DNA of 64,000 nt from Sediminitomix flava. GTDB taxonomy: Bacteria; Bacteroidota; Bacteroidia; Cytophagales; Flammeovirgaceae. A model generated the notes under the pieces. That model saw only the letters and a list, made by a program, of their open reading frames with translations, did not search any database and was not told the DNA's origin. Positions 1 to 64,000 of the stretch are shown piece by piece. The stretch covers positions 1-64,000 of the forward strand of contig NZ_QGDO01000008.1 of assembly GCF_003149185.1 (NCBI RefSeq), written 5' to 3'. Position 1 is the stretch's first letter, and every line of letters begins with the position of its first letter. A program made the translations under genes and the position numbers.

Positions 1-24
1 CTTAAGGAAAGAAAATAAAACTAC

Positions 25-98
25 TCACAACAAGGGGCATATTGCACAGTCGTCATGCGACGCAATCCGCCTGCGACACCATGCCCGAGTCGTTGGCG
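25..98 (+). repeat. attC-like site 1
   Basis: The arms GGGCAT (35-40) and ATGCCC (81-86) pair around the shared core GCGACGCAAT. The R' box GTTGGCG begins at 92. The R'' box (25-31) belongs to a cassette that starts left of the window, so its partner cannot be checked. Confidence 0.8.
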
Positions 99-114
99 TT
101 CATTAGAATAATAT

Positions 115-498
115 ATGCTAAATAGAATCCTTTTCATTACGTTCTTTTTCTTTATTTCATTCGGTACAATTGCACAAGATTTAGATCGATATAGAATGAC
201 TGAAAGTCAAGCTAGAGTTTATTTACAAAATGCATTAGATGACAAAAAACAGCATAATTCTATAGGACTTGAATCGATTCTGGACACAGAAGAGATAGCT
301 ATCTCTTTCGCTGAAATGATTCTAATGAAAGTTTATGGCGTTAATCAGATTCAAGATCAAAGACCATATGATGCATTTCAATTGGATGGATATTGGATAA
401 TAAAGGGCACTATTCCGAAACAAAAACGTGGAGGAACATTTTTGATTATTATATGTGATAAAACTTGCGAAATCGTGAGATTAACGCATGGGAAGTGA
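115..498 (+). CDS. Exported NTF2-fold immunity-like protein (cassette 1)
   Basis: This 127-residue protein has an N-terminal signal peptide (residues 1-20, ending IAQ). The mature part matches the pattern of the small NTF2-fold immunity proteins linked to polymorphic toxins: an ALD...EE.A helix, then VYGVNQI..QRPYDAF (about 75-90), GYWIIKGTIPK (about 93-103), a GG turn, and a C-terminal VRLTHGK. Such proteins neutralise a cognate toxin, and the signal peptide would place this one in the periplasm. No toxin gene is adjacent, so it would be an orphan immunity gene carried as cassette cargo. The ATG lies 22 nt after the R' box of site 1, and the stop is about 30 nt before R'' of site 2. Family assignment is by motif memory only. 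Confidence 0.65.
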   Translation: MLNRILFITFFFFISFGTIAQDLDRYRMTESQARVYLQNALDDKKQHNSIGLESILDTEEIAISFAEMILMKVYGVNQIQDQRPYDAFQLDGYWIIKGTIPKQKRGGTFLIIICDKTCEIVRLTHGK

Positions 499-526
499 AT
501 ATTTAATTAATAAAGGAGTAAAAACA

Positions 527-606
527 AACGCCAACAAGGGGCATATTCCACAGGCAGTCTTGCGACGCAACCTGCCTGCGATACCATGCCCGGGTCGTTG
601 TAGCCA
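527..606 (+). repeat. attC-like site 2
   Basis: A near-ideal folded site. GGGCAT (539-544) pairs with ATGCCC (586-591), CAGGCAG (551-557) with CTGCCTG (572-578), and TTGCG (560-564) with CGCAA (566-570). R'' AACGCCAAC (527-535) is the exact reverse complement of the start of its own cassette, GTTGGCGTT at 92-100. R' is GTTGTAGCCA (597-606). Confidence 0.88.
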
Positions 607-618
607 ATTAATCAACAG

Positions 619-1233
619 ATGAGAAAACTAACAGTAACAATTCTGACATTGACTTTGATATTTTTATCAAGTTGTAATGTAAGTATGAATAAAATTGACA
701 TTTGGACAGAACAGGCAACTGTGACTGAGATTATTGGTTTTGAAAACTCTTTGAGCGAAGAAAATCAGATTCTTGAAATGAATATCTTTCTTTCAAAGAG
801 TATATATCCGTTGATTGATGAATACAAAATTGCAAAACCGATAATTTTCAAACGCGAAAATGCTGGTTTTTTACCACTCTATACCCAATACTTCTATTCT
901 GAATCTGACTCAATGATCAGATATATAAGTTATGATTGGGAAAAAGAGATGTACGGAGATTTCTCTAGAAAACAAGAAGTGTGGAAAGAGGAAAGTAAAA
1001 AGTTAGAAGAATATGACACTGAGTATGATCGAATCAAATTAGCTTTGGTTGAAAAATTGGGAGAACCAACAATTCAAGATGAAGAACCACAAAAGATTAA
1101 GTCTAATTCTGGAAGAGGGGATTGTCTATCAAGAAATACTGTTTGGGAAACAGATAAGTACTATTCAAAATTGAACTTGATTTTTGAGTCCATGACATAT
1201 AGACTTAGGTGGTATCACTATTTGAAAAAATAA
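619..1233 (+). CDS. Putative lipoprotein, unknown function (cassette 2)
   Basis: A 204-residue protein with a lipoprotein signal: hydrophobic residues 5-17, then a lipobox ending SSC with Cys19. The mature part is mixed alpha/beta, rich in Lys and Glu, with no motif I recognise. It contains YSESDSMIRYISYDWE (about 93-108) and a C-terminal WETDKYYSKLNLIF stretch, a layout seen in many small secreted Bacteroidota proteins. The ATG is 21 nt after R' of site 2, and the gene fills the cassette up to site 3. By position it is cassette cargo; no function is proposed. Confidence 0.6.
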   Translation: MRKLTVTILTLTLIFLSSCNVSMNKIDIWTEQATVTEIIGFENSLSEENQILEMNIFLSKSIYPLIDEYKIAKPIIFKRENAGFLPLYTQYFYSESDSMIRYISYDWEKEMYGDFSRKQEVWKEESKKLEEYDTEYDRIKLALVEKLGEPTIQDEEPQKIKSNSGRGDCLSRNTVWETDKYYSKLNLIFESMTYRLRWYHYLKK

Positions 1234-1239
1234 AAAAAC

Positions 1240-1320
1240 TGGCTACAACAAGGGGCATATTGCACAGTTAGGTATGCGACGCAATCCGCCTGCGACACCA
1301 TGCCCGAGTCGTTAGGCTGC
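1240..1320 (+). repeat. attC-like site 3
   Basis: R'' TGGCTACAAC (1240-1249) is the exact 10 bp reverse complement of GTTGTAGCCA, the 5' end of its own cassette (597-606). The outer arms GGGCAT/ATGCCC are intact. R' is GTTAGGCTGC (1311-1320). Confidence 0.88.
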
Positions 1321-1333
1321 ATTAAATCAAAAG

Positions 1334-1738
1334 ATGGTTAAACTAGATATTAAATCCAAAAACAGGATTGATAATAATAAAGTCAAGATAAGTGATAAAT
1401 TGTTTTTAGTAGCAAGATATGTGGAAGAGAAATATGGAATTATTACTCCCCCCAATTACTGGGATGATGCATTTTCTAAATTTAAACAGGATGACAAGAC
1501 TTATTACAGAAATTGGCTTTGGATATGTTATGTTGAGTGGGAAAGCTTAATTCCTCCAATTGAAGAAACTGAAGTCGTTTTTGGTAAAGAATTAGCAGAC
1601 AGACTTAATTATTTGGATAAGAATGATTGGAAAGATTGTGAAGATGTTGAGGAGTTCTTGGATATTGATGGAAAAGGTGGCGAAACTCTTTTAGAATGGG
1701 CAAAGAAACATTTGATAAGCCTGGAGGTTGAGCATTAA
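1334..1738 (+). CDS. Hypothetical acidic cytoplasmic protein (cassette 3)
   Basis: A 134-residue acidic protein with no signal peptide or membrane segment. Aromatic and acidic residues dominate (PPNYWDDAF, YYRNWLWICYVEWES, EEFLDIDGKGGETLLEWA). This composition resembles many small immunity-type or cassette proteins, but I do not recognise a family. The start is the first ATG after R' of site 3 (22 nt), and about 60 nt separate the stop from site 4. The function is unknown. Confidence 0.55.
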   Translation: MVKLDIKSKNRIDNNKVKISDKLFLVARYVEEKYGIITPPNYWDDAFSKFKQDDKTYYRNWLWICYVEWESLIPPIEETEVVFGKELADRLNYLDKNDWKDCEDVEEFLDIDGKGGETLLEWAKKHLISLEVEH

Positions 1739-1801
1739 GAAGAATAGATGTTCTGACAAGTTAGAAAAACAATTATAAAAAATCAGTAGAAAAATTAAAA
1801 C

Positions 1802-1880
1802 GCAGCCTAACAAAGAGCATAGCCCACAGGCAGCCTGCGACGCAATCTGCCTGCGATACCATGCTCGGGGCGTTAGCAAT
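1802..1880 (+). repeat. attC-like site 4 (compensated outer stem)
   Basis: R'' GCAGCCTAAC (1802-1811) is the exact reverse complement of the cassette start GTTAGGCTGC (1311). The outer arm here is GAGCAT, paired with ATGCTC, instead of GGGCAT/ATGCCC. It is a paired change that keeps the stem. R' is GTTAGCAAT (1872-1880). Confidence 0.88.
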
Positions 1881-1888
1881 AATATGTT

Positions 1889-2347
1889 ATGATAAAAAGC
1901 TTCATAAATAGACTTGATAGATTAAGAGAAATAGATTCTTCAAATAGTTTATTTGGTTCCAAAAGATGGAAATACGGATTTAAAACTATCTCAGAAACCG
2001 AAATTCAAAATTTTGAGAAAGTAAATTCAATATCTATACCTAAAGAGTTTAGATCATTCATACTTGAAATAGGTTTCGGAACAGCAGAAAACTATGGCGC
2101 ACCGTTCAATGGAGAATTGACTTTTTGTAATGATGATGATGACGAATTTCCAATTTCAGAGGGTTCGATTATTATTGCTGAACATGGATGTGGAATTGCA
2201 TCATATTTAATAGTCAAAGGAGATTATTATGGACAAGTTTGGGTAATGTTAGGAGACTGTTCAACTAAACTAGAATCAAAAGACTACTTTGAGTGGTATT
2301 CAAATTGGCTAGATTCTGCGATTGAAAAATTAGAAGCAACCGATTAA
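1889..2347 (+). CDS. SMI1/KNR4 (SUKH) family protein (cassette 4)
   Basis: A 152-residue cytoplasmic protein with the SUKH pattern: ISETEIQNFEKVNSISIPKEFRSFILEIGFG (about 33-63), then a glycine-rich turn, the hydrophobic strands EGSIIIAEHGCGIASYLIV (about 92-110), and YFEWYSNWLDSAI near the C-terminus. SUKH proteins are common immunity proteins for polymorphic nuclease or deaminase toxins. No toxin is adjacent. The ATG lies 16 nt after the R' box. Together with the gene at 115-498 it makes two immunity-like cargoes in neighbouring cassettes. Confidence 0.75.
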   Translation: MIKSFINRLDRLREIDSSNSLFGSKRWKYGFKTISETEIQNFEKVNSISIPKEFRSFILEIGFGTAENYGAPFNGELTFCNDDDDEFPISEGSIIIAEHGCGIASYLIVKGDYYGQVWVMLGDCSTKLESKDYFEWYSNWLDSAIEKLEATD

Positions 2348-2353
2348 AAAAAA

Positions 2354-2436
2354 ATTGCTATCAAAGGGCATAGTTCACACCGCACTCACCATCAACACGA
2401 CCTAAGTGCGATACCATGCCCGAATCGTTGCCACCC
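2354..2436 (+). repeat. attC-like site 5 (second sequence class)
   Basis: R'' ATTGCTATC (2354-2362) matches the reverse complement of GTTAGCAAT (1872) at 8 of 9 bases. The outer arms are GGGCAT/ATGCCC, but the inner stem is different: CGCACT pairs with AGTGCG around a core containing CAACACGACC. Site 9 shares this second type. R' is GTTGCCACCC (2427-2436). Confidence 0.83.
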
Positions 2437-2443
2437 ATAATAG

Positions 2444-3016
2444 ATGAAAAAAGAATTCTATCTAGTATTTATAATTCTTACAATAGGATTTTGTCATAGA
2501 TTTTTGAATTGGACTTTAAGTTCAGGCTATGATTCATTGCTGATATTCACAGGATTGATTCAATTAAGTCTATTGATTTTTTACACCATATATCTGATAA
2601 TAGAAGAGAATAGAAAGTATATTATAGCCTTACTATTACTCTTAATTTTAGGATTTATAGGTGAATTACTCGATTTATTAAAATTAGTTGATAACACACT
2701 TTTAATGGCAATTGTCAATGTAGTTCATGTTCTAATATTAATTCAGATGGTAGTAGATACTCAAAAGAAAAGAGATTCAAGGCTCAAATTAATGAGTATT
2801 TTAATGTCTTTGACAATCCTTTCACGTTTTATATCGGTCTTAATTTTAGAAAGTACAGAATTCATTTATCCGTTGAATTTCATAGTCTTGATTTTGGGTT
2901 TTATGCTAATAATAGGGATTCAAAAGAAAGGATTAATAATAGAGCCTTATTTGAAAATAGTAACATTACAATATGCTCTAGGAACAATAACGGGCATTTT
3001 TTACATTTTAAATTAA
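2444..3016 (+). CDS. Polytopic membrane protein, unknown (cassette 5)
   Basis: A 190-residue, very hydrophobic protein with about six predicted membrane segments (roughly residues 3-20, 28-52, 60-80, 86-104, 115-135 and 140-160), and loops carrying ENRK and QKKRDSR positive patches. No catalytic motif or known transporter signature is visible. The first ATG is 16 nt after the R' box of site 5 and the stop is just upstream of site 6. It is cargo of unknown role in the inner membrane. Confidence 0.55.
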   Translation: MKKEFYLVFIILTIGFCHRFLNWTLSSGYDSLLIFTGLIQLSLLIFYTIYLIIEENRKYIIALLLLLILGFIGELLDLLKLVDNTLLMAIVNVVHVLILIQMVVDTQKKRDSRLKLMSILMSLTILSRFISVLILESTEFIYPLNFIVLILGFMLIIGIQKKGLIIEPYLKIVTLQYALGTITGIFYILN

Positions 3017-3022
3017 TAAAAC

Positions 3023-3103
3023 GGTTGGCAACAAGGGGCATATTCCACAGGCAGCTATGCGACGCAACCTGCCTGCGATACCATGCCCGGGTCGTTGTGT
3101 TTA
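3023..3103 (+). repeat. attC-like site 6
   Basis: R'' GGTTGGCAAC (3023-3032) matches the reverse complement of its cassette start GTTGCCACCC (2427) at 9 of 10 bases. The inner arms CAGGCAG/CTGCCTG are intact. R' is GTTGTGTTTA (3094-3103). Confidence 0.87.
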
Positions 3104-3107
3104 ATAT

Positions 3108-3596
3108 ATGAAAAGTGATAAATCAGAAATTTTCCAAATCGAAGAAGGTCAAGGATTGGAAGTTTTAAAATTTGGTTTTAGTAGAGATGAAATTGAAGTA
3201 ATACTTGGAATTCCTAGTGAAATAAAACAATATTCATACTCAGATGATAAAGCCAATTTAACTGAAACTTGGTATTATAATGACTTAGGGTTATCACTTA
3301 ATTTTGATGAGGAGGATAATTGGCGACTTGGAACAATAGCTGTGGAATCTAAACTTTATAGATTTAAAGATTTTATTCCAATAGGTTTATCAAAAGACGA
3401 GCTTAGATATAAATTAGGAGTCGTAAATATAAATGATCTTCAATATGAAAATTGGAACTCAAAAGAAAAACCTACACATGAATTACTTTTTTCAGGCTCA
3501 CTAGGAATAAACTTTTGGTTTGATGAAGACTGTGTTAGTCAAATACAATGGGGACCTGATTTTATAGATGATAATACAATAAATTGGCCGAGTTAA
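3108..3596 (+). CDS. Small protein with two BamE/SmpA-like repeats (cassette 6)
   Basis: A 162-residue protein without a signal peptide. Two copies of a short helix motif can be seen: FGFSRDEIEVILGIPSE (about 22-38) and IGLSKDELRYKLGVVN (about 93-108). This is the GxSxxEVxxxLG pattern of BamE/SmpA-like beta-sandwich domains, suggesting a tandem duplication. Both copies are followed by beta-rich segments with paired aromatics (TWYYNDLGLSLNF and LLFSGSLGINFWF). The lack of a lipobox argues against an outer-membrane assembly role, and proteins of this shape also occur near toxin loci. The function is unknown. Confidence 0.5.
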   Translation: MKSDKSEIFQIEEGQGLEVLKFGFSRDEIEVILGIPSEIKQYSYSDDKANLTETWYYNDLGLSLNFDEEDNWRLGTIAVESKLYRFKDFIPIGLSKDELRYKLGVVNINDLQYENWNSKEKPTHELLFSGSLGINFWFDEDCVSQIQWGPDFIDDNTINWPS

Positions 3597-3603
3597 AATA
3601 AAA

Positions 3604-3684
3604 ATAAACACAACAAGGGGCATATTACACAGGTCGGGTGCGACGCAACCCGCCTGCGACACCATGCCCGAGTCGTTACAGCTC
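3604..3684 (+). repeat. attC-like site 7
   Basis: R'' TAAACACAAC (3605-3614) is the exact reverse complement of its cassette start GTTGTGTTTA (3094). The inner stem is CGGGT (3635-3639) with ACCCG (3648-3652), a covarying version of the CAGAT/ATCTG pair in site 8. R' is GTTACAGCTC (3675-3684). Confidence 0.87.
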
Positions 3685-4039
3685 ATTGTGTTAGCGTGTG
3701 CAGAGCGGGGAAGTAGCGGATAAAAATTTGCGTATCTTGAGCTAACTTTCGATATAGGAAACTCGAAGAATGGACTTTTTAGATTTATTTTTTCTTGTGA
3801 TTCTATCTACCAATTCGATTTTATCTCTGACAAGATTTGAGAATTATTGAAGAACGTAATTTTGAGTAACTTAAATGGAATCGAAAAGTTGGCGATAAAA
3901 TTTGATTAGAACGTTTAGCGGAATATTAGCGGACAAAATGCGTATAGAAAAATTGCAGAGCGTAGCGAAATCGTAAGAAAAACGTCTGCAGAATATGAAG
4001 AAATAGTTTGCCGATTTATGGCGATTAAACAATAAAACC
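3685..4039 (+). other. Cassette 7: no convincing gene
   Basis: This cassette is flanked by good sites (7 and 8), and its ends match at 9 of 10 bases, yet it has no + strand ORF of normal size. The only candidate is a 26-codon ORF at 3770-3850 encoding a hydrophobic peptide (starts MDFLDLFFLVIL, ends RFENY). Two short stretches, around 3712-3735 (TAGCGGATAAAAATTTGCGTAT) and 3925-3945 (TAGCGGACAAAATGCGTAT), look like imperfect direct repeats. Minus-strand ORFs here run into site 8 and look like shadows. It could be a non-coding cassette, a promoter cassette, or a decayed gene. Confidence 0.4.
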
Positions 4040-4120
4040 GATCTGTAACAAGGGGCATAGCACACAGGTCAGATGCGACGCAATCTGCCTGCGATGACCA
4101 TGCCCATGTCGTTAGTGGCA
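4040..4120 (+). repeat. attC-like site 8
   Basis: R'' GATCTGTAAC (4040-4049) matches the reverse complement of its cassette start GTTACAGCTC (3675) at 9 of 10 bases. The inner stem is CAGAT (4070-4074) with ATCTG (4083-4087). R' is GTTAGTGGCA (4111-4120). Confidence 0.87.
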
Positions 4121-4130
4121 ATAAATTAAG

Positions 4131-4850
4131 ATGATGATACCAAAGATTAAAGGAATAATAGATAGGCGAATTCTAATTAATTATCGAGTTGATAAGGATG
4201 TCCTAGCTAGTTTTTTACCTGAGCCATTCAAACCTAAATTAATCAATGGAAAGGGTATCGCAGGTATTTGTTTGATTAGATTAAAAGAAATAAGACCAAA
4301 AGGTCTACCTAAGCAAATCGGAATTTCATCTGAAAATGGAGCACACAGAATAGCTGTTGAATGGATCGAAAATAATAAATTAAAAGAAGGGGTTTATATT
4401 CCAAGGAGAGATACTTCTTCCAAATTGAACTCACTTGCTGGAGGAACGATTTTTCCTGGAATTCATCACTTAGCAGATTTTTCTGTTAAAGAAATTAATG
4501 GTAGTTATAAAGTGGGTTTTATAAGTGATGATGGAACCTCTTTATCAATAGAAGCTAACGAGACGGTTAGTTGGAACCAAGAAAGTGTCTTTGAAAATTT
4601 GGAATCTGTATCTGAATTTTTTGAAAGTGGTTCAGTTGGTTATTCTCCCGATAAAAGTGAATTTGATGGATTAGAACTCAAAGCCTACAATTGGAAAGTA
4701 TCTTTGTTAGATGTAAAGGAAGTTAGATCGAGCTTTTTTGAGAATGAGAAGATTTTCCCTAAAGGTTCCGTGGAGTTCGACAATGCCTTATTAATGAGAG
4801 ACATTGAACATGAATGGATTGGATTAAAAAAAATTAAAAAAAGCCACTAA
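4131..4850 (+). CDS. DUF2071 (YqjF-like) family protein (cassette 8)
   Basis: A 239-residue cytoplasmic protein. It starts with the family's typical segment, a short lead followed by NYRVDKDVLASFLPEPFKPKL (about 22-42), then GKGIAGICLIRLKEIRPKGLP and HRIAVEW, and later GVYIPRRDTSSKLNSLAGG. These match the acetoacetate-decarboxylase-like fold of DUF2071 proteins, whose reaction is not established. The start could be codon 1 or codon 2 (MM). The stop codon TAA (4848-4850) lies inside the R'' box of site 9, showing how tightly gene and site are packed. Confidence 0.75.
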   Translation: MMIPKIKGIIDRRILINYRVDKDVLASFLPEPFKPKLINGKGIAGICLIRLKEIRPKGLPKQIGISSENGAHRIAVEWIENNKLKEGVYIPRRDTSSKLNSLAGGTIFPGIHHLADFSVKEINGSYKVGFISDDGTSLSIEANETVSWNQESVFENLESVSEFFESGSVGYSPDKSEFDGLELKAYNWKVSLLDVKEVRSSFFENEKIFPKGSVEFDNALLMRDIEHEWIGLKKIKKSH

Positions 4851-4925
4851 CAAGGGGCATAGTTAACACCGCACTAACCGTCAACACGACCTAAGTGCAT
4901 TACCATGCCCGATTCGTTATAGGGC
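4842..4925 (+). repeat. attC-like site 9 (second sequence class)
   Basis: R'' AGCCACTAAC (4842-4851) matches the reverse complement of its cassette start GTTAGTGGCA (4111) at 9 of 10 bases and overlaps the upstream stop codon. The inner region matches site 5 (CGCACT...CAACACGACCTAAGTGC), not the other sites. R' is GTTATAGGGC (4916-4925). Confidence 0.84.
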
Positions 4926-5004
4926 ATTTGAAAAACCGCAAGAATCGGGTTTCATTACGTTTTGAGAATTGAGAATTTTGTCAAAACATTTAAAAAGAAT
5001 TAAT

Positions 5005-6426
5005 ATGCAATTTGATTTTGACAATAAACAGAGAAAAGAAATACTCAAAACAGTATCTGAAAAGTTGGAGAACTATTATAGCTCAACAAAAGATTTTAAA
5101 ACCAATCCTGATTTGAACATAAAAGAAATCAGAGAATCTATACTTACCAAAGAATTAGCTAATGGCATTAGCCCAGATAAAGCAATCGAGCATGTGATAA
5201 AAGGACTTGAGACCTTTTCAGTTCATACACCGCATCCTAAGTATTTTGGACTGTTCAATCCACGTTCTAATTATGCAGGAATCATTGCTGACTTAATCAC
5301 AGCTACTTATAACCCTCAATTAGCTGCTTGGAGCCATGCCCCTTTTGCCGTTGAAGTTGAGGAGTTAATAATTAGGGAATTTGCAAATAAATTTGGATAC
5401 GATGGAAATGCAGATGGTGTTTTTACAACTGGAGGAGCTGAAGCCAATCTTACAGCTATGCTCTGTGCTTTGAACCATAAATACCCAAACTTTGCTAAAG
5501 ATGGAGCATTTGGTTTGGACAAAAAGCCTGTTGTTTTTTGTTCAGCAGAGGCTCACCACTCTATTCAAAAAGCAGCAAAAGTTGTTGGGATTGGGTACAG
5601 TCTTGTAGAATCAATACCAGTTACAGATGAATTAAAGCTGGACACAGAGATTTTACAGCAAAAACTAAATGAACTTGACTTATCAGTTTATTCGCCATTA
5701 ATGATTATTGGAACTGCAGGAACTACTGGCACAGGTACAATTGACGAACTGAATCAACTAAGTTTCATTTGCAAAAAGAACAACATTTGGTTTCATGTTG
5801 ATGCAGCTTATGGAGGCGGAGCAATTTTAAGCCAGGATTTGAAGCACCAATTAACAGGCATTGAAAAGTCTGATTCTATTACTTTTGATGCTCATAAATG
5901 GATGTCAGTTCCAATGGGAACAAGTATATTTTTGACATCGAAAAATGATATTCTCGGAAAAACGTTCAGAATTTCAACAGAATATATGCCTAAAGAGGCT
6001 GATAAACTCACGATTACCGAACCCTTTACACATTCTATACAATGGTCGAGGCGATTCATTGGTTTAAAAATATATCTTTCACTACTATTCTATGGTTGGC
6101 AGGGATATGAACAAACCATCAATCATCAGGCAGAGATGGGGCAGTATTTGAGAAATAAGTTATTAAAAAGTGGTTGGCTTATAAAAAACTATACAGGTTT
6201 GCCGGTTGTGTGTTTTACAAAAGCAGATTTTGAAACAGATACAAATTTCACAAAAGAAATATTGGATAAGATTTTAGCAAAAGGTAAATCATGGTTGTCT
6301 GTTTACCCTATAAAAGGAATACCTACTTTTAGGGCTTGTATTACAAACTATAATACTACTGAAAAGGAAATCGATGAATTGGTTGATGAACTAAATGATG
6401 AAGTTATAAGCTATGTTGGACAATAA
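5005..6426 (+). CDS. PLP-dependent group II decarboxylase (cassette 9, gene 1)
   Basis: A 473-residue protein of the aromatic-L-amino-acid/glutamate-type decarboxylase family (fold type I). Visible motifs: HPKYFGLFNP near the N-terminus; FTTGGAEANLTAM, the phosphate-binding loop; CSAEAHHSIQKAA; the HVDAAYGGGA strand with the cofactor-binding Asp; and DAHKWMS with the Schiff-base Lys298. The substrate cannot be told from sequence. I chose ATG 5005 over the upstream TTG at 4969 because the aligned family start fits and an A-rich RBS-like stretch precedes it. Its 3' end overlaps the next gene by 14 nt, so the two are co-translated. A catabolic-size enzyme with a DNA-repair partner is unusual cassette cargo. 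Confidence 0.85.
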   Translation: MQFDFDNKQRKEILKTVSEKLENYYSSTKDFKTNPDLNIKEIRESILTKELANGISPDKAIEHVIKGLETFSVHTPHPKYFGLFNPRSNYAGIIADLITATYNPQLAAWSHAPFAVEVEELIIREFANKFGYDGNADGVFTTGGAEANLTAMLCALNHKYPNFAKDGAFGLDKKPVVFCSAEAHHSIQKAAKVVGIGYSLVESIPVTDELKLDTEILQQKLNELDLSVYSPLMIIGTAGTTGTGTIDELNQLSFICKKNNIWFHVDAAYGGGAILSQDLKHQLTGIEKSDSITFDAHKWMSVPMGTSIFLTSKNDILGKTFRISTEYMPKEADKLTITEPFTHSIQWSRRFIGLKIYLSLLFYGWQGYEQTINHQAEMGQYLRNKLLKSGWLIKNYTGLPVVCFTKADFETDTNFTKEILDKILAKGKSWLSVYPIKGIPTFRACITNYNTTEKEIDELVDELNDEVISYVGQ

Positions 6427-7258
6427 AACACATCAATATAATAAAATTGCAGAAGCTATTGCATTTATAGATGATAACCATAAAGTGCAACCATCTTTAG
6501 ACACAATAGCTGAACATGTAAATTTAAGCCCTTTTCATTTTCAGCGTCTATTCAAGGAATGGGTAGGAATTAGTCCGAAAAAATATTTGAAATTTATCAG
6601 TTCAAGTTATGCAAAGAGTTTGCTCAGGAAAAAAGAAAGCAACCTATTTGATACGGCTTTCGAAATGGGCTTATCTGGAACAGGAAGGCTTCACGACATG
6701 TTTGTAACGATTGAGGGCATGACTCCTGGAGAATATAAAAATGGCGGTTCAAGTCTGATAATCAATTATAGTTTTGCAGAAACTCCTTTTGGCGAAATCA
6801 TAGTAGCAGCCACCAACAAAGGAATCTGCCATATGGCATTTAGCGAGAATAATGTATTAGCATTCAAGGAATTACAAGACATTTTCCCGAATGCAACATT
6901 CAATCAAAAAGTAGATAAATTTCAACAAGACGCTTTATTTATTTTCAGTAATGACTGGACTAATCTTAGTGAAATAAAATTACATTTGAAAGGAACAAAA
7001 TTTCAATTGAAAGTTTGGGAAGCATTGTTATCAATTCCTTATGGAAATCTCTCTACTTATGGAGAAATAGCAGAAACGATTCAGCATCCAAAAGCATCGA
7101 GAGCAGTGGGAACGGCAATAGGAAACAATCCGATAGCCTACCTGATTCCATGTCATAGAGTAATTCAAAAATCGGGAAATATAGGTGGCTATCATTGGAA
7201 TCCGACAAGAAAGAAAGCTATAATAGGTTGGGAAGCTTCAATATTGGAAAATGAATAA
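6413..7258 (+). CDS. Ada-like fusion: AraC HTH plus O6-alkylguanine-DNA alkyltransferase (cassette 9, gene 2)
   Basis: A 281-residue protein. Residues about 8-105 form an AraC-type helix-turn-helix (SLDTIAEHVNLSPFHFQRLFKEWVGISPKKYL). Residues about 120-275 form a methylated-DNA-protein cysteine methyltransferase, with the acceptor Cys247 in IPCHRVI and the preceding RAVGTAIGNNPIAYL helix. The protein removes alkyl groups from guanine and may act as its own regulator, as Ada does. It lacks the N-terminal Cys4 zinc domain of full Ada. It starts 14 nt inside the decarboxylase gene. No normal attC follows: 133 nt of unusual sequence separates it from the next cassette. Confidence 0.9.
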   Translation: MLDNKTHQYNKIAEAIAFIDDNHKVQPSLDTIAEHVNLSPFHFQRLFKEWVGISPKKYLKFISSSYAKSLLRKKESNLFDTAFEMGLSGTGRLHDMFVTIEGMTPGEYKNGGSSLIINYSFAETPFGEIIVAATNKGICHMAFSENNVLAFKELQDIFPNATFNQKVDKFQQDALFIFSNDWTNLSEIKLHLKGTKFQLKVWEALLSIPYGNLSTYGEIAETIQHPKASRAVGTAIGNNPIAYLIPCHRVIQKSGNIGGYHWNPTRKKAIIGWEASILENE

Positions 7259-7260
7259 AA

Positions 7261-7399
7261 ACGCACTACACCATTTTTTATAAGTAATGTCAGACAAAGT
7301 GCTAAATATCAAGGTTTGTAGCCCGCTCAAACATGGTAGAAGTTTGAAAGGAAACTACAGCGCAATCTGCGACAACTCATACAATTTACAGTTATCATT
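7261..7399 (+). repeat. Degenerate or foreign cassette boundary (between cassettes 9 and 10)
   Basis: A normal site is missing here. The segment holds TGTAG...CTACA and TCAAAC...GTTTGA inverted arms (about 7316-7370), followed by GCGCAATCTGCGACAAC, which echoes the shared attC core GACGCAATCTGCCTGCGA. It ends with the box GTTATCATT (7391-7399), the true 5' end of cassette 10. The expected R'' of cassette 9 (GCCCTATAAC) was not found. It may be a divergent attC or a recombination scar. Confidence 0.4.
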
Positions 7400-7415
7400 A
7401 ATTAATGTCACATAA

Positions 7416-8087
7416 ATGAATTATTGTTCAAATTGCAGTCATAAAATAGAATATGGAAGTGCCAATTTTTGTTCTAATTGTGGGGCAGAATTAATTGCAA
7501 GAAATAAGAAAAATATCGAACAAGATCTTTCCTTTAAAGAAAATTCGAATAATATTTTTTTAATTCTTCACCCTCAATATAATTTTCTTCACCAATTAAC
7601 TACTAACATTTTTCATCTAGAATCTCTATTTTTTACTCTAATTATCAGTATTGTGTGGGGGACTGTATTATATATGAAATTAGGAGGAATATCTGTTGAT
7701 GAGTACTTTTCAATTAATATTTTCTTTTCAAGAATTGAGGGAGTCTATATTTTCTACTCACTTTTAGCAATACCAGTTTTTATAATTAGACCATTAATTA
7801 TACTCCTTTACAACTACCTAATATATAGTAATACAACTTACAGAATCAAGGAGAATGAAATAGAGTATTGTGAGAGTTTTATAACTGAAAATTATAGTTC
7901 TATTGAATATAATAAAGTAATAGAGGTACACCTTAGAAAAGGTATAATTCAAAAATTATTTAAATTAGGTACCATATTTTTAGAAACACCAGGGAGTGGT
8001 GATGGTAGGAATGGTATTCTAATAAAAGATATATGTAATTATGAAGAAGCATATAAATTAATTAATTCATTAGTACGAAAAAAATGA
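7416..8087 (+). CDS. Zinc-ribbon membrane protein with PH-like domain (cassette 10)
   Basis: A 223-residue protein. The N-terminus is a zinc ribbon with two CxxC pairs (YCSNCSHKI, about 3-6, and FCSNCGAEL, about 18-21). Two membrane segments follow (about 67-90 and 112-135, the second containing IYFYSLLAIPVFIIRP). The C-terminal part (about 140-220: TTYRIKENEIEYCESF...IEYNKVIEVHLRKG...LGTIFLET) matches bacterial PH-like (bPH2) domains. Similar proteins are widespread membrane proteins of unknown role. The ATG is 17 nt after the cassette boundary box, and the stop overlaps the R'' of site 11. Confidence 0.65.
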   Translation: MNYCSNCSHKIEYGSANFCSNCGAELIARNKKNIEQDLSFKENSNNIFLILHPQYNFLHQLTTNIFHLESLFFTLIISIVWGTVLYMKLGGISVDEYFSINIFFSRIEGVYIFYSLLAIPVFIIRPLIILLYNYLIYSNTTYRIKENEIEYCESFITENYSSIEYNKVIEVHLRKGIIQKLFKLGTIFLETPGSGDGRNGILIKDICNYEEAYKLINSLVRKK

Positions 8088-8162
8088 TAACAAGGGGCAT
8101 ATTTGATAGGCAGCTATGCGACGCAATCCGCCTGCGATACCATGACCGTATCGTTGGCAAGA
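8083..8162 (+). repeat. attC-like site 11
   Basis: R'' AATGATAAC (8083-8091) is the exact reverse complement of the cassette start GTTATCATT (7391). One base has changed in the right outer arm (ATGACC where ATGCCC is usual). R' is GTTGGCAAGA (8153-8162). Confidence 0.85.
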
Positions 8163-8193
8163 ATAAATAAACTTTAAAAACTACCTATAACTT

Positions 8194-9219
8194 ATGTACA
8201 AATATATTTACATTTTTTTACTTATGTCAGTACTACTTTTTTCAAAATGTACTAACAACGTAAAAACAAATGAAATGAAAACACAATTGGGGTATTTTGA
8301 CCAGATTAATGAGATCCCAGACAGCGTTCAAGTAGAAGGTATTACAATCAAAAATCTATTTAAAAATCAGATTTTAGCTCATCAATCTGGGTATGATAGT
8401 ACTCTGATTACAGACAAAGTTTATCTAAGTCATCAAGCCTTTTGGGACAATTGTTATGGGATGATTTTCGGAGAAGAAAATAGTCATAAGTTCCAAACAA
8501 CCAAAGGGATGATCGCATGGAATAGAACACTTTATCCTGAAAATAAAAGCATGTTTGATGAAAGAGCTAAAGTTTTAATAGAGCTTAAATTAGATTCATT
8601 GCTAAAAACAAATTTGAAAAAGTTCAATGATTTGGTTCCATATAAGGTAGAGTCTACAATCGGAATTTTATTTACACCATTGATAGGTATAGGTTTTGGA
8701 GGTTGTAATAAGGATCAATTTTGTATAGAACTCAATAATACAGATTATGAAATAGCTTATCTGATTGAAAAAGGTTTACCTCATGAATTAAATCATTTAG
8801 CTTATGAACCATTGAGAGGTGATGATCCTAAATTTCAAACAGCTTTAGGACAAGTTCTAGATGAAGGTTTTGCTTGCTATTTTGCATGGAAATTTTTTGA
8901 AGGTGAAATGACTAAATATGAAGCTGTTTCTAATATGAGTGAAAGTGATTGGAATTGGTTTGTTCAAAATGAGAAAGCAATTTTTGAAAAATTACAAGAA
9001 TATTTCGACGACGAAAGTGGGGATAATCCAATCTTACGAAACGATAAACTCAAACTTTTTCCTGATGCTCCTCAAGGTTTAGCGTATTGGCTAGGTTTTA
9101 GAATTGTTGAAAAATATGTTGAAAATCATGGTGAGAATAGCTGGAAAGATATTTATGAACTAAATATTGAAGATGTGCTGGATAAAAGTGGGTACGATGA
9201 ATATATTAGTGAATTATAA
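8194..9219 (+). CDS. Putative zinc metallopeptidase lipoprotein, HELNH motif (cassette 11)
   Basis: A 341-residue protein with a lipoprotein signal (lipobox ending SKC, Cys19). The gluzincin-like motif is His197-Glu198-x-x-His201 (HELNH), and Glu224 in LDEGFACYF, 26 residues after Glu198, is a good third zinc ligand. The overall layout resembles the putative Zn-dependent proteases annotated DUF2268, which are exported and of unknown substrate. The length is normal and no truncation is visible. It is cargo between intact site 11 and degenerate site 12. Confidence 0.65.
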   Translation: MYKYIYIFLLMSVLLFSKCTNNVKTNEMKTQLGYFDQINEIPDSVQVEGITIKNLFKNQILAHQSGYDSTLITDKVYLSHQAFWDNCYGMIFGEENSHKFQTTKGMIAWNRTLYPENKSMFDERAKVLIELKLDSLLKTNLKKFNDLVPYKVESTIGILFTPLIGIGFGGCNKDQFCIELNNTDYEIAYLIEKGLPHELNHLAYEPLRGDDPKFQTALGQVLDEGFACYFAWKFFEGEMTKYEAVSNMSESDWNWFVQNEKAIFEKLQEYFDDESGDNPILRNDKLKLFPDAPQGLAYWLGFRIVEKYVENHGENSWKDIYELNIEDVLDKSGYDEYISEL

Positions 9220-9223
9220 AAAC

Positions 9224-9290
9224 TTTTGCCAAAACGCAGGCAGAAGAGACGCAATCTACCTGTGAAACCATGCCCGAATCGTTACCAATA
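9224..9290 (+). repeat. attC-like site 12 (decayed, left arm lost)
   Basis: The right half is normal (GACGCAATCTACCTGTGAAACCATGCCC, then GTTACCAATA at 9281). The left arm AAGGGGCATATT is missing. TTTTGCCAA (9224-9232) still resembles the reverse complement of its cassette start GTTGGCAAGA (8153). It is probably non-functional. Confidence 0.7.
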
Positions 9291-9303
9291 ACTATAAAAT
9301 TAA

Positions 9304-10818
9304 ATGAGATACTTTTTACTATTTGTAATTTTTTGTTCTTGTTCATTGAAAGAAAGTGAACGTACCCAAAAACTTAAAAATACAGATAATACCGTTTTTG
9401 TTTTTCATGATGCAAAATATGACTCTCATGTTCAGTTAGAAAAGAATGGGGGAAGACTCGGCAGTGTTTTGCCTTTAGGTTTGGTTCTTTATAAAGATCA
9501 AAAGCAAAATGACTTTAAATCTTTTATACCCAATCAAACAGTAGATACCTTGGTTATTGACTCCCGTAATGATGAGTTTTTAGAAATCATACACCGTTAC
9601 AAAGCGATTGAAGATATCCACTTTTTGATCAAGGCAGGAGATACGGTGAATATTTTTTACGACAGCATTGGTTATCCAGTACTTGAAAGCTCTATAAGTG
9701 ATGATTTTACCAAACTGTATAATTTCAGAAAAGATATACGCACTACAATAGAAGTAAATACACACCTTTTTGAACCTCAAACAATCTTAAAATCAGAGTA
9801 TAATACTGCCAAATATTACTTATATAAAGAATCCAAAGAGAAATATCATTCTATATTTGAGAACAAGGCATTCTATGATGTAGATACACTTGTCAGACAG
9901 CATCAATCTTTCAAAGAAAAGTACTTTAAAGCTTTACAAACTACTTCTTTAGAACAGTCTAATCGATCATTAGTATATCAAGAATATTTTAAGCAGATAC
10001 TGAAACTAGATACATATTATATTCGCTTGATGCATAATTCTCGTCTTGATCAAGGACTTACAGCTAGAGACATATATCCAATTTTTAATGATAGTCTGAT
10101 TGATTATCCATCCTATAATCAATTCTTTCAATTGTATTTGGCAATCATTGAATATAAGCGGGACAATATTGTTCATATTAGAAAATCGAATAGTATTACC
10201 CCTCATTACAGGCAAGTCTTCGAAAACCTTAGATTGAATGATTCCATTCCTGAAAAAACAAAATGTCTTCTCAGTAGGATTTTGATCAATGATATGGTTG
10301 AAGACAAGAACGCTGATTTGTTTAGAACACTAGCTGAGCATAAAGAAATGTTTAGTGATTCTACTTTTCTTACCGAATTTGAGGAAAAAAACAGGCTTAC
10401 CGAAAGTGAAAATACAATTCTTCTAGAGTCTCCCGATGGTGAAATTATAGACTTTTTTAATTTACTGAAAAATGGGAAGGAAGACGAATACTACATTGAA
10501 TACTGGGCGACTTGGTGTAAACCTTGTATAAAGGAGTTTCCTTATTTGAAAGGATTAGCAGAAAAACTTGCCAATGAAAATAAAAAAGTAATTGCTTTAT
10601 CTTTAGATGAGGAATCAGGTAAATGGAAAGATTTCTTGAGACAAAAGGACTTTATTGATAAAGAAATTTTACACTTTAGAGTATATAATCAGTTCTCTTC
10701 AAAGAAGTTGAAATCTTATCAAATAGAAAGTATTCCTAAAAATATGGAGTTCTTTAAGAATGGAAATATCAAGACTCTTAATGCTCAGCGTCCAAGTCAA
10801 ATCCTAACAGTAAAATAA
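9304..10818 (+). CDS. Thioredoxin-like (TlpA/ResA-type) lipoprotein (cassette 12)
   Basis: A 504-residue protein with a short lipoprotein signal (hydrophobic 3-10, Cys near 11-13). The N-terminal two thirds are helical with no clear motif, as in Bacteroidota TlpA-like proteins. The C-terminal thioredoxin domain (about 375-500) carries the redox pair Cys405-x-x-Cys408 in WATWCKPCIKEFPYL and a later cis-Pro region at IESIPKNMEF. It is likely a periplasmic thiol-disulfide reductase. It is the largest single-gene cargo and lies in the decayed part of the array. Confidence 0.75.
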   Translation: MRYFLLFVIFCSCSLKESERTQKLKNTDNTVFVFHDAKYDSHVQLEKNGGRLGSVLPLGLVLYKDQKQNDFKSFIPNQTVDTLVIDSRNDEFLEIIHRYKAIEDIHFLIKAGDTVNIFYDSIGYPVLESSISDDFTKLYNFRKDIRTTIEVNTHLFEPQTILKSEYNTAKYYLYKESKEKYHSIFENKAFYDVDTLVRQHQSFKEKYFKALQTTSLEQSNRSLVYQEYFKQILKLDTYYIRLMHNSRLDQGLTARDIYPIFNDSLIDYPSYNQFFQLYLAIIEYKRDNIVHIRKSNSITPHYRQVFENLRLNDSIPEKTKCLLSRILINDMVEDKNADLFRTLAEHKEMFSDSTFLTEFEEKNRLTESENTILLESPDGEIIDFFNLLKNGKEDEYYIEYWATWCKPCIKEFPYLKGLAEKLANENKKVIALSLDEESGKWKDFLRQKDFIDKEILHFRVYNQFSSKKLKSYQIESIPKNMEFFKNGNIKTLNAQRPSQILTVK

Positions 10819-10819
10819 T

Positions 10820-10972
10820 ATTGGTGACAAAATGCATATTGCACCTCTCAGCTATGCTGATGAAGCTTCTTCTTATCCTTAATCATATAAATTTAGTATT
10901 TTAAGGTCAATAATGTAAACATCCATACGTCGCAACAAGCCTTACGTGATATCCAGTCGTTAGCTACAATTA
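10820..10972 (+). repeat. attC-like site 13 (expanded, decayed)
   Basis: R'' ATTGGTGAC (10820-10828) matches the reverse complement of its cassette start GTTACCAAT (9281) at 8 of 9 bases. The site is about 150 bp because an unrelated AT-rich stretch interrupts it between GCATATTGCACC and GTCGCAACAAGCC. R' is GTTAGCTACAATT (10960-10972). Confidence 0.6.
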
Positions 10973-11061
10973 TAAGTTGAGAACTCTCGAGAATCATATT
11001 TGGAGTATTTTAAATCATATCTAGAATTCAAATATAGGTGGTCTATTGAAAATTTTGATTG

Positions 11062-11502
11062 ATGGAACAGTATAAGATAAAAAAGAGTGAAGCAAAGAGA
11101 ATTGTTTATCAACAATTGCCAAAAAAGATTTTAGTATTGATTCTCGTAATTGGATATTTCCTGTACGTCTGTATTACTCTTCTTATAGATTTTGAAACTA
11201 ATACTATCCTTATAGTTACAGGATTATTGATTGCTTTGTCAATTTCAACTTTCTTTGTTGTAAATGACGTTAAGAATACAATAAATGAACTATCAGGTTC
11301 TTATTATGAATTAGTAGATAACAAGCTATACCACATTTTATCTAGCGGGGACACAGTAACAATAGACTTAAAAAACTTGAATAAAATTACAGTTAACAGT
11401 AAAGGGATAATCATTAGAACGTTTAATCGTAAATATTATCTCTCAAACAAAATCACAAACAGTAGTAACCTCTTTAACCAAATAAAGAGATGTAGACAGT
11501 AA
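11062..11502 (+). CDS. Small membrane protein with beta-rich tail (cassette 13)
   Basis: A 146-residue protein with two adjacent membrane segments (about 23-43 and 50-70) followed by a beta-rich cytoplasmic tail (YYELVDNKLYHILSSGDTVTIDLKNLNKI...GIIIRTFNRKYYLS). This layout resembles YcxB/PH-like membrane proteins. The start was moved from a TTG at 11059 to the adjacent ATG at 11062. It is the last gene of the array. Its function is unknown. Confidence 0.55.
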   Translation: MEQYKIKKSEAKRIVYQQLPKKILVLILVIGYFLYVCITLLIDFETNTILIVTGLLIALSISTFFVVNDVKNTINELSGSYYELVDNKLYHILSSGDTVTIDLKNLNKITVNSKGIIIRTFNRKYYLSNKITNSSNLFNQIKRCRQ

Positions 11503-11529
11503 TTATATTTAAGTTTTAAAACTTGAAAT

Positions 11530-11544
11530 AATTGTGGCTGTAAT
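11530..11544 (+). repeat. Terminal attC remnant (R'' half only)
   Basis: AATTGTGGCT (11530-11539) matches the reverse complement of the cassette 13 start GTTAGCTACAATT at 9 of 10 bases, but the AAC core and the rest of a site are gone. It marks the right end of the recognisable array. Confidence 0.55.
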
Positions 11545-11557
11545 AAAGAAGGGATAT

Positions 11558-11595
11558 AAACCACTTAGTCAATTAAATGACTAAGTGGTTTTTCT
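11558..11595 (+). terminator. Terminator closing the cassette array
   Basis: A perfect 14 bp stem, AAACCACTTAGTCA paired with TGACTAAGTGGTTT around a 6 nt loop, is followed by a T run. It would stop any transcript reading through the cassettes. Confidence 0.8.
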
Positions 11596-11969
11596 GTTTT
11601 CAGGCCTAAACTAAAAGAAAGTAAAGATAAATGTAGTCCCATAATCCTTTTACTTCTGAATAGTGATAAAGTAGGTTATGACAGTATTTGAGTTGCGATA
11701 AATATATTTTCAAAAATTGTAATATTTACCATTACGCTTTAAAACACAGGAGGTTAACATTGTATAATTTATCCATATTTTAAGGGTTCGGGACCAATTT
11801 TATGCTCATTCATTTTTTTGATTTTCTTTCTTATCCTTTTCTATCGTTTGATGTTTTAATCAGTTATATATCTTCTTTAATTAGTTGAATAAGATCGACT
11901 CTCTATCAAGATCACATTAGTATTCTTCTTGAAGTTTTTGAGAGTGTTTTTTAACTAATAATAGCACAA
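11596..11969. other. Intergenic region between cassette array and GH5-like gene
   Basis: About 375 AT-rich bases with no ORF of note, no repeat and no RNA gene that I can see. It should hold the promoter of the downstream hydrolase, but I cannot place a convincing TAnnTTTG box. Confidence 0.4.
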
Positions 11970-13199
11970 ATGAGAAATTATATATTAGCACTAGTTTTAT
12001 CCTGTTTACCATTTCAGCTTTTTGCTCAAATGGGCGTTAATGATTCAATACCTGTATTAGGAAGGTGGTCAAAAGAACGTATCAATAAATGGTATGCAGA
12101 TCAGCCTTGGATGGTTGGCTGTAATTATTATCCTGCAACTGCAATTAATCAGATAGAAATGTGGCAGGAATCCACTTGGGACCCTAAACAAATAGATAAA
12201 GAGCTTGCTTGGGCTGAGGAAATAGGTATGAATACATTAAGAGTGTATTTGCATGATTTAGTTTGGGCAGCCGATGAACAAGCTTTCTACCAGCGAATGG
12301 ATGATTTTTTAACTATCTGCGAAAAGCATAAAATACGTGCATTTTTTGTCTTCTTTGACGATTGTCATTTCCCCAATCCAAGTTTAGGTAAACAACCCGA
12401 ACCCGTCAAAGCATATCATAACTCTGGATGGGTAAATTGTCCTTCTCGTGAGTTAGCACATCGTTATGCTATTGGAGAGGTGAGTGAGGTAGAAAAAGCT
12501 CATCTAAAGAATTATGTTCAAAGAACTATGTCACGATTTAAAGATGACAATCGAGTAGTGATGTGGGAATTATATAACGAACCTGGAAGAGGAACAGGAG
12601 AAGAAGGCGATATGGCAAAAGTAAAAGTCCGTAGTGCGATTGGAGATCAATCAAAACAATTAGTCTATGATTCTTGGGTTTGGGCAAGAGCGATAAATCC
12701 ATCGCAACCTATAATGTCTACTACTGCGGGGAGTATTGGGCAAATAAATATTAGAATAAATCGTATTAATTCAGATTTGCATTCCATTCATACATACGGG
12801 CCTCCAAAGGGAGTTCGTGCTAGAGTGAAAGAGTATCAAAAAGACGGACGTCCTGTGATTGTGACAGAGTGGCTAGCTCGAACACGTAATAGTACTGTGG
12901 AAGATTGTCTGCCTGTAATGAAAGAGCTAAATGTTGGAGCTATTAATTGGGGCTTTGTATCGGGCAAGTCTGGAACGATTTGGGATTGGAAAAGTAGAAA
13001 AGATGCAGAAGGTAAAAAACGTAGCGTAGTACATGAGCGCGAAGTAGGAAATATTGTGAAAAAGGGTGAGGAGTTTCCTGAGCCAGAAGTTTGGTTTCAC
13101 GATATATTTAGAATGGATGGTTCTCCATATAGCCAATCTGAAATAGAGATTTTTAAACAATTGACAAAAGACAATAAGGCAAGTTATCCCTCAAAGTAG
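11970..13199 (+). CDS. Secreted clan GH-A glycoside hydrolase (GH5-like)
   Basis: A 409-residue protein with a signal peptide (1-20, ending LFAQ). It is a TIM-barrel hydrolase with the clan GH-A pair: acid/base Glu204 in MWELYNEPG and nucleophile Glu300 in PVIVTEWLAR. Other family marks are GMNTLRVYLHD (about 86-96) and the HSIHTYGP strand. It is usually annotated as a cellulase-family or endo-xylanase-like protein; the true substrate is unknown. No sorting domain is present, so it is probably periplasmic. It faces the GH49-like gene at 13488-15659 and shares a terminator with it. Confidence 0.75.
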   Translation: MRNYILALVLSCLPFQLFAQMGVNDSIPVLGRWSKERINKWYADQPWMVGCNYYPATAINQIEMWQESTWDPKQIDKELAWAEEIGMNTLRVYLHDLVWAADEQAFYQRMDDFLTICEKHKIRAFFVFFDDCHFPNPSLGKQPEPVKAYHNSGWVNCPSRELAHRYAIGEVSEVEKAHLKNYVQRTMSRFKDDNRVVMWELYNEPGRGTGEEGDMAKVKVRSAIGDQSKQLVYDSWVWARAINPSQPIMSTTAGSIGQINIRINRINSDLHSIHTYGPPKGVRARVKEYQKDGRPVIVTEWLARTRNSTVEDCLPVMKELNVGAINWGFVSGKSGTIWDWKSRKDAEGKKRSVVHEREVGNIVKKGEEFPEPEVWFHDIFRMDGSPYSQSEIEIFKQLTKDNKASYPSK

Positions 13200-13419
13200 A
13201 TCGTTTAAGCTTTGCTTTTGTATTTCTAAAAATATGAATTTCCTAGAAATATCAATTGCAGTCTACCCTCAGTTTTTTGATAACTTTTAAAGTCAGTTTA
13301 AAAAACTACTCATTTGAAAATAGATATCGACAACTCTTCGGTACTGATATTTTTTAAAGCAATATTTAGTCAATTGTTTGAAGATATTTTTTAAGTCTCC
13401 AAGGTAACCGCAAAGAAAG

Positions 13420-13462
13420 AAAATGAGCCATCCTAAATCTCTATTTAGAATGGCTCATTTTT
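13420..13462. terminator. Bidirectional terminator
   Basis: A long hairpin, AAAATGAGCCAT...ATGGCTCATTTT, with an inner CTAAAT/ATTTAG pair lies between convergent genes ending at 13199 and 13488. A and T runs on either side let it work both ways. Confidence 0.8.
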
Positions 13463-13487
13463 GGTATTTGTAATAATTCTATGATTA

Positions 13488-15659
13488 TTATCTTTTAATA
13501 AAGGAAGTACAACCAATACCTTCCATACATAAAAAATACAATCCTGGCTTTAACTGGTTCACAGGAATTGAAGATTGATTTTCAAAACTTCCTACTTTCT
13601 GCCCCAGAGTATCAAAAATATGTATGATACCTTTATTTCCATCTTTTGTAGTTATATGAATAAAATCATCAGATGGATTTGGGTATAATTTAAAGCCTTG
13701 TTCAGTTTTTAAATCATTGCTTGTAATTCTCTCACTTACATTTATAGTAAAGGTAAATTCGCCACTACACTCATCCTCAGAATTATATTGTACAGTATAT
13801 TCTCCAGCCATTGAAAGGTCAATGTTATTTAGTTCTAGCACTTCAAAGCCAGAGGTTTGGTACATGTTTGTACCATTTGACCATTCGTAATTCCAAGCGT
13901 CACCATTCAACCACAGCTGCAGATTATCACCTTCGTTTACATTAATCACATCAGCTACTTGTGCGCCAGAATTATTCACATTGTAGTAGAATTTCACTTG
14001 CTCAAGACCACAGGCAAAACCAGGGTCACAGCCAAAGATTTGAATGTTTTGAGTAGTTTCATCATCTATATTGAAGTAAGTTTCTTTGTCTTCTTCTTTA
14101 ATACATTGGTTGTCAATAAAGACATTTTTAAACGTGATGTTCTTCATCCAATATACATCTCCGTTTGAAAGCTTTGAACCTTCAATAAGCGACTTCATAG
14201 CTCTAGGAGTTTGCTGATATCCGTTTCCATCGAAAATGACTTGCTGACCTGATACATAGATGTTTTCCATAAAGATACCATCTACGCTACCAACTTCATT
14301 GGTGAAATCCGTAGGAAGCTCATAGTTGCCCACATCTATCTTTCTTGAATTGTTATGTAGATTAACCAAGGCAGGGATATTTCCATCAACCCATAGATTT
14401 TTGATTCTAACATTAGAACCATTCATATCAAAATCTATCTGAGACATAACGATACCATTATTGTTTCCAATATTCCTCCACTCTGGATAAATAATGTAAT
14501 TATTCGTCATTGTAGAGTTTTCGGTATGGTAGCCGCCATCCCAGCCCAAACACATAATCGAACCATTGAAACCTTGCCAAATTACATTATTTGTGATCGT
14601 TAGTCCCTTATTGTAGAATACATCATCACAAGCTCTGAAAAAGCAGTGATCAACGGTATTGTCTTCCCCCCAAGGTCTTGCACCATCGTTATTGGGGTGC
14701 CAAGCCCAGTATTTCATACGGTAGTAATTTGCTTTTCCTGACCCCATATTTACACCATGGCTAGCTCCATCACAAACGATGATACCCTCTATGGAGTTGT
14801 TATTTCCACCAAGTCCAATATGAGACTCTAGTGGCTCAAAGGAATCAACACCCAAAATTCCACCATTATTAGCTAAGTTTTTAGACCATTTGAAATCTCT
14901 TCCTGTCAAAACTCCTCTACCAAATATTTTTACGTTGTTGACCTTATTTCCGTAAATACGGCCATGAACATAAGCTCCCCCTTCAAAGTAAACTTGTTTG
15001 TTATCTGCCATTACTTCTGCTAGGTTACCGACTGTGCTTGAAAATTGTGCTCTTAGATCGTGATATCCTTTCGGAAAATATATGGTGCTTGCCTGAGTCA
15101 TTTCTTCAATACTTGATTGCTCACTATAAACATGAACGGAAGCATCATTTTTATCAGGTACATTAGTTTCCAAGGGTTCTCCAAAGATCATAAGCATATG
15201 TTTGACCACTCCGTCACTTGTATGTTGGTTATCAGCAGATTTGAAATTTATAGAAATATAGTCAGCTTTCTCAAGTTCAAATGTAATGGTTTTTCCATCT
15301 GTTGAACGTTCAAATTCAATGTCGAATGGCGAAGGAACAATCTCAATATCTGACGAACCATCTCCAAAGAGTTTTTCTACTTCAATTTGTACGGGTTGAG
15401 AAAAATCAGATGAAAATTCAGTCCAGTTAAAAGTACGTCCGCCTCTAAATTCTGCAGCAAAATTAGGAATCTCGATATCTTTTGATTCTGACATGATCAC
15501 TTGAGATGCGATTACCTCTGAACCTTGAATAATTCTGACTGCATATTTATCAGATAATAAAGCCTCACCTTCTTCAGTTGGCCAATCGTAAGTGACAATT
15601 TCTTGTGCTTGAGCAAATAATGCACAGGTTGATATTAGAAAAAGTAAAATTAACCTCAT
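13488..15659 (-). CDS. GH49-like beta-helix hydrolase with T9SS sorting domain
   Basis: A 723-residue protein: signal peptide (1-18), N-terminal beta-sandwich (about 20-180), right-handed beta-helix (about 190-530), an Ig-like segment (about 560-640) and a T9SS C-terminal domain (about 655-723, YPNPSDDFIHI...). The GH49/GH28-type acidic set is present: Asp325 (NNDG) and Asp345-Asp346 (RACDDVF), matching the NDG/DD pattern of isopullulanase and dextranase. GH49 enzymes cleave alpha-linked glucans, but the sulfatase neighbours make an alpha-linked sulfated glycan more likely. It is the most divergent of the four GH49-like domains in the window. It would be exported to the cell surface. Confidence 0.75.
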   Translation of the reverse strand: MRLILLFLISTCALFAQAQEIVTYDWPTEEGEALLSDKYAVRIIQGSEVIASQVIMSESKDIEIPNFAAEFRGGRTFNWTEFSSDFSQPVQIEVEKLFGDGSSDIEIVPSPFDIEFERSTDGKTITFELEKADYISINFKSADNQHTSDGVVKHMLMIFGEPLETNVPDKNDASVHVYSEQSSIEEMTQASTIYFPKGYHDLRAQFSSTVGNLAEVMADNKQVYFEGGAYVHGRIYGNKVNNVKIFGRGVLTGRDFKWSKNLANNGGILGVDSFEPLESHIGLGGNNNSIEGIIVCDGASHGVNMGSGKANYYRMKYWAWHPNNDGARPWGEDNTVDHCFFRACDDVFYNKGLTITNNVIWQGFNGSIMCLGWDGGYHTENSTMTNNYIIYPEWRNIGNNNGIVMSQIDFDMNGSNVRIKNLWVDGNIPALVNLHNNSRKIDVGNYELPTDFTNEVGSVDGIFMENIYVSGQQVIFDGNGYQQTPRAMKSLIEGSKLSNGDVYWMKNITFKNVFIDNQCIKEEDKETYFNIDDETTQNIQIFGCDPGFACGLEQVKFYYNVNNSGAQVADVINVNEGDNLQLWLNGDAWNYEWSNGTNMYQTSGFEVLELNNIDLSMAGEYTVQYNSEDECSGEFTFTINVSERITSNDLKTEQGFKLYPNPSDDFIHITTKDGNKGIIHIFDTLGQKVGSFENQSSIPVNQLKPGLYFLCMEGIGCTSFIKR

Positions 15660-16148
15660 AGCTATCTCTTTATTTTTAAGCTTAACTTAAATGTTATCGG
15701 CTAAGTAAACTAGAATAGATATACCATCTTTTTGTCATGAATCACTAAAAGGTCATTTCGGCAATTACTGTGGAAACTAAGGCTAATGTTTACTTCAATT
15801 TATCATTCTGATTCATCTTAATAATTCCATTTTTCATTCAGATTTCATTTAAAATTTTAGTCTTGATAGTATGAAAATGAAGATTCTTTCTTTTGACCTT
15901 TTAATGCTATTGAGTATTTCTTTTCGAGAAATAAAATATTGTTAGGTTTTGAAATTGATCGTAATGAACTTCGAAAAGTACTTTCAGTACAATTCATTCT
16001 TAGTAAACCAAAAAAGCATTTTTCAGAATAAAATAGATCAATTCAGCTAAAGTGGGCTGTATATATTTGAACAAGTCGATATATCATTCCTCAGGTGGTA
16101 TTGGTGCGTGTTTAATTTGTGGTAAATTCTAATCTGAAAAATAGAACG
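15660..16148. other. Divergent intergenic region (GH49-like / transaldolase)
   Basis: About 490 bases without a convincing gene. A 24-codon ORF (15872-15946, starting MKMKILSF) looks like chance. A Bacteroidota-type -7 box, listed separately, lies at 16062-16069. Confidence 0.4.
16062..16069 (+). promoter_or_regulatory. Putative promoter -7 box for transaldolase
   Basis: TATATTTG fits the Bacteroidota TAnnTTTG consensus, about 80 nt upstream of the start codon. No clear TTG -33 box was found at the right spacing. Confidence 0.35.
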
Positions 16149-16823
16149 ATGAAATTTTTTGTAGATACAGCAAACTTGGAAGAAATTCAAGCGGCGTATA
16201 ACCTAGGTGTACTTGATGGCGTTACAACAAATCCATCTTTAATGGCAAAAGAAGGTATTGCAGGTGAAGAAAATGTGATGGCGCATTACAAAGCAATCTG
16301 TGATATTGTAGATGACAAAGTAAGTGCCGAAATTATTTCTACTACTTATGATGAGATGATAGAGGAAGGTGAAAAATTGGCGGCAATTGATCCAAAAATT
16401 GTATTGAAACTTCCTGTTATAAAAGATGGGATTAAAGCTATTCGATATTTTACAGACAAAGGTATTCGTACAAACTGTACATTAATTTTTTCAGCAGGTC
16501 AAGCATTATTAGCTGCCAAAGCTGGTGCAACTTACGTTTCTCCTTTCTTAGGAAGATTAGATGATATTAGCATGTCGGGAGTAGGTTTGATTGAGGAAAT
16601 CAAAACGATCTTTGACAATTATGATTTAGGTACGGAAATCCTTTGTGCTTCAGTAAGACATTCAACGCACTTATTGGATTGTGCTAAGTTAGGTGCAGAT
16701 GTGGCTACTTCGCCATTGTCAGTATTCTTACAGTTATTAAAACACCCACTTACCGATAGCGGACTAGAAAAGTTTTTGGCAGATCATGCCAAAGTAAATG
16801 AACAAGTAGTACAAGAAGCATAG
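16149..16823 (+). CDS. tal: Transaldolase (small TalC/MipB type)
   Basis: A 224-residue protein, the length of the short transaldolase class. It opens [14 protein letters not shown] and has [14 protein letters not shown], the Schiff-base Lys in KIVLKLPV, and [29 protein letters not shown]. It transfers a dihydroxyacetone unit between sugar phosphates in the pentose phosphate pathway, in the cytoplasm. I chose ATG 16149 over the GTG at 16119 because the family begins with this residue. It is followed by a terminator and then transketolase, so the two form a functional pair with separate transcription ends. Their place inside a glycan region suits feeding of pentose or anhydro-sugar products into central metabolism. 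Confidence 0.92.
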
Positions 16824-16845
16824 ATTCTTTTTAACATAACTATTG

Positions 16846-16881
16846 AAGCGGTGAGATACTTTTCACCGCCTTCTTTTTTTT
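16846..16881 (+). terminator. Terminator after transaldolase
   Basis: GCGGTGA (16848-16854) pairs with TCACCGC (16863-16869), followed by a run of T. Confidence 0.8.
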
Positions 16882-16897
16882 AAAAAACATCAATCTC

Positions 16898-18949
16898 ATG
16901 GAAAATAATTTATTAGAAGATATATCTGTATCACAGAAGGCAGCAAATAATATCAGAATATTATCTGCTGCAATGGTTGAAAAAGCTAAATCGGGGCATC
17001 CTGGTGGAGCAATGGGTGGAGCTGACTTTATCCATGTCCTCTACAGCGAATTCTTAAAATATGATCCGAAAGACCCGACTTGGATCAACCGAGATCGTTT
17101 CTTTTTAGACCCAGGTCATATGTCTCCAATGTTGTACAGTGTTTTGGCTATGCAAGACAAGTACTCTATGGAGGAATTGAGTAATTTCAGACAGTGGGGA
17201 AGTCCTACACCAGGTCATCCTGAGGTTGATGTCTTGAGAGGAGTTGAAAATACATCTGGACCTTTAGGGCAAGGACATGCGATGGGAGTTGGTGCAGCAA
17301 TTGCAGAACGATTCTTGGCAGCAAAGTTTGGTGAATGGATGTCGCATAAAACTTATGCTTATATTTCAGATGGTGGTATCCAAGAAGAAATTTCTCAAGG
17401 TGCAGGTCGCATTGCTGGGTTCTTGGGATTAAGCAATTTGATCATGTTCTATGATGCTAACCAAATCCAACTTTCTACGACGGTAGATGAGGTCACAAAT
17501 GAAGATACAAAAGCGAAATATGAAGCTTGGGGTTGGAATGTGATTGTGATTGATGGAAATGATCATGAGCAAATTCGAAAAGCTTTGTATCAGGCTCATG
17601 ATGAAACTGAAAAACCAACTCTAATTATTGGAAATACAGTAATGGGTAAAGGAGCCTTAGGTGAAAAAGGTGAGTCTTATGAGGCAATGACATCTACTCA
17701 TGGTCAACCACTTACTGGTGCAGGTGCGTCTTTTGTGAAAACCGTTGAAAACTTGGGAGGAGATGCAGAAAATCCATTCCAAATTTTTCCAGAAGTAGCA
17801 GCACTTTATGAAGATGTACGAGAATTCAATCAATCTTATGCACAAAAGAAAAAGCTAGATGCTGCTGTTTGGGCAGAGGAAAATCCAGAATTGGCAAAAA
17901 AGCTATCGGATTTTTATGAAATGAAGACGATTGAGAATGTAGATTTCTCTCAGATTGAACAACAAGAAGGAGTAGCAACAAGAGCTGCATCTTCAAAAGT
18001 ACTTTCCGTTTTTGCTGAAAAAGTAGAAAATATGATTGTTTCATCAGCGGACTTGAGCAATTCAGATAAAACAGATGGCTTCTTGAAAAAGACAACAGTG
18101 ATTACGAAAGAAAACTATGGCGGTGGTTTCTTACAAGCTGGAGTTTCTGAGTTGACTATGGCCTGTTTAGCTAATGGTATGGCATTGCACGGTGGTGTTA
18201 TTCCGGTCGTCGGAACATTCTTTGTGTTCTCCGATTATATGAAACCTGCTTATCGTCTTTCTGCTTTAATGGAATTACCTGTAAAGTATGTTTGGACACA
18301 CGATGCTTTCCGTGTAGGAGAGGATGGACCAACGCACCAACCTGTGGAACATGAAGCGCAAATTCGTTTGATGGAGCGTTTGCAAAATCATAATGGAGAA
18401 AACTCGATGTTGGCCCTTCGTCCTGCAGATGCAGATGAAACAACCGTAGCTTGGGAAATGGCATTGAAAAATGTGAAAACTCCTTCGGCACTTGTGTTAT
18501 CAAGACAGAATATCAAAGCACTTCCATTGGAAACTGGAACAAGGTATGAAGCTTCAAAAAGTGCTGAAAAAGGTGGATATATCGTTAAAGATGTAGAAAA
18601 TCCTGATATTATTTTAGTGGCAAGTGGTTCTGAAGTTTCAACATTGGTTGCAGGAGCAGAACTTCTCGAAGAATTAAAAGTTCGTATTGTTTCAGTGCCT
18701 TCAGAAGGTCTGTTTAGAAAACAAGAAAAAGCATACCAAGAAGAAGTACTCCCTGCTTCAGTTCCAAAATTTGGGCTAACAGCAGGTTTACCTGTTACTC
18801 TTTTAGAATTGGTAGGAGATCAAGGAAAAGTTTGTGGCTTAAATCACTTTGGTTATTCAGCTCCGGCAAGTGTTTTAGATGAAAAATTTGGTTTCACAGC
18901 AACTTATGTTGCGCAAGAGGTAAGAGCATATTTAGCCTCTTTGAAGTAA
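16898..18949 (+). CDS. tkt: Transketolase
   Basis: A 683-residue, full-length enzyme. Thiamine-diphosphate domain: KSGHPGGAMGGADF (about 33-46), GPLGQGHAMGVG, and the metal/ThDP region YISDGGIQEEISQGAG with a later DANQIQLS. Pyrimidine domain: GGFLQAGVSELTMACLANGMALHGG and HDAFRVGEDGPTHQPVEH, with the catalytic His. It moves two-carbon units between ketose and aldose phosphates. It lies 74 nt downstream of transaldolase with a terminator between, and is followed by its own strong terminator. Confidence 0.95.
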   Translation: MENNLLEDISVSQKAANNIRILSAAMVEKAKSGHPGGAMGGADFIHVLYSEFLKYDPKDPTWINRDRFFLDPGHMSPMLYSVLAMQDKYSMEELSNFRQWGSPTPGHPEVDVLRGVENTSGPLGQGHAMGVGAAIAERFLAAKFGEWMSHKTYAYISDGGIQEEISQGAGRIAGFLGLSNLIMFYDANQIQLSTTVDEVTNEDTKAKYEAWGWNVIVIDGNDHEQIRKALYQAHDETEKPTLIIGNTVMGKGALGEKGESYEAMTSTHGQPLTGAGASFVKTVENLGGDAENPFQIFPEVAALYEDVREFNQSYAQKKKLDAAVWAEENPELAKKLSDFYEMKTIENVDFSQIEQQEGVATRAASSKVLSVFAEKVENMIVSSADLSNSDKTDGFLKKTTVITKENYGGGFLQAGVSELTMACLANGMALHGGVIPVVGTFFVFSDYMKPAYRLSALMELPVKYVWTHDAFRVGEDGPTHQPVEHEAQIRLMERLQNHNGENSMLALRPADADETTVAWEMALKNVKTPSALVLSRQNIKALPLETGTRYEASKSAEKGGYIVKDVENPDIILVASGSEVSTLVAGAELLEELKVRIVSVPSEGLFRKQEKAYQEEVLPASVPKFGLTAGLPVTLLELVGDQGKVCGLNHFGYSAPASVLDEKFGFTATYVAQEVRAYLASLK

Positions 18950-19006
18950 ATACCAATCGGTAGATAAAGTAGATAAAAAAGGTTTTCCCTTTTGTAAACG
19001 TTACAG

Positions 19007-19043
19007 ATACCGCCTCGTCATTTTGACAGGCGGTATTTTTTTT
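19007..19043 (+). terminator. Terminator after transketolase
   Basis: ATACCGCCT (19007-19015) pairs with AGGCGGTAT (19028-19036), with an inner GTCA/TGAC pair, followed by seven T. Confidence 0.88.
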
Positions 19044-19333
19044 GAATCAAATTTAGGACTAAAAACCGATGAAGGTGTAGCCTTTTACCCAATATGATGT
19101 TGTGTATTCTTATTAGGCTTTTAAGTATGTATTAAAACTCAAAACTGATAAGAATAATCTTATTGTCCATAGTGATTAGAAGTATCATAAAGACAAAATT
19201 TTGAAACAAAAGGATTATTAAATCTTCATATGAATAGTAATATTGACACTTGAAAGCTGATTATTACATCACTACTGACAGCTTTTAATCTTTCTCAAAA
19301 AGCGAAAGAGAAACCCAAAAAGCCTCCTCCCAA

Positions 19334-19354
19334 TTAGACAGGGATGCTGTCTAA
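19334..19354. promoter_or_regulatory. Perfect palindrome upstream of sulfatase, possible operator
   Basis: TTAGACAG-ggatg-CTGTCTAA is a perfect 8-5-8 inverted repeat ending 81 nt before the sulfatase start. A second inverted repeat, TCACTA-gtgaaa-TAGTGA (19367-19384), follows. No T run is present, so a terminator is unlikely. A binding site for a regulator is an inference. The rest of the 486-base gap (18950-19435) holds the tkt terminator and no gene. Confidence 0.4.
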
Positions 19355-19435
19355 AATATGGTACGATCACTAGTGAAATAGTGAATATGATCACAATACT
19401 AAATGCTTAATTCTTTACCTCAGAAGGGTAGTAGA

Positions 19436-21799
19436 ATGCAAATTATTCTATTACTGTTTTTCAGCTTTGCAGTAAGCAATACAGCAAATGCACAGCAAAA
19501 AAATGTGCTATTTATCATGGCTGATGACTTTAATAACTGGTTAAATAAAACTGGTTATTATCCTGATGCTATCACACCAAATTTGGATGCACTCGCAGAC
19601 AAAGGCGTTCTTTTCACAGATGCACATGCTTCTTCCCCTGTTTGTAATCCTTCTCGAAATGCTATTTGGTCGGGTATTCGACCGTCTACCTCAGGAATTG
19701 ACAATAATAGTGGCGGATACATCCGTGATATTTCAGGTTTTGAAAAGGTGATTACCATGAATGAGCACTTCCAACGCGAGGGCTATCATTTATTTGGAGG
19801 TGGAAAGCTTTATCACCCTGGAAATATGAATAACGAAAAGGCTGATCCGAACAATTGGGATGAGTTGTATAAAAAGGGTACGGGAAGTCCTGGAGGAGCA
19901 TCTTATCAGTGGGCATCTCCAACAGATGCCTTGTTCAAATGGAGTGCAGGAGAGTTTAAGCTTGAAGATGCAAATGATACCAAACTTGCGAATGCCACGG
20001 CAAATTGGATTCAAAGTTACCAAGGAAATAAACCCTTTTTTGCAGCCGTAGGTCTTTTCAGGCCACATTTGCCTTGGAATGCTCATAAGCAATTCTTCGA
20101 TATGTTTTCGCCTAATAACTTGCCTTATCCGAAAGGATATTTAGCCAATGATGACGAAGATGTTCCTACAAATTATAATGGTAGAGAAACATATGAACAA
20201 GTACAGGCTGATGGAAAATACAAAGATGCTTTACGTGCTTATCTGGCAAATATGGCTTATGCCGATTACAATGTTGGAATCATGCTTGATGCCTTAGAAA
20301 ATAGTGTGCATAAGAATAATACAATTGTGGTTTTTATTGGTGATCATGGTTGGCATTTGGGTGAAAAAGATCGTTTTAGTAAACATGCAGTCTTTGATAT
20401 CGCACATCGAACCACTATGATCATCTACGATCCGAGTGCAGCAGACAATGGAAAGAAGTGTACGAAAGTAGTGAGTTTACAAGATTTATATCCAACATTA
20501 GTTGCTTTATGTGGAATCGAAGAGAAGTCAGATATTCAAGGAAATGACATATCTCCGCTATTACGAGATGTAAATGATAATGCTTGGGATAAGCCTATTT
20601 TTATGTCGTATAGTGGGACACAAATTGTCAAAACGAACAAATGGAGATTGATTGATAATGGAAATAATAGTCAGCTCTATGATATAGAAAACGACCCTTA
20701 TGAATGGACTAATCTTTATGGACAAAATGGATATACCGAAAACTCCGCTACAGTAACTTCGCTTCGCTCAGAAATTTCACAAATGTTGCAAGAAGGGAAT
20801 CAACTTTCTGTGGTGAAAGGTTATGGACAAACTGGAAATGGCACAGCTCCTACAGAATATACAGGAGAGGAAAGTCCTTCTCCTTGTAATGGAATTCAAG
20901 ATATCACAGACCTCAGTGCTACGGTCAATTCCTGTTCTGAAATACAACTTTCTTGGTCAGCAATCCCTTGTGCCACACAATACATTGTAAGAAGAAAAGC
21001 AAATGGAGCTACAACTTATACAAATCTAGGAACGGTTGTGCAGAATTCCTTTACGGATACAGATGTACAAGAAAATAACAATTACATCTATCAAGTAAGA
21101 CCTTATGATGGTACCACGAAAAAAGTCTCCAACAACCCAAGTGTAAATACCTCAAACTGTGTTATTCCAACTTCAAGCTTTTTGTATATCGATCATAAAT
21201 CAAGTGGCAAACGCTTGACGGATAGTAATGGCGTAACAACTAAGGGAGTCGGGAATACAGGAAATTGGGTACAATGGGAACAAGTGCCAACAAGCAATGA
21301 CTATTTCTATTTAGTGCTCAGAGCAACGGGTGAAAAATTAGGAAGTTCTGACGGTGAAAATGTTTCAATGTTTGAGGCTTCAAATACTTCTGATCTAGTT
21401 CAATGGAAATGGATTAGGGTGGATAACACTTGGAGTAGATTAGAAAATAAAGCCCATACCCAATGGTTACATGTGAAGCCCGATGGTATTTCCAATATGA
21501 GAATTGGACCATTATCTTGGACAGGAGATAATACACAATGGAAGTATACTTCGGTTTCAAGTAACAGCCGAAAATCTGAAGAATTCGCTATCGAGACAGG
21601 ATTTAGAATAGCACCTAACCCTGCTGGTGATTTATTGTATATCATTGGAGCTAAAACTCAAACAGAAATCAATATCTACAGCTTAGAAGGAAAACATCTA
21701 TTAAAGTCAAAAGGTAAATTGGTTGACATTAGCTCATTAAAAAGAGGACTTTACATCGTTCAGATTGAAGAACATTCACTCCGTCTCATCAAAGAATAA
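19436..21799 (+). CDS. T9SS-secreted S1 sulfatase with Fn3 and lectin-like modules
   Basis: A 787-residue protein: signal peptide (1-19), sulfatase (about 21-470), Fn3-like module (485-578), lectin-like domain (582-708) and T9SS sorting domain (722-787). The catalytic site is Cys70 in PVCNPSRNAIWSG (CxPxR, converted to formylglycine), with metal ligands in MADDFNNW and in GDHGWHLGEKDRFSKH. It is close to the iduronate-sulfatase-like S1_7 group by layout. I chose ATG 19436 over 19403 because it begins the signal peptide and has an AGAAGGG stretch upstream. Its catalytic domain is about 75 percent identical by eye to the N-terminal half of the fusion at 28733-32503. Confidence 0.88.
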   Translation: MQIILLLFFSFAVSNTANAQQKNVLFIMADDFNNWLNKTGYYPDAITPNLDALADKGVLFTDAHASSPVCNPSRNAIWSGIRPSTSGIDNNSGGYIRDISGFEKVITMNEHFQREGYHLFGGGKLYHPGNMNNEKADPNNWDELYKKGTGSPGGASYQWASPTDALFKWSAGEFKLEDANDTKLANATANWIQSYQGNKPFFAAVGLFRPHLPWNAHKQFFDMFSPNNLPYPKGYLANDDEDVPTNYNGRETYEQVQADGKYKDALRAYLANMAYADYNVGIMLDALENSVHKNNTIVVFIGDHGWHLGEKDRFSKHAVFDIAHRTTMIIYDPSAADNGKKCTKVVSLQDLYPTLVALCGIEEKSDIQGNDISPLLRDVNDNAWDKPIFMSYSGTQIVKTNKWRLIDNGNNSQLYDIENDPYEWTNLYGQNGYTENSATVTSLRSEISQMLQEGNQLSVVKGYGQTGNGTAPTEYTGEESPSPCNGIQDITDLSATVNSCSEIQLSWSAIPCATQYIVRRKANGATTYTNLGTVVQNSFTDTDVQENNNYIYQVRPYDGTTKKVSNNPSVNTSNCVIPTSSFLYIDHKSSGKRLTDSNGVTTKGVGNTGNWVQWEQVPTSNDYFYLVLRATGEKLGSSDGENVSMFEASNTSDLVQWKWIRVDNTWSRLENKAHTQWLHVKPDGISNMRIGPLSWTGDNTQWKYTSVSSNSRKSEEFAIETGFRIAPNPAGDLLYIIGAKTQTEINIYSLEGKHLLKSKGKLVDISSLKRGLYIVQIEEHSLRLIKE

Positions 21800-21819
21800 T
21801 CAATAAACACACATATCTA

Positions 21820-21851
21820 AAACTAAGCCTTTTTATAAGGCTTGGTTTTTC
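21820..21851 (+). terminator. Hairpin between sulfatase and GH49-like gene
   Basis: AAACTAAGCC pairs with GGCTTGGTTT (one mismatch), followed by T. It may be a partial terminator, since the downstream gene starts only 33 nt later in the same direction. Confidence 0.6.
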
Positions 21852-21883
21852 TCTACAATTTTAAACTATTAAAAAGTTAGCAC

Positions 21884-24685
21884 ATGAAACAAGTTCTACT
21901 ACTCTGTTTTGTCTTTGTGTTTGCTATTTTTCAGGCAAATGCAACTGTAATTACCTATCCCAGTAATCACTCAGATCAGTATCTACCAACTTCAGATTAT
22001 TATACTGTAACTGTAAAACAAAATGGGAATACTTATAACACCATTGTATACATGAGCGAATCGAATGCCGATAATAACAGTCGTGCTCAATCGATTCTAA
22101 ATAACTCAATTTCTTGGACCAATTTTTCCTTTTCAGGAGCTGTAACGGTTAGAGTTCAATTGAAGTCGGGGCAAAATAAGGTAACATATCCTTCAGCCAG
22201 TATTTTACCGAAAAGTAAAGGGATTACACCTGTCAAAATCAACAACACAACTTTGGAATTCACAATCACAGAGGCAGGGCAATATTCTGTTGAATTTGGT
22301 ACAGATGGCTATGAAAATGGCCTAATGATTTTTGCAGACCCATTAGAGACAAGGTCAGCGCCAACAGGCTCTGATGTCAAAGTTTGTGACCCTTGTAATC
22401 AATCTGACTTAAATAATCTTTCGGGCTATACCGCCGTTCATTTCAAAGATGAATTTCATCCGATTAATACTTGGCAAGTACCGACCAATATCAAAGAAAT
22501 TTATATTGCTGGAGGTGCTGTGGTACGTGGAGCGATTCACTTGATGGATGCAAATAATGATAATACACTCGTACATGGAAGAGGAATTGTTGATGGTGGA
22601 GGACTCTATTATCCTTGGACCTCACTGAAAACACACGGGATGGAAAGTACAACTACAGTTAGTGGTGTTACAGTGGAAGGAATTACATTCTCACAGGCAG
22701 GGGCATTTTTTGTCCGTCTTTTGGGAACCGATAATAAAATGGATTGGATTAAGACCATTGGAGGGTGGAATTTTAACAATGATGGATTGGTCGGCTATAC
22801 AAATACAGAAATCACCAACAGTTTTGTATGGGCCGATGATGATGGAATTAAACTTTATAGGGATAATCAGACAGTAGATAATATCGTTATGTGGCACTTG
22901 GTAAATGGTGCTTGCTTCCAATGGTGTTGGAATTCAGTTTCTGCAAAAAATGTAAGGGTTTCCAACGTAGATATCATTCATGGACAATGGCCAGGAGATG
23001 GACAAAACCAAGGTGTTTTTAATGCAAGAGGTAGCTCTACCACTAGTGGTACGGGTACGCAAACCGATTGGATTTTTACCAATATCAATGTAGATACAGA
23101 GGTTAAAGTATTATTTAATCTCGCTCCCAAAACACCGCATTACATCAATGATATAGAGTTTAATAATATTTCCGCAAAGACAAGTTCGGGGGTAATCAAC
23201 CGCATAGCAGGCTACGATGCAAACCATAAGGTAGATAATGTTCGGATCAATAATTTGGAAATGAACGGGACTTGTATTGATGATGGCAATAAGTCTTCCG
23301 CAGGGAATTTCAGTATTTCAAATGCTACAAATGTTAGTTTTAGCTGTTCGTCTACACCACCAACGGGTAACGATCCAGAAGATATTTCAGACCTTGCGCT
23401 GAGTAATATTTCATGTAATTCGGTCACACTTTCGTGGTCAGATACCAATGGCGAAGATGCTTATCGTATTCGTAGAAAAGTAAGTGGAGAAAGTACTTTT
23501 ACTACCCTTACCGATGTTAGTGCTAATGCCACTTCTTATACCGATGGTAGTGCGGTAGCAAATACTTCTTATGTATATCAAGTTCGCCCAATGGTTGCTG
23601 GAGTTGCAGTGGCAGTGTCGAACCAACCTACGGCAAATACACCAAGTTGTACTGCTACAGGCGTGGTTTTGCCAGCTAAAATAGAAGCGGAAGATTATGA
23701 TAATCAAAGTGGAATTCAAACCGCAGGGACATCGGATGCAGGTGGTGGAGATTATGTAGGTTGGATTGCAACAGGAGATTACATTGAATTTGATGTAGAT
23801 GTACCAACAGCGGGTACTTATGATTTTGCCTATCGAGTAGCCTCGCAAAGTAGCGCAATTAAATTTGACTTAAAAGAAGGAAACAATGTACTCACTTCAG
23901 CAAATGCAGCAACTACAGGAGGATGGCAAGTTTGGAAAACAGAAACAACAACCGTAAATCTTTCTGCGGGAACGCAAACATTACGAATCCTAGCTACTGG
24001 AGGCGGATGGAATATCAATTGGATTGAGTTTACAGAGAGCACACCAAATGTGGGTACGAGCGTTCTTTATATCGATCATAAGGCAAGCGGGATGCGTCTG
24101 ACAGATAGTGGAGGTGTAACGACTAAGGGAACAGGAAATACGGGTGATTGGGTACAATGGGAACAAGTGTCAACAAACAATGGATACTTCTATTTGATTT
24201 TGAAAGGTTCTGGAAGAAAATTAGGCAGTTCAGATGGAATTAATCTTGCAATGTTTGATGCTACGAATACGTCAAATGATGTGCAATGGAAATGGATTTC
24301 GGTGGATGCGACTTGGAATCGATTGGAAAATAGAGCACACACCCAATGGCTACATGTAGGTAGCGATGGAGTGACGAACATGAGAATAGGTCCAACAAGT
24401 TGGACTGGTGATAATACCCAATGGACATATATTCAAGTCAGTAACAATTCTAGGATTGCAAGTACATTCATTGAGGCTAAACCAGAATTAAAGATAGGAC
24501 CTAACCCTACTAAGGATGTTGTGTATGTTTTTGGAGCTACTTTTGATGATATGGTAAATATCTACAGTCTTGACGGAAAACTGAAAGTCCAACAAAAAGG
24601 CTCATCCGTGAATGTAAGTAGTCTTAAAGAGGGCATTTACATTCTGAAGGTGAATTCAGAAACCTTTAAACTCGTCAAAGAATAA
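21884..24685 (+). CDS. GH49-like hydrolase with Fn3, CBM6-like and lectin-like modules, T9SS-secreted
   Basis: A 933-residue protein: signal peptide (1-20), N-terminal beta-sandwich (about 21-170), beta-helix (about 180-485), Fn3-like (about 503-590), CBM6-like (596-715, AEDYDNQSG...WNINWIEF), lectin-like domain (727-852) and T9SS sorting domain (about 869-933). Catalytic candidates are Asp300 (NNDG) and Asp318-Asp320 (WADDDGIKLY). The lectin-like domain is nearly the same as that of the sulfatase just upstream, which suggests both enzymes bind the same target. It is the stand-alone counterpart of the C-terminal half of the fusion at 28733-32503. Confidence 0.82.
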   Translation: MKQVLLLCFVFVFAIFQANATVITYPSNHSDQYLPTSDYYTVTVKQNGNTYNTIVYMSESNADNNSRAQSILNNSISWTNFSFSGAVTVRVQLKSGQNKVTYPSASILPKSKGITPVKINNTTLEFTITEAGQYSVEFGTDGYENGLMIFADPLETRSAPTGSDVKVCDPCNQSDLNNLSGYTAVHFKDEFHPINTWQVPTNIKEIYIAGGAVVRGAIHLMDANNDNTLVHGRGIVDGGGLYYPWTSLKTHGMESTTTVSGVTVEGITFSQAGAFFVRLLGTDNKMDWIKTIGGWNFNNDGLVGYTNTEITNSFVWADDDGIKLYRDNQTVDNIVMWHLVNGACFQWCWNSVSAKNVRVSNVDIIHGQWPGDGQNQGVFNARGSSTTSGTGTQTDWIFTNINVDTEVKVLFNLAPKTPHYINDIEFNNISAKTSSGVINRIAGYDANHKVDNVRINNLEMNGTCIDDGNKSSAGNFSISNATNVSFSCSSTPPTGNDPEDISDLALSNISCNSVTLSWSDTNGEDAYRIRRKVSGESTFTTLTDVSANATSYTDGSAVANTSYVYQVRPMVAGVAVAVSNQPTANTPSCTATGVVLPAKIEAEDYDNQSGIQTAGTSDAGGGDYVGWIATGDYIEFDVDVPTAGTYDFAYRVASQSSAIKFDLKEGNNVLTSANAATTGGWQVWKTETTTVNLSAGTQTLRILATGGGWNINWIEFTESTPNVGTSVLYIDHKASGMRLTDSGGVTTKGTGNTGDWVQWEQVSTNNGYFYLILKGSGRKLGSSDGINLAMFDATNTSNDVQWKWISVDATWNRLENRAHTQWLHVGSDGVTNMRIGPTSWTGDNTQWTYIQVSNNSRIASTFIEAKPELKIGPNPTKDVVYVFGATFDDMVNIYSLDGKLKVQQKGSSVNVSSLKEGIYILKVNSETFKLVKE

Positions 24686-24692
24686 ATTTGAT

Positions 24693-24730
24693 CAGTCATG
24701 GAGCTTTTAAGCTAGCTCCATGACTTTTTT
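24693..24730 (+). terminator. Terminator after GH49-like gene
   Basis: AGTCATGGAGCT pairs with AGCTCCATGACT, followed by six T. The remaining bases up to 24993 show no gene. Confidence 0.88.
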
Positions 24731-24993
24731 CATCTCAGATTTTTTTATGTATAGAATCCTGTTGAGTTTATTGAGCGTTTTTACATAAGAAATAGCTGAA
24801 ATTAACTTATTGATGTTAGTTAAAGGATAAACATTTAGCTTTTCATTGAGATTAAGATTTAAGCCGATATGGTTGATTTAGGGCTTCAGGTTTTTGTTTC
24901 ATTTCTTACTCAAACAGGCAATTTATATAGATGAAAGAATGATATGTAAATGTTATAAAGACCTTATTATGCATTCATAAAGACTTAGAAACT

Positions 24994-25698
24994 ATGAAAA
25001 TAAAAAAGTTGAAATTCATTTTAATTATCTACTCTGTTTTTACATTTTCATACTTAAATGCCCAAGAAAGGGATAAGATTTTTCTTGAAGAAAATGGCTG
25101 TGTGTCTGTTGAAGCAGAGCATTTCTATAAACAGACTCAAAATCAACATAGAGAATGGGTAGTGATAGATAGTGATCAGTATAAATATGCCGATCAGGAT
25201 GGAGATAAAGGGGAGTATGCTACCGCTTGTGCGGCAACCTTTATTGAACTTTTGCCAGATACAAGACGAACTCATGCAGATAAGTTGGTGAAAGGAGAAA
25301 ACTTTAGTGGAACTCCTGGAATAGCAGTAGTGGAATATCAAATCTATTTCAATACACCAGGCAAATATTATGTTTGGGTCAGAGCTTTTTCAACAGGTAC
25401 AGAAGATAATGGAATTCATGTCGGATTAGATGGTGAATGGCCTGAATCAGGAAAAAGAATGCAATGGTGTAAAGGTAAAAATGAGTGGACTTGGGAGTCT
25501 AAGCAAAGAACAAAAGAACATCATTGTGGGGAAGCTGAAAAAATCTTTTTGGAGATAAAGGAAAAAGGAGTGCATAGCATTCAGTTCTCAATGCGTGAGG
25601 ATGGATTTGCTTTTGATAAGTTTCAATTATCAACTTCTTATGAAAAACCTCTGAATTTTGGTATTGATGAAAAGATCTATTCATCGAACCCTAATTAG
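24994..25698 (+). CDS. Secreted stand-alone carbohydrate-binding-like protein
   Basis: A 234-residue protein with a signal peptide (1-23). The rest is one beta-sandwich domain of the kind found at the C-terminus of GH115 enzymes and in algal-glycan proteins: GCVSVEAEHFYKQ (about 33-45), an acidic calcium-site-like DQDGDKGEYA, GTPGIAVVEYQIYFNTPGKYYVWVRAFS, and the closing EDGFAFDKFQLS. No catalytic domain and no T9SS tail are present, so it may act as a periplasmic or surface binding protein. It lies between the sulfatase/GH49 pair and the epimerase, with its own intergenic gaps. Confidence 0.6.
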   Translation: MKIKKLKFILIIYSVFTFSYLNAQERDKIFLEENGCVSVEAEHFYKQTQNQHREWVVIDSDQYKYADQDGDKGEYATACAATFIELLPDTRRTHADKLVKGENFSGTPGIAVVEYQIYFNTPGKYYVWVRAFSTGTEDNGIHVGLDGEWPESGKRMQWCKGKNEWTWESKQRTKEHHCGEAEKIFLEIKEKGVHSIQFSMREDGFAFDKFQLSTSYEKPLNFGIDEKIYSSNPN

Positions 25699-25872
25699 AG
25701 ATTTCTGTATTTAAGTAACCCTAATGATTCATATTGTATCTTTTTAAACGAAATAAACTACTTAAATGAACATAGGTTCAAGTAAGGAAGTATGTAGAAA
25801 TGTAAATTAATTCATAGTCAAATCTGAAGCTTTATCAGCTTTTAGTAAACACTGAAATCAATACCAAGCACT

Positions 25873-27069
25873 ATGGAAAATATGCATCATTTTTTTTTAA
25901 AACTATCAATCTTTTTAGTAGGATTGTTTACACTTTCTTGTTCCCTAACTAAAGAAAAGAATACAGGGACTGATTCTGAAAACCCTATAAACTCAGTTTG
26001 GTTAAAAGCCAAAAACTTTCAGTCGATAATAGAAGGGAAACCGACCAATCTTTATTTCTTATCGAATAGCAAAGGAGCAAGGGTAGCTATCACAAATTAT
26101 GGTGGTAGAATTGTAGGTCTGCAAACTCCTGATAAAAATGGAGAATTAAGGGATGTTGTAGTGGGTTTTTCATCTCTACAAGGTTATATCAATTCCTCTG
26201 AAAAATATTTTGGTGCACTGATCGGAAGATACGGAAATAGAATAGCGAAGGGACAATTTGAAATAGAAGGGGTGAAATATCAGCTTCCAATCAATAATGG
26301 TGTAAACTCGCTACATGGTGGAAATAAAGGATTCCAAGATGTGGTGTGGGATGTTGTAAAGAACACTGATAAGGAAATACATTTGAGGTACATTGAAGAA
26401 GATATGAAAGAAGGCTATCCCGGAAATCTGACCGTAGATGTGATATACAGTTTCTCTGAAGAAAATGAGTTGGGTATGTCTTACAAGGCGACAACTGATA
26501 GGAAGACGGTAGTCAATTTAACTAATCATGCATTCTTTAATCTTAATGGAGAAGGGAGTGGATCGATTATAAATCATAAACTTCAAGTAGATGCATCTCA
26601 TTATTCACCTGTCGATGAAACTCTGATAACACTTGGCGTACATGAAAAAGTGGAAGGTACTGCCTTTGATTTTAGAACATTTAAAACCATTGGAGAGCGT
26701 ATAGAACAATCTGACATACAGTTGAAAAATGGACTAGGCTACGACCATAATTTTGTTTTGGATAAAGGCATCACTGAAGAACTGACTAAAGTTGCGACAG
26801 TAGTAGGAGATCAATCGGGTATTAGAATGGATATATTCACACAGGAACCCGGTTTACAGTTTTATAGTGGCAATTTTATGCAAAGTCAGCACACTTTTAA
26901 ATCGGGTATAAAAGATGATTTCAGAACTGCATTTTGTTTAGAAACTCAGCATTTTCCTAATTCTCCAAATCAAGAAAATTACCCAAGTACAATTTTAGCT
27001 CCTAATGAAGTATATTCTACTTATTCTGTCTATCGATTTTCAGTGATTGAAGATATAGCAATGCAGTAA
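25873..27069 (+). CDS. galM: Aldose 1-epimerase (mutarotase), lipoprotein form
   Basis: A 398-residue protein with a lipoprotein signal (lipobox ending LSC, Cys23). GalM motifs: NYGGRIVGLQTPD (about 75-87), the HGGNKGFQ loop, catalytic His in NLTNHAFFNLNG, GYDHNFVLDKG and the general-base Glu in TQEPGLQFYSGNF. It interconverts alpha and beta anomers of aldoses, classically galactose. The lipoprotein anchor suggests it acts in the periplasm on sugars freed by the nearby hydrolases. Confidence 0.9.
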   Translation: MENMHHFFLKLSIFLVGLFTLSCSLTKEKNTGTDSENPINSVWLKAKNFQSIIEGKPTNLYFLSNSKGARVAITNYGGRIVGLQTPDKNGELRDVVVGFSSLQGYINSSEKYFGALIGRYGNRIAKGQFEIEGVKYQLPINNGVNSLHGGNKGFQDVVWDVVKNTDKEIHLRYIEEDMKEGYPGNLTVDVIYSFSEENELGMSYKATTDRKTVVNLTNHAFFNLNGEGSGSIINHKLQVDASHYSPVDETLITLGVHEKVEGTAFDFRTFKTIGERIEQSDIQLKNGLGYDHNFVLDKGITEELTKVATVVGDQSGIRMDIFTQEPGLQFYSGNFMQSQHTFKSGIKDDFRTAFCLETQHFPNSPNQENYPSTILAPNEVYSTYSVYRFSVIEDIAMQ

Positions 27070-27086
27070 TTAGTTGTATAGTTTTT

Positions 27087-27130
27087 AAAAATCCCACACT
27101 TTAAAAGTAATTTTCAGAGTGTGGGATTTT
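27087..27130. terminator. Bidirectional terminator
   Basis: AAAATCCCACACT pairs with AGTGTGGGATTTT between convergent genes ending at 27069 and 27195. Confidence 0.82.
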
Positions 27131-27194
27131 GGTGTTTTGTAGAATTAGAAGAGAGGTTTAGCTCTATTTTACTCAGCATTCATTTACCTAAATT

Positions 27195-28673
27195 CTAGCT
27201 CGAATGCTTCTTGACTTTATGCCATTTATTTTCTGTTCGCATAACATCTTCAAATTTTCGAGGAACTTCCAATCTTCCGCCTGTAGAAGGCGCCCATTGT
27301 TTGGGTAGTTCTTCAGATAGTTCATCCATAATTATTCTAGAGCCTTTTTTTGGGGCGATGTTCTCAAACTCGTAAGGGTCGGTGGAATGATCATAAAGTT
27401 CTTCTGTGCCATCGGGGTATCTGATATATCTGTATCGCTCTGATCTAACACTTGTATAGTCCTTACCATAAACAGTCAACGAAGGATAATCCCATTCTTT
27501 ATTGGGGTTTTCAAGCAAAGGAACAATACTATTTCCATCAAGAGAATGATTTGGTTTTTCTAGTCCACAAAGCTCGATTAATGTAGGATAAATATCTACC
27601 AAACTGATGGTAGCTGAGCTTTCAGCCTGTTTCTTTTCAGGTGTTCGTACCATAAAAGGAACATAATCAGATTGATCCCAAAGTGTGGCTTTTTGCCAAC
27701 GAAGTTTTTCCCCACAATGATAACCATTGTCTGACCAAAAAATAACGATGGTGTTATCAGCGTAAGGACTATTATCCAAAGCCTCAATCACTCGACCTAC
27801 ATTCCAATCTGCAAAAGAGGTATTTGCAGCGTATCCGTAAAGGAATTTTTGCCAAAGCTCATCATAAGCATAGTTTAGCTTCTTGTTTTTAAATTGTTTC
27901 AATGAGTCTACAAGCATAGTTCCTAAATAAGGGACATCATCTAAATCTCCATCTTTATAACCTTTTGGGCGAGTAAACTCTTTTTCGTTATAGGGTTCAA
28001 AGAAACGTTTTGGAGCAGTGTAAGGTGTATGAGGTCGCCACAAACCGTAGTACATTAAGAATGGTTTATCATGTTTTTGCGCCAAGAATTCGACAGCAAG
28101 ATCACCATTAATGTTATCTGGAAAATCGCTGTCTTCACCTTCCCAAGCTTGAATACCTTTAAACTTGTTTCCGTATTGATGCTCCTTATCAGGAAAAGGG
28201 CCAAAGCCATTACCACCTCTGTTATGGTTGTCCCACATAGCCTTTTCTCTTTCGGGAGTTAAAGGATTGTGTAAAATCTTCCCTCTTCCCCAAGTGATAT
28301 AGCCTTGGTGCTTGAAATATGCTGGAAAACTCTGAATCTCTTTTAGGATTGGCGAACGGTTCCAACCATCACTTCCATTGAGGTACGCGCCAGTATTGTG
28401 CGGTAAAATACCACTGAAAAATGATGCACGAGATGGGTTACAGACAGGAACATTGCAGGCAGCATTTGTAAAATTGATACTTTCTGATCGTAATTTATCG
28501 ATGTATGGTGTTTGGAACATCGGATAACGATCCTTCACTGCATACCCATTCATGTCATCCACACAGATAAGTAAGATATTTGGACGCGTTTTGGTATTTT
28601 CTTTCTGTTTACAACTACTGATCACTGTAAAAAGAAGACTACATAAAAGGATAGAGGAGAGAAGGGATTTCAT
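27195..28673 (-). CDS. S1 sulfatase, lipoprotein (iduronate-sulfatase-like)
   Basis: A 492-residue sulfatase with a lipoprotein signal (hydrophobic 8-18, lipobox ending SSC at Cys21). The formylglycine site is Cys78 in VPVCNPSRASFFSG. Metal-site motifs are ICVDDMNGY at the start and FWSDNGYHCGEKLRWQKATLWDQSD later. The layout is of the iduronate-2-sulfatase-like S1_7 group. I chose the ATG at 28673 over one at 28703 because the longer start would lie inside the terminator hairpin of the gene upstream and the signal peptide begins here. It follows the sulfatase-GH49 fusion in the same direction and may act on the same glycan after it. Confidence 0.85.
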   Translation of the reverse strand: MKSLLSSILLCSLLFTVISSCKQKENTKTRPNILLICVDDMNGYAVKDRYPMFQTPYIDKLRSESINFTNAACNVPVCNPSRASFFSGILPHNTGAYLNGSDGWNRSPILKEIQSFPAYFKHQGYITWGRGKILHNPLTPEREKAMWDNHNRGGNGFGPFPDKEHQYGNKFKGIQAWEGEDSDFPDNINGDLAVEFLAQKHDKPFLMYYGLWRPHTPYTAPKRFFEPYNEKEFTRPKGYKDGDLDDVPYLGTMLVDSLKQFKNKKLNYAYDELWQKFLYGYAANTSFADWNVGRVIEALDNSPYADNTIVIFWSDNGYHCGEKLRWQKATLWDQSDYVPFMVRTPEKKQAESSATISLVDIYPTLIELCGLEKPNHSLDGNSIVPLLENPNKEWDYPSLTVYGKDYTSVRSERYRYIRYPDGTEELYDHSTDPYEFENIAPKKGSRIIMDELSEELPKQWAPSTGGRLEVPRKFEDVMRTENKWHKVKKHSS

Positions 28674-28690
28674 ATTTTTAGGCATAAAGA

Positions 28691-28724
28691 AATCCCTCAG
28701 CATGAAATGAAATACTGAGGGATT
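28691..28724 (-). terminator. Terminator of the sulfatase-GH49 fusion gene
   Basis: AATCCCTCAG pairs with CTGAGGGATT; read on the - strand it is followed by TCTTT. It lies between two same-direction genes. Confidence 0.7.
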
Positions 28725-28732
28725 CTGAAAAT

Positions 28733-31700
28733 TTAATTTTTAATAAATTGAAAGCTATCTGAGGAAGTTCGCAAAATATAAACACCGCTATGCAGATGAC
28801 TTAAATTGAGTTGGAGCTCCTTTTTAGCTTTTGATTTGTTTGAAAAAGTATCAATTAAAGCCCCTTCAAAAGTATAAATATCCACGCGAGTACCCTGTGG
28901 CAGCCCTTGTATATTTAGGGTGTCTTGTACAGGACATGGATAAAAGTGAAGCCCACTTCTTGCTTCCAAAAGATCACTATGGGTCACGACTGAACAATTT
29001 GCTAAATCAACAGAAACACTATTGGAGGCGTAGGCTTCATTTTCAGAAAAGACGGCGTACAGTTGGTAACTGTAGGTTTTATCACTTTCAATAGTTTCAT
29101 CGATAAAAGCTGAAATGTTTTGAGCCAATTCTGCCATCAGTTCAAAAGAACCTTCAGTACCTTCTTTACGCATTAATCGATAACTTTCTTCTTCTGTTAA
29201 ATCAGTCCAACTAAGGTGTATTTCTTCACAATCATTTTCGATGGTAGCACCTAGTGTATTTACTGTTTTAGAAGGAGGACTTGGGCATGAAAAGGTTATA
29301 TTAGTTGTATGTTCTAACTTGAATTTGCCCTCTGTAGCAGATGAGACACAGTTTCCATTTAGCTCCAAACCCACAAAAGAGATGTTTTCAACCGCATAAT
29401 TTGCAGAACTTCCCGCCAATCGATTAATCACATCGCTTGTTACTTCTGCTTTCACATTCTTGAACACCATATTTTTAATCTTATGGTTAAATTGTGGGGC
29501 TAGATTGAATAAAACTTTAACAGGAGTATCTACATTTATATTCTCAAACGTCCAATCTTGTTGTGTTTTAATCGCCTCTTCATCCCCGTTAGAACTTCCT
29601 CGGCAGTTAAAAACACCTTGGTTTTGTCCATCTCCAGGCCATTGTCCATGAATGATATCCACATTTCTGACAAGCACATTTTTAGCTTCAACAGAGTTCC
29701 AAGCCCACTGGAAACATCCGCCGTTTACAAGATGCCACATGACGATATTTTCCACCAATTGATTGTCACGATAAAGCTTAATTCCATCGTCATCGGCCCA
29801 AACAAAACTATTTGAAATATGCGTATTTTTGTAGCCAACTAAACCGTCATTATTGAAGTTCCATCCCCCAATGGTCTTTATCCAATCCATTTTATTTTCT
29901 GTACCCAAAAGGCGCACAAAGAAAGCTCCTGCTTGAGATAGTGTTATGCCTTCTACGGTGACTCCACTTACTTGTCCATTGCTTTCTAGGCCATGTGTTT
30001 TTAGGGTTGTCCAAGGGTAATATAAACCTCCTCCGTCAATGATACCTCTACCATGAATTAGGGTATTGTCATTGTCTGTATCAAACATATGCAAAGCCCC
30101 TCTCACTACAGCACCCCCTTCTATATAGACTTCTTTGATGTTATTCGGAATGTTCCAAGTATTAATGTCATGTAGATTGTCTTTGAAAACAATGGCATCA
30201 AAGGCACTTAGCTCTGTTAAATCATTTTGGTTACAAGGATCACAAATTTTAGTAGAATTACCTTCTGGAACAGGGCGTGTTTCCATCGGATCGGCAAAGA
30301 TCATCAGTCCGTTTTTATACCCGTCTGCACCAAATTCAACAGAGTATTGTCCAGCTTCAGTCAAACGAAAATCTAGGGTTCGTTCATTTACTTTAGCCAA
30401 TTGCACATCCTTACGTTTTGGGAGAATTTCAGCAAAAGGATAAGTCACTTTAGTTTGTCCGTTTTTAAGTCTTACCCGTACGATCGCAGAGCCTGAAAAC
30501 GAGAAATTCGTCCAAGAAATAGAATTATTTAAAATCTCTTTTGACCTTGAATTATCATCTGCATTTGACTGACTTTTGTAAACCGTTGTAGCTAAAGTAT
30601 CACCATCCTGAATAACACTTACTTCATAAATATCGGATACAGGTAAGAATTCATAGGAATTGTCGGAAGGGTATGTAACAAGTTCACCTGTCGCCTCCTG
30701 AAGTTTGGTATTTGGATCTGTAGGATTTTGTTCCTCGTCGTCATCTTCATCACAAGCAGTAATGCTAAGTTCAGGGTTATTGGAAACCATTTTGTTTGTA
30801 CCATCGAATGGGCGTACTTGATAAATGTAATGAACTCCAATTTCAACACTTGAATCTACAAATGAATTTGCTCCTTCGCTTTTGTTCCCTAGATTAAGAT
30901 AAGTAGCATCGCCATCTTTTTTTCTACGGACAATGTATTCAGTTGCACAAGGATCGGGAGTCCAGGAAAGAGTAACTTCTTGACAAGCTGTACGTGTGGC
31001 CGATAAATCCGTAAGATTTGCAATACCTTCGCACTCTGTAGTTGATTTTCCCGTATAAATTGTAGGTGCAGTTCCATCTCCAGCTTGTCCATTTCCTTGA
31101 TTGATTCGGATTTGGTTACCCTCTACCAACATGCTATTGATCTGAGATTTTAAAGATGTCACCACTTGGCTGTTAGAAGTAAATCCTTCAGTTCCGTATA
31201 AATTCGTCCATTCGTAAGGATCGTTTTCAATGTCATAAAGCTGGCTTTGATCACCTTTATCAACGTAACGCCATTTGTTGGTTTTGATGATATTTTGATC
31301 GCCATAGCTCATAAAAATAGGCTTATCCCAAGAAGTATCATTAGCATCAGCCAAGAGCGGACTCAAGTCGTTACCTTGAGCATCTGATTTTGTATCTAAA
31401 CCACAAAGGGAAACTAGAGTGGGATATAAATCTTGTAAGCTGACTACTTTTTGACATACTTTTCCATTACCTTCTGCGCTCGGGTTGTAAATAATCAAAG
31501 TTGTATGATGAGCGATATCAAAAACCGCATGTTTGCTGAAACGGTCTTTTTCGCCCAAATGCCAACCATGATCGCCTAAAAATACGATAATCGTATTATC
31601 CTTAAACTTACTCTCATTAAGTGCATCTAACATAATTCCTACATTATGATCTGCGTAAGTCATATTTGCAAGGTATGCACGTAAAGCCTCTTGATACACC

Positions 31701-32503
31701 CCATCGGCTATGACATCTTTATAATTTTGCGTGCCATTGTAACTAGCTTTTATATCATCTGCATCATTGGTCAAATACCCTTTCGGAGTAGGTAGGTCAT
31801 CTGGATTAAACATGTCGAAGAACTGTTTGTGCGCATTCCATGGCAAATGCGGTCGGAATAGGCCTATAGCCGCAAAAAAAGGTTTTTCACCTTCATATTC
31901 ACTTATCCATTTGGCCGTAGCATTGGCCAACTTCGTATCACCAGTGGTATTTAGGTCAAATTCTCCTGCACTCCACTTAAATAAGCCATCTGTTTCAGAT
32001 TCCCATTTATAAAAAGAACCACCATTACTTCCTGTTCCATCTACGTATAACTCAGACCAGTTATTTGGGTCAACTTCTTCTCCTTGCATTTTACCCGGAT
32101 GGTAAAGTTTTCCACCACCAAAAACATGATAGCCGTTTTGTTTGAAGTATTCGTTCATCGTAATGACCTTCTCAAATCCTGCCTTATCACGAATATACCC
32201 ATCGCCATTACTGCTAATTCCAGAGGTAGAGGGTCTAATGCCTGACCAAATCGCATTACGAGAAGGATTACAGACTGGAGAAGAGGCATGAGCATCGCTG
32301 AATAGTACGCCTTTATCCGCTAAAGCATCTAAGTTAGGGGTAATTGATTCAGGATAGTAACCAATTTTTTTTAGCCAATGGTTGAAGTCATCAGCCATTA
32401 TAAATAGCACATTTTTCTGCTCTTGTGCATGAGCAGGTATCGTAGTTATTCCTATAAAAAGAATGAACCACAACATTCTATTTTTGAGAAATATTCTTAG
32501 CAT
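28733..32503 (-). CDS. Bifunctional fusion: S1 sulfatase plus GH49-like hydrolase, T9SS-secreted
   Basis: A 1256-residue protein: signal peptide (1-26), sulfatase (about 28-490), Fn3-like (about 500-590), an acidic linker (DEDDDEEQNP), GH49-like beta-sandwich and beta-helix (about 605-1074), a second Fn3-like module (about 1080-1165) and a T9SS sorting domain (about 1184-1256). Both active sites look intact: Cys78 in PVCNPSRNAIWSG, and Asp886 (NNDG) with Asp904-Asp906 (WADDDGIKLY). Each half closely matches one of the two adjacent genes at 19436-21799 and 21884-24685, in the same order. The CBM6-like and lectin-like modules of those genes are absent. No frameshift or internal stop is present. 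It would remove sulfate and cleave the chain in one secreted polypeptide. Confidence 0.88.
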   Translation of the reverse strand: MLRIFLKNRMLWFILFIGITTIPAHAQEQKNVLFIMADDFNHWLKKIGYYPESITPNLDALADKGVLFSDAHASSPVCNPSRNAIWSGIRPSTSGISSNGDGYIRDKAGFEKVITMNEYFKQNGYHVFGGGKLYHPGKMQGEEVDPNNWSELYVDGTGSNGGSFYKWESETDGLFKWSAGEFDLNTTGDTKLANATAKWISEYEGEKPFFAAIGLFRPHLPWNAHKQFFDMFNPDDLPTPKGYLTNDADDIKASYNGTQNYKDVIADGVYQEALRAYLANMTYADHNVGIMLDALNESKFKDNTIIVFLGDHGWHLGEKDRFSKHAVFDIAHHTTLIIYNPSAEGNGKVCQKVVSLQDLYPTLVSLCGLDTKSDAQGNDLSPLLADANDTSWDKPIFMSYGDQNIIKTNKWRYVDKGDQSQLYDIENDPYEWTNLYGTEGFTSNSQVVTSLKSQINSMLVEGNQIRINQGNGQAGDGTAPTIYTGKSTTECEGIANLTDLSATRTACQEVTLSWTPDPCATEYIVRRKKDGDATYLNLGNKSEGANSFVDSSVEIGVHYIYQVRPFDGTNKMVSNNPELSITACDEDDDEEQNPTDPNTKLQEATGELVTYPSDNSYEFLPVSDIYEVSVIQDGDTLATTVYKSQSNADDNSRSKEILNNSISWTNFSFSGSAIVRVRLKNGQTKVTYPFAEILPKRKDVQLAKVNERTLDFRLTEAGQYSVEFGADGYKNGLMIFADPMETRPVPEGNSTKICDPCNQNDLTELSAFDAIVFKDNLHDINTWNIPNNIKEVYIEGGAVVRGALHMFDTDNDNTLIHGRGIIDGGGLYYPWTTLKTHGLESNGQVSGVTVEGITLSQAGAFFVRLLGTENKMDWIKTIGGWNFNNDGLVGYKNTHISNSFVWADDDGIKLYRDNQLVENIVMWHLVNGGCFQWAWNSVEAKNVLVRNVDIIHGQWPGDGQNQGVFNCRGSSNGDEEAIKTQQDWTFENINVDTPVKVLFNLAPQFNHKIKNMVFKNVKAEVTSDVINRLAGSSANYAVENISFVGLELNGNCVSSATEGKFKLEHTTNITFSCPSPPSKTVNTLGATIENDCEEIHLSWTDLTEEESYRLMRKEGTEGSFELMAELAQNISAFIDETIESDKTYSYQLYAVFSENEAYASNSVSVDLANCSVVTHSDLLEARSGLHFYPCPVQDTLNIQGLPQGTRVDIYTFEGALIDTFSNKSKAKKELQLNLSHLHSGVYILRTSSDSFQFIKN

Positions 32504-32773
32504 TTTATATGCATTTATAATCCCATGTAATAGGTATAATCTGGGATTGTTTATAGATTTTATCCAAGGAAATAGACCAACTTTTTAAGTGGAACTTATT
32601 TCAATATTTCGGGAAAATACATACATATCTAAAGTGACAATTGTCTCAAATCTTTTTAGACTGTTCACACTGTGTATTTTTTACAATAAGCCAAAAAGGC
32701 AATTTCTTGAATTGATTTGGCAAGTAAAGTGTGTAACAGACCTTTTAATTGTAGCAAAAACAAATAAAATGTC

Positions 32774-34606
32774 ATGATACATAGAAAATTGACTTATTTG
32801 ACTTTTGCTCTTTTAGTAATGCTGTCAACTATTTCAGTCTTGAATGCTCAAGAATGGAAGAAAGCTGAAGCACCACTAGAAACAGTTTGGGCATCAAAAG
32901 TAGATACAGATTCGGTTTTACCTGAATACCCTAGACCTATTCTCCAACGAAAAGACTGGATGAATTTAAATGGTATTTGGGAATTTCAAGAGGCTGAATT
33001 ATCAGATAGAGTTCCTTTCAAAACTTTATTAGATGAGAAGATACTTGTACCGTATCCTATCGAATCAGCCATGTCTGGTGTTCGTAGACAACTAAAAAAT
33101 CATAGAGCTTGGTATAGAAGAACTTTTGATATTCCAAAAGATAAAGCATGGAAAGATAAAGAGTTCATTCTTCATTTTGGTGCGGTAGATTATGAAGCAG
33201 TTGTTTACGTAAATGGACGTTGTGCAGGTCAGCACAAGGGCGGTTATGATGCTTTTAGTTTCAATATCACATCTTTCCTTGAAGAAGAAGGTGAGCAAGA
33301 ACTCATTGTTCACATTTATGATCCAGGAAATATAGAAGGCATCGCAATTGGGAAACAAAATAATGAACGCTTCTCTGATCCACAAAGATATACTTATAGC
33401 TCATCTTCGGGAATTTGGCAAACAGTTTGGATTGAGCCTGTAAGTAAGAGCTACATTAAAGATTTACACATAACGAATGATATAGACCATAAAACGATTA
33501 CGGTCAAAGCAATTCCTGAATCTCAAAGAAATAGTCATGATGTATTTGTGGCTGTAAAAGAGGAAGGCCGAATTGTGGCAACTGCTCGAGGAAAAGTAAA
33601 TAGGGATATTGAATTAGCTATCCAATATCCAAAGCTATGGTCGCCAGATGCCCCATTTTTATATGATGTAGAATTAATTTTGATGGATTCTAATAAGGTT
33701 TTAGATCGAATTCAAAGTTATACGGGAATGCGTAAAATAGCCTTGGGAGAAGGGGTAAAAGGATTAAAAGTGATTGAACTTAACAACAAAGCCATTTTCC
33801 AAATGGGGCCATTAGATCAAGGATATTGGCCTGATGGAATTTATACGGCTCCAACAGATGAGGCTTTGAAGTGGGATGTAGCTCAGATCAAAGAATTTGG
33901 TTACAATATGATCCGAAAGCATATCAAAATAGAACCGCAAAGATGGTACTATTGGTGTGACAAATTAGGCATTTTGGTATGGCAGGATATGCCGAATACG
34001 TTCAAGCAAAGAACAGAGGAGGAGAAAACTTTATTTGAGGTTGAACTACAAGAAATGGTGAAAGAACATTGGAACCATCCTTCTATCATTAATTGGGTGG
34101 TGTTCAATGAGCATTGGGGAATTTATGATCCAGTCCGATTGACTGAAATGGTGATGGCATTAGACTCACACCGTCTTGTTACAGGAAATAGTGGTATTGA
34201 TGCGGGTAAGCCCAATATTGACTATGAGGTAGGTCACATAAAAGATAATCATTCATACCGTCCGCCGAATGTCCCTTTTGTAACTCAAAAAAGAGCTTCA
34301 GTTTGTGGAGAATATGGAGCGATCGGGTATAAAGTTAAAGGGCATATCTGGGATGTCGATGGACCTTGGGTACACCATAATTACAAAGGACTTGAAGATG
34401 CTACAAGCGAGTATGAGAAGTTTATCCAACAGATTGTAGACTTCAAAAAAGAAGGACTTAGCGCAGCCGTTTACACACAATGGACGGATGTTGAGAATGA
34501 AATGAATGGAATTTATACCTATGATCGTAAGGTCATTAAACTAGATAAAGAACGTGTCAAGAGGGCAAACCTTTCGACTTATCAAAAAACTGACAAACCA
34601 TTATAA
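32774..34606 (+). CDS. GH2 family glycoside hydrolase
   Basis: A 610-residue protein with a signal peptide (1-25, ending LNAQ). GH2 layout: jelly-roll sugar-binding domain (about 45-215, with RAWYRRTFDIP and YDAFSFNITSFL), an Ig-like domain (about 225-310) and a TIM barrel (about 320-600). Acid/base is Glu446 in NWVVFNEHWG and nucleophile Glu513 in SVCGEYGA. GH2 covers beta-galactosidases, beta-glucuronidases and others; the downstream hexuronate genes make a glucuronidase possible but unproven. It is the first gene of a tight operon: the next starts 3 nt after its stop, and the third 2 nt after that one. Confidence 0.85.
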   Translation: MIHRKLTYLTFALLVMLSTISVLNAQEWKKAEAPLETVWASKVDTDSVLPEYPRPILQRKDWMNLNGIWEFQEAELSDRVPFKTLLDEKILVPYPIESAMSGVRRQLKNHRAWYRRTFDIPKDKAWKDKEFILHFGAVDYEAVVYVNGRCAGQHKGGYDAFSFNITSFLEEEGEQELIVHIYDPGNIEGIAIGKQNNERFSDPQRYTYSSSSGIWQTVWIEPVSKSYIKDLHITNDIDHKTITVKAIPESQRNSHDVFVAVKEEGRIVATARGKVNRDIELAIQYPKLWSPDAPFLYDVELILMDSNKVLDRIQSYTGMRKIALGEGVKGLKVIELNNKAIFQMGPLDQGYWPDGIYTAPTDEALKWDVAQIKEFGYNMIRKHIKIEPQRWYYWCDKLGILVWQDMPNTFKQRTEEEKTLFEVELQEMVKEHWNHPSIINWVVFNEHWGIYDPVRLTEMVMALDSHRLVTGNSGIDAGKPNIDYEVGHIKDNHSYRPPNVPFVTQKRASVCGEYGAIGYKVKGHIWDVDGPWVHHNYKGLEDATSEYEKFIQQIVDFKKEGLSAAVYTQWTDVENEMNGIYTYDRKVIKLDKERVKRANLSTYQKTDKPL

Positions 34607-34608
34607 TA

Positions 34609-37600
34609 ATGAGAATTATTCTACACTATACATTACTCTTATTCACTTTTATAGCTCCAAGCTTTGCATTGGCTCAATTGGAGACGGTTTCGTGGCCTGA
34701 AAGCCAAGATGTACTTTCTGATCGTTACCGAGTACGTATGCGATTAGTAAATAGTACAGGCGACTCGCAATGGAAAGATGTAGAGACTTTGATGTCTATT
34801 CCTAGAAATTATGATGTGGAAAAACATGGTTTCCCTGCTGAAGATTTTAAAATGGAAGGAAATGAGTTAATCCATAAAATTGCAGGTGGAGATGCGTGTA
34901 CGGACTTCTTAGAGGATAGAAATCTATCTTTTATTCCTTTTGCCTTTGAAGGTAAAATAGAAGTTGAAGTTACAAAGTTATATGGTGAAAGTGCAGAACG
35001 AGTAGAAATCACACCGAGTGCATTCGAAATCAATCCACATTATTTCACAGGGAAAACGGTCCGTTTTTTTATGGAAAAACCAGAATATATTTCTGTAAAT
35101 TTTGTGGCTAACGATAATAAAGACAATGATCGTTTCAATGGATTTAACATCAAGTATGGTTTGATGTTATTCGGTGATCAATTAGAAAAAAATGCGGCTT
35201 ATTCAATTCCTAGTCCAACAGGTTCTGGAGTTGTTGTTTGGGATAATGACTTAGATTTGGATGTAATCTTGAATGCAGACATTATTTATTTTCCTCCGGG
35301 TGATCACAAAATGAAAGATCATAAAGAGAATAATAATGAATGGATCAAAGACGCTAGTTTAGAAAAGTCACTTCCTCTTTACCACGGTCAGTTACGATTG
35401 AGAAAAGAAGGGCAGAAAGTCTACATTGCACCTGGTGCTTACGTTAGAGGTGCTTTTAATGCAAATGGCAATAAAAATTGTTGGCTTTACGGAAGAGGAA
35501 TTATTTCTGGTCGTGATTATTTGATGCATGAAATTATTCATTACGATGGAGAACAAAGTAATGGTGTTTGGATTCAGACTACTCAGACAAAAGCAGCTTT
35601 CTGTCACTTTTCTGATGGCGCTCAATATCATGGTGTGATTTTTAAAGAAGCTTTCCACCATACTTGTCCGAGCGGAAAAAATACAACAATCAGAGATATC
35701 AAAATTATCGGGTGGTGTTCAAATAATGATGGTATCAGACCTTCTAGAGATAGTAATGTAGATCATATTTTCATTAAGACAAGTGATGATTATGATTATG
35801 CACGTGATGATCATAGTGTTACAAATTCTGTATTCTGGCCAGGCGTAAATGGAGCAATCGGTATGTTGGGATGGGGAAATTTGGGTAGCGGTTATGCCAA
35901 ATATAAAAATAACTACCTGATCAATAGCGAATGGAGTAGTGAGAATAAGAAAAATACAGGATTTATTGGTTCTGTGGCTGATGATGGCATCAAGCTAGAA
36001 AATAATATTATTGAAAATCTAAACATTGAAAGTCCGACAGCCTACTTAGTAAATGCTACTTTAGAAAATAAGAATAATTATAAAGAAGGTTATTTACGAA
36101 ACTTCCTTTTCAAGAACATAAAAACAAGTCATCCTTTTATGTTACCGAATGGTACTTTTGTAAAACAAGACATGAAAGGGCTGAAAAATAATTGGATTGA
36201 AGGATGGGTATTTACCAATCTTGTTGTTGGTGGGGAACTTGTAACTTGGGAAAATTATAAAGACTACTTTGATCTTAACCTTGTAGGAGATAATGGGACA
36301 AATGTAGATGAAAAGAATTGGGTTAGAAATATCACTTTCAATTCTCAAGGAGATATTCATGAAATTACAGTTACTTCCAATCAAGGTGGTACTTTTGCCC
36401 CACAAGGAAAAGACAGATTGATCGATTGCCCAAGTGGAACAGATCAAACGTTTTTCTTTACACCAAATGAGGGCTACAAAATAAAAGAAGTATTATTGGA
36501 TGGTGTAAGTCAAGGACATATCCAATCTTTGCACTTGGCAAATGTAACAGCCAATCATGAGATTGAAGTGATTTTTGAAGCAGGTGAAAATGTGTTTGAC
36601 AATTCTCCATTTTCTGCTCCAGATTGTACGAATCTTCAAGGGATTGGTCAATTAGGTGCAAGTCATGCCGATTGTGATTATGTATTTTTAGAATGGGGAG
36701 CAGACCCTTGTGCTACTTCTTATATTGTGAAGAAAAGACTCAAAGATACTGGCGATTTTCAAGAAATAGGAACTACAGAAAGTGCCTTCTTCAGAGATGA
36801 AGACATTGAGGAAAATACGACCTATGAATATGTAGTTGTATCTCAAAATGATTCAGAAGAAAAAGAATCATCAATTATGCAGTTGATCATGGAAGAATGT
36901 GGAACGCAAGCTTGTACATTTCAAGATATCGATCAACTAGATTTAAAAATAAAGAACTGTGGAGAAGTTCAACTATCATGGTCATCGCAAAGATGTGTTG
37001 AAAACTACATTGTAGAAAGAAAAGAAGAGGGTGAGGCTGAGTTTTCAATTTTGGAAACGATTACAGAAACTTCTTATACAGATACTAATGTGGTTGAGGG
37101 AGTGACTTATACTTATCAAATTAAGCCCGTTTTCGGTGAACTTGTTGGTTCTTCTGCTCAACCAACGATTGTAATTCCGGCGTGTATTTCGGGTAGTTAT
37201 TTCCAATTAATCAATAAAGTATCTGGACATGTTTTAAGACCTTTTAGCCAAGAACAATCTGCCATTGCTCAAATCGAAATCAGTGCTGCCGATGTTTGGT
37301 CAGTTTGGAAAATGGAACCCCAAGGAGCTGGTTTTGTCAGTTTTAAAAATATGAATACAGGCAAATACTTGAGTATGCTTAGTGATGTTGAAGGAGAAAA
37401 TATTACAACGAGTCTGAGTGCTGGAAATAATGAAAAGTGGGAGATTATTTATTCATATGATGGCTATTTTAGATTGTATAATCCTTCTATTCAACGATAT
37501 ATAAGAGCCAAAAGTACCGAAGAAATGCTCAATCAACCCAATGGGGAAATTTGGGTAGAAGTAAGTTCAAAATATGAAGAAGATGATCTTATGCAATGGA

Positions 37601-37860
37601 CCGTAGCTTCGGTTTCTTATGCCGATTATATTACGTCCTCAGATGATCAATTGAGAGAAAATAAGGTTTCCCCAAACCCTATACAAGATTATATAGATTT
37701 GATCTATGACTTACCCTCTTTTGACCGATACATTTATTCTGCATCGGGTACTTTGGTCAAACGTTTTGGGGTGAATCAAAAGTTGGATGTAAGAAACTTA
37801 TCTTCTGGTCTATACATTTTAGTCTGCGGAAATGAAAGGTATAAATTTGTGAAAAACTAA
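34609..37860 (+). CDS. GH49-like multidomain hydrolase, T9SS-secreted
   Basis: A 1083-residue protein: signal peptide (1-23), beta-sandwich (about 24-210), beta-helix (about 215-560), a bacterial repeat-like module (588-661), two Fn3-like modules (678-764 and 768-861), a beta-trefoil or lectin-like domain (861-1001) and a T9SS sorting domain (1019-1083). The GH49-type acids are Asp374 (NNDGIRPS) and Asp393-Asp394 (KTSDDYDY). It resembles the gene at 13488-15659 more than the other two in its N-terminal half. It is translationally close to GH2 upstream and to the next gene, so the three probably act together. Confidence 0.8.
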   Translation: MRIILHYTLLLFTFIAPSFALAQLETVSWPESQDVLSDRYRVRMRLVNSTGDSQWKDVETLMSIPRNYDVEKHGFPAEDFKMEGNELIHKIAGGDACTDFLEDRNLSFIPFAFEGKIEVEVTKLYGESAERVEITPSAFEINPHYFTGKTVRFFMEKPEYISVNFVANDNKDNDRFNGFNIKYGLMLFGDQLEKNAAYSIPSPTGSGVVVWDNDLDLDVILNADIIYFPPGDHKMKDHKENNNEWIKDASLEKSLPLYHGQLRLRKEGQKVYIAPGAYVRGAFNANGNKNCWLYGRGIISGRDYLMHEIIHYDGEQSNGVWIQTTQTKAAFCHFSDGAQYHGVIFKEAFHHTCPSGKNTTIRDIKIIGWCSNNDGIRPSRDSNVDHIFIKTSDDYDYARDDHSVTNSVFWPGVNGAIGMLGWGNLGSGYAKYKNNYLINSEWSSENKKNTGFIGSVADDGIKLENNIIENLNIESPTAYLVNATLENKNNYKEGYLRNFLFKNIKTSHPFMLPNGTFVKQDMKGLKNNWIEGWVFTNLVVGGELVTWENYKDYFDLNLVGDNGTNVDEKNWVRNITFNSQGDIHEITVTSNQGGTFAPQGKDRLIDCPSGTDQTFFFTPNEGYKIKEVLLDGVSQGHIQSLHLANVTANHEIEVIFEAGENVFDNSPFSAPDCTNLQGIGQLGASHADCDYVFLEWGADPCATSYIVKKRLKDTGDFQEIGTTESAFFRDEDIEENTTYEYVVVSQNDSEEKESSIMQLIMEECGTQACTFQDIDQLDLKIKNCGEVQLSWSSQRCVENYIVERKEEGEAEFSILETITETSYTDTNVVEGVTYTYQIKPVFGELVGSSAQPTIVIPACISGSYFQLINKVSGHVLRPFSQEQSAIAQIEISAADVWSVWKMEPQGAGFVSFKNMNTGKYLSMLSDVEGENITTSLSAGNNEKWEIIYSYDGYFRLYNPSIQRYIRAKSTEEMLNQPNGEIWVEVSSKYEEDDLMQWTVASVSYADYITSSDDQLRENKVSPNPIQDYIDLIYDLPSFDRYIYSASGTLVKRFGVNQKLDVRNLSSGLYILVCGNERYKFVKN

Positions 37861-37861
37861 T

Positions 37862-39979
37862 ATGAGGTTAGCAAATAAACTATTACTCATGGGTATTGGT
37901 CTAGCGTTGCATTTTGGTGTATTTGCACAGCAAATGAAACCAAACATTCAGTTTGATACACAAAACCAAGAAATACAACTCTTTTTGGGAGAAGAAAAAT
38001 TACTCTCTTCTCCCTCAAAAGGGCTTTGGCAAGTTTCCACCACTTGGGAAAACCGATGGTTTGGAAATTGGATGTATACAAAACCAAATGCAGTAAGCTA
38101 TCTCAATGACAAAATCATTCTTGAGGGCACGCTTGAATTAGCAGAAGGGAACCTTCAGTTGAAAGATGTTTACTCAGAAGAAGGGAATCTGATCAAGGTA
38201 AAAAGAAGGTATACTTGGTTAGGAACGGACACTCTCAAACATGTCACATTAGGAATCTCTTATGAATTAGCGCAAGCGACAAAAGATATCCTAATGCCCT
38301 CAGTCTTGTATTATGGAAATCCTTCTGGTAAAAAAAGCGAAATGACGCCTTTTTTAGAGGGAAAAAATGGAGAAGAAATCTTGCTTGAAGAACATCGATT
38401 TCCAATGCCTTTTGTGAGTGTTGAACAGAAGCATTTACAAAAGCCACACGCTGTTACTTTGCATAGTATTCCTTCGCCATTAGCAAATGCGAATCGTGAA
38501 GATCAGTGGTGGTCGATGGGGTGTAAACTAGAGGAAGATAAAACGATCCTACAACTTCTTTCTGGAGCTTGTGCGTTCAATCAAGAAAAAAGCGTGATCA
38601 AAGCTTTCCAAGGAAAAAAAGGGAAGCCCATGTTTGCTGATTACGATCATGCTTACCTAAATCTAGCACCCGAAGCAGTGATTGAAAAAACTTTCTACTT
38701 GCAAGTTTATCCTTTTGAAAATAAGGGCAGTGGTTTCCAAAAATCCGTACAAACATCTATTGACCTATTCAAACCAAGCCAAAAGGAATTCCCAAGTATT
38801 TTAGAAATTAGCAAGCAAAAATATGCCTTCAATAATACCCGTTGGATCGAAGGGGAAAGTTATGCAGGTTTCAACCAGTTTGATACGGATAATCCGCAGT
38901 TTCAACCCAAAATTGTATTGGGTTGGGTTGGTCAAGCGGCAGCTCCTGCCTATTATTTGAATGCACTCAATGATGTATTTCAAAGTAAAAAGGATTTAGA
39001 ACGTGCACAGAAATCACTGGATTTTATTAGTACAGCTACGTTCAGAAAAGATGGTCTTGGTTTTTACACTTGGTATCATATATACCGTAAAGAGTGGGGA
39101 GAGCGTCAATGGAAACAAAATCCTGAACTTCTATCACAAGGGCAAACGATGTACAACATTGCCAGAGCGATCCTGACTGCCGAAAGAAAAGGAAATCTGG
39201 ATACCAAGAAGTGTCGCAACTTCTTAAAAAAAGCCTCAGACTATCATGCTGATCGTATGCTTAAAAATGATTGGCATCCAAAATCGACCAATGAAGGATT
39301 TTTTATCGCTCCGTTTTGCCTTTCTTATCAGATTTTTGGAGAAAAAAAATATTTGAAAGCAGCCGAAAAAGTAGCGCAGTATTATGGAAAACGTCATTTA
39401 GATATGAGTGAACCATATTGGGGAGGTACGCTAGATGCTAAATGTGAAGATAAAGAAGGTGCTTGGGCTGCCTTACAAGGTTTTTTAGATTTATATAAAA
39501 CTACAAAGGAAGAGAAATACTTGGATTGGGCACAACATGCCTGTGATGTGGTACTGAGTTATGTCTATGTTTGGGATGTAGCTTTACCCGCAGGTCGTTT
39601 GAGTGATCACCAATTCAAAACAAGAGGTTGGACTTCGGTTTCCGTTCAGAATATGCATATAGATATTTATGGCGTATTGATCGCACCTTATATCTATGAA
39701 TTGGGTGAACTGACAGCCAATAAACAATTGAAAGATATGGCTTTACTGATGTACAGAAGTTGTGGGCAGCTGATTGATGAATATGGAAGTCAAGGGGAGC
39801 AAGTTCAACAAACTACTTATACGCAAGACAGTCGAAAGTTAACTCATGATATTTCAGAATTTAGAGGAAATTATGTAGAAGATTGGACCGTGTTTTGGAT
39901 CACTGCACATTTCCTAAATGCGGCTGCTCAATTTCATGAAATGGGCATACCATTAGATTGCTCGAAAGAGACACTTTAG
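37862..39979 (+). CDS. Secreted protein, probable alpha/alpha-toroid hydrolase of unknown family
   Basis: A 705-residue protein with a signal peptide (1-22, ending VFAQ). The first about 290 residues are beta-rich. From about 310 onwards the protein is helical with repeated W/Y/H-rich turns (GFYTWYHIYRKEWGERQW, HPKSTNEGFFIAPFCLSYQ, PYWGGTLDAKCEDKEGAWAALQGFLDLY, PAGRLSDHQFKTRGWTSVSVQN). This is the look of a six-hairpin toroid as in GH88, GH105 or GH127-type enzymes. I cannot match it to a named family. It is the third gene of the GH2 operon, 2 nt after the GH49-like gene. Conserved acids in CEDKEGAW are candidates for catalysis. Confidence 0.55.
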   Translation: MRLANKLLLMGIGLALHFGVFAQQMKPNIQFDTQNQEIQLFLGEEKLLSSPSKGLWQVSTTWENRWFGNWMYTKPNAVSYLNDKIILEGTLELAEGNLQLKDVYSEEGNLIKVKRRYTWLGTDTLKHVTLGISYELAQATKDILMPSVLYYGNPSGKKSEMTPFLEGKNGEEILLEEHRFPMPFVSVEQKHLQKPHAVTLHSIPSPLANANREDQWWSMGCKLEEDKTILQLLSGACAFNQEKSVIKAFQGKKGKPMFADYDHAYLNLAPEAVIEKTFYLQVYPFENKGSGFQKSVQTSIDLFKPSQKEFPSILEISKQKYAFNNTRWIEGESYAGFNQFDTDNPQFQPKIVLGWVGQAAAPAYYLNALNDVFQSKKDLERAQKSLDFISTATFRKDGLGFYTWYHIYRKEWGERQWKQNPELLSQGQTMYNIARAILTAERKGNLDTKKCRNFLKKASDYHADRMLKNDWHPKSTNEGFFIAPFCLSYQIFGEKKYLKAAEKVAQYYGKRHLDMSEPYWGGTLDAKCEDKEGAWAALQGFLDLYKTTKEEKYLDWAQHACDVVLSYVYVWDVALPAGRLSDHQFKTRGWTSVSVQNMHIDIYGVLIAPYIYELGELTANKQLKDMALLMYRSCGQLIDEYGSQGEQVQQTTYTQDSRKLTHDISEFRGNYVEDWTVFWITAHFLNAAAQFHEMGIPLDCSKETL

Positions 39980-40159
39980 TTGCTTATTTTACCATCAAAG
40001 TACAGAAAGACAAAAGCAGAAAATAGTCAAGTCTTAATCGGATTTAAGCTTGAAATACTCAGATTAATCTAGCTTTTGCCCTTTTGAATTATTGTCCAAA
40101 TGTGATATTCAGTTCCAGAATTTAGTTTGTAGGTTTCGGACAGAATCAGCGCAATACAG

Positions 40160-41275
40160 ATGAACATGACTATTTTCGTTATATTTAGAAAATTAACTTT
40201 TACAGTAGTATTTGGTGTCATTTTATTAGCATGTACACCCAAGCCTCATCAACTACAAGGAAGTATTGAAGAAGGAAATGCTAGTAAAAATCAAATCAGT
40301 AAAAAAGAACAATTGGAGCAACGCAAAGAAGCGGTTCATCTGATGGATGGTGTATGGATGCGTGACCCTTTTATTCATTTGGCAAAAGATGGTTATTATT
40401 ATTTGTCTTGTACTAGACGAAATAGTGATTATCCCTCAGCAGAAGCAGCTATGCAATTTTACCGAAGTGCTGATTTGGTAGATTGGGAAGATCTCGGAGT
40501 TCAATTCGATTATAGAGATTATCAATGGGCGAAAGAGCTAGACCGTAAAAGTAAAGAGAGAGGTAAAACACCAATGATTTGGGCTCCAGAAATCTATCAA
40601 GTTGATAATAAATGGTTGGTGTTGAGCACCTCAAATCTTCAATCGGGTACTTTGATGCGCTCGAAAGGCAATGCGCTGGAAGGACCTTTTGAAGAAATAT
40701 TCAAAGGATTTGGTCATCAACATGATCCTGCATTATTCTTTGAGGAAGGAAAAACGTGGCTAGTCTCTAAATGTGCTGAAATTAGAGCTTTGAAACCTGA
40801 CTTCTCGGGTTATGAGGGTGAAACCATTAAGATTGGACCGAGTGATCGTAAGCTTGGCCATGAGGGGTGTTACATCTTCAAAATAGACGATAAGTATGTG
40901 CTATTCGGGACGGCTTGGAGTACCGACCAGATGCGTAAAGGTTCTTACAATTTATATTATTGCACTGCCGATCAACTCACTGGACCTTATGGCCCTCGCA
41001 AATTCGCAGGACGTTTTATGGGACATGGAACACCCTTTCAAGATAAAGAAGGGAAATGGTGGTGTACGGCTTTCCTAAATGGTACTTACACCAGTCGTGA
41101 AGCTGTAGATGCAGGAAAAGCAGACAATGGAGAGAAGGCATATACCATAAATAAGCAAGGACTCACACTTGTTCCGATGGACATCCGAAAAGAGAACGGA
41201 GAGATTGTAGTTGAGGTCTACGATTCACTTTACGCAAAACCAGGAAAAGAAGAAGTTCAAAACTTCAATTTATAA
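40160..41275 (+). CDS. GH43-like five-bladed propeller lipoprotein (1)
   Basis: A 371-residue protein with a lipoprotein signal (lipobox LLAC, Cys25). Propeller acids: Asp in MRDPFIHLAKDGYYYLS (general base), Asp in HQHDPALFFEE (pKa modulator) and Glu in GHEGCYIFKIDDKYVLFGT (general acid). WAPEIYQVDNKWLV is also typical of GH43 and related clan GH-F/J enzymes. The substrate may be an arabinose, xylose, galactose or anhydro-galactose end group. It is followed 20 nt later by a second propeller lipoprotein, with which it likely forms an operon. Confidence 0.75.
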   Translation: MNMTIFVIFRKLTFTVVFGVILLACTPKPHQLQGSIEEGNASKNQISKKEQLEQRKEAVHLMDGVWMRDPFIHLAKDGYYYLSCTRRNSDYPSAEAAMQFYRSADLVDWEDLGVQFDYRDYQWAKELDRKSKERGKTPMIWAPEIYQVDNKWLVLSTSNLQSGTLMRSKGNALEGPFEEIFKGFGHQHDPALFFEEGKTWLVSKCAEIRALKPDFSGYEGETIKIGPSDRKLGHEGCYIFKIDDKYVLFGTAWSTDQMRKGSYNLYYCTADQLTGPYGPRKFAGRFMGHGTPFQDKEGKWWCTAFLNGTYTSREAVDAGKADNGEKAYTINKQGLTLVPMDIRKENGEIVVEVYDSLYAKPGKEEVQNFNL

Positions 41276-41295
41276 AAGCATCTAACCCCATAGCT

Positions 41296-42441
41296 ATGAG
41301 CGCAAGAATATCATTTTTAGTAATATCCTTTTTCGGATTACTTTTTGGAGCGTGTCAGAATTCGCATGAAAAAAAAGCTGTATTTGAATACCAAAATCCG
41401 ATTTCTGACGGATTAGACCCTAAAGGACTACGAGATTGTCAAGTTTTAAAAGACGGGGATTGGTGGTACCTGACAGGAACTTCTTATCCGCATTGGTCAA
41501 GACAAGAAAATGAAAACGACCCTTCAAGTCTGAATAAAGGAGTGGCACTGTACAGGTCTAAAGATATGCTCAAATGGGAGTTTGTCAAATATATTGTAGA
41601 AAGACCACAAGCAGAAAAATGGTATTATCGTAGATTTTGGGCTCCAGAAATTCAGAAAATCAAAGGAAAATACTATGCACTGTTCAACTGTCGGAATGAT
41701 GAGCTAGGTTATGTAGGACAATTTGGGGGCTATGCCGTAGCCGATCAAATTGAAGGGCCTTATACTGTAGTCACCGATGAAAAACCCTTGATGAAAGGGA
41801 ATGACCTTACTTTTTTTGAGGAAGAAGACGGCTCAGTGTATGCTTTCTGGAATCAAGGCCGCCAATTTGGGATTGGTTTTGCAAAAATTGATCTTGAAAA
41901 AGGGGAATTTTTAACCAAACCACAATCCGCAATCCGACCAGGAAAAGTAGATTATGCCCTAGATGAACATGGGAATAGATTGAAAGAACCTGCTTATGAT
42001 GGCCGATTGAAAGACAAAGTGGCGAAATATCATACTTGGGATGCCATAGGAATTGAGGGTGCTTACGTGATTAAAAACAAAGAAACCTATTATCTTTTCT
42101 ATTCGAGTTGGACGAGAGGTTATGAAATTGGTTATGCAACATCTGATAAAATTACTGGGCCTTGGGTGAAATATGAAAGTAATCCATTTTATGGAGCAAT
42201 GAATAAAGATAAAGTTGCTCAAGCAGGTTTCGAATGGAGCGGTGATCCAAACAGTCCTTTCAATCAAGTGGGGCACAATGAAATATTTAAAGGGCCTGAT
42301 GGAAGGTATTGGCTTTCTTGTCATGGCATTCAACCTGGAGGCTCCCCTTATTTAGTATATGACCCTATTTGGTTTGACGAAGATGGAAATATGCAATCAA
42401 ATGGCCCAACGTATACGAAACAATCAATTGTTTTAAACTAG
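41296..42441 (+). CDS. GH43-like five-bladed propeller lipoprotein (2)
   Basis: A 381-residue protein with a lipoprotein signal (lipobox FGAC, Cys20). Propeller acids: Asp in LRDCQVLKDGDWWYLTG, Asp in GNDLTFFEEEDGS and Glu in GIEGAYVIKNKETYYLFYSSW; RFWAPEIQKIKGKYYALF supports the fold. It is related to the gene just upstream but well diverged, so an old duplication with different specificity is likely. Its transcript would end at the hairpin at 42607-42650. Confidence 0.75.
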   Translation: MSARISFLVISFFGLLFGACQNSHEKKAVFEYQNPISDGLDPKGLRDCQVLKDGDWWYLTGTSYPHWSRQENENDPSSLNKGVALYRSKDMLKWEFVKYIVERPQAEKWYYRRFWAPEIQKIKGKYYALFNCRNDELGYVGQFGGYAVADQIEGPYTVVTDEKPLMKGNDLTFFEEEDGSVYAFWNQGRQFGIGFAKIDLEKGEFLTKPQSAIRPGKVDYALDEHGNRLKEPAYDGRLKDKVAKYHTWDAIGIEGAYVIKNKETYYLFYSSWTRGYEIGYATSDKITGPWVKYESNPFYGAMNKDKVAQAGFEWSGDPNSPFNQVGHNEIFKGPDGRYWLSCHGIQPGGSPYLVYDPIWFDEDGNMQSNGPTYTKQSIVLN

Positions 42442-42606
42442 AACTATTTAAGGAAGATATTTAAGATCATAGTTTATGGGGACATGAAGTTTGATGTTGT
42501 GGAGGCTACAGAGAACGGATTGATCCCTATAAGCTTTTTTATTTTCTCATTTTTGAGGAGAGGTAGATTGAAATCATTAGCATAAATAAGTGTAGAACAT
42601 AAGTGA

Positions 42607-42650
42607 AAAACGTGTATTATCAGTTTACTGAAATAATACACGTTTTCTTT
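42607..42650. terminator. Bidirectional terminator
   Basis: AAAACGTGTATTAT pairs with ATAATACACGTTTT between convergent genes ending at 42441 and 42658. Confidence 0.85.
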
Positions 42651-42657
42651 TAAAAGC

Positions 42658-44379
42658 TTATGGCACTACATTCTTATTAGGAGCATATTCAAACCAATCA
42701 AACCAAGCCGTTTGCTTACTTTTTTGACCGTTTGAGCTAGCATACATTCCTACATAAGCGCCAATAAATCCGCCCGAAAAGTTAGAACAAAGCGCATTTG
42801 CCGATTGTACTGCGCCGATTTCTTTCAGCTCATTTTCTGATTTACCATAATAGAATTGAATGTCCATACCGTTTACTTTCATCCCAAGTACAACCTCCTT
42901 AGCAGCGTATGGCACTCTCGCTACTTCTGTTTCTTTATAGACTTTACGATTTTTAGCATTGAATGCTTTTACGATCGTGAGGAAGTTTTCTTTTCCTTCT
43001 TTCACGAGGCAAAAACGGTAGTGAAAACGCTCATTTTGCAGCGCAATTAAACCCGCTGTTTCATTTTCTTTCTTTGGAGAAAAAGTCATTTTGGTCTTTA
43101 CTTCAAACTCAAAATGTTCGAGCCTTCTAGCCAAAAGAGATGGATTTGCTCGCTCTTTTACACTTTCTGCGCGTAGGGGTAAACCGATACGGGCTTTTTG
43201 TGTATCCTGAATGAGCCAATCAGTTTGTGGAGTACGAAGGAAGTTCCATTGTAAACCTAAATTTTCTGCTGTAAAATCATCACGTATTGGGTTTTCAGTA
43301 AATGGAAAAAGGGGTAAATCAGGTCGTTTTTCTTTGAGCTGTACCTTTCCAATTCCTGCATTGAATACGGGTTTTGTTCCTTGAAATTCTACTGCTGTGA
43401 GGTAACTTTCTCGCCCCAAGTAATAATTGCCATCCAACTTTCGGACACCGAGCATAACCCCCCACCAATCGCCATGCTGTGTTTGTACCAAATCGCCATG
43501 ACCGATGGTCGTAAGTGGGTAGTTCTTGCCCAAATGTCGGTGTGTAAGTAAGGGATTGGCATGAATGGGTGCGTATGGGCCAGTAATAGAATCAGCTAAA
43601 AAACCTGTAATTGCATGATCGTTCCATGTGCCACCTTCAGCAGCCAATAGCAAGTATTTGTCCTTTATCTTGTAGATGTGAGGGCCTTCTGTAAATCTAG
43701 CATTACTGGCATGACCACTTGTAAGGAATTGAGGCTTTCCGAGAAGCTCGCCTGTTTCCAATTGAAGTTCTTGGAGGTAAATTCGATCTTCGCCCTCCCA
43801 ATTTCTTCCAAATTCGTGAGTAGAACCCAAGTAATACACCTTTCCATCATCATCCCAAAAGATGGTAGGGTCAATACCTAAAGAATTCTTGATCCAAATT
43901 GGGTCAGACCAAGGTCCTTCAGGGCTGTCTGCGGTCACATAAAAGTTGTTACCGCAATTGCAATCATTTTTACTTTGCTTGCAGGTCACGACCACATAAT
44001 ATTTCCCCTCATGATATCTGATCGTTGGTGCCCAAATACCCGCAGAAGCTTTGGTATTAACCATATTCAACTGTGATTTCCGATCTAAAACATGCCCGAT
44101 CTGTTGCCAATTGACGAGGTCTTTACTGTGAAAAATCGGCACCCCCGGAAACCACTCGAAAGAGGAATTGACCAAGTAGTAATCATCCCCAACCCGACAA
44201 ATAGAAGGGTCAGGATGAAAGCCCGAAATAATGGGGTTTTGGAAGTGATCTTCCCCCAAACTATTATTGAAATTCTGTGCGAAACAAGCCTTTTCACCTG
44301 TCCAAAAAGCACACAGAAATAGCAGTGTATAAATATAAAACGGTCTCATGTGATATGTTAAGCTTACATTTTTATTCAT
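42658..44379 (-). CDS. GH43 family hydrolase (beta-xylosidase/arabinofuranosidase type) with C-terminal beta-sandwich
   Basis: A 573-residue protein. A signal peptide begins at Met1 or, more typically, Met11 (44349). The propeller (about 40-340) has Asp in GFHPDPSICRVGDDYYLVNSS, Asp in GIDPTIFWDDDGKVYYLG and Glu in TEGPHIYKIKDKYLL. The C-terminal part (about 365-570) is the beta-sandwich typical of the xylosidase-like subfamilies. It releases pentose end groups in known members. Its first ATG overlaps the stop of the sulfatase upstream by 8 nt (ATGAATAA), so the two are translated together, pairing desulfation with exo-cleavage. Confidence 0.88.
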   Translation of the reverse strand: MNKNVSLTYHMRPFYIYTLLFLCAFWTGEKACFAQNFNNSLGEDHFQNPIISGFHPDPSICRVGDDYYLVNSSFEWFPGVPIFHSKDLVNWQQIGHVLDRKSQLNMVNTKASAGIWAPTIRYHEGKYYVVVTCKQSKNDCNCGNNFYVTADSPEGPWSDPIWIKNSLGIDPTIFWDDDGKVYYLGSTHEFGRNWEGEDRIYLQELQLETGELLGKPQFLTSGHASNARFTEGPHIYKIKDKYLLLAAEGGTWNDHAITGFLADSITGPYAPIHANPLLTHRHLGKNYPLTTIGHGDLVQTQHGDWWGVMLGVRKLDGNYYLGRESYLTAVEFQGTKPVFNAGIGKVQLKEKRPDLPLFPFTENPIRDDFTAENLGLQWNFLRTPQTDWLIQDTQKARIGLPLRAESVKERANPSLLARRLEHFEFEVKTKMTFSPKKENETAGLIALQNERFHYRFCLVKEGKENFLTIVKAFNAKNRKVYKETEVARVPYAAKEVVLGMKVNGMDIQFYYGKSENELKEIGAVQSANALCSNFSGGFIGAYVGMYASSNGQKSKQTAWFDWFEYAPNKNVVP

Positions 44380-45781
44380 ATTTCCATTTAGATAGCCAAG
44401 GATCGTTGGTGCGTTCTTGGAAGTTTCTGAGTTGACTGACCATCGATTTCAACATCTCTTGATGATGTGGCGAGTTGATCAGGTTTACGGTCTCGTTCGG
44501 GTCATTTTTTAGGTCATAAAGCTCAAATTGTGGATGATGTAAAAAGCTTTCGATGCTGCGTTGCCCGTAATTTTCCATCTCATTTTGCGCTACATATTGC
44601 CAAGTCGCCGATGCCCAAAGGTCTGAGGCAAAAGGATAAGTGAGTGGGTATGCAATATTGTAGATCAGCTTGTAATCTTGGTTTCGGATGACACGCATGG
44701 GGTAATACATCGTCACTTCATGAAAGTTGTGCGCCGCATAGATTTGCGCTGCTCCTTTTGCATTTTTATCTTCCAATACTTTTTTGAAAGAAAGCCCTTG
44801 CACATCTTCCAATGCATTTCCGGTGGCCAATTCATACAGCGTAGGGCTAAGATCAACCCAACTTACAAGCTGATCTCTTTGTGTTCCTTTATCATGTTGA
44901 TTGGGCATTTTCACGATAAGTGGCAATTCCATTCCTGCTTCATAAAGCATTGTTTTTGCTCCTGGGAATGCCACTCCGTTATCTGAAAGGTAAAGAATTA
45001 TGGTATTCTCGTATTTCCCGTTCTTTTTCAAAATAGAAATCAAACGAGCAACACCTTGATCCACCCGACTTACGGACTCATAATATTGCGCTAATTCTTG
45101 ACGTGTGGCTTCTGTATCTGGCAAGAAAGGAGGTACAATTACTTCTTCTGTGGTGTAACTAAGCGTTTCAACTCCCTTGTAGCCTTCTTTTTTATTTCCA
45201 AAAACATCGGGTTTGTAAGGATGGGATTCAATGACGCCTCCACCTCTGTGTGGATCGCAGGTACAGAAATAAAGGAAAAACGGTTTCTCTGTCTTTTCAA
45301 TAAAAGCTTCGCAGGTTTCTGCCATCGAAACCGGATTTCGGCAATTGCCACCTAAAACGGTCTCAAATTTATAAACAGCTTCTGGCGCAAGATGGTATTT
45401 CCCGATTCTTGCTGTCTGATAGCCTGCTTCCTTCAAGTATATGGGCAGACTTTTCTCTCCATCAAATGTACTAAAATGATGGTATGCATGTGCATGTCCG
45501 TAATGCCCAGTACTGTGTCCGAATTTTCCCGTTAAAATCACCGAACGGCTGGCGCTACAACTTGCCGAAGTACAAAAAGCATTATTAAAACGGATGCCTT
45601 CGTTGGCTAATTGGTCAATCGCTGGCGTTTTAATCACAGGATTACCATAAGCCCCAATGGCTTCTTTTCCATGATCATCAGCGATAATCATTACTATATT
45701 CGGGGCTTTCTGTACTTGGGCTCTCAATACGGATGGCATGCATAAGAAGCACAAGAGTAGTACATAATTTTTGTTTTGCAT
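44372..45781 (-). CDS. S1 sulfatase (sulfamidase-like group), secreted
   Basis: A 469-residue sulfatase with a signal peptide (1-21). The formylglycine site is Cys75 in SASCSASRSVILTG, the C-x-A-x-R form rather than C-x-P-x-R, which still allows conversion. MIIADDHGKEAIG gives metal ligands, YLSDNGVAFPGAKTMLYEAG the second metal/sulfate region. The short length and C-terminal layout recall heparan N-sulfatase-like S1_8 members. It is first gene of a two-gene - strand operon with GH43. Confidence 0.87.
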   Translation of the reverse strand: MQNKNYVLLLCFLCMPSVLRAQVQKAPNIVMIIADDHGKEAIGAYGNPVIKTPAIDQLANEGIRFNNAFCTSASCSASRSVILTGKFGHSTGHYGHAHAYHHFSTFDGEKSLPIYLKEAGYQTARIGKYHLAPEAVYKFETVLGGNCRNPVSMAETCEAFIEKTEKPFFLYFCTCDPHRGGGVIESHPYKPDVFGNKKEGYKGVETLSYTTEEVIVPPFLPDTEATRQELAQYYESVSRVDQGVARLISILKKNGKYENTIILYLSDNGVAFPGAKTMLYEAGMELPLIVKMPNQHDKGTQRDQLVSWVDLSPTLYELATGNALEDVQGLSFKKVLEDKNAKGAAQIYAAHNFHEVTMYYPMRVIRNQDYKLIYNIAYPLTYPFASDLWASATWQYVAQNEMENYGQRSIESFLHHPQFELYDLKNDPNETVNLINSPHHQEMLKSMVSQLRNFQERTNDPWLSKWKYE

Positions 45782-46021
45782 ATGATTTAGGTGAGGTTAG
45801 AATTTGATCTGATCTACTTTCAAGCTACACTAAAAAAGTAGCGACAAATTGTTCGATTAGTTACATTCTTAGGCCAATCCGTTAAAGTTGAGTCTTGTTA
45901 TTCAAATCGTCCATTTCTAATTTTAATAGCTCATTTGTAGCATTTTATTGTACAAATGAATTATCTAAGCCTTGCGGCAAAAAGTACTTTTAAGTGTGTT
46001 TTTAACAAAAAATTAAATGGC

Positions 46022-47821
46022 ATGAAAAAGTACCTAGTTTTACTTCTTGTTTTCGTTTCCGCAATGCCTCAGATGCGAGCGCAAGAGATTAATGGCGCAT
46101 ATCAAAAGTGGCACACGCTTAGTTTTTCTTTTAAGGGGCCAAAAACCGAAGAAAATGCCCAACCCAATCCATTTACATCTTATCGTTTGGATATACTTTT
46201 TGAAAATGAAGATGAAAAAGTTTGGGTTCCTGGATATTTTGCGGCAGACGGAGATGCTGCGAATACTTCAGCAAGCAAAGGTCATATTTGGAGAGTGCAT
46301 TTTACCCCCAATAAAATAGGTAAATGGACGTATAAAGTCCGTTTTCTGAAAGGTGAAAATGTAGCGGTATCAGATGCTCCTGAATTGTTTGAAAGTGCGG
46401 GTTTTATGGATGGAATAACAGGTGAATTTGAAATTTCAGCCTCAGATAAAGCAGCGGATGACTTGAGAGCCAAAGGCCGTTTACAATATAATGGCACTCG
46501 TTATCTGCGGTTTGCAGAAACAGGAGAAGTGTTTTTGAAAACAGGGGCAGACGCTCCCGAAAACTTGCTTGCCTACCAAGATTTTGATGGGACTTTTCAT
46601 ACCGATGGACATAAAGATCATTTGGTGAAAAAATGGGAAGCCCACCTACAAGATTGGAGAACGGGTGATCCGACTTGGCAAGACGGAAAAGGGAAAGCCT
46701 TGATTGGAGCAATCAATTATTTGGCGGCGCAAGGCATGAATGCTTTTTCATTTTTGACCTTAAATATTGTTGGTGATGACCAAAATGTATTCCCTTATGT
46801 AGATTATACAGATTATACCCGTTTTGATGTTTCCAAATTGGCACAGTGGGAAATCATTTTTGCGCATGGCGAACGAAAGGGCATGTTCTTGCACTTCAAA
46901 ACACAGGAAGTAGAAAATCAAGGGCTTTTGGATAAAGGTGATACAGGACGAGAACGACGTTTGTATTATCGTGAATTGATGGCTCGATTTGGGCATCATT
47001 TGGCTTTAAATTGGAATTTGGGAGAAGAAAATGGTTTATGGACAAAAAGGTTTAGAACTGTCCCTCAGACTACAGCACAACGAATAGCCATGGCAGATTA
47101 TTTTGCTGAAAATGACCCTTACCAACACCATTTAGTGATCCATAACGGTCAGTATTATGATGATCTTTTGGGCAATAAATCAAAATTAACGGGTATTTCG
47201 CTACAAACCCATCAAGTTGATTTCAGACAAGTTCATCCACATATTTTGCATTGGCTCAAAGCCTCTGAAGAAGCAGGAAGACCTTGGGTGGTCAGTTGTG
47301 ATGAGCCAGGAGATGCCAAGCATTCGCTCGTTCCAGATAAAGATAATCCTACGCATGATGTGGCTAGAGCGGCAGCACTTTGGGGCACTTTTATGGCAGG
47401 AGGTACAGGGGTAGAATGGTATTTTGGCTACGATCATGAACATTCAGATCTTACCTGTGAAGATTGGAGAAGTCGTCATGAAATGTGGCAACAATCCCGT
47501 TATGCTTTACAGTTTTTCAGAAAGCTTCCAGTCGATCAGATGATTGCAGACGATGATTTTGTAGCAGGTAAAAATGATTATTGCTTCTACAAAAAGGGAG
47601 AAATCTATGTGATTTACCAAAGAAAAGGAGAAGCTTTTACAGTAGATTTACCCAAAGCGAAAACTTTCAACATCCGCTGGTATAACCCAAGAACAGGAAA
47701 GTTTGTGAAAGCGCAAAAAGCCGTACAAGGAGGTTTACAAGAAATTGCTGCGGCTCCAGAATTGGACAAAGATTGGACGATACTGATCGAAGATGCCGCA
47801 AATACACAAATCAATTTTTAG
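46022..47821 (+). CDS. Secreted DUF5060-like/clan GH-A glycosidase
   Basis: A 599-residue protein. I chose ATG 46022 over 45956 since it starts a clean signal peptide (MKKYLVLLL, ending MRAQ). Domains: DUF5060-like beta-sandwich (about 22-110, NPFTSYRLDILF...VPGYFAADGDA), TIM barrel (about 150-500) with candidate acid/base Glu335 in WNLGEENGLW and nucleophile Glu428 in VSCDEPGDA, and a C-terminal collagen-binding-like sandwich (about 510-590). Such proteins occur in marine glycan loci with varied substrates. It is divergent from the sulfatase/GH43 operon, across a 240 bp shared promoter region. Confidence 0.75.
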   Translation: MKKYLVLLLVFVSAMPQMRAQEINGAYQKWHTLSFSFKGPKTEENAQPNPFTSYRLDILFENEDEKVWVPGYFAADGDAANTSASKGHIWRVHFTPNKIGKWTYKVRFLKGENVAVSDAPELFESAGFMDGITGEFEISASDKAADDLRAKGRLQYNGTRYLRFAETGEVFLKTGADAPENLLAYQDFDGTFHTDGHKDHLVKKWEAHLQDWRTGDPTWQDGKGKALIGAINYLAAQGMNAFSFLTLNIVGDDQNVFPYVDYTDYTRFDVSKLAQWEIIFAHGERKGMFLHFKTQEVENQGLLDKGDTGRERRLYYRELMARFGHHLALNWNLGEENGLWTKRFRTVPQTTAQRIAMADYFAENDPYQHHLVIHNGQYYDDLLGNKSKLTGISLQTHQVDFRQVHPHILHWLKASEEAGRPWVVSCDEPGDAKHSLVPDKDNPTHDVARAAALWGTFMAGGTGVEWYFGYDHEHSDLTCEDWRSRHEMWQQSRYALQFFRKLPVDQMIADDDFVAGKNDYCFYKKGEIYVIYQRKGEAFTVDLPKAKTFNIRWYNPRTGKFVKAQKAVQGGLQEIAAAPELDKDWTILIEDAANTQINF

Positions 47822-47849
47822 GAGATCATTTTTATGCTTCAATTAATAA

Positions 47850-48066
47850 TAAGTACTAGGACAGATGTTTTCGGGATAAAAATTTACTGTTCTTAGAGTT
47901 GCTCTAAGAACTCATAAATGGAAGAGAGAGTCTTCAGACTCGAAAAATGTATATAAAATCGAGTCTGAAGACTCTTACTCTCATCAATCAAACCTTAGAT
48001 GTTGCACTCGCTAGCTTCGCAAATTCTAAGGATAGTATTACCCATTTTCTTATGTCCTAGTACTTA
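47850..48066. mobile_element. MITE-like element with 14 bp terminal inverted repeats
   Basis: TAAGTACTAGGACA (47850-47863) and TGTCCTAGTACTTA (48053-48066) are perfect inverted repeats bounding a 217 bp non-coding unit. Inside lies a palindromic core (47886-47992) that recurs inverted at 62050-62143. No transposase and no clear target duplication are seen. Confidence 0.55.
47886..47992 (+). repeat. Dispersed palindromic repeat, copy A
   Basis: It begins ACTGTTCTTAGAGTTGCTC and holds TTCTTAGAG/CTCTAAGAA, then GAGTCTTCAGACTCGA paired with TCGAGTCTGAAGACTC. The reverse complement of 62050-62143 follows the same order with a few differences. Confidence 0.8.
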
Positions 48067-48115
48067 AGTTATCGAAGAACATAATTCTCAGAAAGTAATT
48101 ATATTCTAAATAATA

Positions 48116-48152
48116 AAAGCCCTGTTTCTCATTTAAGATGAAAAACAGGGCT
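48116..48152 (-). terminator. Terminator of the 45-residue ORF
   Basis: AAGCCCTGTTT pairs with AAACAGGGCTT, downstream (on the - strand) of the small ORF at 48201-48338. Confidence 0.7.
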
Positions 48153-48200
48153 TAATAATGTCCTCTTGATTTAATAATGGTGTTACTTTACTATTTCTAT

Positions 48201-48338
48201 TTAGGCCAATGCCGATAAGCCAAAAAAGAAAATAGCTAATGTAAATGCTAATACAGAATAGATAAGCAATAAATGGTTTCTATTCTTTTTCATGACCCCA
48301 ATGGGCTTCTTGTAAAATGCTAGAAATGATTTTATCAT
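48201..48338 (-). CDS. Small membrane protein, 45 residues
   Basis: A 45-codon ORF: basic, amphipathic N-terminus (MIKSFLAFYKKP, then a second Met and KKNRNH) followed by one membrane segment (about 23-44, LLLIYSVLAFTLAIFFFGLSAL). It sits alone in an 836 bp gap and is followed by its own terminator (48116-48152), which supports it being a real gene. No family is recognised. The next 320 bases upstream (48339-48657) hold its presumed promoter and the terminator of the GH27 gene. Confidence 0.5.
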   Translation of the reverse strand: MIKSFLAFYKKPIGVMKKNRNHLLLIYSVLAFTLAIFFFGLSALA

Positions 48339-48604
48339 AATTTTTCCGGTTTGTTTGTAAATCGCATGTGTAATAGGTGTTGGAAAGATACTTGTATAAT
48401 ATTATACTTGCTTGTTCATTTAAGTCTATCAATTGCCTAATTGACTAAATGGGTACTAATATTTAGTTTTTAGAGAGGGGGGTATTTTAATCCGATATGT
48501 AGAAAATGTACTTTTCCGTATAAAATGTATCTCTCAGGGTAAAGTCGTCCATATGATATATTTTTTTGTAGAAATTAAAAGGCGAAATCTATATCTCAAA
48601 TATT

Positions 48605-48645
48605 AATTTTAGCCCAAGAAAGTTTATGTTCTTAGGCTAAAATTT
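48605..48645 (-). terminator. Terminator of the GH27 gene
   Basis: AATTTTAGCC pairs with GGCTAAAATT, with an inner AAGAA/TTCTT pair. It lies 13 bases beyond the stop codon. Confidence 0.75.
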
Positions 48646-48657
48646 AATCATCTTAAA

Positions 48658-50085
48658 TTACAATTTTGCAATTCTTCTGTCCTTTGATTGACTAGGAGTA
48701 AGACGATAAAGAGCAGAACCATGAGCAGGGATTTTACGAGAAAGTTTTCCTTTTAATTTCCCTTCTGTTTTTCCATCCCACAAATTTTTAACAGTACAGC
48801 TTCCTTTCAATCCAAGTTCTTTCCAGCTCACTGATACGTCAGTATCTTCATCTGAAAGATTGAATAAACCAATATTGTAATCGCCAGACTCAGGCATACG
48901 ACTAACCCAAACTACAAGGTCCCCTTTTCTAGTTAGTTCCTTACTCAAAATCCCTTTTTGGTTAACATCGATTACATCTTGATTTGTCAAAAGTGATTTT
49001 ATATACTCAGAGTTATCAGGCATGTCTCCACCCATCATTAGAGGTGATCTCATGATTGCCCAAAGGCTCATATGCGTACGTTCTTCAACATCTGTAAAGT
49101 TTGACTCTCTTTCATCTCCGTGAGGGCCTCTTCTAGAAATCCATCCTAATTGTAGCATATCTGCATCAGGCCAATTGTTAGGCGCGCTAATGTTCGCCCA
49201 TTGCGCACATAATTTGAATTGCTTTTTCAGTAACGACCACTCATCCCAAAAGTCTTTAGAGATTCTCCACATATCACCGCAAGCTTGCACGTGCTCTTTG
49301 TGCTCGTATTTCATATTAAGCGATAAACTCAATAACATTGGGCGTTCAGCTTGATTTACAGCTTTTCTGAATGCTTCTGCCTCAGATGCTCTGTAGGTAT
49401 AGTTTTCATGAAGGTCAATATCATCCATTTTAATAAAGTCTACTCCCCATTCTGAGTAGAGCTCCAATAAAGAATTATAATAAGCTTGTGCACCTTCTTT
49501 ATCCATGTCCACCCCATACATTTGGTTTAACCAAGGACAGATAGATGTAGTATCCGCAATCATTTGAGTTGTGATACCGTCTGTTCCTTTTATTGGAGAA
49601 TTAGCCCAATGCGCTTGTCTCGGGATACCTCTCATGACATGGATACCGAATTTCAGACCTAATGAGTGCACATAATCGGCTAACTCTTTAAATCCTTTTC
49701 CATTAGCTGAAGATGGGAATCGTCTTGGATCTGGTAGGAGACGTCCAAACTCATCCATTGCTAACCATGGTACAGGAGCATTATCTTTTTTCAAACGGAA
49801 TTGAGGCGGGTTATTCTGTATACTTCCTGGAGGGTGAGGGTATGACCAACAGTAATCAACCACCACATATTCCCATCCATATTGTTTCAGATTTTCAGCC
49901 ATATATTTGGCATTGGCTCTTACCTCATCTTCTGTAACTGCAGCTCCATAACTATTATAGCTATTCCAACCCATTGGAGGGGTAGGAGCTAAGTTCAATT
50001 TGTTTTTGTCTCCAAATTCTACTTTTTGTGCGAAGCCTAAACTTGAAATGCACAAGAATAGAGCACTTATTAAAATTCTCTTCAT
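48658..50085 (-). CDS. GH27-type alpha-galactosidase, secreted
   Basis: A 475-residue protein with a signal peptide (1-19). GH27 marks: LAPTPPMGWNSYNSYG (about 32-47), YVVVDYCW, GLKFGIHVMRGIPRQ, nucleophile Asp221 in VDFIKMDDIDLH and acid/base candidate Asp309 in NWPDADMLQLG. The C-terminal beta-domain (about 385-470) is normal. It removes terminal alpha-galactosyl or related residues. An alpha-galactosidase beside sulfatases suits a sulfated galactan, but other GH27 specificities exist. It is divergent from the sulfatase at 50432. Confidence 0.85.
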   Translation of the reverse strand: MKRILISALFLCISSLGFAQKVEFGDKNKLNLAPTPPMGWNSYNSYGAAVTEDEVRANAKYMAENLKQYGWEYVVVDYCWSYPHPPGSIQNNPPQFRLKKDNAPVPWLAMDEFGRLLPDPRRFPSSANGKGFKELADYVHSLGLKFGIHVMRGIPRQAHWANSPIKGTDGITTQMIADTTSICPWLNQMYGVDMDKEGAQAYYNSLLELYSEWGVDFIKMDDIDLHENYTYRASEAEAFRKAVNQAERPMLLSLSLNMKYEHKEHVQACGDMWRISKDFWDEWSLLKKQFKLCAQWANISAPNNWPDADMLQLGWISRRGPHGDERESNFTDVEERTHMSLWAIMRSPLMMGGDMPDNSEYIKSLLTNQDVIDVNQKGILSKELTRKGDLVVWVSRMPESGDYNIGLFNLSDEDTDVSVSWKELGLKGSCTVKNLWDGKTEGKLKGKLSRKIPAHGSALYRLTPSQSKDRRIAKL

Positions 50086-50431
50086 CTTATTTTACTTCAA
50101 TAATCCCAACTTTATTCAGAATGACATCAATCTTAGATGTTGATGTTACACCTAAAGTAGTGAGCACATAAAAAATCGATTGACTAAAATCATATTATTG
50201 TTTTCCCATAAGTCCATTCGGTTGATTTGAGCAATTCTATTGTGCAATAGTGAAAAAATAAGGGGCTTTACTACACGAATTCTCAGTTAAGACAATTCAA
50301 AAATTGAAGAAAGCTATTGTAAAAGTAGGACTGAATGTAACTTACAGCAGATATCATTGATTAAGATTGAAGGTTTTTGATAACCGTATTTTTTGATTTG
50401 GGAATAACTTGGTGACATAAATACAGGTAGA
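50086..50431. other. Divergent promoter region (GH27 / sulfatase)
   Basis: 346 bases with no gene; both neighbours start outward from it. No clear promoter or operator motif was identified. Confidence 0.4.
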
Positions 50432-52042
50432 ATGAAAAATAGAACTGTAATATGGAAAGGCTTTTTGATGCTGTTAATCGGTCTATCATTTTGTAACACA
50501 AAAGGAGTTGCAGAGAATGAAAAGCCAAATAAAAAAAGTAAGAAATCACCCAATATCATCTACATTATTGCAGATGATTTTAGCTATAAAGATTTAAGTA
50601 TTTATGGGCAAAAACAATATAAAACTCCAAACTTAGATCAACTATGTAAACAAGGAATCCGTTTTTCACAGGCATATTCTGCCTCTGGAGAATGTGCTCC
50701 TTCTCGATCTAGCGTGATGACGGGACTTCACACTGGTCATGGACGAGTAAGAGTTAATAGTAGTGCAAGAGGACAAGATCACCTTCTAGATTCTGACATA
50801 ACAGTAGCGGAAGTATTGAAATCTGCAGGTTATGCAACAGCTTTTATTGGTAAATGGGGAATTGGACAGCCTCAAACAGAAGGGGTGCCTTATAAACAAG
50901 GATTTGATTATAGCTTTGGGTATTATGATCAAGTGAGGGCTCATACTTTTTTCCCTGATTATCTTTGGGAAAATGATAAGAAAATTACATATCCAGCCAA
51001 TGCAGGGTTTGATATGAATAAGCGTTATGCCAATAATATTCCTAATCCACCAAAAGAACTTTTGAATAGTTATGATGAGCAAGGAAAATTGATTCTTGAA
51101 GAGGTTGCTGACCCTCAGAATGCTGTTTTCTCTGAGGCTGTTTTTGAAGAAAAAGCTTTAAATTTTATCGATAAACATTCTGAAGAACCATTCTTTCTTT
51201 ACTATGCAACTCAGCTACCACATGGGCCTGTGATTATTGACAGTTTAGGGAATATGAAAGACCGAGTTGATATTCCTCAGAAGCAGAGAGAATGGGCCGC
51301 TATGGTTCAACGAATTGATACTTTTACAGGAACATTGATTGAAACTCTTAAGAAGAAAGGGATTTATGAAAATACAGTCATCGTTTTTTCTTCAGATAAT
51401 GGCTATTCAATGGCAGGGTATATGGGAAGAGGAAATGCCCCAAAATGGGAAGATGACCCTTGGTTAAAAAACAAAGGTCCCTTTACTGGAGGAAAATTCT
51501 CGATTTTTGAAGGAGGATGTAGAATACCATTCTTTATGACTTGGGAAGGACATATCCAACCATCTATAGTTCAAAAAGCAGTTTGGTTACCCGATTTATT
51601 CAGTACCTTTTCCGAATTGGCAAACATAAAGGAGGTTCCTAAAACTGATGGAAATAGCTTAGTTCCGTTTTTCAAAAATGAGAATACAGATATTTTCAAT
51701 GATCGAGCACTTTACTTTTCAAGACAAAGAGCACAGGCTGTTCGTAAAGGACCTTGGAAAGCATTCAGAGCAGATAGTGATGCTCCTTTAGAATTGTATT
51801 TGGTGGAAGAAGATACTTACAATGAAAATAATTTAGCTAAAGATTACCCAGAAGTAGCCATAGAAATGGAAACAATTATGAATGAATCTCATGAGCCTTC
51901 TGAGTGGTATTGGAATCCTTGGGAAACCCGAAAAGACTTCGAGGAAAAAAAGAAGAAAGCTAAAGAATTAGGGCAAGACCTTCCGACTATTAGACCTAAT
52001 AATATTGATAGATTACCTTGGGAGAAAAAAGGAGATTCCTAA
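50432..52042 (+). CDS. S1 sulfatase (arylsulfatase A-like), exported
   Basis: A 536-residue sulfatase with a signal-like N-terminus (hydrophobic 7-22). The formylglycine site is Cys88 in SGECAPSRSSVMTG (CxPxR). IYIIADDFSYKDLSIYGQ carries metal ligands; GKWGIGQPQ, LPHGPVI and FSSDNGYSMAGYMGRG complete the active site. The long C-terminal tail (WYWNPWETRKDF...) is rich in charged residues. It is a different subfamily from the three CNPSR sulfatases in the window, so the target glycan probably carries more than one kind of sulfate ester. Confidence 0.87.
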   Translation: MKNRTVIWKGFLMLLIGLSFCNTKGVAENEKPNKKSKKSPNIIYIIADDFSYKDLSIYGQKQYKTPNLDQLCKQGIRFSQAYSASGECAPSRSSVMTGLHTGHGRVRVNSSARGQDHLLDSDITVAEVLKSAGYATAFIGKWGIGQPQTEGVPYKQGFDYSFGYYDQVRAHTFFPDYLWENDKKITYPANAGFDMNKRYANNIPNPPKELLNSYDEQGKLILEEVADPQNAVFSEAVFEEKALNFIDKHSEEPFFLYYATQLPHGPVIIDSLGNMKDRVDIPQKQREWAAMVQRIDTFTGTLIETLKKKGIYENTVIVFSSDNGYSMAGYMGRGNAPKWEDDPWLKNKGPFTGGKFSIFEGGCRIPFFMTWEGHIQPSIVQKAVWLPDLFSTFSELANIKEVPKTDGNSLVPFFKNENTDIFNDRALYFSRQRAQAVRKGPWKAFRADSDAPLELYLVEEDTYNENNLAKDYPEVAIEMETIMNESHEPSEWYWNPWETRKDFEEKKKKAKELGQDLPTIRPNNIDRLPWEKKGDS

Positions 52043-52065
52043 TAATTGAATTATGTGTAAATAAT

Positions 52066-52100
52066 AAAACCACTTATGGACTCATTCCTTAAGTGGTTTT
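52066..52100. terminator. Terminator between convergent sulfatase and MFS genes
   Basis: AAAACCACTTA pairs with TAAGTGGTTTT, flanked by T and A runs. Confidence 0.82.
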
Positions 52101-52170
52101 ATGTTTTTGATGTAAAAAGTGAAAGAAGAACGAACAGTTTCTCTCTACAGATTTTATCAATGAAGATTAC

Positions 52171-53454
52171 CTAAGCCATTTGTTTTAAATAATCATTTTC
52201 GCTCTCTCTCAAGTTTTCTTTACGAATCTTATTGATATTGATAATTGCCATGATTGAAACAATGATTGCAATTACAAATAGCCCTGAGAAAATGTACATT
52301 GTATCAGTATAGCTTCCAGTTAAATCCTTTACATAAGCAGCCAATTGTGGTCCAACAAGACCAGCGGCAGCTTTAGCCGTTAAAGAATTTCCATGGATTG
52401 CTGAAAGGTTTTTAGTACCAAAAATATCTCCGATGTATGCAGGGATAGTTGCAAAAACACCACCATAACAAGAGATGATTACGAAGATAAGTAATTGGAA
52501 GAACCACGGATCAGTTGCTTGAGGAAGTAACATAAATGCAACTGCTTGAATTATAAAGAATATCGTATAAGTTACTGGTCGACCTACCATATCTGAAAAA
52601 CTGGCCCAACCGATACGTCCTAATCCATTAATTAGCCCCATCGTACCAACCATGGTAGCAGCAGCCTTTACACCAAGTCCTGCAACATCTTGAGATAGGG
52701 GAGCAGCTACTGAGATAATAGCGATACCGCAAGTAATCGTAATGAAAAACATTACCCACAAGTAGTAAAAACGTTTTGTTTTCAGAGCTTCAATAGAAGT
52801 TAGTTGTGCTAAGTCTTGTTTAGCTTTTGAAGAACCTTCTTTATTATCTTCCGCTTCAAAACCTTTTGGCGCCCAACCTTCTGGTGGTGGAGCAAGATAT
52901 TGAGCTGAAATTACCATTACTGTCAAGTAAATTGCACCAATCAGATATAGCGTGTATGGTATGTTAAGTACAGACATGAAGTACTGTAACATATTACTGG
53001 CAACCAACGATCCAAATCCAAAACCCATTATTGCTAACCCAGTTGCCAAGCCTCTTCTGTCGGGAAACCATTTAACTAAAGTGGCTACAGGGCTGATGTA
53101 ACCAATCCCCATACCAATACCTCCAATTACACCATATCCTAAGAAGAATAAGTAAAGGTTTTCCAATTCAACAGAAAGTCCTGCAATCATAAAACCAGCG
53201 CCATAGAAAGCTGCTGCTAGAAAACTACTTTTTCTTGGTCCAATACGCTCTACCATTCGACCAAGAAAGGCTGCTGATAGCGCCATACAAATGATGACAA
53301 TACTGAATGCCCATGCTGTCTCTTTAAATGCCCATCCAACTTCTTTCAGTAGTGGTGCTTTCAAAACACTGTAAGCATATACAGCTCCAATTGATGTGTG
53401 AATACCAACTGCTGAGGCTGCAATAAGCCAACGGTTTCTCATTTGCCCTGTCAT
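52171..53454 (-). CDS. MFS transporter, OFA (oxalate/formate antiporter-like) family
   Basis: A 427-residue protein with twelve predicted membrane segments. OFA marks: WLIAASAVGIHTSIGAVYAYSVLKAPL in helix 1, GRMVERIGPRK in the loop 2-3 position, GIGMGIGYISPVATLVKWFPDRRGLATG in helices 4-5 and a second half starting FYYLWVMFFITITCGIAIISVAAPL. Characterised members move oxalate, formate, lactate or pyruvate. The position at the edge of the glycan cluster suggests export or uptake of a small acid, but the link is not shown. Confidence 0.85.
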   Translation of the reverse strand: MTGQMRNRWLIAASAVGIHTSIGAVYAYSVLKAPLLKEVGWAFKETAWAFSIVIICMALSAAFLGRMVERIGPRKSSFLAAAFYGAGFMIAGLSVELENLYLFFLGYGVIGGIGMGIGYISPVATLVKWFPDRRGLATGLAIMGFGFGSLVASNMLQYFMSVLNIPYTLYLIGAIYLTVMVISAQYLAPPPEGWAPKGFEAEDNKEGSSKAKQDLAQLTSIEALKTKRFYYLWVMFFITITCGIAIISVAAPLSQDVAGLGVKAAATMVGTMGLINGLGRIGWASFSDMVGRPVTYTIFFIIQAVAFMLLPQATDPWFFQLLIFVIISCYGGVFATIPAYIGDIFGTKNLSAIHGNSLTAKAAAGLVGPQLAAYVKDLTGSYTDTMYIFSGLFVIAIIVSIMAIININKIRKENLRESENDYLKQMA

Positions 53455-54038
53455 GATTAATAATCTTTTGTAAGTTTAAGTTGATACAGTATTCGTGGAT
53501 TTTTAGAAGCTTTTTTTCTTGTTTTCGAGTAGTTTACTATTGTATTTCAAAGCTCTCCTTTACCGATTCCCGAATATCTAGAGTTTAATTATTTTGCAAA
53601 TATTTGAAAAAATATAGGCTTATTCTAATGATGTTGCTCAGATTTTAGAATTGATTTAGAGAAGTTATAAGTAGATGATTTGTTGATTTAAGTCATTTTA
53701 GAATTATATGTTGCTGATGCGCTGTGCGTTGAAATAATATATTTAAAATTCACTCAAATTAACTTAACGGGCTATTATCTTAAAATTTAAGAATATTATG
53801 ATAATTATAAGATGAGATTACTAGCTAAACTTCTATAAAGTAGAAACCATCTCAGTCAATTCTCACTTTTTTAAAGGTTTGTGTTCAATTGAAATATCCG
53901 ATCGGACTAGTATTTCAGACGTATTGATTGATATTAATTGAGAATTAGATACCTGGATGATGAATAATATTTAATTTTGAATGATACTATTCTTCAACTA
54001 AAAGAAGGAAATAAACAAACTTTGGAGTCAATACGATT
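53455..54038. other. Divergent intergenic region with palindrome
   Basis: 584 AT-rich bases without a gene. TCCGATCGGA (53897-53906) is a perfect 10 bp palindrome flanked by GAAATA and TATTTC, 132 nt before the next gene: a weak operator candidate. Confidence 0.35.
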
Positions 54039-54935
54039 ATGTGGGTCTTACTTTCAATTTTTTCAGCAGCAGGATTAGGTGTTTATGATGTGCTAAAAAA
54101 AGTCTCTCTAAATAATAATGCAGTTTTGCCTGTTCTATTATTTTCATCATTGGCTGCATCAATTGTGGTTTTACCTTTTATCGTGTTGTCATTTACAAAT
54201 CCACAATTGGTTGAAACGACAGGCATTTTTATCCCTTTCAGTGGTTGGAATGTCCAATTTCTGATTATGCTAAAAACGGTCTTGGTTCTTGGCTCATGGA
54301 TTTGTGCTTTTTTTGCCATAAAACATTTGCCACTAACTATTGTAACTCCCATTCGAGCAACAGGACCACTCTGGACTTTAATAGGTGCTATTTTTATTTA
54401 TCACGAAGTTCCTTCAGCTCTACAGTTATTTGGGATTGGGATTACATTGGTAGCTTTCTATTATTTTTCAATAGTAGGAAAGGTTGAAGGAATAGATTTT
54501 AAGACTAATAAATGGATTGGACTCATAATCGTAGCCACGCTTTTGGGTGCATGTAGTGGTCTGTATGATAAGTATTTATGCAGAATCTATGACCCTAAAG
54601 AAATACAGGCTTATTTCACGATTTATCAATTACTATTTTTATTACCGCTCAACCTTTTATTGTGGTATCCTAAAAAAGACCAGTATAGCCCTTTTCAGTG
54701 GAGGTGGAGTATTCCTGCCATTGGTTTGACTCTACTATTTTCTGACTTTCTGTATTTCAAAGCATTAAGTGATCCTGATGCACTGATTTCAGTGGTATCT
54801 ACAGCAAGACGAGGGAGTGTTGTAATCGCATTTTTTGGAGGTTTTCTTCTTTACAAAGAAAAGAATTTGTTTAGAAAGCTTATTGCCCTTTCAGGAATTA
54901 TGCTAGGAATTATGTTATTATACATCGGATCGTGA
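54039..54935 (+). CDS. EamA/DMT-family membrane transporter
   Basis: A 298-residue protein with about ten membrane segments in two similar halves: FSAAGLGVYDVLKKVSL and PLTIVTPIRATGPLWTLIGAIFIYHEVPS in the first, GLIIVATLLGACSGLYDKYLC and SVVSTARRGSVVIAFFGGFLLYKEKNLFRK in the second. The paired PIRATG/STARRGS turns and the YHE/YKE ends are typical of EamA repeats. The substrate is unknown. It stands alone, with about 580 bp upstream. Confidence 0.82.
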   Translation: MWVLLSIFSAAGLGVYDVLKKVSLNNNAVLPVLLFSSLAASIVVLPFIVLSFTNPQLVETTGIFIPFSGWNVQFLIMLKTVLVLGSWICAFFAIKHLPLTIVTPIRATGPLWTLIGAIFIYHEVPSALQLFGIGITLVAFYYFSIVGKVEGIDFKTNKWIGLIIVATLLGACSGLYDKYLCRIYDPKEIQAYFTIYQLLFLLPLNLLLWYPKKDQYSPFQWRWSIPAIGLTLLFSDFLYFKALSDPDALISVVSTARRGSVVIAFFGGFLLYKEKNLFRKLIALSGIMLGIMLLYIGS

Positions 54936-55039
54936 TGTTTTTGATATCATCATATTCTTCAACTTTTAGTTAAGTTTTGATTTGATGATGTCCATCTATA
55001 TTAGTGAGAAAATAATGTTTAGATATATATTATTACACC

Positions 55040-55852
55040 TTAGATTAGTATTTCTACTAGCTCAGAACGAGCTCCAAACCTAATTGGTAATATACTTGTC
55101 CCTATCCCTTTGGAAACATACATTTTAGGTTCAGATTTTGTATACCACCCTTTCAAATAATGACCACTCCCTTGAGGTTTAAAAGGAACAAATCCGAAAA
55201 ATGACAACTGTCCGCCATGAGTATGACCAGATAATACCAAATCGGTTTTTAATCTTGAAGCATATTTTTGTATTACTTCTTTGTACCCTGGGCAATGTGC
55301 TAAAACAATATTATAATCAGAGTCTGTTATACCTTCAATTGCATCTCTCAAGTTTGGATCACCACCAACATAATCATCCACTCCAATTATTGAGATTTTA
55401 CGTTCATAAAGTTGAATCGTTTCATGTTCATTTATTAAAAGCTTGCAATTATTTTTATGGTAGATAGTTTTCAATTCTTCTAAATTCACATCTCCCCAAT
55501 ATTCCCAATTTCCAGTAATGGCATACTTTGGAATATCTTCACTAATAAGTCCGAGAAATTCATCAAAAAGCATCAGATTATCATTATGGTCTATTGAGTC
55601 TCCTGTGAAAAATAATAGATCGGGTTTATTCTCATTGATTTTCTTTGCAAGTCTCTTGTGCTGATACTTGATCGTTTTTAGATGTAGATCTGAAATTTGA
55701 AGAAGCCGAATGGGTGTATCTTTTGAGTTTGAAATATTAAAGGTATTCCACTCAATGAAAAAATGTTCAATCCAGAAGGCATCTAATACTAATAGACCTA
55801 AAGAGGCTAAACTTCCGCCTTTAATAAATTGTCTTCTAGTTAATTTTTTCAT
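55040..55852 (-). CDS. Tat-exported metallophosphoesterase (YkuE-like)
   Basis: A 270-residue protein. The N-terminus has a twin-arginine motif (TRRQFIKGG, residues 5-13) and a hydrophobic stretch. Phosphoesterase motifs: QISDLHLK (metal Asp/His), FTGDSIDHND, AITGNWEYW, VLAHCPGY and LSGHTHGGQLS. The usual GNHE/GNHD box reads GNWE here, with Trp in place of the catalytic His, though all metal ligands are kept. Similar proteins act on lipid A precursors or other phosphodiesters at the membrane. The substrate is unknown. Confidence 0.82.
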   Translation of the reverse strand: MKKLTRRQFIKGGSLASLGLLVLDAFWIEHFFIEWNTFNISNSKDTPIRLLQISDLHLKTIKYQHKRLAKKINENKPDLLFFTGDSIDHNDNLMLFDEFLGLISEDIPKYAITGNWEYWGDVNLEELKTIYHKNNCKLLINEHETIQLYERKISIIGVDDYVGGDPNLRDAIEGITDSDYNIVLAHCPGYKEVIQKYASRLKTDLVLSGHTHGGQLSFFGFVPFKPQGSGHYLKGWYTKSEPKMYVSKGIGTSILPIRFGARSELVEILI

Positions 55853-56140
55853 TCCTAAGTTGTCTTCTTTTATTCTAATAATCCATACATTTTACATGTG
55901 TTTTCTACGCTATCAAATACTTTAAGTTTTAATATTTTTTCAAGAATTGTGATCTTCCAATTTCATTTTTATATGAAAATACAAAGATTGCTTGTTTGAG
56001 CATCTACTTATCACGCCTTCTAATTATTATAATTTGCACTTTAAGTATAAAAATAATTTATGTACGACATATAAATAATAAATAAAAATATATGAACAAA
56101 GTTCTGCTAATTTGAGTCTGAGTAAATAAACACTTAGAAT

Positions 56141-57652
56141 ATGATAGAGCAAAACCTCAAGTTTGAAAATTCTTCAAACACAAACCTGAAAACTAAAGTA
56201 CCTGTAGCTATTGGAGATGGCATAGGCCCCGAAATCATGAATGCAACTTTGAAAATTCTTGAAAAAGCGGGTGCTCAAATTGAGCCAGAATATATCGATC
56301 TAGGTGAGCAGGTTTACCTCTCAGGAAATTCTGCTGGTATTACAGATTCATCTTGGAAGACTATTTCAGATGCGGGTATTATTCTTAAAGCTCCAATTAC
56401 TACACCTCAAGGTAAAGGCTACAAAAGTTTAAACGTAACATTGCGTAAATCACTAGGTCTTTATGCAAATGTTCGCCCTGTACTTTCCCTTCATCCATTT
56501 GTAGCGACCAATCATCCTGAGATGGATGTGGTGATCATTCGTGAAAATGAGGAAGATCTTTACGCTGGAATCGAACACAGACAAACACAAGATGTTGTAC
56601 AATGTTTGAAGCTTATAACGAGACCAGGTTGTGAGCGAATTATCAACTATGCCTTCGAGTACGCTAAAGCTTATGGAAGAAAGAAAGTGACTTGTATGGT
56701 TAAAGACAACATCATGAAGCTTACAGATGGTCTTTTCCACGAGGTTTTTGATGAGGTTGCTAAGAAATACCCAGAAATTAAAGCAGAATCTCAGATTATA
56801 GACATTGGTTCTGCAAGATTAGCAAATCGCCCTCAGGATTATGATGTGGTTGTCACTTCAAATCTGTATGGGGATATTATTTCAGATATTGCAGCAGAGA
56901 TAGCAGGTTCAGTAGGAATGGCAGGCTCTGCAAATATTGGTAGTAATGTAGCTATGTTTGAAGCTATCCATGGTTCGGCACCAGATATAGCTGGTCTTGG
57001 TATTGCTAACCCTTCTGGTTTGTTGAATGCGGCATCAATGATGTTAGCTCATATCGGTCAAAAAGAAACAGCAGATAAAATTAGAAATGCCTGGTTATAT
57101 ACTCTAGAGCAAGGATTACATACCGCTGATATCTATAGAGAAGGGCTAAGTAAACGTAAATTGTCTACCAGTGACTTTGCAGATGTAGTTATTCAAAATC
57201 TAGGGAAAAAGCCTGAAAAACTTGTTGAAAGTACCTTTACATTAGGTGAAGGTTCGATAAAAACAATAGATTACAAAAGAAGAGAACAGAAAAAGGAATT
57301 AGTAGGTGTTGATGTCTTCTTAGATTGGAGTGGTACAGACCCTCAAGAACTTGGAGATACTCTAAGTAAATTGGAGGATTTGAAATTGAAACTTAAAATG
57401 ATCACCAATCGAGGAGTGAAGGTATATCCTAATGGACAAAAGGAGACATACTGCACAGATCATTGGAGGTGTAGATTTGTATCTACTGAAGCGGATTTTA
57501 GTGCAAAGAACCCTGATTACCCTGCTACAGATTTTGAGCAGGTAATCATCCTACTTCATAAACTCCACATGAATAATTTTGACGTGATCAAGACAGAAAA
57601 TCTTTATTCTTTTGACGGAAAGAGAGGCTTCTCATTAGGTCAAGGTGAATAA
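56141..57652 (+). CDS. icd: NADP-dependent isocitrate dehydrogenase (long, Thermus-type)
   Basis: A 503-residue protein. The core (about 18-350) has VAIGDGIGPEIM, the substrate loop SLNVTLRKSLGLYANVRP, VIIRENEEDLYAGIEH, VKDNIMKLTDG, the metal Asp region NLYGDIISDIAAEIAG and the nucleotide loop FEAIHGSAPDIAGLGIANP. An extra C-terminal domain (about 365-500, VDVFLDWSGTDPQELGD...) matches the extension of Thermus-type enzymes. It converts isocitrate to 2-oxoglutarate with NADPH formation in the TCA cycle. It is a single-gene unit ended by a terminator. Confidence 0.92.
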   Translation: MIEQNLKFENSSNTNLKTKVPVAIGDGIGPEIMNATLKILEKAGAQIEPEYIDLGEQVYLSGNSAGITDSSWKTISDAGIILKAPITTPQGKGYKSLNVTLRKSLGLYANVRPVLSLHPFVATNHPEMDVVIIRENEEDLYAGIEHRQTQDVVQCLKLITRPGCERIINYAFEYAKAYGRKKVTCMVKDNIMKLTDGLFHEVFDEVAKKYPEIKAESQIIDIGSARLANRPQDYDVVVTSNLYGDIISDIAAEIAGSVGMAGSANIGSNVAMFEAIHGSAPDIAGLGIANPSGLLNAASMMLAHIGQKETADKIRNAWLYTLEQGLHTADIYREGLSKRKLSTSDFADVVIQNLGKKPEKLVESTFTLGEGSIKTIDYKRREQKKELVGVDVFLDWSGTDPQELGDTLSKLEDLKLKLKMITNRGVKVYPNGQKETYCTDHWRCRFVSTEADFSAKNPDYPATDFEQVIILLHKLHMNNFDVIKTENLYSFDGKRGFSLGQGE

Positions 57653-57674
57653 ACTATTTACACATTTGAAAACT

Positions 57675-57705
57675 AAAAAAGACCGTTCTTTGAATGGTCT
57701 TTTTT
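57675..57705 (+). terminator. Terminator after icd
   Basis: AAAAAAGACC pairs with GGTCTTTTTT, followed by more T; it also serves the convergent gene ending at 57726. Confidence 0.85.
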
Positions 57706-57725
57706 GATTTTAAGATATGGATGAT

Positions 57726-58298
57726 TTATTGATTTTGAATTTGTTCAATTTCTTTTAGATACATCTTCTCAGCCAATAGTTTTTCTACTACTTTCTTATG
57801 TATCAAGTCAAGTTTATTGTTATGGTTTTTTTGATTCAAAATTAATGAGAAGTGTGAATCTAAGTAAAATGCTAAGCAGCCCAATTCTTTGTTATAAAAC
57901 AAGGTTGTTACTCCGTCCATAGCACCTAATCTAGATTTATAGCAATCAATTCGAAAAATAGAATTCTGAACTTTAATATTTTTACTTTTCACTAAAAACA
58001 CAGCATTCTGATATCCTTGTAAAGTAGAGGTGGAGTCGTATAAGTCAAATTCAAAAAAATGCATTGGTTGTAATGAATCATTTTGATGGAATTCATTAAG
58101 CTTTTTATCATTTAACCTAAGTCTTACAACTGAGTCTTCATACGATACAGTATAACTACAATGAGTTTTGTTATGAAGCTTGTTTAAACCTTGCAGAGGA
58201 TAATGTTCATACCAATAAAAATCTGAATAGAATTCAGTAGAAGAATCTATTTTACATGAGGAAAAAAATATAAGAACTAGAAGTATTATACTCTTCAT
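57726..58298 (-). CDS. Hypothetical lipoprotein
   Basis: A 190-residue protein with a lipoprotein signal (LIFFSSC, Cys15). The mature part has YSDFYWYEHYPLQGLNKLHNKTHC, a beta-rich middle, and a Lys/Glu-rich helical C-terminus (KKVVEKLLAEKMYLKEIEQIQ). No family is recognised. It is first of a run of small exported genes on the - strand whose roles are unclear. Confidence 0.55.
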   Translation of the reverse strand: MKSIILLVLIFFSSCKIDSSTEFYSDFYWYEHYPLQGLNKLHNKTHCSYTVSYEDSVVRLRLNDKKLNEFHQNDSLQPMHFFEFDLYDSTSTLQGYQNAVFLVKSKNIKVQNSIFRIDCYKSRLGAMDGVTTLFYNKELGCLAFYLDSHFSLILNQKNHNNKLDLIHKKVVEKLLAEKMYLKEIEQIQNQ

Positions 58299-58363
58299 TC
58301 GTTAGCGTTTTAGTTGAATAGCATGATGTAATGCTTTGTGAGATAATATGTTTTCGGTAATAA

Positions 58364-59035
58364 CTAATTTGGAGGACTATCATAAACAAATTCAGAAATT
58401 GCGGTGTCTTTATATTTGTCACCTTCATATATTTCCATAATTCTAAAAGCGATAACATCACCATGACTTATCACATAAGGTGCATCTGGGAAATAGTAAT
58501 TGTCCTTAAAGAATTTTCGTATATCAACCCTTTGATATTGCCATGTATCTTCTAGTTCAATTAGACATATTGGTTTTTCATTTAAAGAAACTTGTAATTG
58601 TTTAACTCTAGAATTTTCCTTCCAATGTTTTTCAGATTTACAATAGCCATTGAAAACTTCTATGATTCCATAAAAATTATAAGGTTTACCAAATCCGTTA
58701 TACTTTTCGCTAAAGTCAAATTCAAATGAAATAAAATGTCCAATACCATCATTGGAGTCACCCTCAATCCAAGCCGTTCTTAAATCCAAATCGAAAATGT
58801 TATTGATAGTATAATTGTTACTTCCTTGATTGGCTAAGGATGAAGATGCATAAGGAATTCCAATTTTTCCAGAGTGAAAGCCCCATTTTTCACCTTCAAT
58901 TATTTCATTGATCGTGTTGGAGTATACAAAATCGTTTTCATTCGCTACTCTCGACTTTATCAGTTCAAGTTTATTTTCTTGTGCAAAAGCATGAATTGAA
59001 AAAAATGATGTTAAAAGACAAAAAAGAACTTTCAT
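58364..59035 (-). CDS. Secreted protein with NADase-type glycan-binding-like domain
   Basis: A 223-residue protein with a signal peptide (1-18, ending AFAQ). The mature part reads like the discoidin-like module annotated as an NADase-type glycan-binding domain: YTINNIFDLDLRTAWIEG (about 76-93), DGIGHFISFEF, a NFYGIIEVFNGYCKS strand and a closing FRIMEIYEGDKYKDTAISEFVY. No catalytic domain is attached. It would bind a glycan outside the cytoplasm. Confidence 0.6.
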   Translation of the reverse strand: MKVLFCLLTSFFSIHAFAQENKLELIKSRVANENDFVYSNTINEIIEGEKWGFHSGKIGIPYASSSLANQGSNNYTINNIFDLDLRTAWIEGDSNDGIGHFISFEFDFSEKYNGFGKPYNFYGIIEVFNGYCKSEKHWKENSRVKQLQVSLNEKPICLIELEDTWQYQRVDIRKFFKDNYYFPDAPYVISHGDVIAFRIMEIYEGDKYKDTAISEFVYDSPPN

Positions 59036-59107
59036 AAAGTGTGAAGTTTGATATGTTTTTTCTTTTACAGAAGTTTCTATTTCTAACTAAATGCAGCATA
59101 TTACTAC

Positions 59108-59848
59108 TTAATTATTTAATAATTGAGTTCTCATATCCATATGGAAATCCCAAATTTCTTGCATTGGGACTGCTTTACGACTAAGTTTTTCTAAGTCATC
59201 ATACTGAACCCAAAGATATGGAAAGAAATTTATTCCTTCATCTGCACTCATTTCTGATACTTCTTCTTTCCAATTTGCCCATCTTAAACCTTTGTAAAAG
59301 TCAGCAATGTCTCCTGTAAAAGCCCAGTAAATAAAATCTGAATACCCTATTCCAAGAGGTTCCCAGTTTAGTGTTTCTGGAGCAAGATAATATATTGAAC
59401 CTAAGTCCTGTTGTCCAAATCCACCACCATTGACGGCAAACAAGCCACCAATTGCATCATCAGCAATAAGAAGGAAGGACATTAATTCTCCATATTCTTT
59501 AAATGACTTTCCTTTATTCCAAGCAGGTAAGCTCCTTTTTAACTTCTCAGAACCTGAACCTAAAATTCTTATCCAACCATGATCTACGATTATTCCTCCT
59601 GTTTCATAAACGATAGCACCCATAGGCGAACGAGTAGTAACTTGTGTATTGAATAATGATTGATTTGCTTTTGAGGAGTCTTTTGGCAAAATTTCAATCT
59701 TATTTTTTGCTTCTTTCATCCAAGCTTGTACTAAATTCCATCCAGGTTCCTCTGTATTGATAAGTTCTTCAAGGGGCCTCATGACAGCTTCTTGGCAAAA
59801 GCCAAATTGAAGATTGACTAGCATTAGCAATAAAATAGTATATCTCAT
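59108..59848 (-). CDS. DUF2625 family protein, exported
   Basis: A 246-residue protein with a signal peptide (1-18). DUF2625 marks: RPLEELINTEEPGWNLVQAWM (about 24-44), LFNTQVTTRSPMGAIVYETGGIIVDHGWIRILGSGS and LGIGYSDFIYWAFTGDIADFYKGLRW. The family is of unknown function. It is spaced about 70 nt from the gene above and 60 nt from the one below, all on the - strand. Confidence 0.75.
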   Translation of the reverse strand: MRYTILLLMLVNLQFGFCQEAVMRPLEELINTEEPGWNLVQAWMKEAKNKIEILPKDSSKANQSLFNTQVTTRSPMGAIVYETGGIIVDHGWIRILGSGSEKLKRSLPAWNKGKSFKEYGELMSFLLIADDAIGGLFAVNGGGFGQQDLGSIYYLAPETLNWEPLGIGYSDFIYWAFTGDIADFYKGLRWANWKEEVSEMSADEGINFFPYLWVQYDDLEKLSRKAVPMQEIWDFHMDMRTQLLNN

Positions 59849-59905
59849 AACCTAAGTTTTTAATTTAAGTGTTATTTATCTCTAAAGAACGATTGAGTTC
59901 AATCT

Positions 59906-60772
59906 TCAGTGTGTTAGTTTATTGATTTCATACTCAAATTTGAGCACCTTCAAATTCCATAAATTCATAGTTTGTGTTGCTGTGATTTTCCCATTTTGAC
60001 TTCTTACAACTAACTTATCTGTGAATGATTTGATGAACTTAGCCCACAATTGATTTTCTGAATCTTTTAGTAAAAAGTAAAATCCATTATCACCAAGTTT
60101 TTGTCCAGAGGAATCCAATATGAGTTCTCCATTACTTCCTATTTTGGGTGTTAAAATCACTGTAGCATTTCCGTTTGGCAAAGGAAAAATAGCTTTAATA
60201 CATGTCTTTCCAGATGGTAAAGTACATGTTTCATAAACACCTGCGTAAACTATTTGGTCTGAGGATTTAAATGATCGTAGCCAAATTGTTCTTTTAACTT
60301 CTTTAGTTTTAGTATCTACTAGTTTTATGATTTCATTAGTCAAGCCCTCGGAATCTTTTATGTTTTGAGTAGGGATATTTAGTTGTTCTATTCTTTTGCT
60401 AAATAGAACACTTACTATAGTGCTGAATAACTTAAAAATCGGATTCCATTTTACTTGTAATTTGAGGCCATAGTTAGATGTATTCAGGTAGAAATCAATT
60501 ACATCATCTGATAAAGATTTTAATTCTTCGTCTGATAAGTTTAGCTCTTCAATTGATTCAAGTAGTCCATTATCTTTTTTATGATTAGATCTAACCAAAC
60601 ACTCATCTTTAGCTAATTGGTCAATAAACTTATGACCAATTCCATTTGTCTTTCCAAAAGGACCTAGAAGCCATTTGTGTTCAGATTTATCAATCCTCTT
60701 TCCGAAAAGAATGACCCATTGTTGTGTGATCCAATCTTGAATATATTGTTTTCTTTGCGCTAGATTCATCAT
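59906..60772 (-). CDS. Hypothetical protein coupled to CrtA-like gene
   Basis: A 288-residue protein with no signal peptide. The N-terminal half is helical (RKQYIQDWITQQWVILFGK...), the C-terminal half is beta-rich (SDQIVYAGVYETCTLPSGKTCIKAIFPLPNGNATVIL...). No family is recognised. Its ATG overlaps the stop codon of the CrtA-like gene by one base (TAATG), which points to translational coupling and a shared function. Confidence 0.55.
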   Translation of the reverse strand: MMNLAQRKQYIQDWITQQWVILFGKRIDKSEHKWLLGPFGKTNGIGHKFIDQLAKDECLVRSNHKKDNGLLESIEELNLSDEELKSLSDDVIDFYLNTSNYGLKLQVKWNPIFKLFSTIVSVLFSKRIEQLNIPTQNIKDSEGLTNEIIKLVDTKTKEVKRTIWLRSFKSSDQIVYAGVYETCTLPSGKTCIKAIFPLPNGNATVILTPKIGSNGELILDSSGQKLGDNGFYFLLKDSENQLWAKFIKSFTDKLVVRSQNGKITATQTMNLWNLKVLKFEYEINKLTH

Positions 60773-61485
60773 TACAATATCTCAATTGTGTTTGGAATGA
60801 TATCAGATTGACCATTCCATTTACCATACTCAGATAAAGGCTTAAAGCGAAGCGTAGTGAATTCAAAGTGGAAGTTTTTTCTTTGTCTTTCTTTCATGGC
60901 TTCAGAATGTCTTTTTGGTTGACTGACTTGACTATGTCCATGAACCATATCCGTCATTTCTTTTTCTGTTTTCCAAATTGAAAATGTAGAAACTGTATTT
61001 GGAAATTTAATGGAAGCCAATGAAAATAAACTTCCAGGATGGTCTCTTACTAGTTTTTCAACAGGTCTTCCCCAATGAATAAACCTTGGAATTGCCAGCG
61101 GTTTCATTCTTGCAATTGTTATGGCAACTACTGCTGAAGTTGAATCTCCTAATAGATCTTCAGCGTCAGGTATTTTGAATCCTGTATATTTTCCCCATAC
61201 TCTCAGAAATGATAAACGAACATGCCAAGCATTGGCTAAAACTTTACCGAATGAATCCAATTTCAAATAATTTTCAAGTGCTGTTTCATTCTCCCATTGC
61301 ATAAAAACAGCCACTTCCCCTATCAAAATTCTTGAAGTTGAAAAAATGGGCGAACCGAGTGTCATAGCCGTCATATACTCAGCGTGAATCAGTCCTTTTA
61401 CTTGTGTAGAAATAGGATTTGATGCGATATGTTTGATAGCATCTAAAAAAGGAATTTTCACTAAATGATAAGAAAAAATATTCAC
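60772..61485 (-). CDS. Spheroidene monooxygenase-like (CrtA-like) protein
   Basis: A 237-residue protein resembling CrtA: ILIGEVAVFMQWENETALENYL, NAWHVRLSFLRVWGKYTGF (about 87-105), AVVAITIARMKPLAIPRFIHWGRPVEKLVRDHPGSLFSLAS and FSIWKTEKEMTDMVHGHSQ, with conserved His residues. CrtA introduces a keto group into acyclic carotenoids in phototrophs; homologues occur in non-phototrophic Bacteroidota where the substrate is unknown. No other carotenoid gene is visible here. Confidence 0.65.
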   Translation of the reverse strand: MNIFSYHLVKIPFLDAIKHIASNPISTQVKGLIHAEYMTAMTLGSPIFSTSRILIGEVAVFMQWENETALENYLKLDSFGKVLANAWHVRLSFLRVWGKYTGFKIPDAEDLLGDSTSAVVAITIARMKPLAIPRFIHWGRPVEKLVRDHPGSLFSLASIKFPNTVSTFSIWKTEKEMTDMVHGHSQVSQPKRHSEAMKERQRKNFHFEFTTLRFKPLSEYGKWNGQSDIIPNTIEIL

Positions 61486-61632
61486 AGTAAGTTTGTTTCG
61501 TTTATTGATGTGATTGAAATAGTCTTTTATTTCCTTTCTTCAAATTTGAATTGAACATTATAAGTTTTTAATCTCTACAATTGCATTTTACGACTAATTT
61601 AAAGTTTTAAGATCAATCATATCACATTGAAG

Positions 61633-61914
61633 TTAAACAATTTTCTTTTTCAATCTAAAGTATATGACAAGTGTTACAGACCATATTATGATTATATCCA
61701 GAGTAAAGTTTTCAATCACCCATCCACAATTTGGAGAATCCGAACCTCTGAGCCAAAACTGATAATAGTATTTGAATGGAAAGCCAATATTTGCAACTGG
61801 TTTTAATGAAGGGTCTCCAACAGATTTCAATAATGAAAACATCACAGAGAGATATGAGAGAACACTAAATGCTATGAATGCATAAAAACTAGCTGTAAAA
61901 AGTTTTTTAATCAT
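61633..61914 (-). CDS. Small membrane protein, unknown
   Basis: A 93-residue protein with two membrane segments (about 7-30 and 66-86), a short loop with a GSDSPNCGW turn between them, and a basic C-terminus (YFRLKKKIV). No family is recognised. It lies between the CrtA-like gene and the repeat copy B. Confidence 0.5.
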   Translation of the reverse strand: MIKKLFTASFYAFIAFSVLSYLSVMFSLLKSVGDPSLKPVANIGFPFKYYYQFWLRGSDSPNCGWVIENFTLDIIIIWSVTLVIYFRLKKKIV

Positions 61915-62049
61915 GTACTAAATCAAAGATATTGTGTGATGAAATATTTCTTCTTCGACTAACTAGATAAGTTTGTAATTACTTAACAAATGAAAGAGAG
62001 CATTCTATTTGTAGAGTTAACGAAGTGATCTTCGAATTAAAAAATGGGA

Positions 62050-62143
62050 ATTAGAGTTTTCAGACTCGACTTTTTGGAAGTTTATTCGAGTCTGAAGACT
62101 CCCTCTCTCATCTATGAATTCTTAGAGTAACTCTAAGAACAGT
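62050..62143 (-). repeat. Dispersed palindromic repeat, copy B
   Basis: Inverted relative to copy A (47886-47992). It keeps CTTAGAGTAACTCTAAG and the GACTCGA...TCGAGTCTGAAGACT palindrome. The 14 bp outer repeats of copy A are not present here. The gap 61915-62247 holds this element and the uxaB terminator, no gene. Confidence 0.75.
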
Positions 62144-62187
62144 ATAGTTATATATCAAAATATAGCTCCATTTATTAAGTTGAAAAA

Positions 62188-62221
62188 AAATAAAATAAAA
62201 AAGGGACTATAAAGTCCCTTT
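62188..62221 (-). terminator. Terminator of the uxaB operon
   Basis: AAAGGGACT pairs with AGTCCCTTT around a TTA loop; on the - strand it is followed by a long T-rich run. Confidence 0.85.
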
Positions 62222-62247
62222 AATTGTAAACTACAACTGAATATTAA

Positions 62248-63696
62248 TTAAGATAAACTGAATTTTTCTTCGATTAGGCTTGAAATTCCTTCATTGTGAA
62301 TCTGTTTCAAGTTTTGAGAAAGTTGTATTTGTAGCCCTTCCAATTCATTCAAATTCTGTCCCCAGATATAAGTTGCCGATAGCACTCCTTCAATAATTAT
62401 TTCAAAATCTGTACTTCCGTTGATATAGAAATCAGCCCAAAGATTCGCTAAAAGATCAATGATTTCTTGATTGTCTTGCGGCTTGAATTCTTTCAGATTC
62501 TTCGGATCGTAGAGTTTAATTAATGAGGCAAAAGAAGTCAAAATGCCTTGTGGAAAGCTCCCATTTTTTTGATGAAAGCTTACTATGGATGGCAAAACTC
62601 TAGTATTGAATTTTGGGAATGAATTGAGTGAAATACTCTTCAAATAATGTTTGATAAACGGATTTCGGAAACGATCGAGTACATCATTTGCAAATTCTTC
62701 AATGCCTTCTGAAGCAGGTAAAGAAGGTACAATTTCATTTTTGATAATGCTTTCTAAAAAGCTTCCTACTTCTTTATCATCTACGCCTTCTTTCACGGTT
62801 TCCAATCCTGAAAGTAATCCTAAGGGTACTAAGCAAGTATGGGCTCCATTCAGAATTCTAACTTTTCTGCTTCGGTAAGGAGCTTGGTTGTTAGTTACAA
62901 TTACATTGAGGCCAACTTCTTCCGTAGGTAAAATGTCTTTGATTTTTGAATCACCTTCAATGACAAAAAGATGGAACTGTTCACCTTCAACAACCAATTG
63001 ATCTTCATAGCCTAATTCCTCATGAATTTCTTCAATTCTATCTTTAGGAAAACCAGGCACAATACGGTCTACGAGTGTATTGTAAAACGTACAAGCTGAG
63101 TTTATCCAAGATTTGAATGCTGCTGAAAGCTCCCAATCTGTGGCGTGTTTTAAAATGATTTCTTTTAAGGTCTGACCATTTTTATCAATCAGCTCACAAG
63201 GGAGAATTGTGAGGCCCTTTTTCTCATCTCCATTGAAGTGTGAGAATCTTTGGTAAAGCAAAGCAGTAAGCTTGGTAGGAAAACTGTTTTGTATGTGCTC
63301 TAAAGTATCATTTTCATTGTATGAAATACCTGCTTCAGTAGTATTTGAAAATACAAATTGAAGACTATCTTCTTTGGCTAAGTCCAAATAATCTTGGTAG
63401 TTTTCATATGGATTAATGACTTTTTGAATACAATCAATCAGTTGCCTTTTATTGATTAGCTCACCTTTCTCAATGCCTTTCAGGTATAGGTGATATAAGC
63501 CATCTTGTGCATTAACCAATTCACCCAAGCCTTGAGGAATAGGTTGAACAACAGCTACTCCAGCATCAAAATTTGCCTTTTCATTCATCTCTTGAATCAT
63601 CCAATTGATGAATGCTCTTAGAAAGTTTCCTTCACCAAACTGAACAATTCGAATTGGTTTTGCAGGAACGGTTATATTTTCTCTAGTAAGTTTCAT
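62248..63696 (-). CDS. uxaB: Tagaturonate reductase (altronate oxidoreductase)
   Basis: A 482-residue protein of the long-chain mannitol dehydrogenase family. The N-terminal nucleotide-binding segment is IVQFGEGNFLRAFINWMI (about 18-35). Catalytic and family marks are VIVTNNQAPYRSRKVRILNGAHTCLVPLGLLSG (about 265-297), with the active-site Lys/Asn-His, and FRNPFIKHYLKSISLNSFPKFNTRVLPS. It reduces D-tagaturonate to D-altronate in the galacturonate pathway. It lies 19 nt after altronate dehydratase in the same direction, so both belong to one operon entering from the right edge. Confidence 0.92.
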   Translation of the reverse strand: MKLTRENITVPAKPIRIVQFGEGNFLRAFINWMIQEMNEKANFDAGVAVVQPIPQGLGELVNAQDGLYHLYLKGIEKGELINKRQLIDCIQKVINPYENYQDYLDLAKEDSLQFVFSNTTEAGISYNENDTLEHIQNSFPTKLTALLYQRFSHFNGDEKKGLTILPCELIDKNGQTLKEIILKHATDWELSAAFKSWINSACTFYNTLVDRIVPGFPKDRIEEIHEELGYEDQLVVEGEQFHLFVIEGDSKIKDILPTEEVGLNVIVTNNQAPYRSRKVRILNGAHTCLVPLGLLSGLETVKEGVDDKEVGSFLESIIKNEIVPSLPASEGIEEFANDVLDRFRNPFIKHYLKSISLNSFPKFNTRVLPSIVSFHQKNGSFPQGILTSFASLIKLYDPKNLKEFKPQDNQEIIDLLANLWADFYINGSTDFEIIIEGVLSATYIWGQNLNELEGLQIQLSQNLKQIHNEGISSLIEEKFSLS

Positions 63697-63715
63697 GTTG
63701 ATCTTTTTTTAGTGA

Positions 63716-64000
63716 CTACAATGAAATCCCTCTTTTCCATGGAATAAAATCATCTTGTCTTAATCGCATTGCATTTGTTTCAGCCTTCCCACTTGCAACA
63801 GCCAGTAGGTAGTCCAACATTTCTGCGGCTTTTTCTGCTATACTGTTTTCACCTCTTACTACAGCCCCTGTATCAAAGTCTATGATATCTTTCATGCGTT
63901 CAGCTAAAATGGAGTTTGAAGCCACTTTGATAACGGGTGTAATCGGATTTCCTGTAGGCGTTCCAAGTCCTGTACTGAAAGTGATAAGTGTAGCTCCAGA
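63716..64000 (-). CDS. uxaA: Altronate dehydratase, C-terminal part (runs off window)
   Basis: The last 94 codons of UxaA. The frame is open to position 64000 and reads SGATLITFSTGLGTPTGNP, then TPVIKVASNS, typical of the enzyme's C-terminal half, and ends PWKRGISL. It dehydrates D-altronate to 2-keto-3-deoxy-gluconate, the step after tagaturonate reductase. The start lies beyond the window. The operon suggests uronic acids are among the sugars this organism uses. Confidence 0.9.
   Translation of the reverse strand, partial: SGATLITFSTGLGTPTGNPITPVIKVASNSILAERMKDIIDFDTGAVVRGENSIAEKAAEMLDYLLAVASGKAETNAMRLRQDDFIPWKRGISL

What the first reader, a model, noticed from the sequence alone, without database searches (positions are those of the whole stretch)
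28733..32503. Sulfatase and GH49-like hydrolase fused in one secreted protein
Both catalytic sites look complete (Cys78; Asp886 and Asp904-906), with one signal peptide and one T9SS tail. Fusing desulfation with chain cleavage suggests the hydrolase needs a freshly desulfated site. I know of no characterised enzyme with this layout.
Basis: partly seen in the sequence, partly recalled or inferred. Interest (0 to 1): 0.82.

Follow-up and report, generated by a model that had tools for sequence, protein, structure and literature searches.

The report
Sulfatase and sugar-chain cutter fused together
A bacterium carries one secreted protein that joins a sulfate-removing enzyme to a sugar-chain-cutting enzyme, and it also keeps the two as separate neighbouring genes, so nature has supplied a ready-made pair for testing whether joining them helps.

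Summary
Window 28733-32503, MINUS strand, is one 1256-aa frame: signal sequence, S1 sulfatase, fn3-like domain, acidic linker, GH49-like beta-helix, fn3-like domain, T9SS tail. Both active sites are kept in relatives (C78; D886, D905, D906; D904 is not conserved). For each half, fused and split copies are sisters, and the junction shows a tandem pair that was fused. No other fusion was seen in 33 related loci or in the genomes sampled.

Most likely both enzymes act on one sulfated, pentose-rich algal polysaccharide (my guess: green-algal sulfated L-arabinan) and the fusion co-delivers and tethers them. Nothing shows that the hydrolase needs the site desulfated by its own partner; the surviving split pair, and orthologues with other partners, argue against obligate coupling.

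The layout has a characterised precedent, P36 of Formosa agariphila (S1_25 + GH78). S1_7-like + GH49-like did not turn up elsewhere in my searches. Verdict: new variant of a known kind.

The parts
28733..32503 (-). Fusion gene, 1256 aa: signal sequence - S1 sulfatase - fn3-like - acidic linker - GH49-like - fn3-like - T9SS tail
32426..32503 (-). Signal sequence, residues 1-26 (cut after AHA by eye; no lipobox Cys)
   Evidence: read; no predictor was available
31109..32422 (-). S1 sulfatase domain, residues 28-465, closest solved relative the S1_7 ulvan sulfatase 6hhm
32270..32272 (-). Codon of C78 (formylglycine site, CNPSR)
   Evidence: the role of the Cys is established knowledge of family S1
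30755..31021 (-). fn3-like beta-sandwich, about residues 495-583, homologous to the one in the split sulfatase gene
   Evidence: alignment; strands; no Pfam fn3 match
30686..30754 (-). Acidic linker, residues 584-606, the junction; low model confidence
29234..30679 (-). GH49-like domain, Ig-like N part plus beta-helix, about residues 609-1090
29846..29848 (-). Codon of D886 (catalytic triad)
29786..29791 (-). Codons of D905-D906 (catalytic triad)
28988..29230 (-). Second fn3-like domain, about residues 1092-1172
   Evidence: alignment; no Pfam fn3 match
28745..28942 (-). T9SS type A sorting domain, residues 1188-1253
19403..21799 (+). Split sulfatase paralogue (798 aa): sulfatase - fn3-like - ricin-like - T9SS tail; 74% to the fusion's sulfatase
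   Evidence: fn3-like by alignment, ricin-like by eye
21884..24685 (+). Split GH49-like paralogue (933 aa): GH49-like - fn3-like - CBM6 - ricin-like - T9SS tail; 66% to the fusion's hydrolase; 84 bases behind the split sulfatase
   Evidence: ricin-like by eye
27195..28703 (-). Second sulfatase directly downstream of the fusion on the same strand (gap 29 bases); other clade
32774..34606 (+). GH2 enzyme of the same cluster; relatives in Phocaeicola plebeius and Flavilitoribacter (63%)
34609..37860 (+). Further GH49/beta-helix-like protein with a ricin-type lectin domain
13488..15659 (-). Further GH49-like protein with T9SS tail
40160..44379 (.). Three GH43 genes of the cluster (40160 +, 41296 +, 42658 -)
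16119..18949 (+). Transaldolase and transketolase genes beside the cluster (pentose use)

Best explanation
A secreted two-enzyme protein made by fusing a tandem sulfatase - GH49-like gene pair. Shown by sequence: one frame, one T9SS tail, two conserved active sites, and sister relation of each half to an unfused tandem pair 4 kb away. Shown by model only: separate folds joined by a low-confidence, probably flexible acidic linker. Inferred: the S1_7-like half removes a sulfate ester after anSME-type maturation of C78, and the GH49-like half cuts an axial glycosidic bond with an Asp triad. Also inferred: both act on one algal cell-wall polysaccharide, most likely a sulfated pentan such as the beta-L-arabinopyranans of Codium or Cladophorales. 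The gain is delivery at 1:1 and tethering on the same polymer, not an obligate hand-over between the two sites.
For: One frame and domains. Active sites invariant in 10 sulfatase and 32 GH49-like rows. Both halves constrained: sulfatase dN 0.20 against dS 2.19 (dN/dS 0.09); hydrolase pN 0.23 with synonymous sites saturated. The 94 positions around the triad are 89% identical to the split copy, against 56-68% elsewhere. The junction joins the fn3 end of a sulfatase gene to the residues that begin the mature split hydrolase. Trees: fused and split copies are sisters, 99/99 and 96/98. The split pair has the same order and an 84-base gap. Only one in-frame start codon (ATG, residue 572) lies in residues 471-660, with no signal sequence behind it by eye, so the hydrolase half should not be exported alone. 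Model: most 10-residue blocks of both enzyme domains at pLDDT about 80-97, linker about 32, pTM 0.52; Foldseek finds S1_7 6hhm and GH49 6nzs/3wwg. anSME in the genome, 493 bits against cut-off 349; T9SS PorP/SprF family, 9 places over cut-off. Arabinose lead: the same genome's contig-10 GH49-like gene lies in one cluster with GH43, a sulfatase and L-arabinose isomerase; transketolase and transaldolase lie beside this cluster. Sulfated beta-L-arabinopyranans exist in green algae (PMC7550628, passages).
Against: No activity is known to me for any close relative of either half. The GH49 Pfam match is marginal, no GH49 catalytic-domain model was returned, and identity to solved GH49 enzymes is 17-20%. 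Parts of the sulfatase domain are modelled poorly (several blocks at 40-52) and so is the stretch before the first fn3-like domain. L-arabinose isomerase is on another contig, beside a GH49-like gene only 31-34% identical. The best solved relative of the sulfatase half acts on ulvan xylose-2-sulfate, so a xylose-containing polymer is possible. The window shows no SusC-like ORF. No expression evidence. A relative-rate test gave faster change of the fused hydrolase with one outgroup (p 0.0006) but not with two others (p 0.4, 0.59).
Confidence: 0.55

Rival explanations
1. Ordered hand-over: the sulfatase half clears a sulfate and the attached hydrolase half cuts at exactly that site.
For: P36 of Formosa: the sulfatase domain desulfates the non-reducing end and the GH78 domain then removes that sugar (PMC8511951 passages), so desulfate-then-cut has a precedent. 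A GH110 of the same fold class is thought to need prior desulfation (PMC7939477 passages).
Against: The halves have other partners elsewhere and an unfused pair survives in the same genome. The linker is of low confidence in the model and pTM is 0.52, so no docking of the two enzymes is predicted with confidence. Order cannot be read from sequence.
Confidence: 0.2
2. Reverse order: the GH49-like half is endo-acting and cuts the sulfated chain first; the sulfatase half then trims sulfates at the new chain ends.
For: Solved GH49 relatives include dextranases, and dextranase of GH49 is described as endo-acting (PMC10316084 passages). I recall, but could not read, that a GH49 is listed in CAZy as active on sulfated arabinan. 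Some sulfatases act at chain ends (P36_S1_25).
Against: The best solved relative of the sulfatase half, P18_S1_7, is listed as endo-acting. GH49 also holds exo-acting enzymes. Nothing here measures either.
Confidence: 0.2
3. One half has lost catalysis and serves as a binding or targeting module.
For: The fused hydrolase is on a longer branch than the split one (0.35 against 0.13) and changes faster with one of three outgroups.
Against: Cys-x-Pro-x-Arg and the Asp triad are intact, the triad region is 89% identical to the split copy, and constraint is strong in both halves. Where the other rows agree (4 others for the hydrolase, 3 for the sulfatase), the fusion differs at 9 and 10 positions, none of them C78, R82 or the triad.
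Confidence: 0.08
4. Same enzyme logic but another substrate: ulvan, a sulfated xylan or galactan, or a fucose polymer.
For: Sulfatase half closest to the ulvan S1_7 sulfatase 6hhm. GH2 and GH27-type genes in the cluster could fit galactose. The stretch next to the window looks like fucose use (by eye).
Against: None of the 28 of 40 window ORFs (150 aa or more) given to Pfam matched a polysaccharide lyase, GH78, GH105 or GH88 family. The cluster has 3 GH43 genes and pentose-phosphate genes.
Confidence: 0.35
5. Assembly chimera or sequencing error that joins two genes.
For: The two halves also occur as separate genes nearby. Third-position GC is lower in the fn3/linker stretch (0.22) than in the two enzyme domains (0.34, 0.31).
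Against: Halves differ from the split genes by 26% and 34% of residues with near-saturated synonymous sites, so it is no chimera of them. The frame is open for 1283 codons, well inside a 254-kb contig, and overall GC shows no step at the junction.
Confidence: 0.02

Closest known systems
P36 of Formosa agariphila (S1_25 sulfatase + GH78 alpha-L-rhamnosidase, ulvan)
   Same: Sulfatase and glycoside hydrolase on one chain in a marine Bacteroidota; characterised, and the two domains act in consecutive steps (PMC8511951 passages). A review says the same pairing is reported for N. ulvanivorans (PMC8360166 passages).
   Different: Other sulfatase subfamily and other GH family and fold. Here an unfused paralogous pair is kept beside the fusion.
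P18_S1_7 of Formosa agariphila (6hhm)
   Same: Closest solved structure to the sulfatase half by sequence, profile and fold.
   Different: Sulfatase acting on xylose-2-sulfate in ulvan (PMC9096561 passages); about 25% identical; no GH49-type half known to me.
GH49 dextranase AoDex (6nzs) and isopullulanase (1wmr, 3wwg)
   Same: Beta-helix enzymes whose Asp triad aligns with this one.
   Different: Act on alpha-glucans; 18-20% identical; no sulfatase attached in the solved chains.
GH49-like genes of Fulvivirga MAG, Catenovulum maritimum and Alteromonas aestuariivivens
   Same: Same clade as the hydrolase half (56%, 51%, 45%).
   Different: None is fused to a sulfatase.

Membership tests
Type I (S1) sulfatase | Alkaline-phosphatase-type sulfatase domain | tested here: met
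   PF00884 131 bits, cut-off 25; Foldseek's first hits are sulfatases
Type I (S1) sulfatase | C-x-P-x-R signature matured to formylglycine | tested here: met
   CNPSR at 78-82; C78 and R82 invariant in 10 rows; metal-site type residues D38, D39, D311, H312 present (roles recalled). The modification itself was not tested
Type I (S1) sulfatase | Maturing enzyme in the genome | tested here: met
   anSME 493 bits over cut-off 349. The 3 FGE-domain hits at E 1e-20 or better lack the FGE Cys pair (motif recalled) and look like GldK, GldJ and an EgtB-like protein (my reading)
SulfAtlas subfamily S1_7 | Clusters with S1_7 members | tested here: inconclusive
   Best solved hit is S1_7 6hhm (4.8e-90 by profile); choline- and iduronate-2-sulfatases follow at 2e-65 to 2e-64; no SulfAtlas models were available
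GH49 | Ig-like N domain | tested here: met
   PF17433 21.7 bits, cut-off 21.3: just met
GH49 | Beta-helix catalytic domain homologous to GH49 enzymes | tested here: met
   profile hits 6nzs 3e-56, 1wmr 2e-47, 1ogm 1e-37; pectin-lyase-like and GH28-type chains only 4e-7 and weaker. No Pfam GH49 catalytic-domain match was returned
GH49 | Three catalytic Asp residues | tested here: met
   D886, D905, D906 invariant in 32 rows and aligned to 6nzs and 1wmr; roles recalled
GH49 | Assignment by CAZy, activity | not testable with these tools
   no dbCAN models, no assay; hence 'GH49-like'
P36-type sulfatase-GH78 protein | Sulfatase and GH on one chain | tested here: met
P36-type sulfatase-GH78 protein | S1_25 sulfatase and GH78 domain | tested here: not met
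   sulfatase nearer 6hhm (S1_7) than 6hr5 (P36), and the hydrolase is a GH49-type beta-helix
P36-type sulfatase-GH78 protein | The two domains act in consecutive steps | not testable with these tools
   needs enzyme assays
T9SS cargo | Signal sequence and C-terminal sorting domain, T9SS in the genome | tested here: met
   PF18962 41.7 bits over 27; TIGR03519 at 9 places over cut-off; signal sequence by eye

The most novel reading that the evidence does not exclude
A self-contained 'desulfate and cut' enzyme for green-algal sulfated beta-L-arabinopyranan, in which tethering lets the GH49-like half act at sites just cleared by the sulfatase half, evolved by fusion beside a retained unfused pair that handles differently sulfated or solubilised chains.
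Probability: 0.12. Interest if true: 0.7.

Novelty: new variant of a known kind. Interest (0 to 1): 0.45.

Why it matters
Few sulfatase-glycosidase fusions are characterised to my knowledge; P36 was called the first multimodular enzyme of ulvan breakdown. Here fused and unfused copies of the same two enzymes sit in one genome, so the value of tethering can be tested with natural controls. Both halves belong to clusters whose substrate I could not find described, with a lead towards sulfated arabinans. A related gene set occurs in the gut species Phocaeicola plebeius.

Tried and rejected
Reading on the plus strand: many stops. Assembly chimera of the split genes: rejected. GH28 as the family of the hydrolase half: several plasmid relatives are annotated so, but the profile puts GH49 far ahead.

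Search for fusions elsewhere, all negative within these limits. Hydrolase half in 18, 390 and 395 genomes: only the own genome matched at the set thresholds. Profile searches: 9 of 395, 4 of 18 and 8 of 395 genomes matched (the samples overlap, and in the large samples only the best 3-4 candidates of a genome were scored). Of 6 frames of 780 aa or more in other genomes, 5 were checked and lack the sulfatase signature; the sixth, a second copy in G017 with the same score and frame length as a checked one, was not fetched. Sulfatase half in 355 genomes: 4 matched, longest frame in another genome 908 aa, read by eye as sulfatase with fn3- and CBM6-like parts. 33 genome-contig loci: 0 frames with both halves; in 2 of them (L059, L069) the hydrolase frame is cut at its 5' end by the contig, so a fusion there is not excluded. 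Plasmids: 11 records with the hydrolase half, all under 60% identity; two were opened and are unfused at the best match. Phages: 0. A first genome-contig scan with two close sequences found nothing. Faster evolution of the fused hydrolase: not robust.

Papers: searches. None of the listings showed a sulfatase-GH49 protein; some lists were capped (25 of 162, 15 of 22, 12 of 783) and the library lacks most subscription journals, so this is not proof of absence. Rows dropped: hydrolase rows under 130 bits and sulfatase rows under 180 bits were left out of the alignments.
Full report
WHAT IS THERE. The minus strand of 28733-32503 is one open frame of 1256 aa starting with ATG. In order it holds a hydrophobic signal sequence (by eye), an S1 sulfatase (30-458 by Pfam), an fn3-like domain, a short acidic linker, a GH49-like hydrolase, a second fn3-like domain and a T9SS sorting domain (fn3-like parts by alignment to the neighbours, since Pfam gave no fn3 match for this protein). 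Against solved structures the N half is nearest the ulvan sulfatase P18_S1_7 (6hhm, 2.3e-42; profile 4.8e-90) and the C half matches GH49 isopullulanase and dextranase (7e-18 and 1.3e-17; profile 3e-56). An AlphaFold model of residues 27-1185 gives pLDDT of about 80-97 to most blocks of both enzyme domains, 40-52 to several blocks of the sulfatase, low values to the stretch between sulfatase and fn3-like domain, and about 32 to the linker. pTM is 0.52, so no fixed docking is predicted with confidence. Foldseek finds 6hhm for one domain and 6nzs/3wwg/1wmr for the other.

BOTH ACTIVE SITES ARE KEPT. C78 and R82 of CNPSR are invariant in 10 sulfatase rows. D886, D905 and D906 are invariant in 32 GH49-like rows and line up with the Asp residues of solved GH49 enzymes. 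D904 is shared only with the split paralogue; the other rows printed have N, M or S there. The genome has an anaerobic-type sulfatase maturase. Three FGE-domain proteins lack the Cys pair of a true FGE and look like GldK, GldJ and an EgtB-like protein (motif and family guesses mine). T9SS PorP/SprF family proteins occur at 9 places.

On the plus strand of the same window lie a separate sulfatase (19403-21799, 74% identical over the domain) and, 84 bases on, a separate GH49-like enzyme (21884-24685, 66%). They carry the same order of activities with their own signal sequences (by eye) and T9SS tails, plus a CBM6 in the second and a shared ricin-like part (by eye, no Pfam match). Trees put the fused and split sulfatases together (99/99) and the fused and split hydrolases together (96/98) (13 and 16 rows). 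The junction runs from the end of the sulfatase gene's fn3-like domain through an acidic linker to residues that match the mature start of the split hydrolase. The simplest reading is that a tandem pair was duplicated and one copy lost the tail of the first gene, the gap and the signal peptide of the second. Direction (split to fused) is inferred from the unfused orthologues: sulfatase 65% in G590 and hydrolase 56%, 51% and 45% in Fulvivirga, Catenovulum and Alteromonas. The event is old: synonymous sites are near or at saturation, while amino-acid change is held back (sulfatase dN/dS 0.09; hydrolase pN 0.23 with pS 0.80). The region round the Asp triad is 89% identical against 56-68% elsewhere, which suggests a like substrate for both copies.

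HOW RARE. No other fusion turned up: 0 of 33 loci from the species-wide collection (in L059 and L069 the hydrolase frame is cut at its 5' end), and none seen in the family, order, class and phylum samples (with long frames checked, one of six not fetched). With the close sequence as query, the family, order and class searches matched only the own genome. Neighbourhood is common though: in 8 of the 33 loci a sulfatase gene that resembles this one (E 1e-8) follows the GH49-like gene directly on the same strand. Partners differ: the Fulvivirga hydrolase sits beside a sulfatase only 39.8% like this one, and the G590 sulfatase beside a GH49-like gene of about 26-28% identity.

SUBSTRATE. Of the window's 40 ORFs of 150 aa or more, 28 were scanned with Pfam. 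They include 3 GH43, a GH2, a GH27-type, a GH5-type, five sulfatase-domain genes counting the fusion, and transketolase and transaldolase; two further GH49-like proteins came. Related sets occur in Phocaeicola plebeius (GH2 63%, GH43 68%, GH27-type 44%), Alteromonas aestuariivivens and Catenovulum adriaticum. In this same genome a more distant GH49-like gene on contig 10 lies in one cluster with GH43, a sulfatase and L-arabinose isomerase, and a Persicobacter plasmid has a like GH43 - GH49-like pair (by eye). Green algae make sulfated beta-L-arabinopyranans: 3-linked with C-2/C-4 sulfate in Codium, 4-linked with C-3 or C-2,3 sulfate in Cladophorales (PMC7550628 passages). Beta-L-arabinopyranose has the ring configuration of alpha-D-galactopyranose, so its axial bond suits GH49- and GH27-type enzymes (my inference). 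I recall a GH49 listed as active on sulfated arabinan but could not read the source. I hold a sulfated arabinan or arabinogalactan as the best guess, at about 0.5.

HOW IT WORKS. Shown: single reading frame with one sorting tail, two intact sites. Predicted: a flexible joint. Inferred: both halves act on one polymer and tethering raises local action. Not shown: order, or any need of one half for the other. The combination S1_7-like + GH49-like appears new, as far as the searches above reach.

Noticed in passing
37862-39979 (+): 705-aa protein with only sub-cut-off Pfam and NCBIfam matches; 41% identical relative in the Alteromonas aestuariivivens cluster near its GH49-like gene. Possible unrecognised glycan-active family.
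   Followed up: partly
L093 12374-18237 (own contig 10): GH49-like, GH43, sulfatase and L-arabinose isomerase in one cluster; a GH43 - GH49-like pair of the same kind lies on a Persicobacter plasmid (by eye).
   Followed up: partly
L051 (Phocaeicola plebeius DSM 17135): Gut bacterium with GH2 (63%), GH43 (68%), GH27-type (44%), sulfatases and a GH49-like gene like those of this window; a possible marine-to-gut transfer that was not examined further.
   Followed up: no
window 1-64000: No SusC-like ORF was recognised although the cluster resembles a polysaccharide utilisation locus: the only ORFs over 900 aa are the fusion and two GH49-like proteins. An MFS transporter lies at 52171-53454. 12 of 40 ORFs were not scanned, among them the 485-aa ORF at 4969-6426.
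   Followed up: partly
own genome: The 3 FGE-domain proteins found at E 1e-20 or better lack the FGE Cys pair, but an anaerobic-type maturase is present, so the genome's Cys-type sulfatases may rely on it.
   Followed up: partly
24994-25698 (+): Free-standing 234-aa protein whose only Pfam match is the GH115 C-terminal domain; relatives beside other GH49-like loci (L050, L063, L067).
   Followed up: no
L091 2569-8621 (own contig 8, just beyond the window): By eye a fucose-use set: fucose permease-like, dehydrogenases, amidohydrolase and a GH29-like protein, so the region may serve more than one sugar.
   Followed up: no
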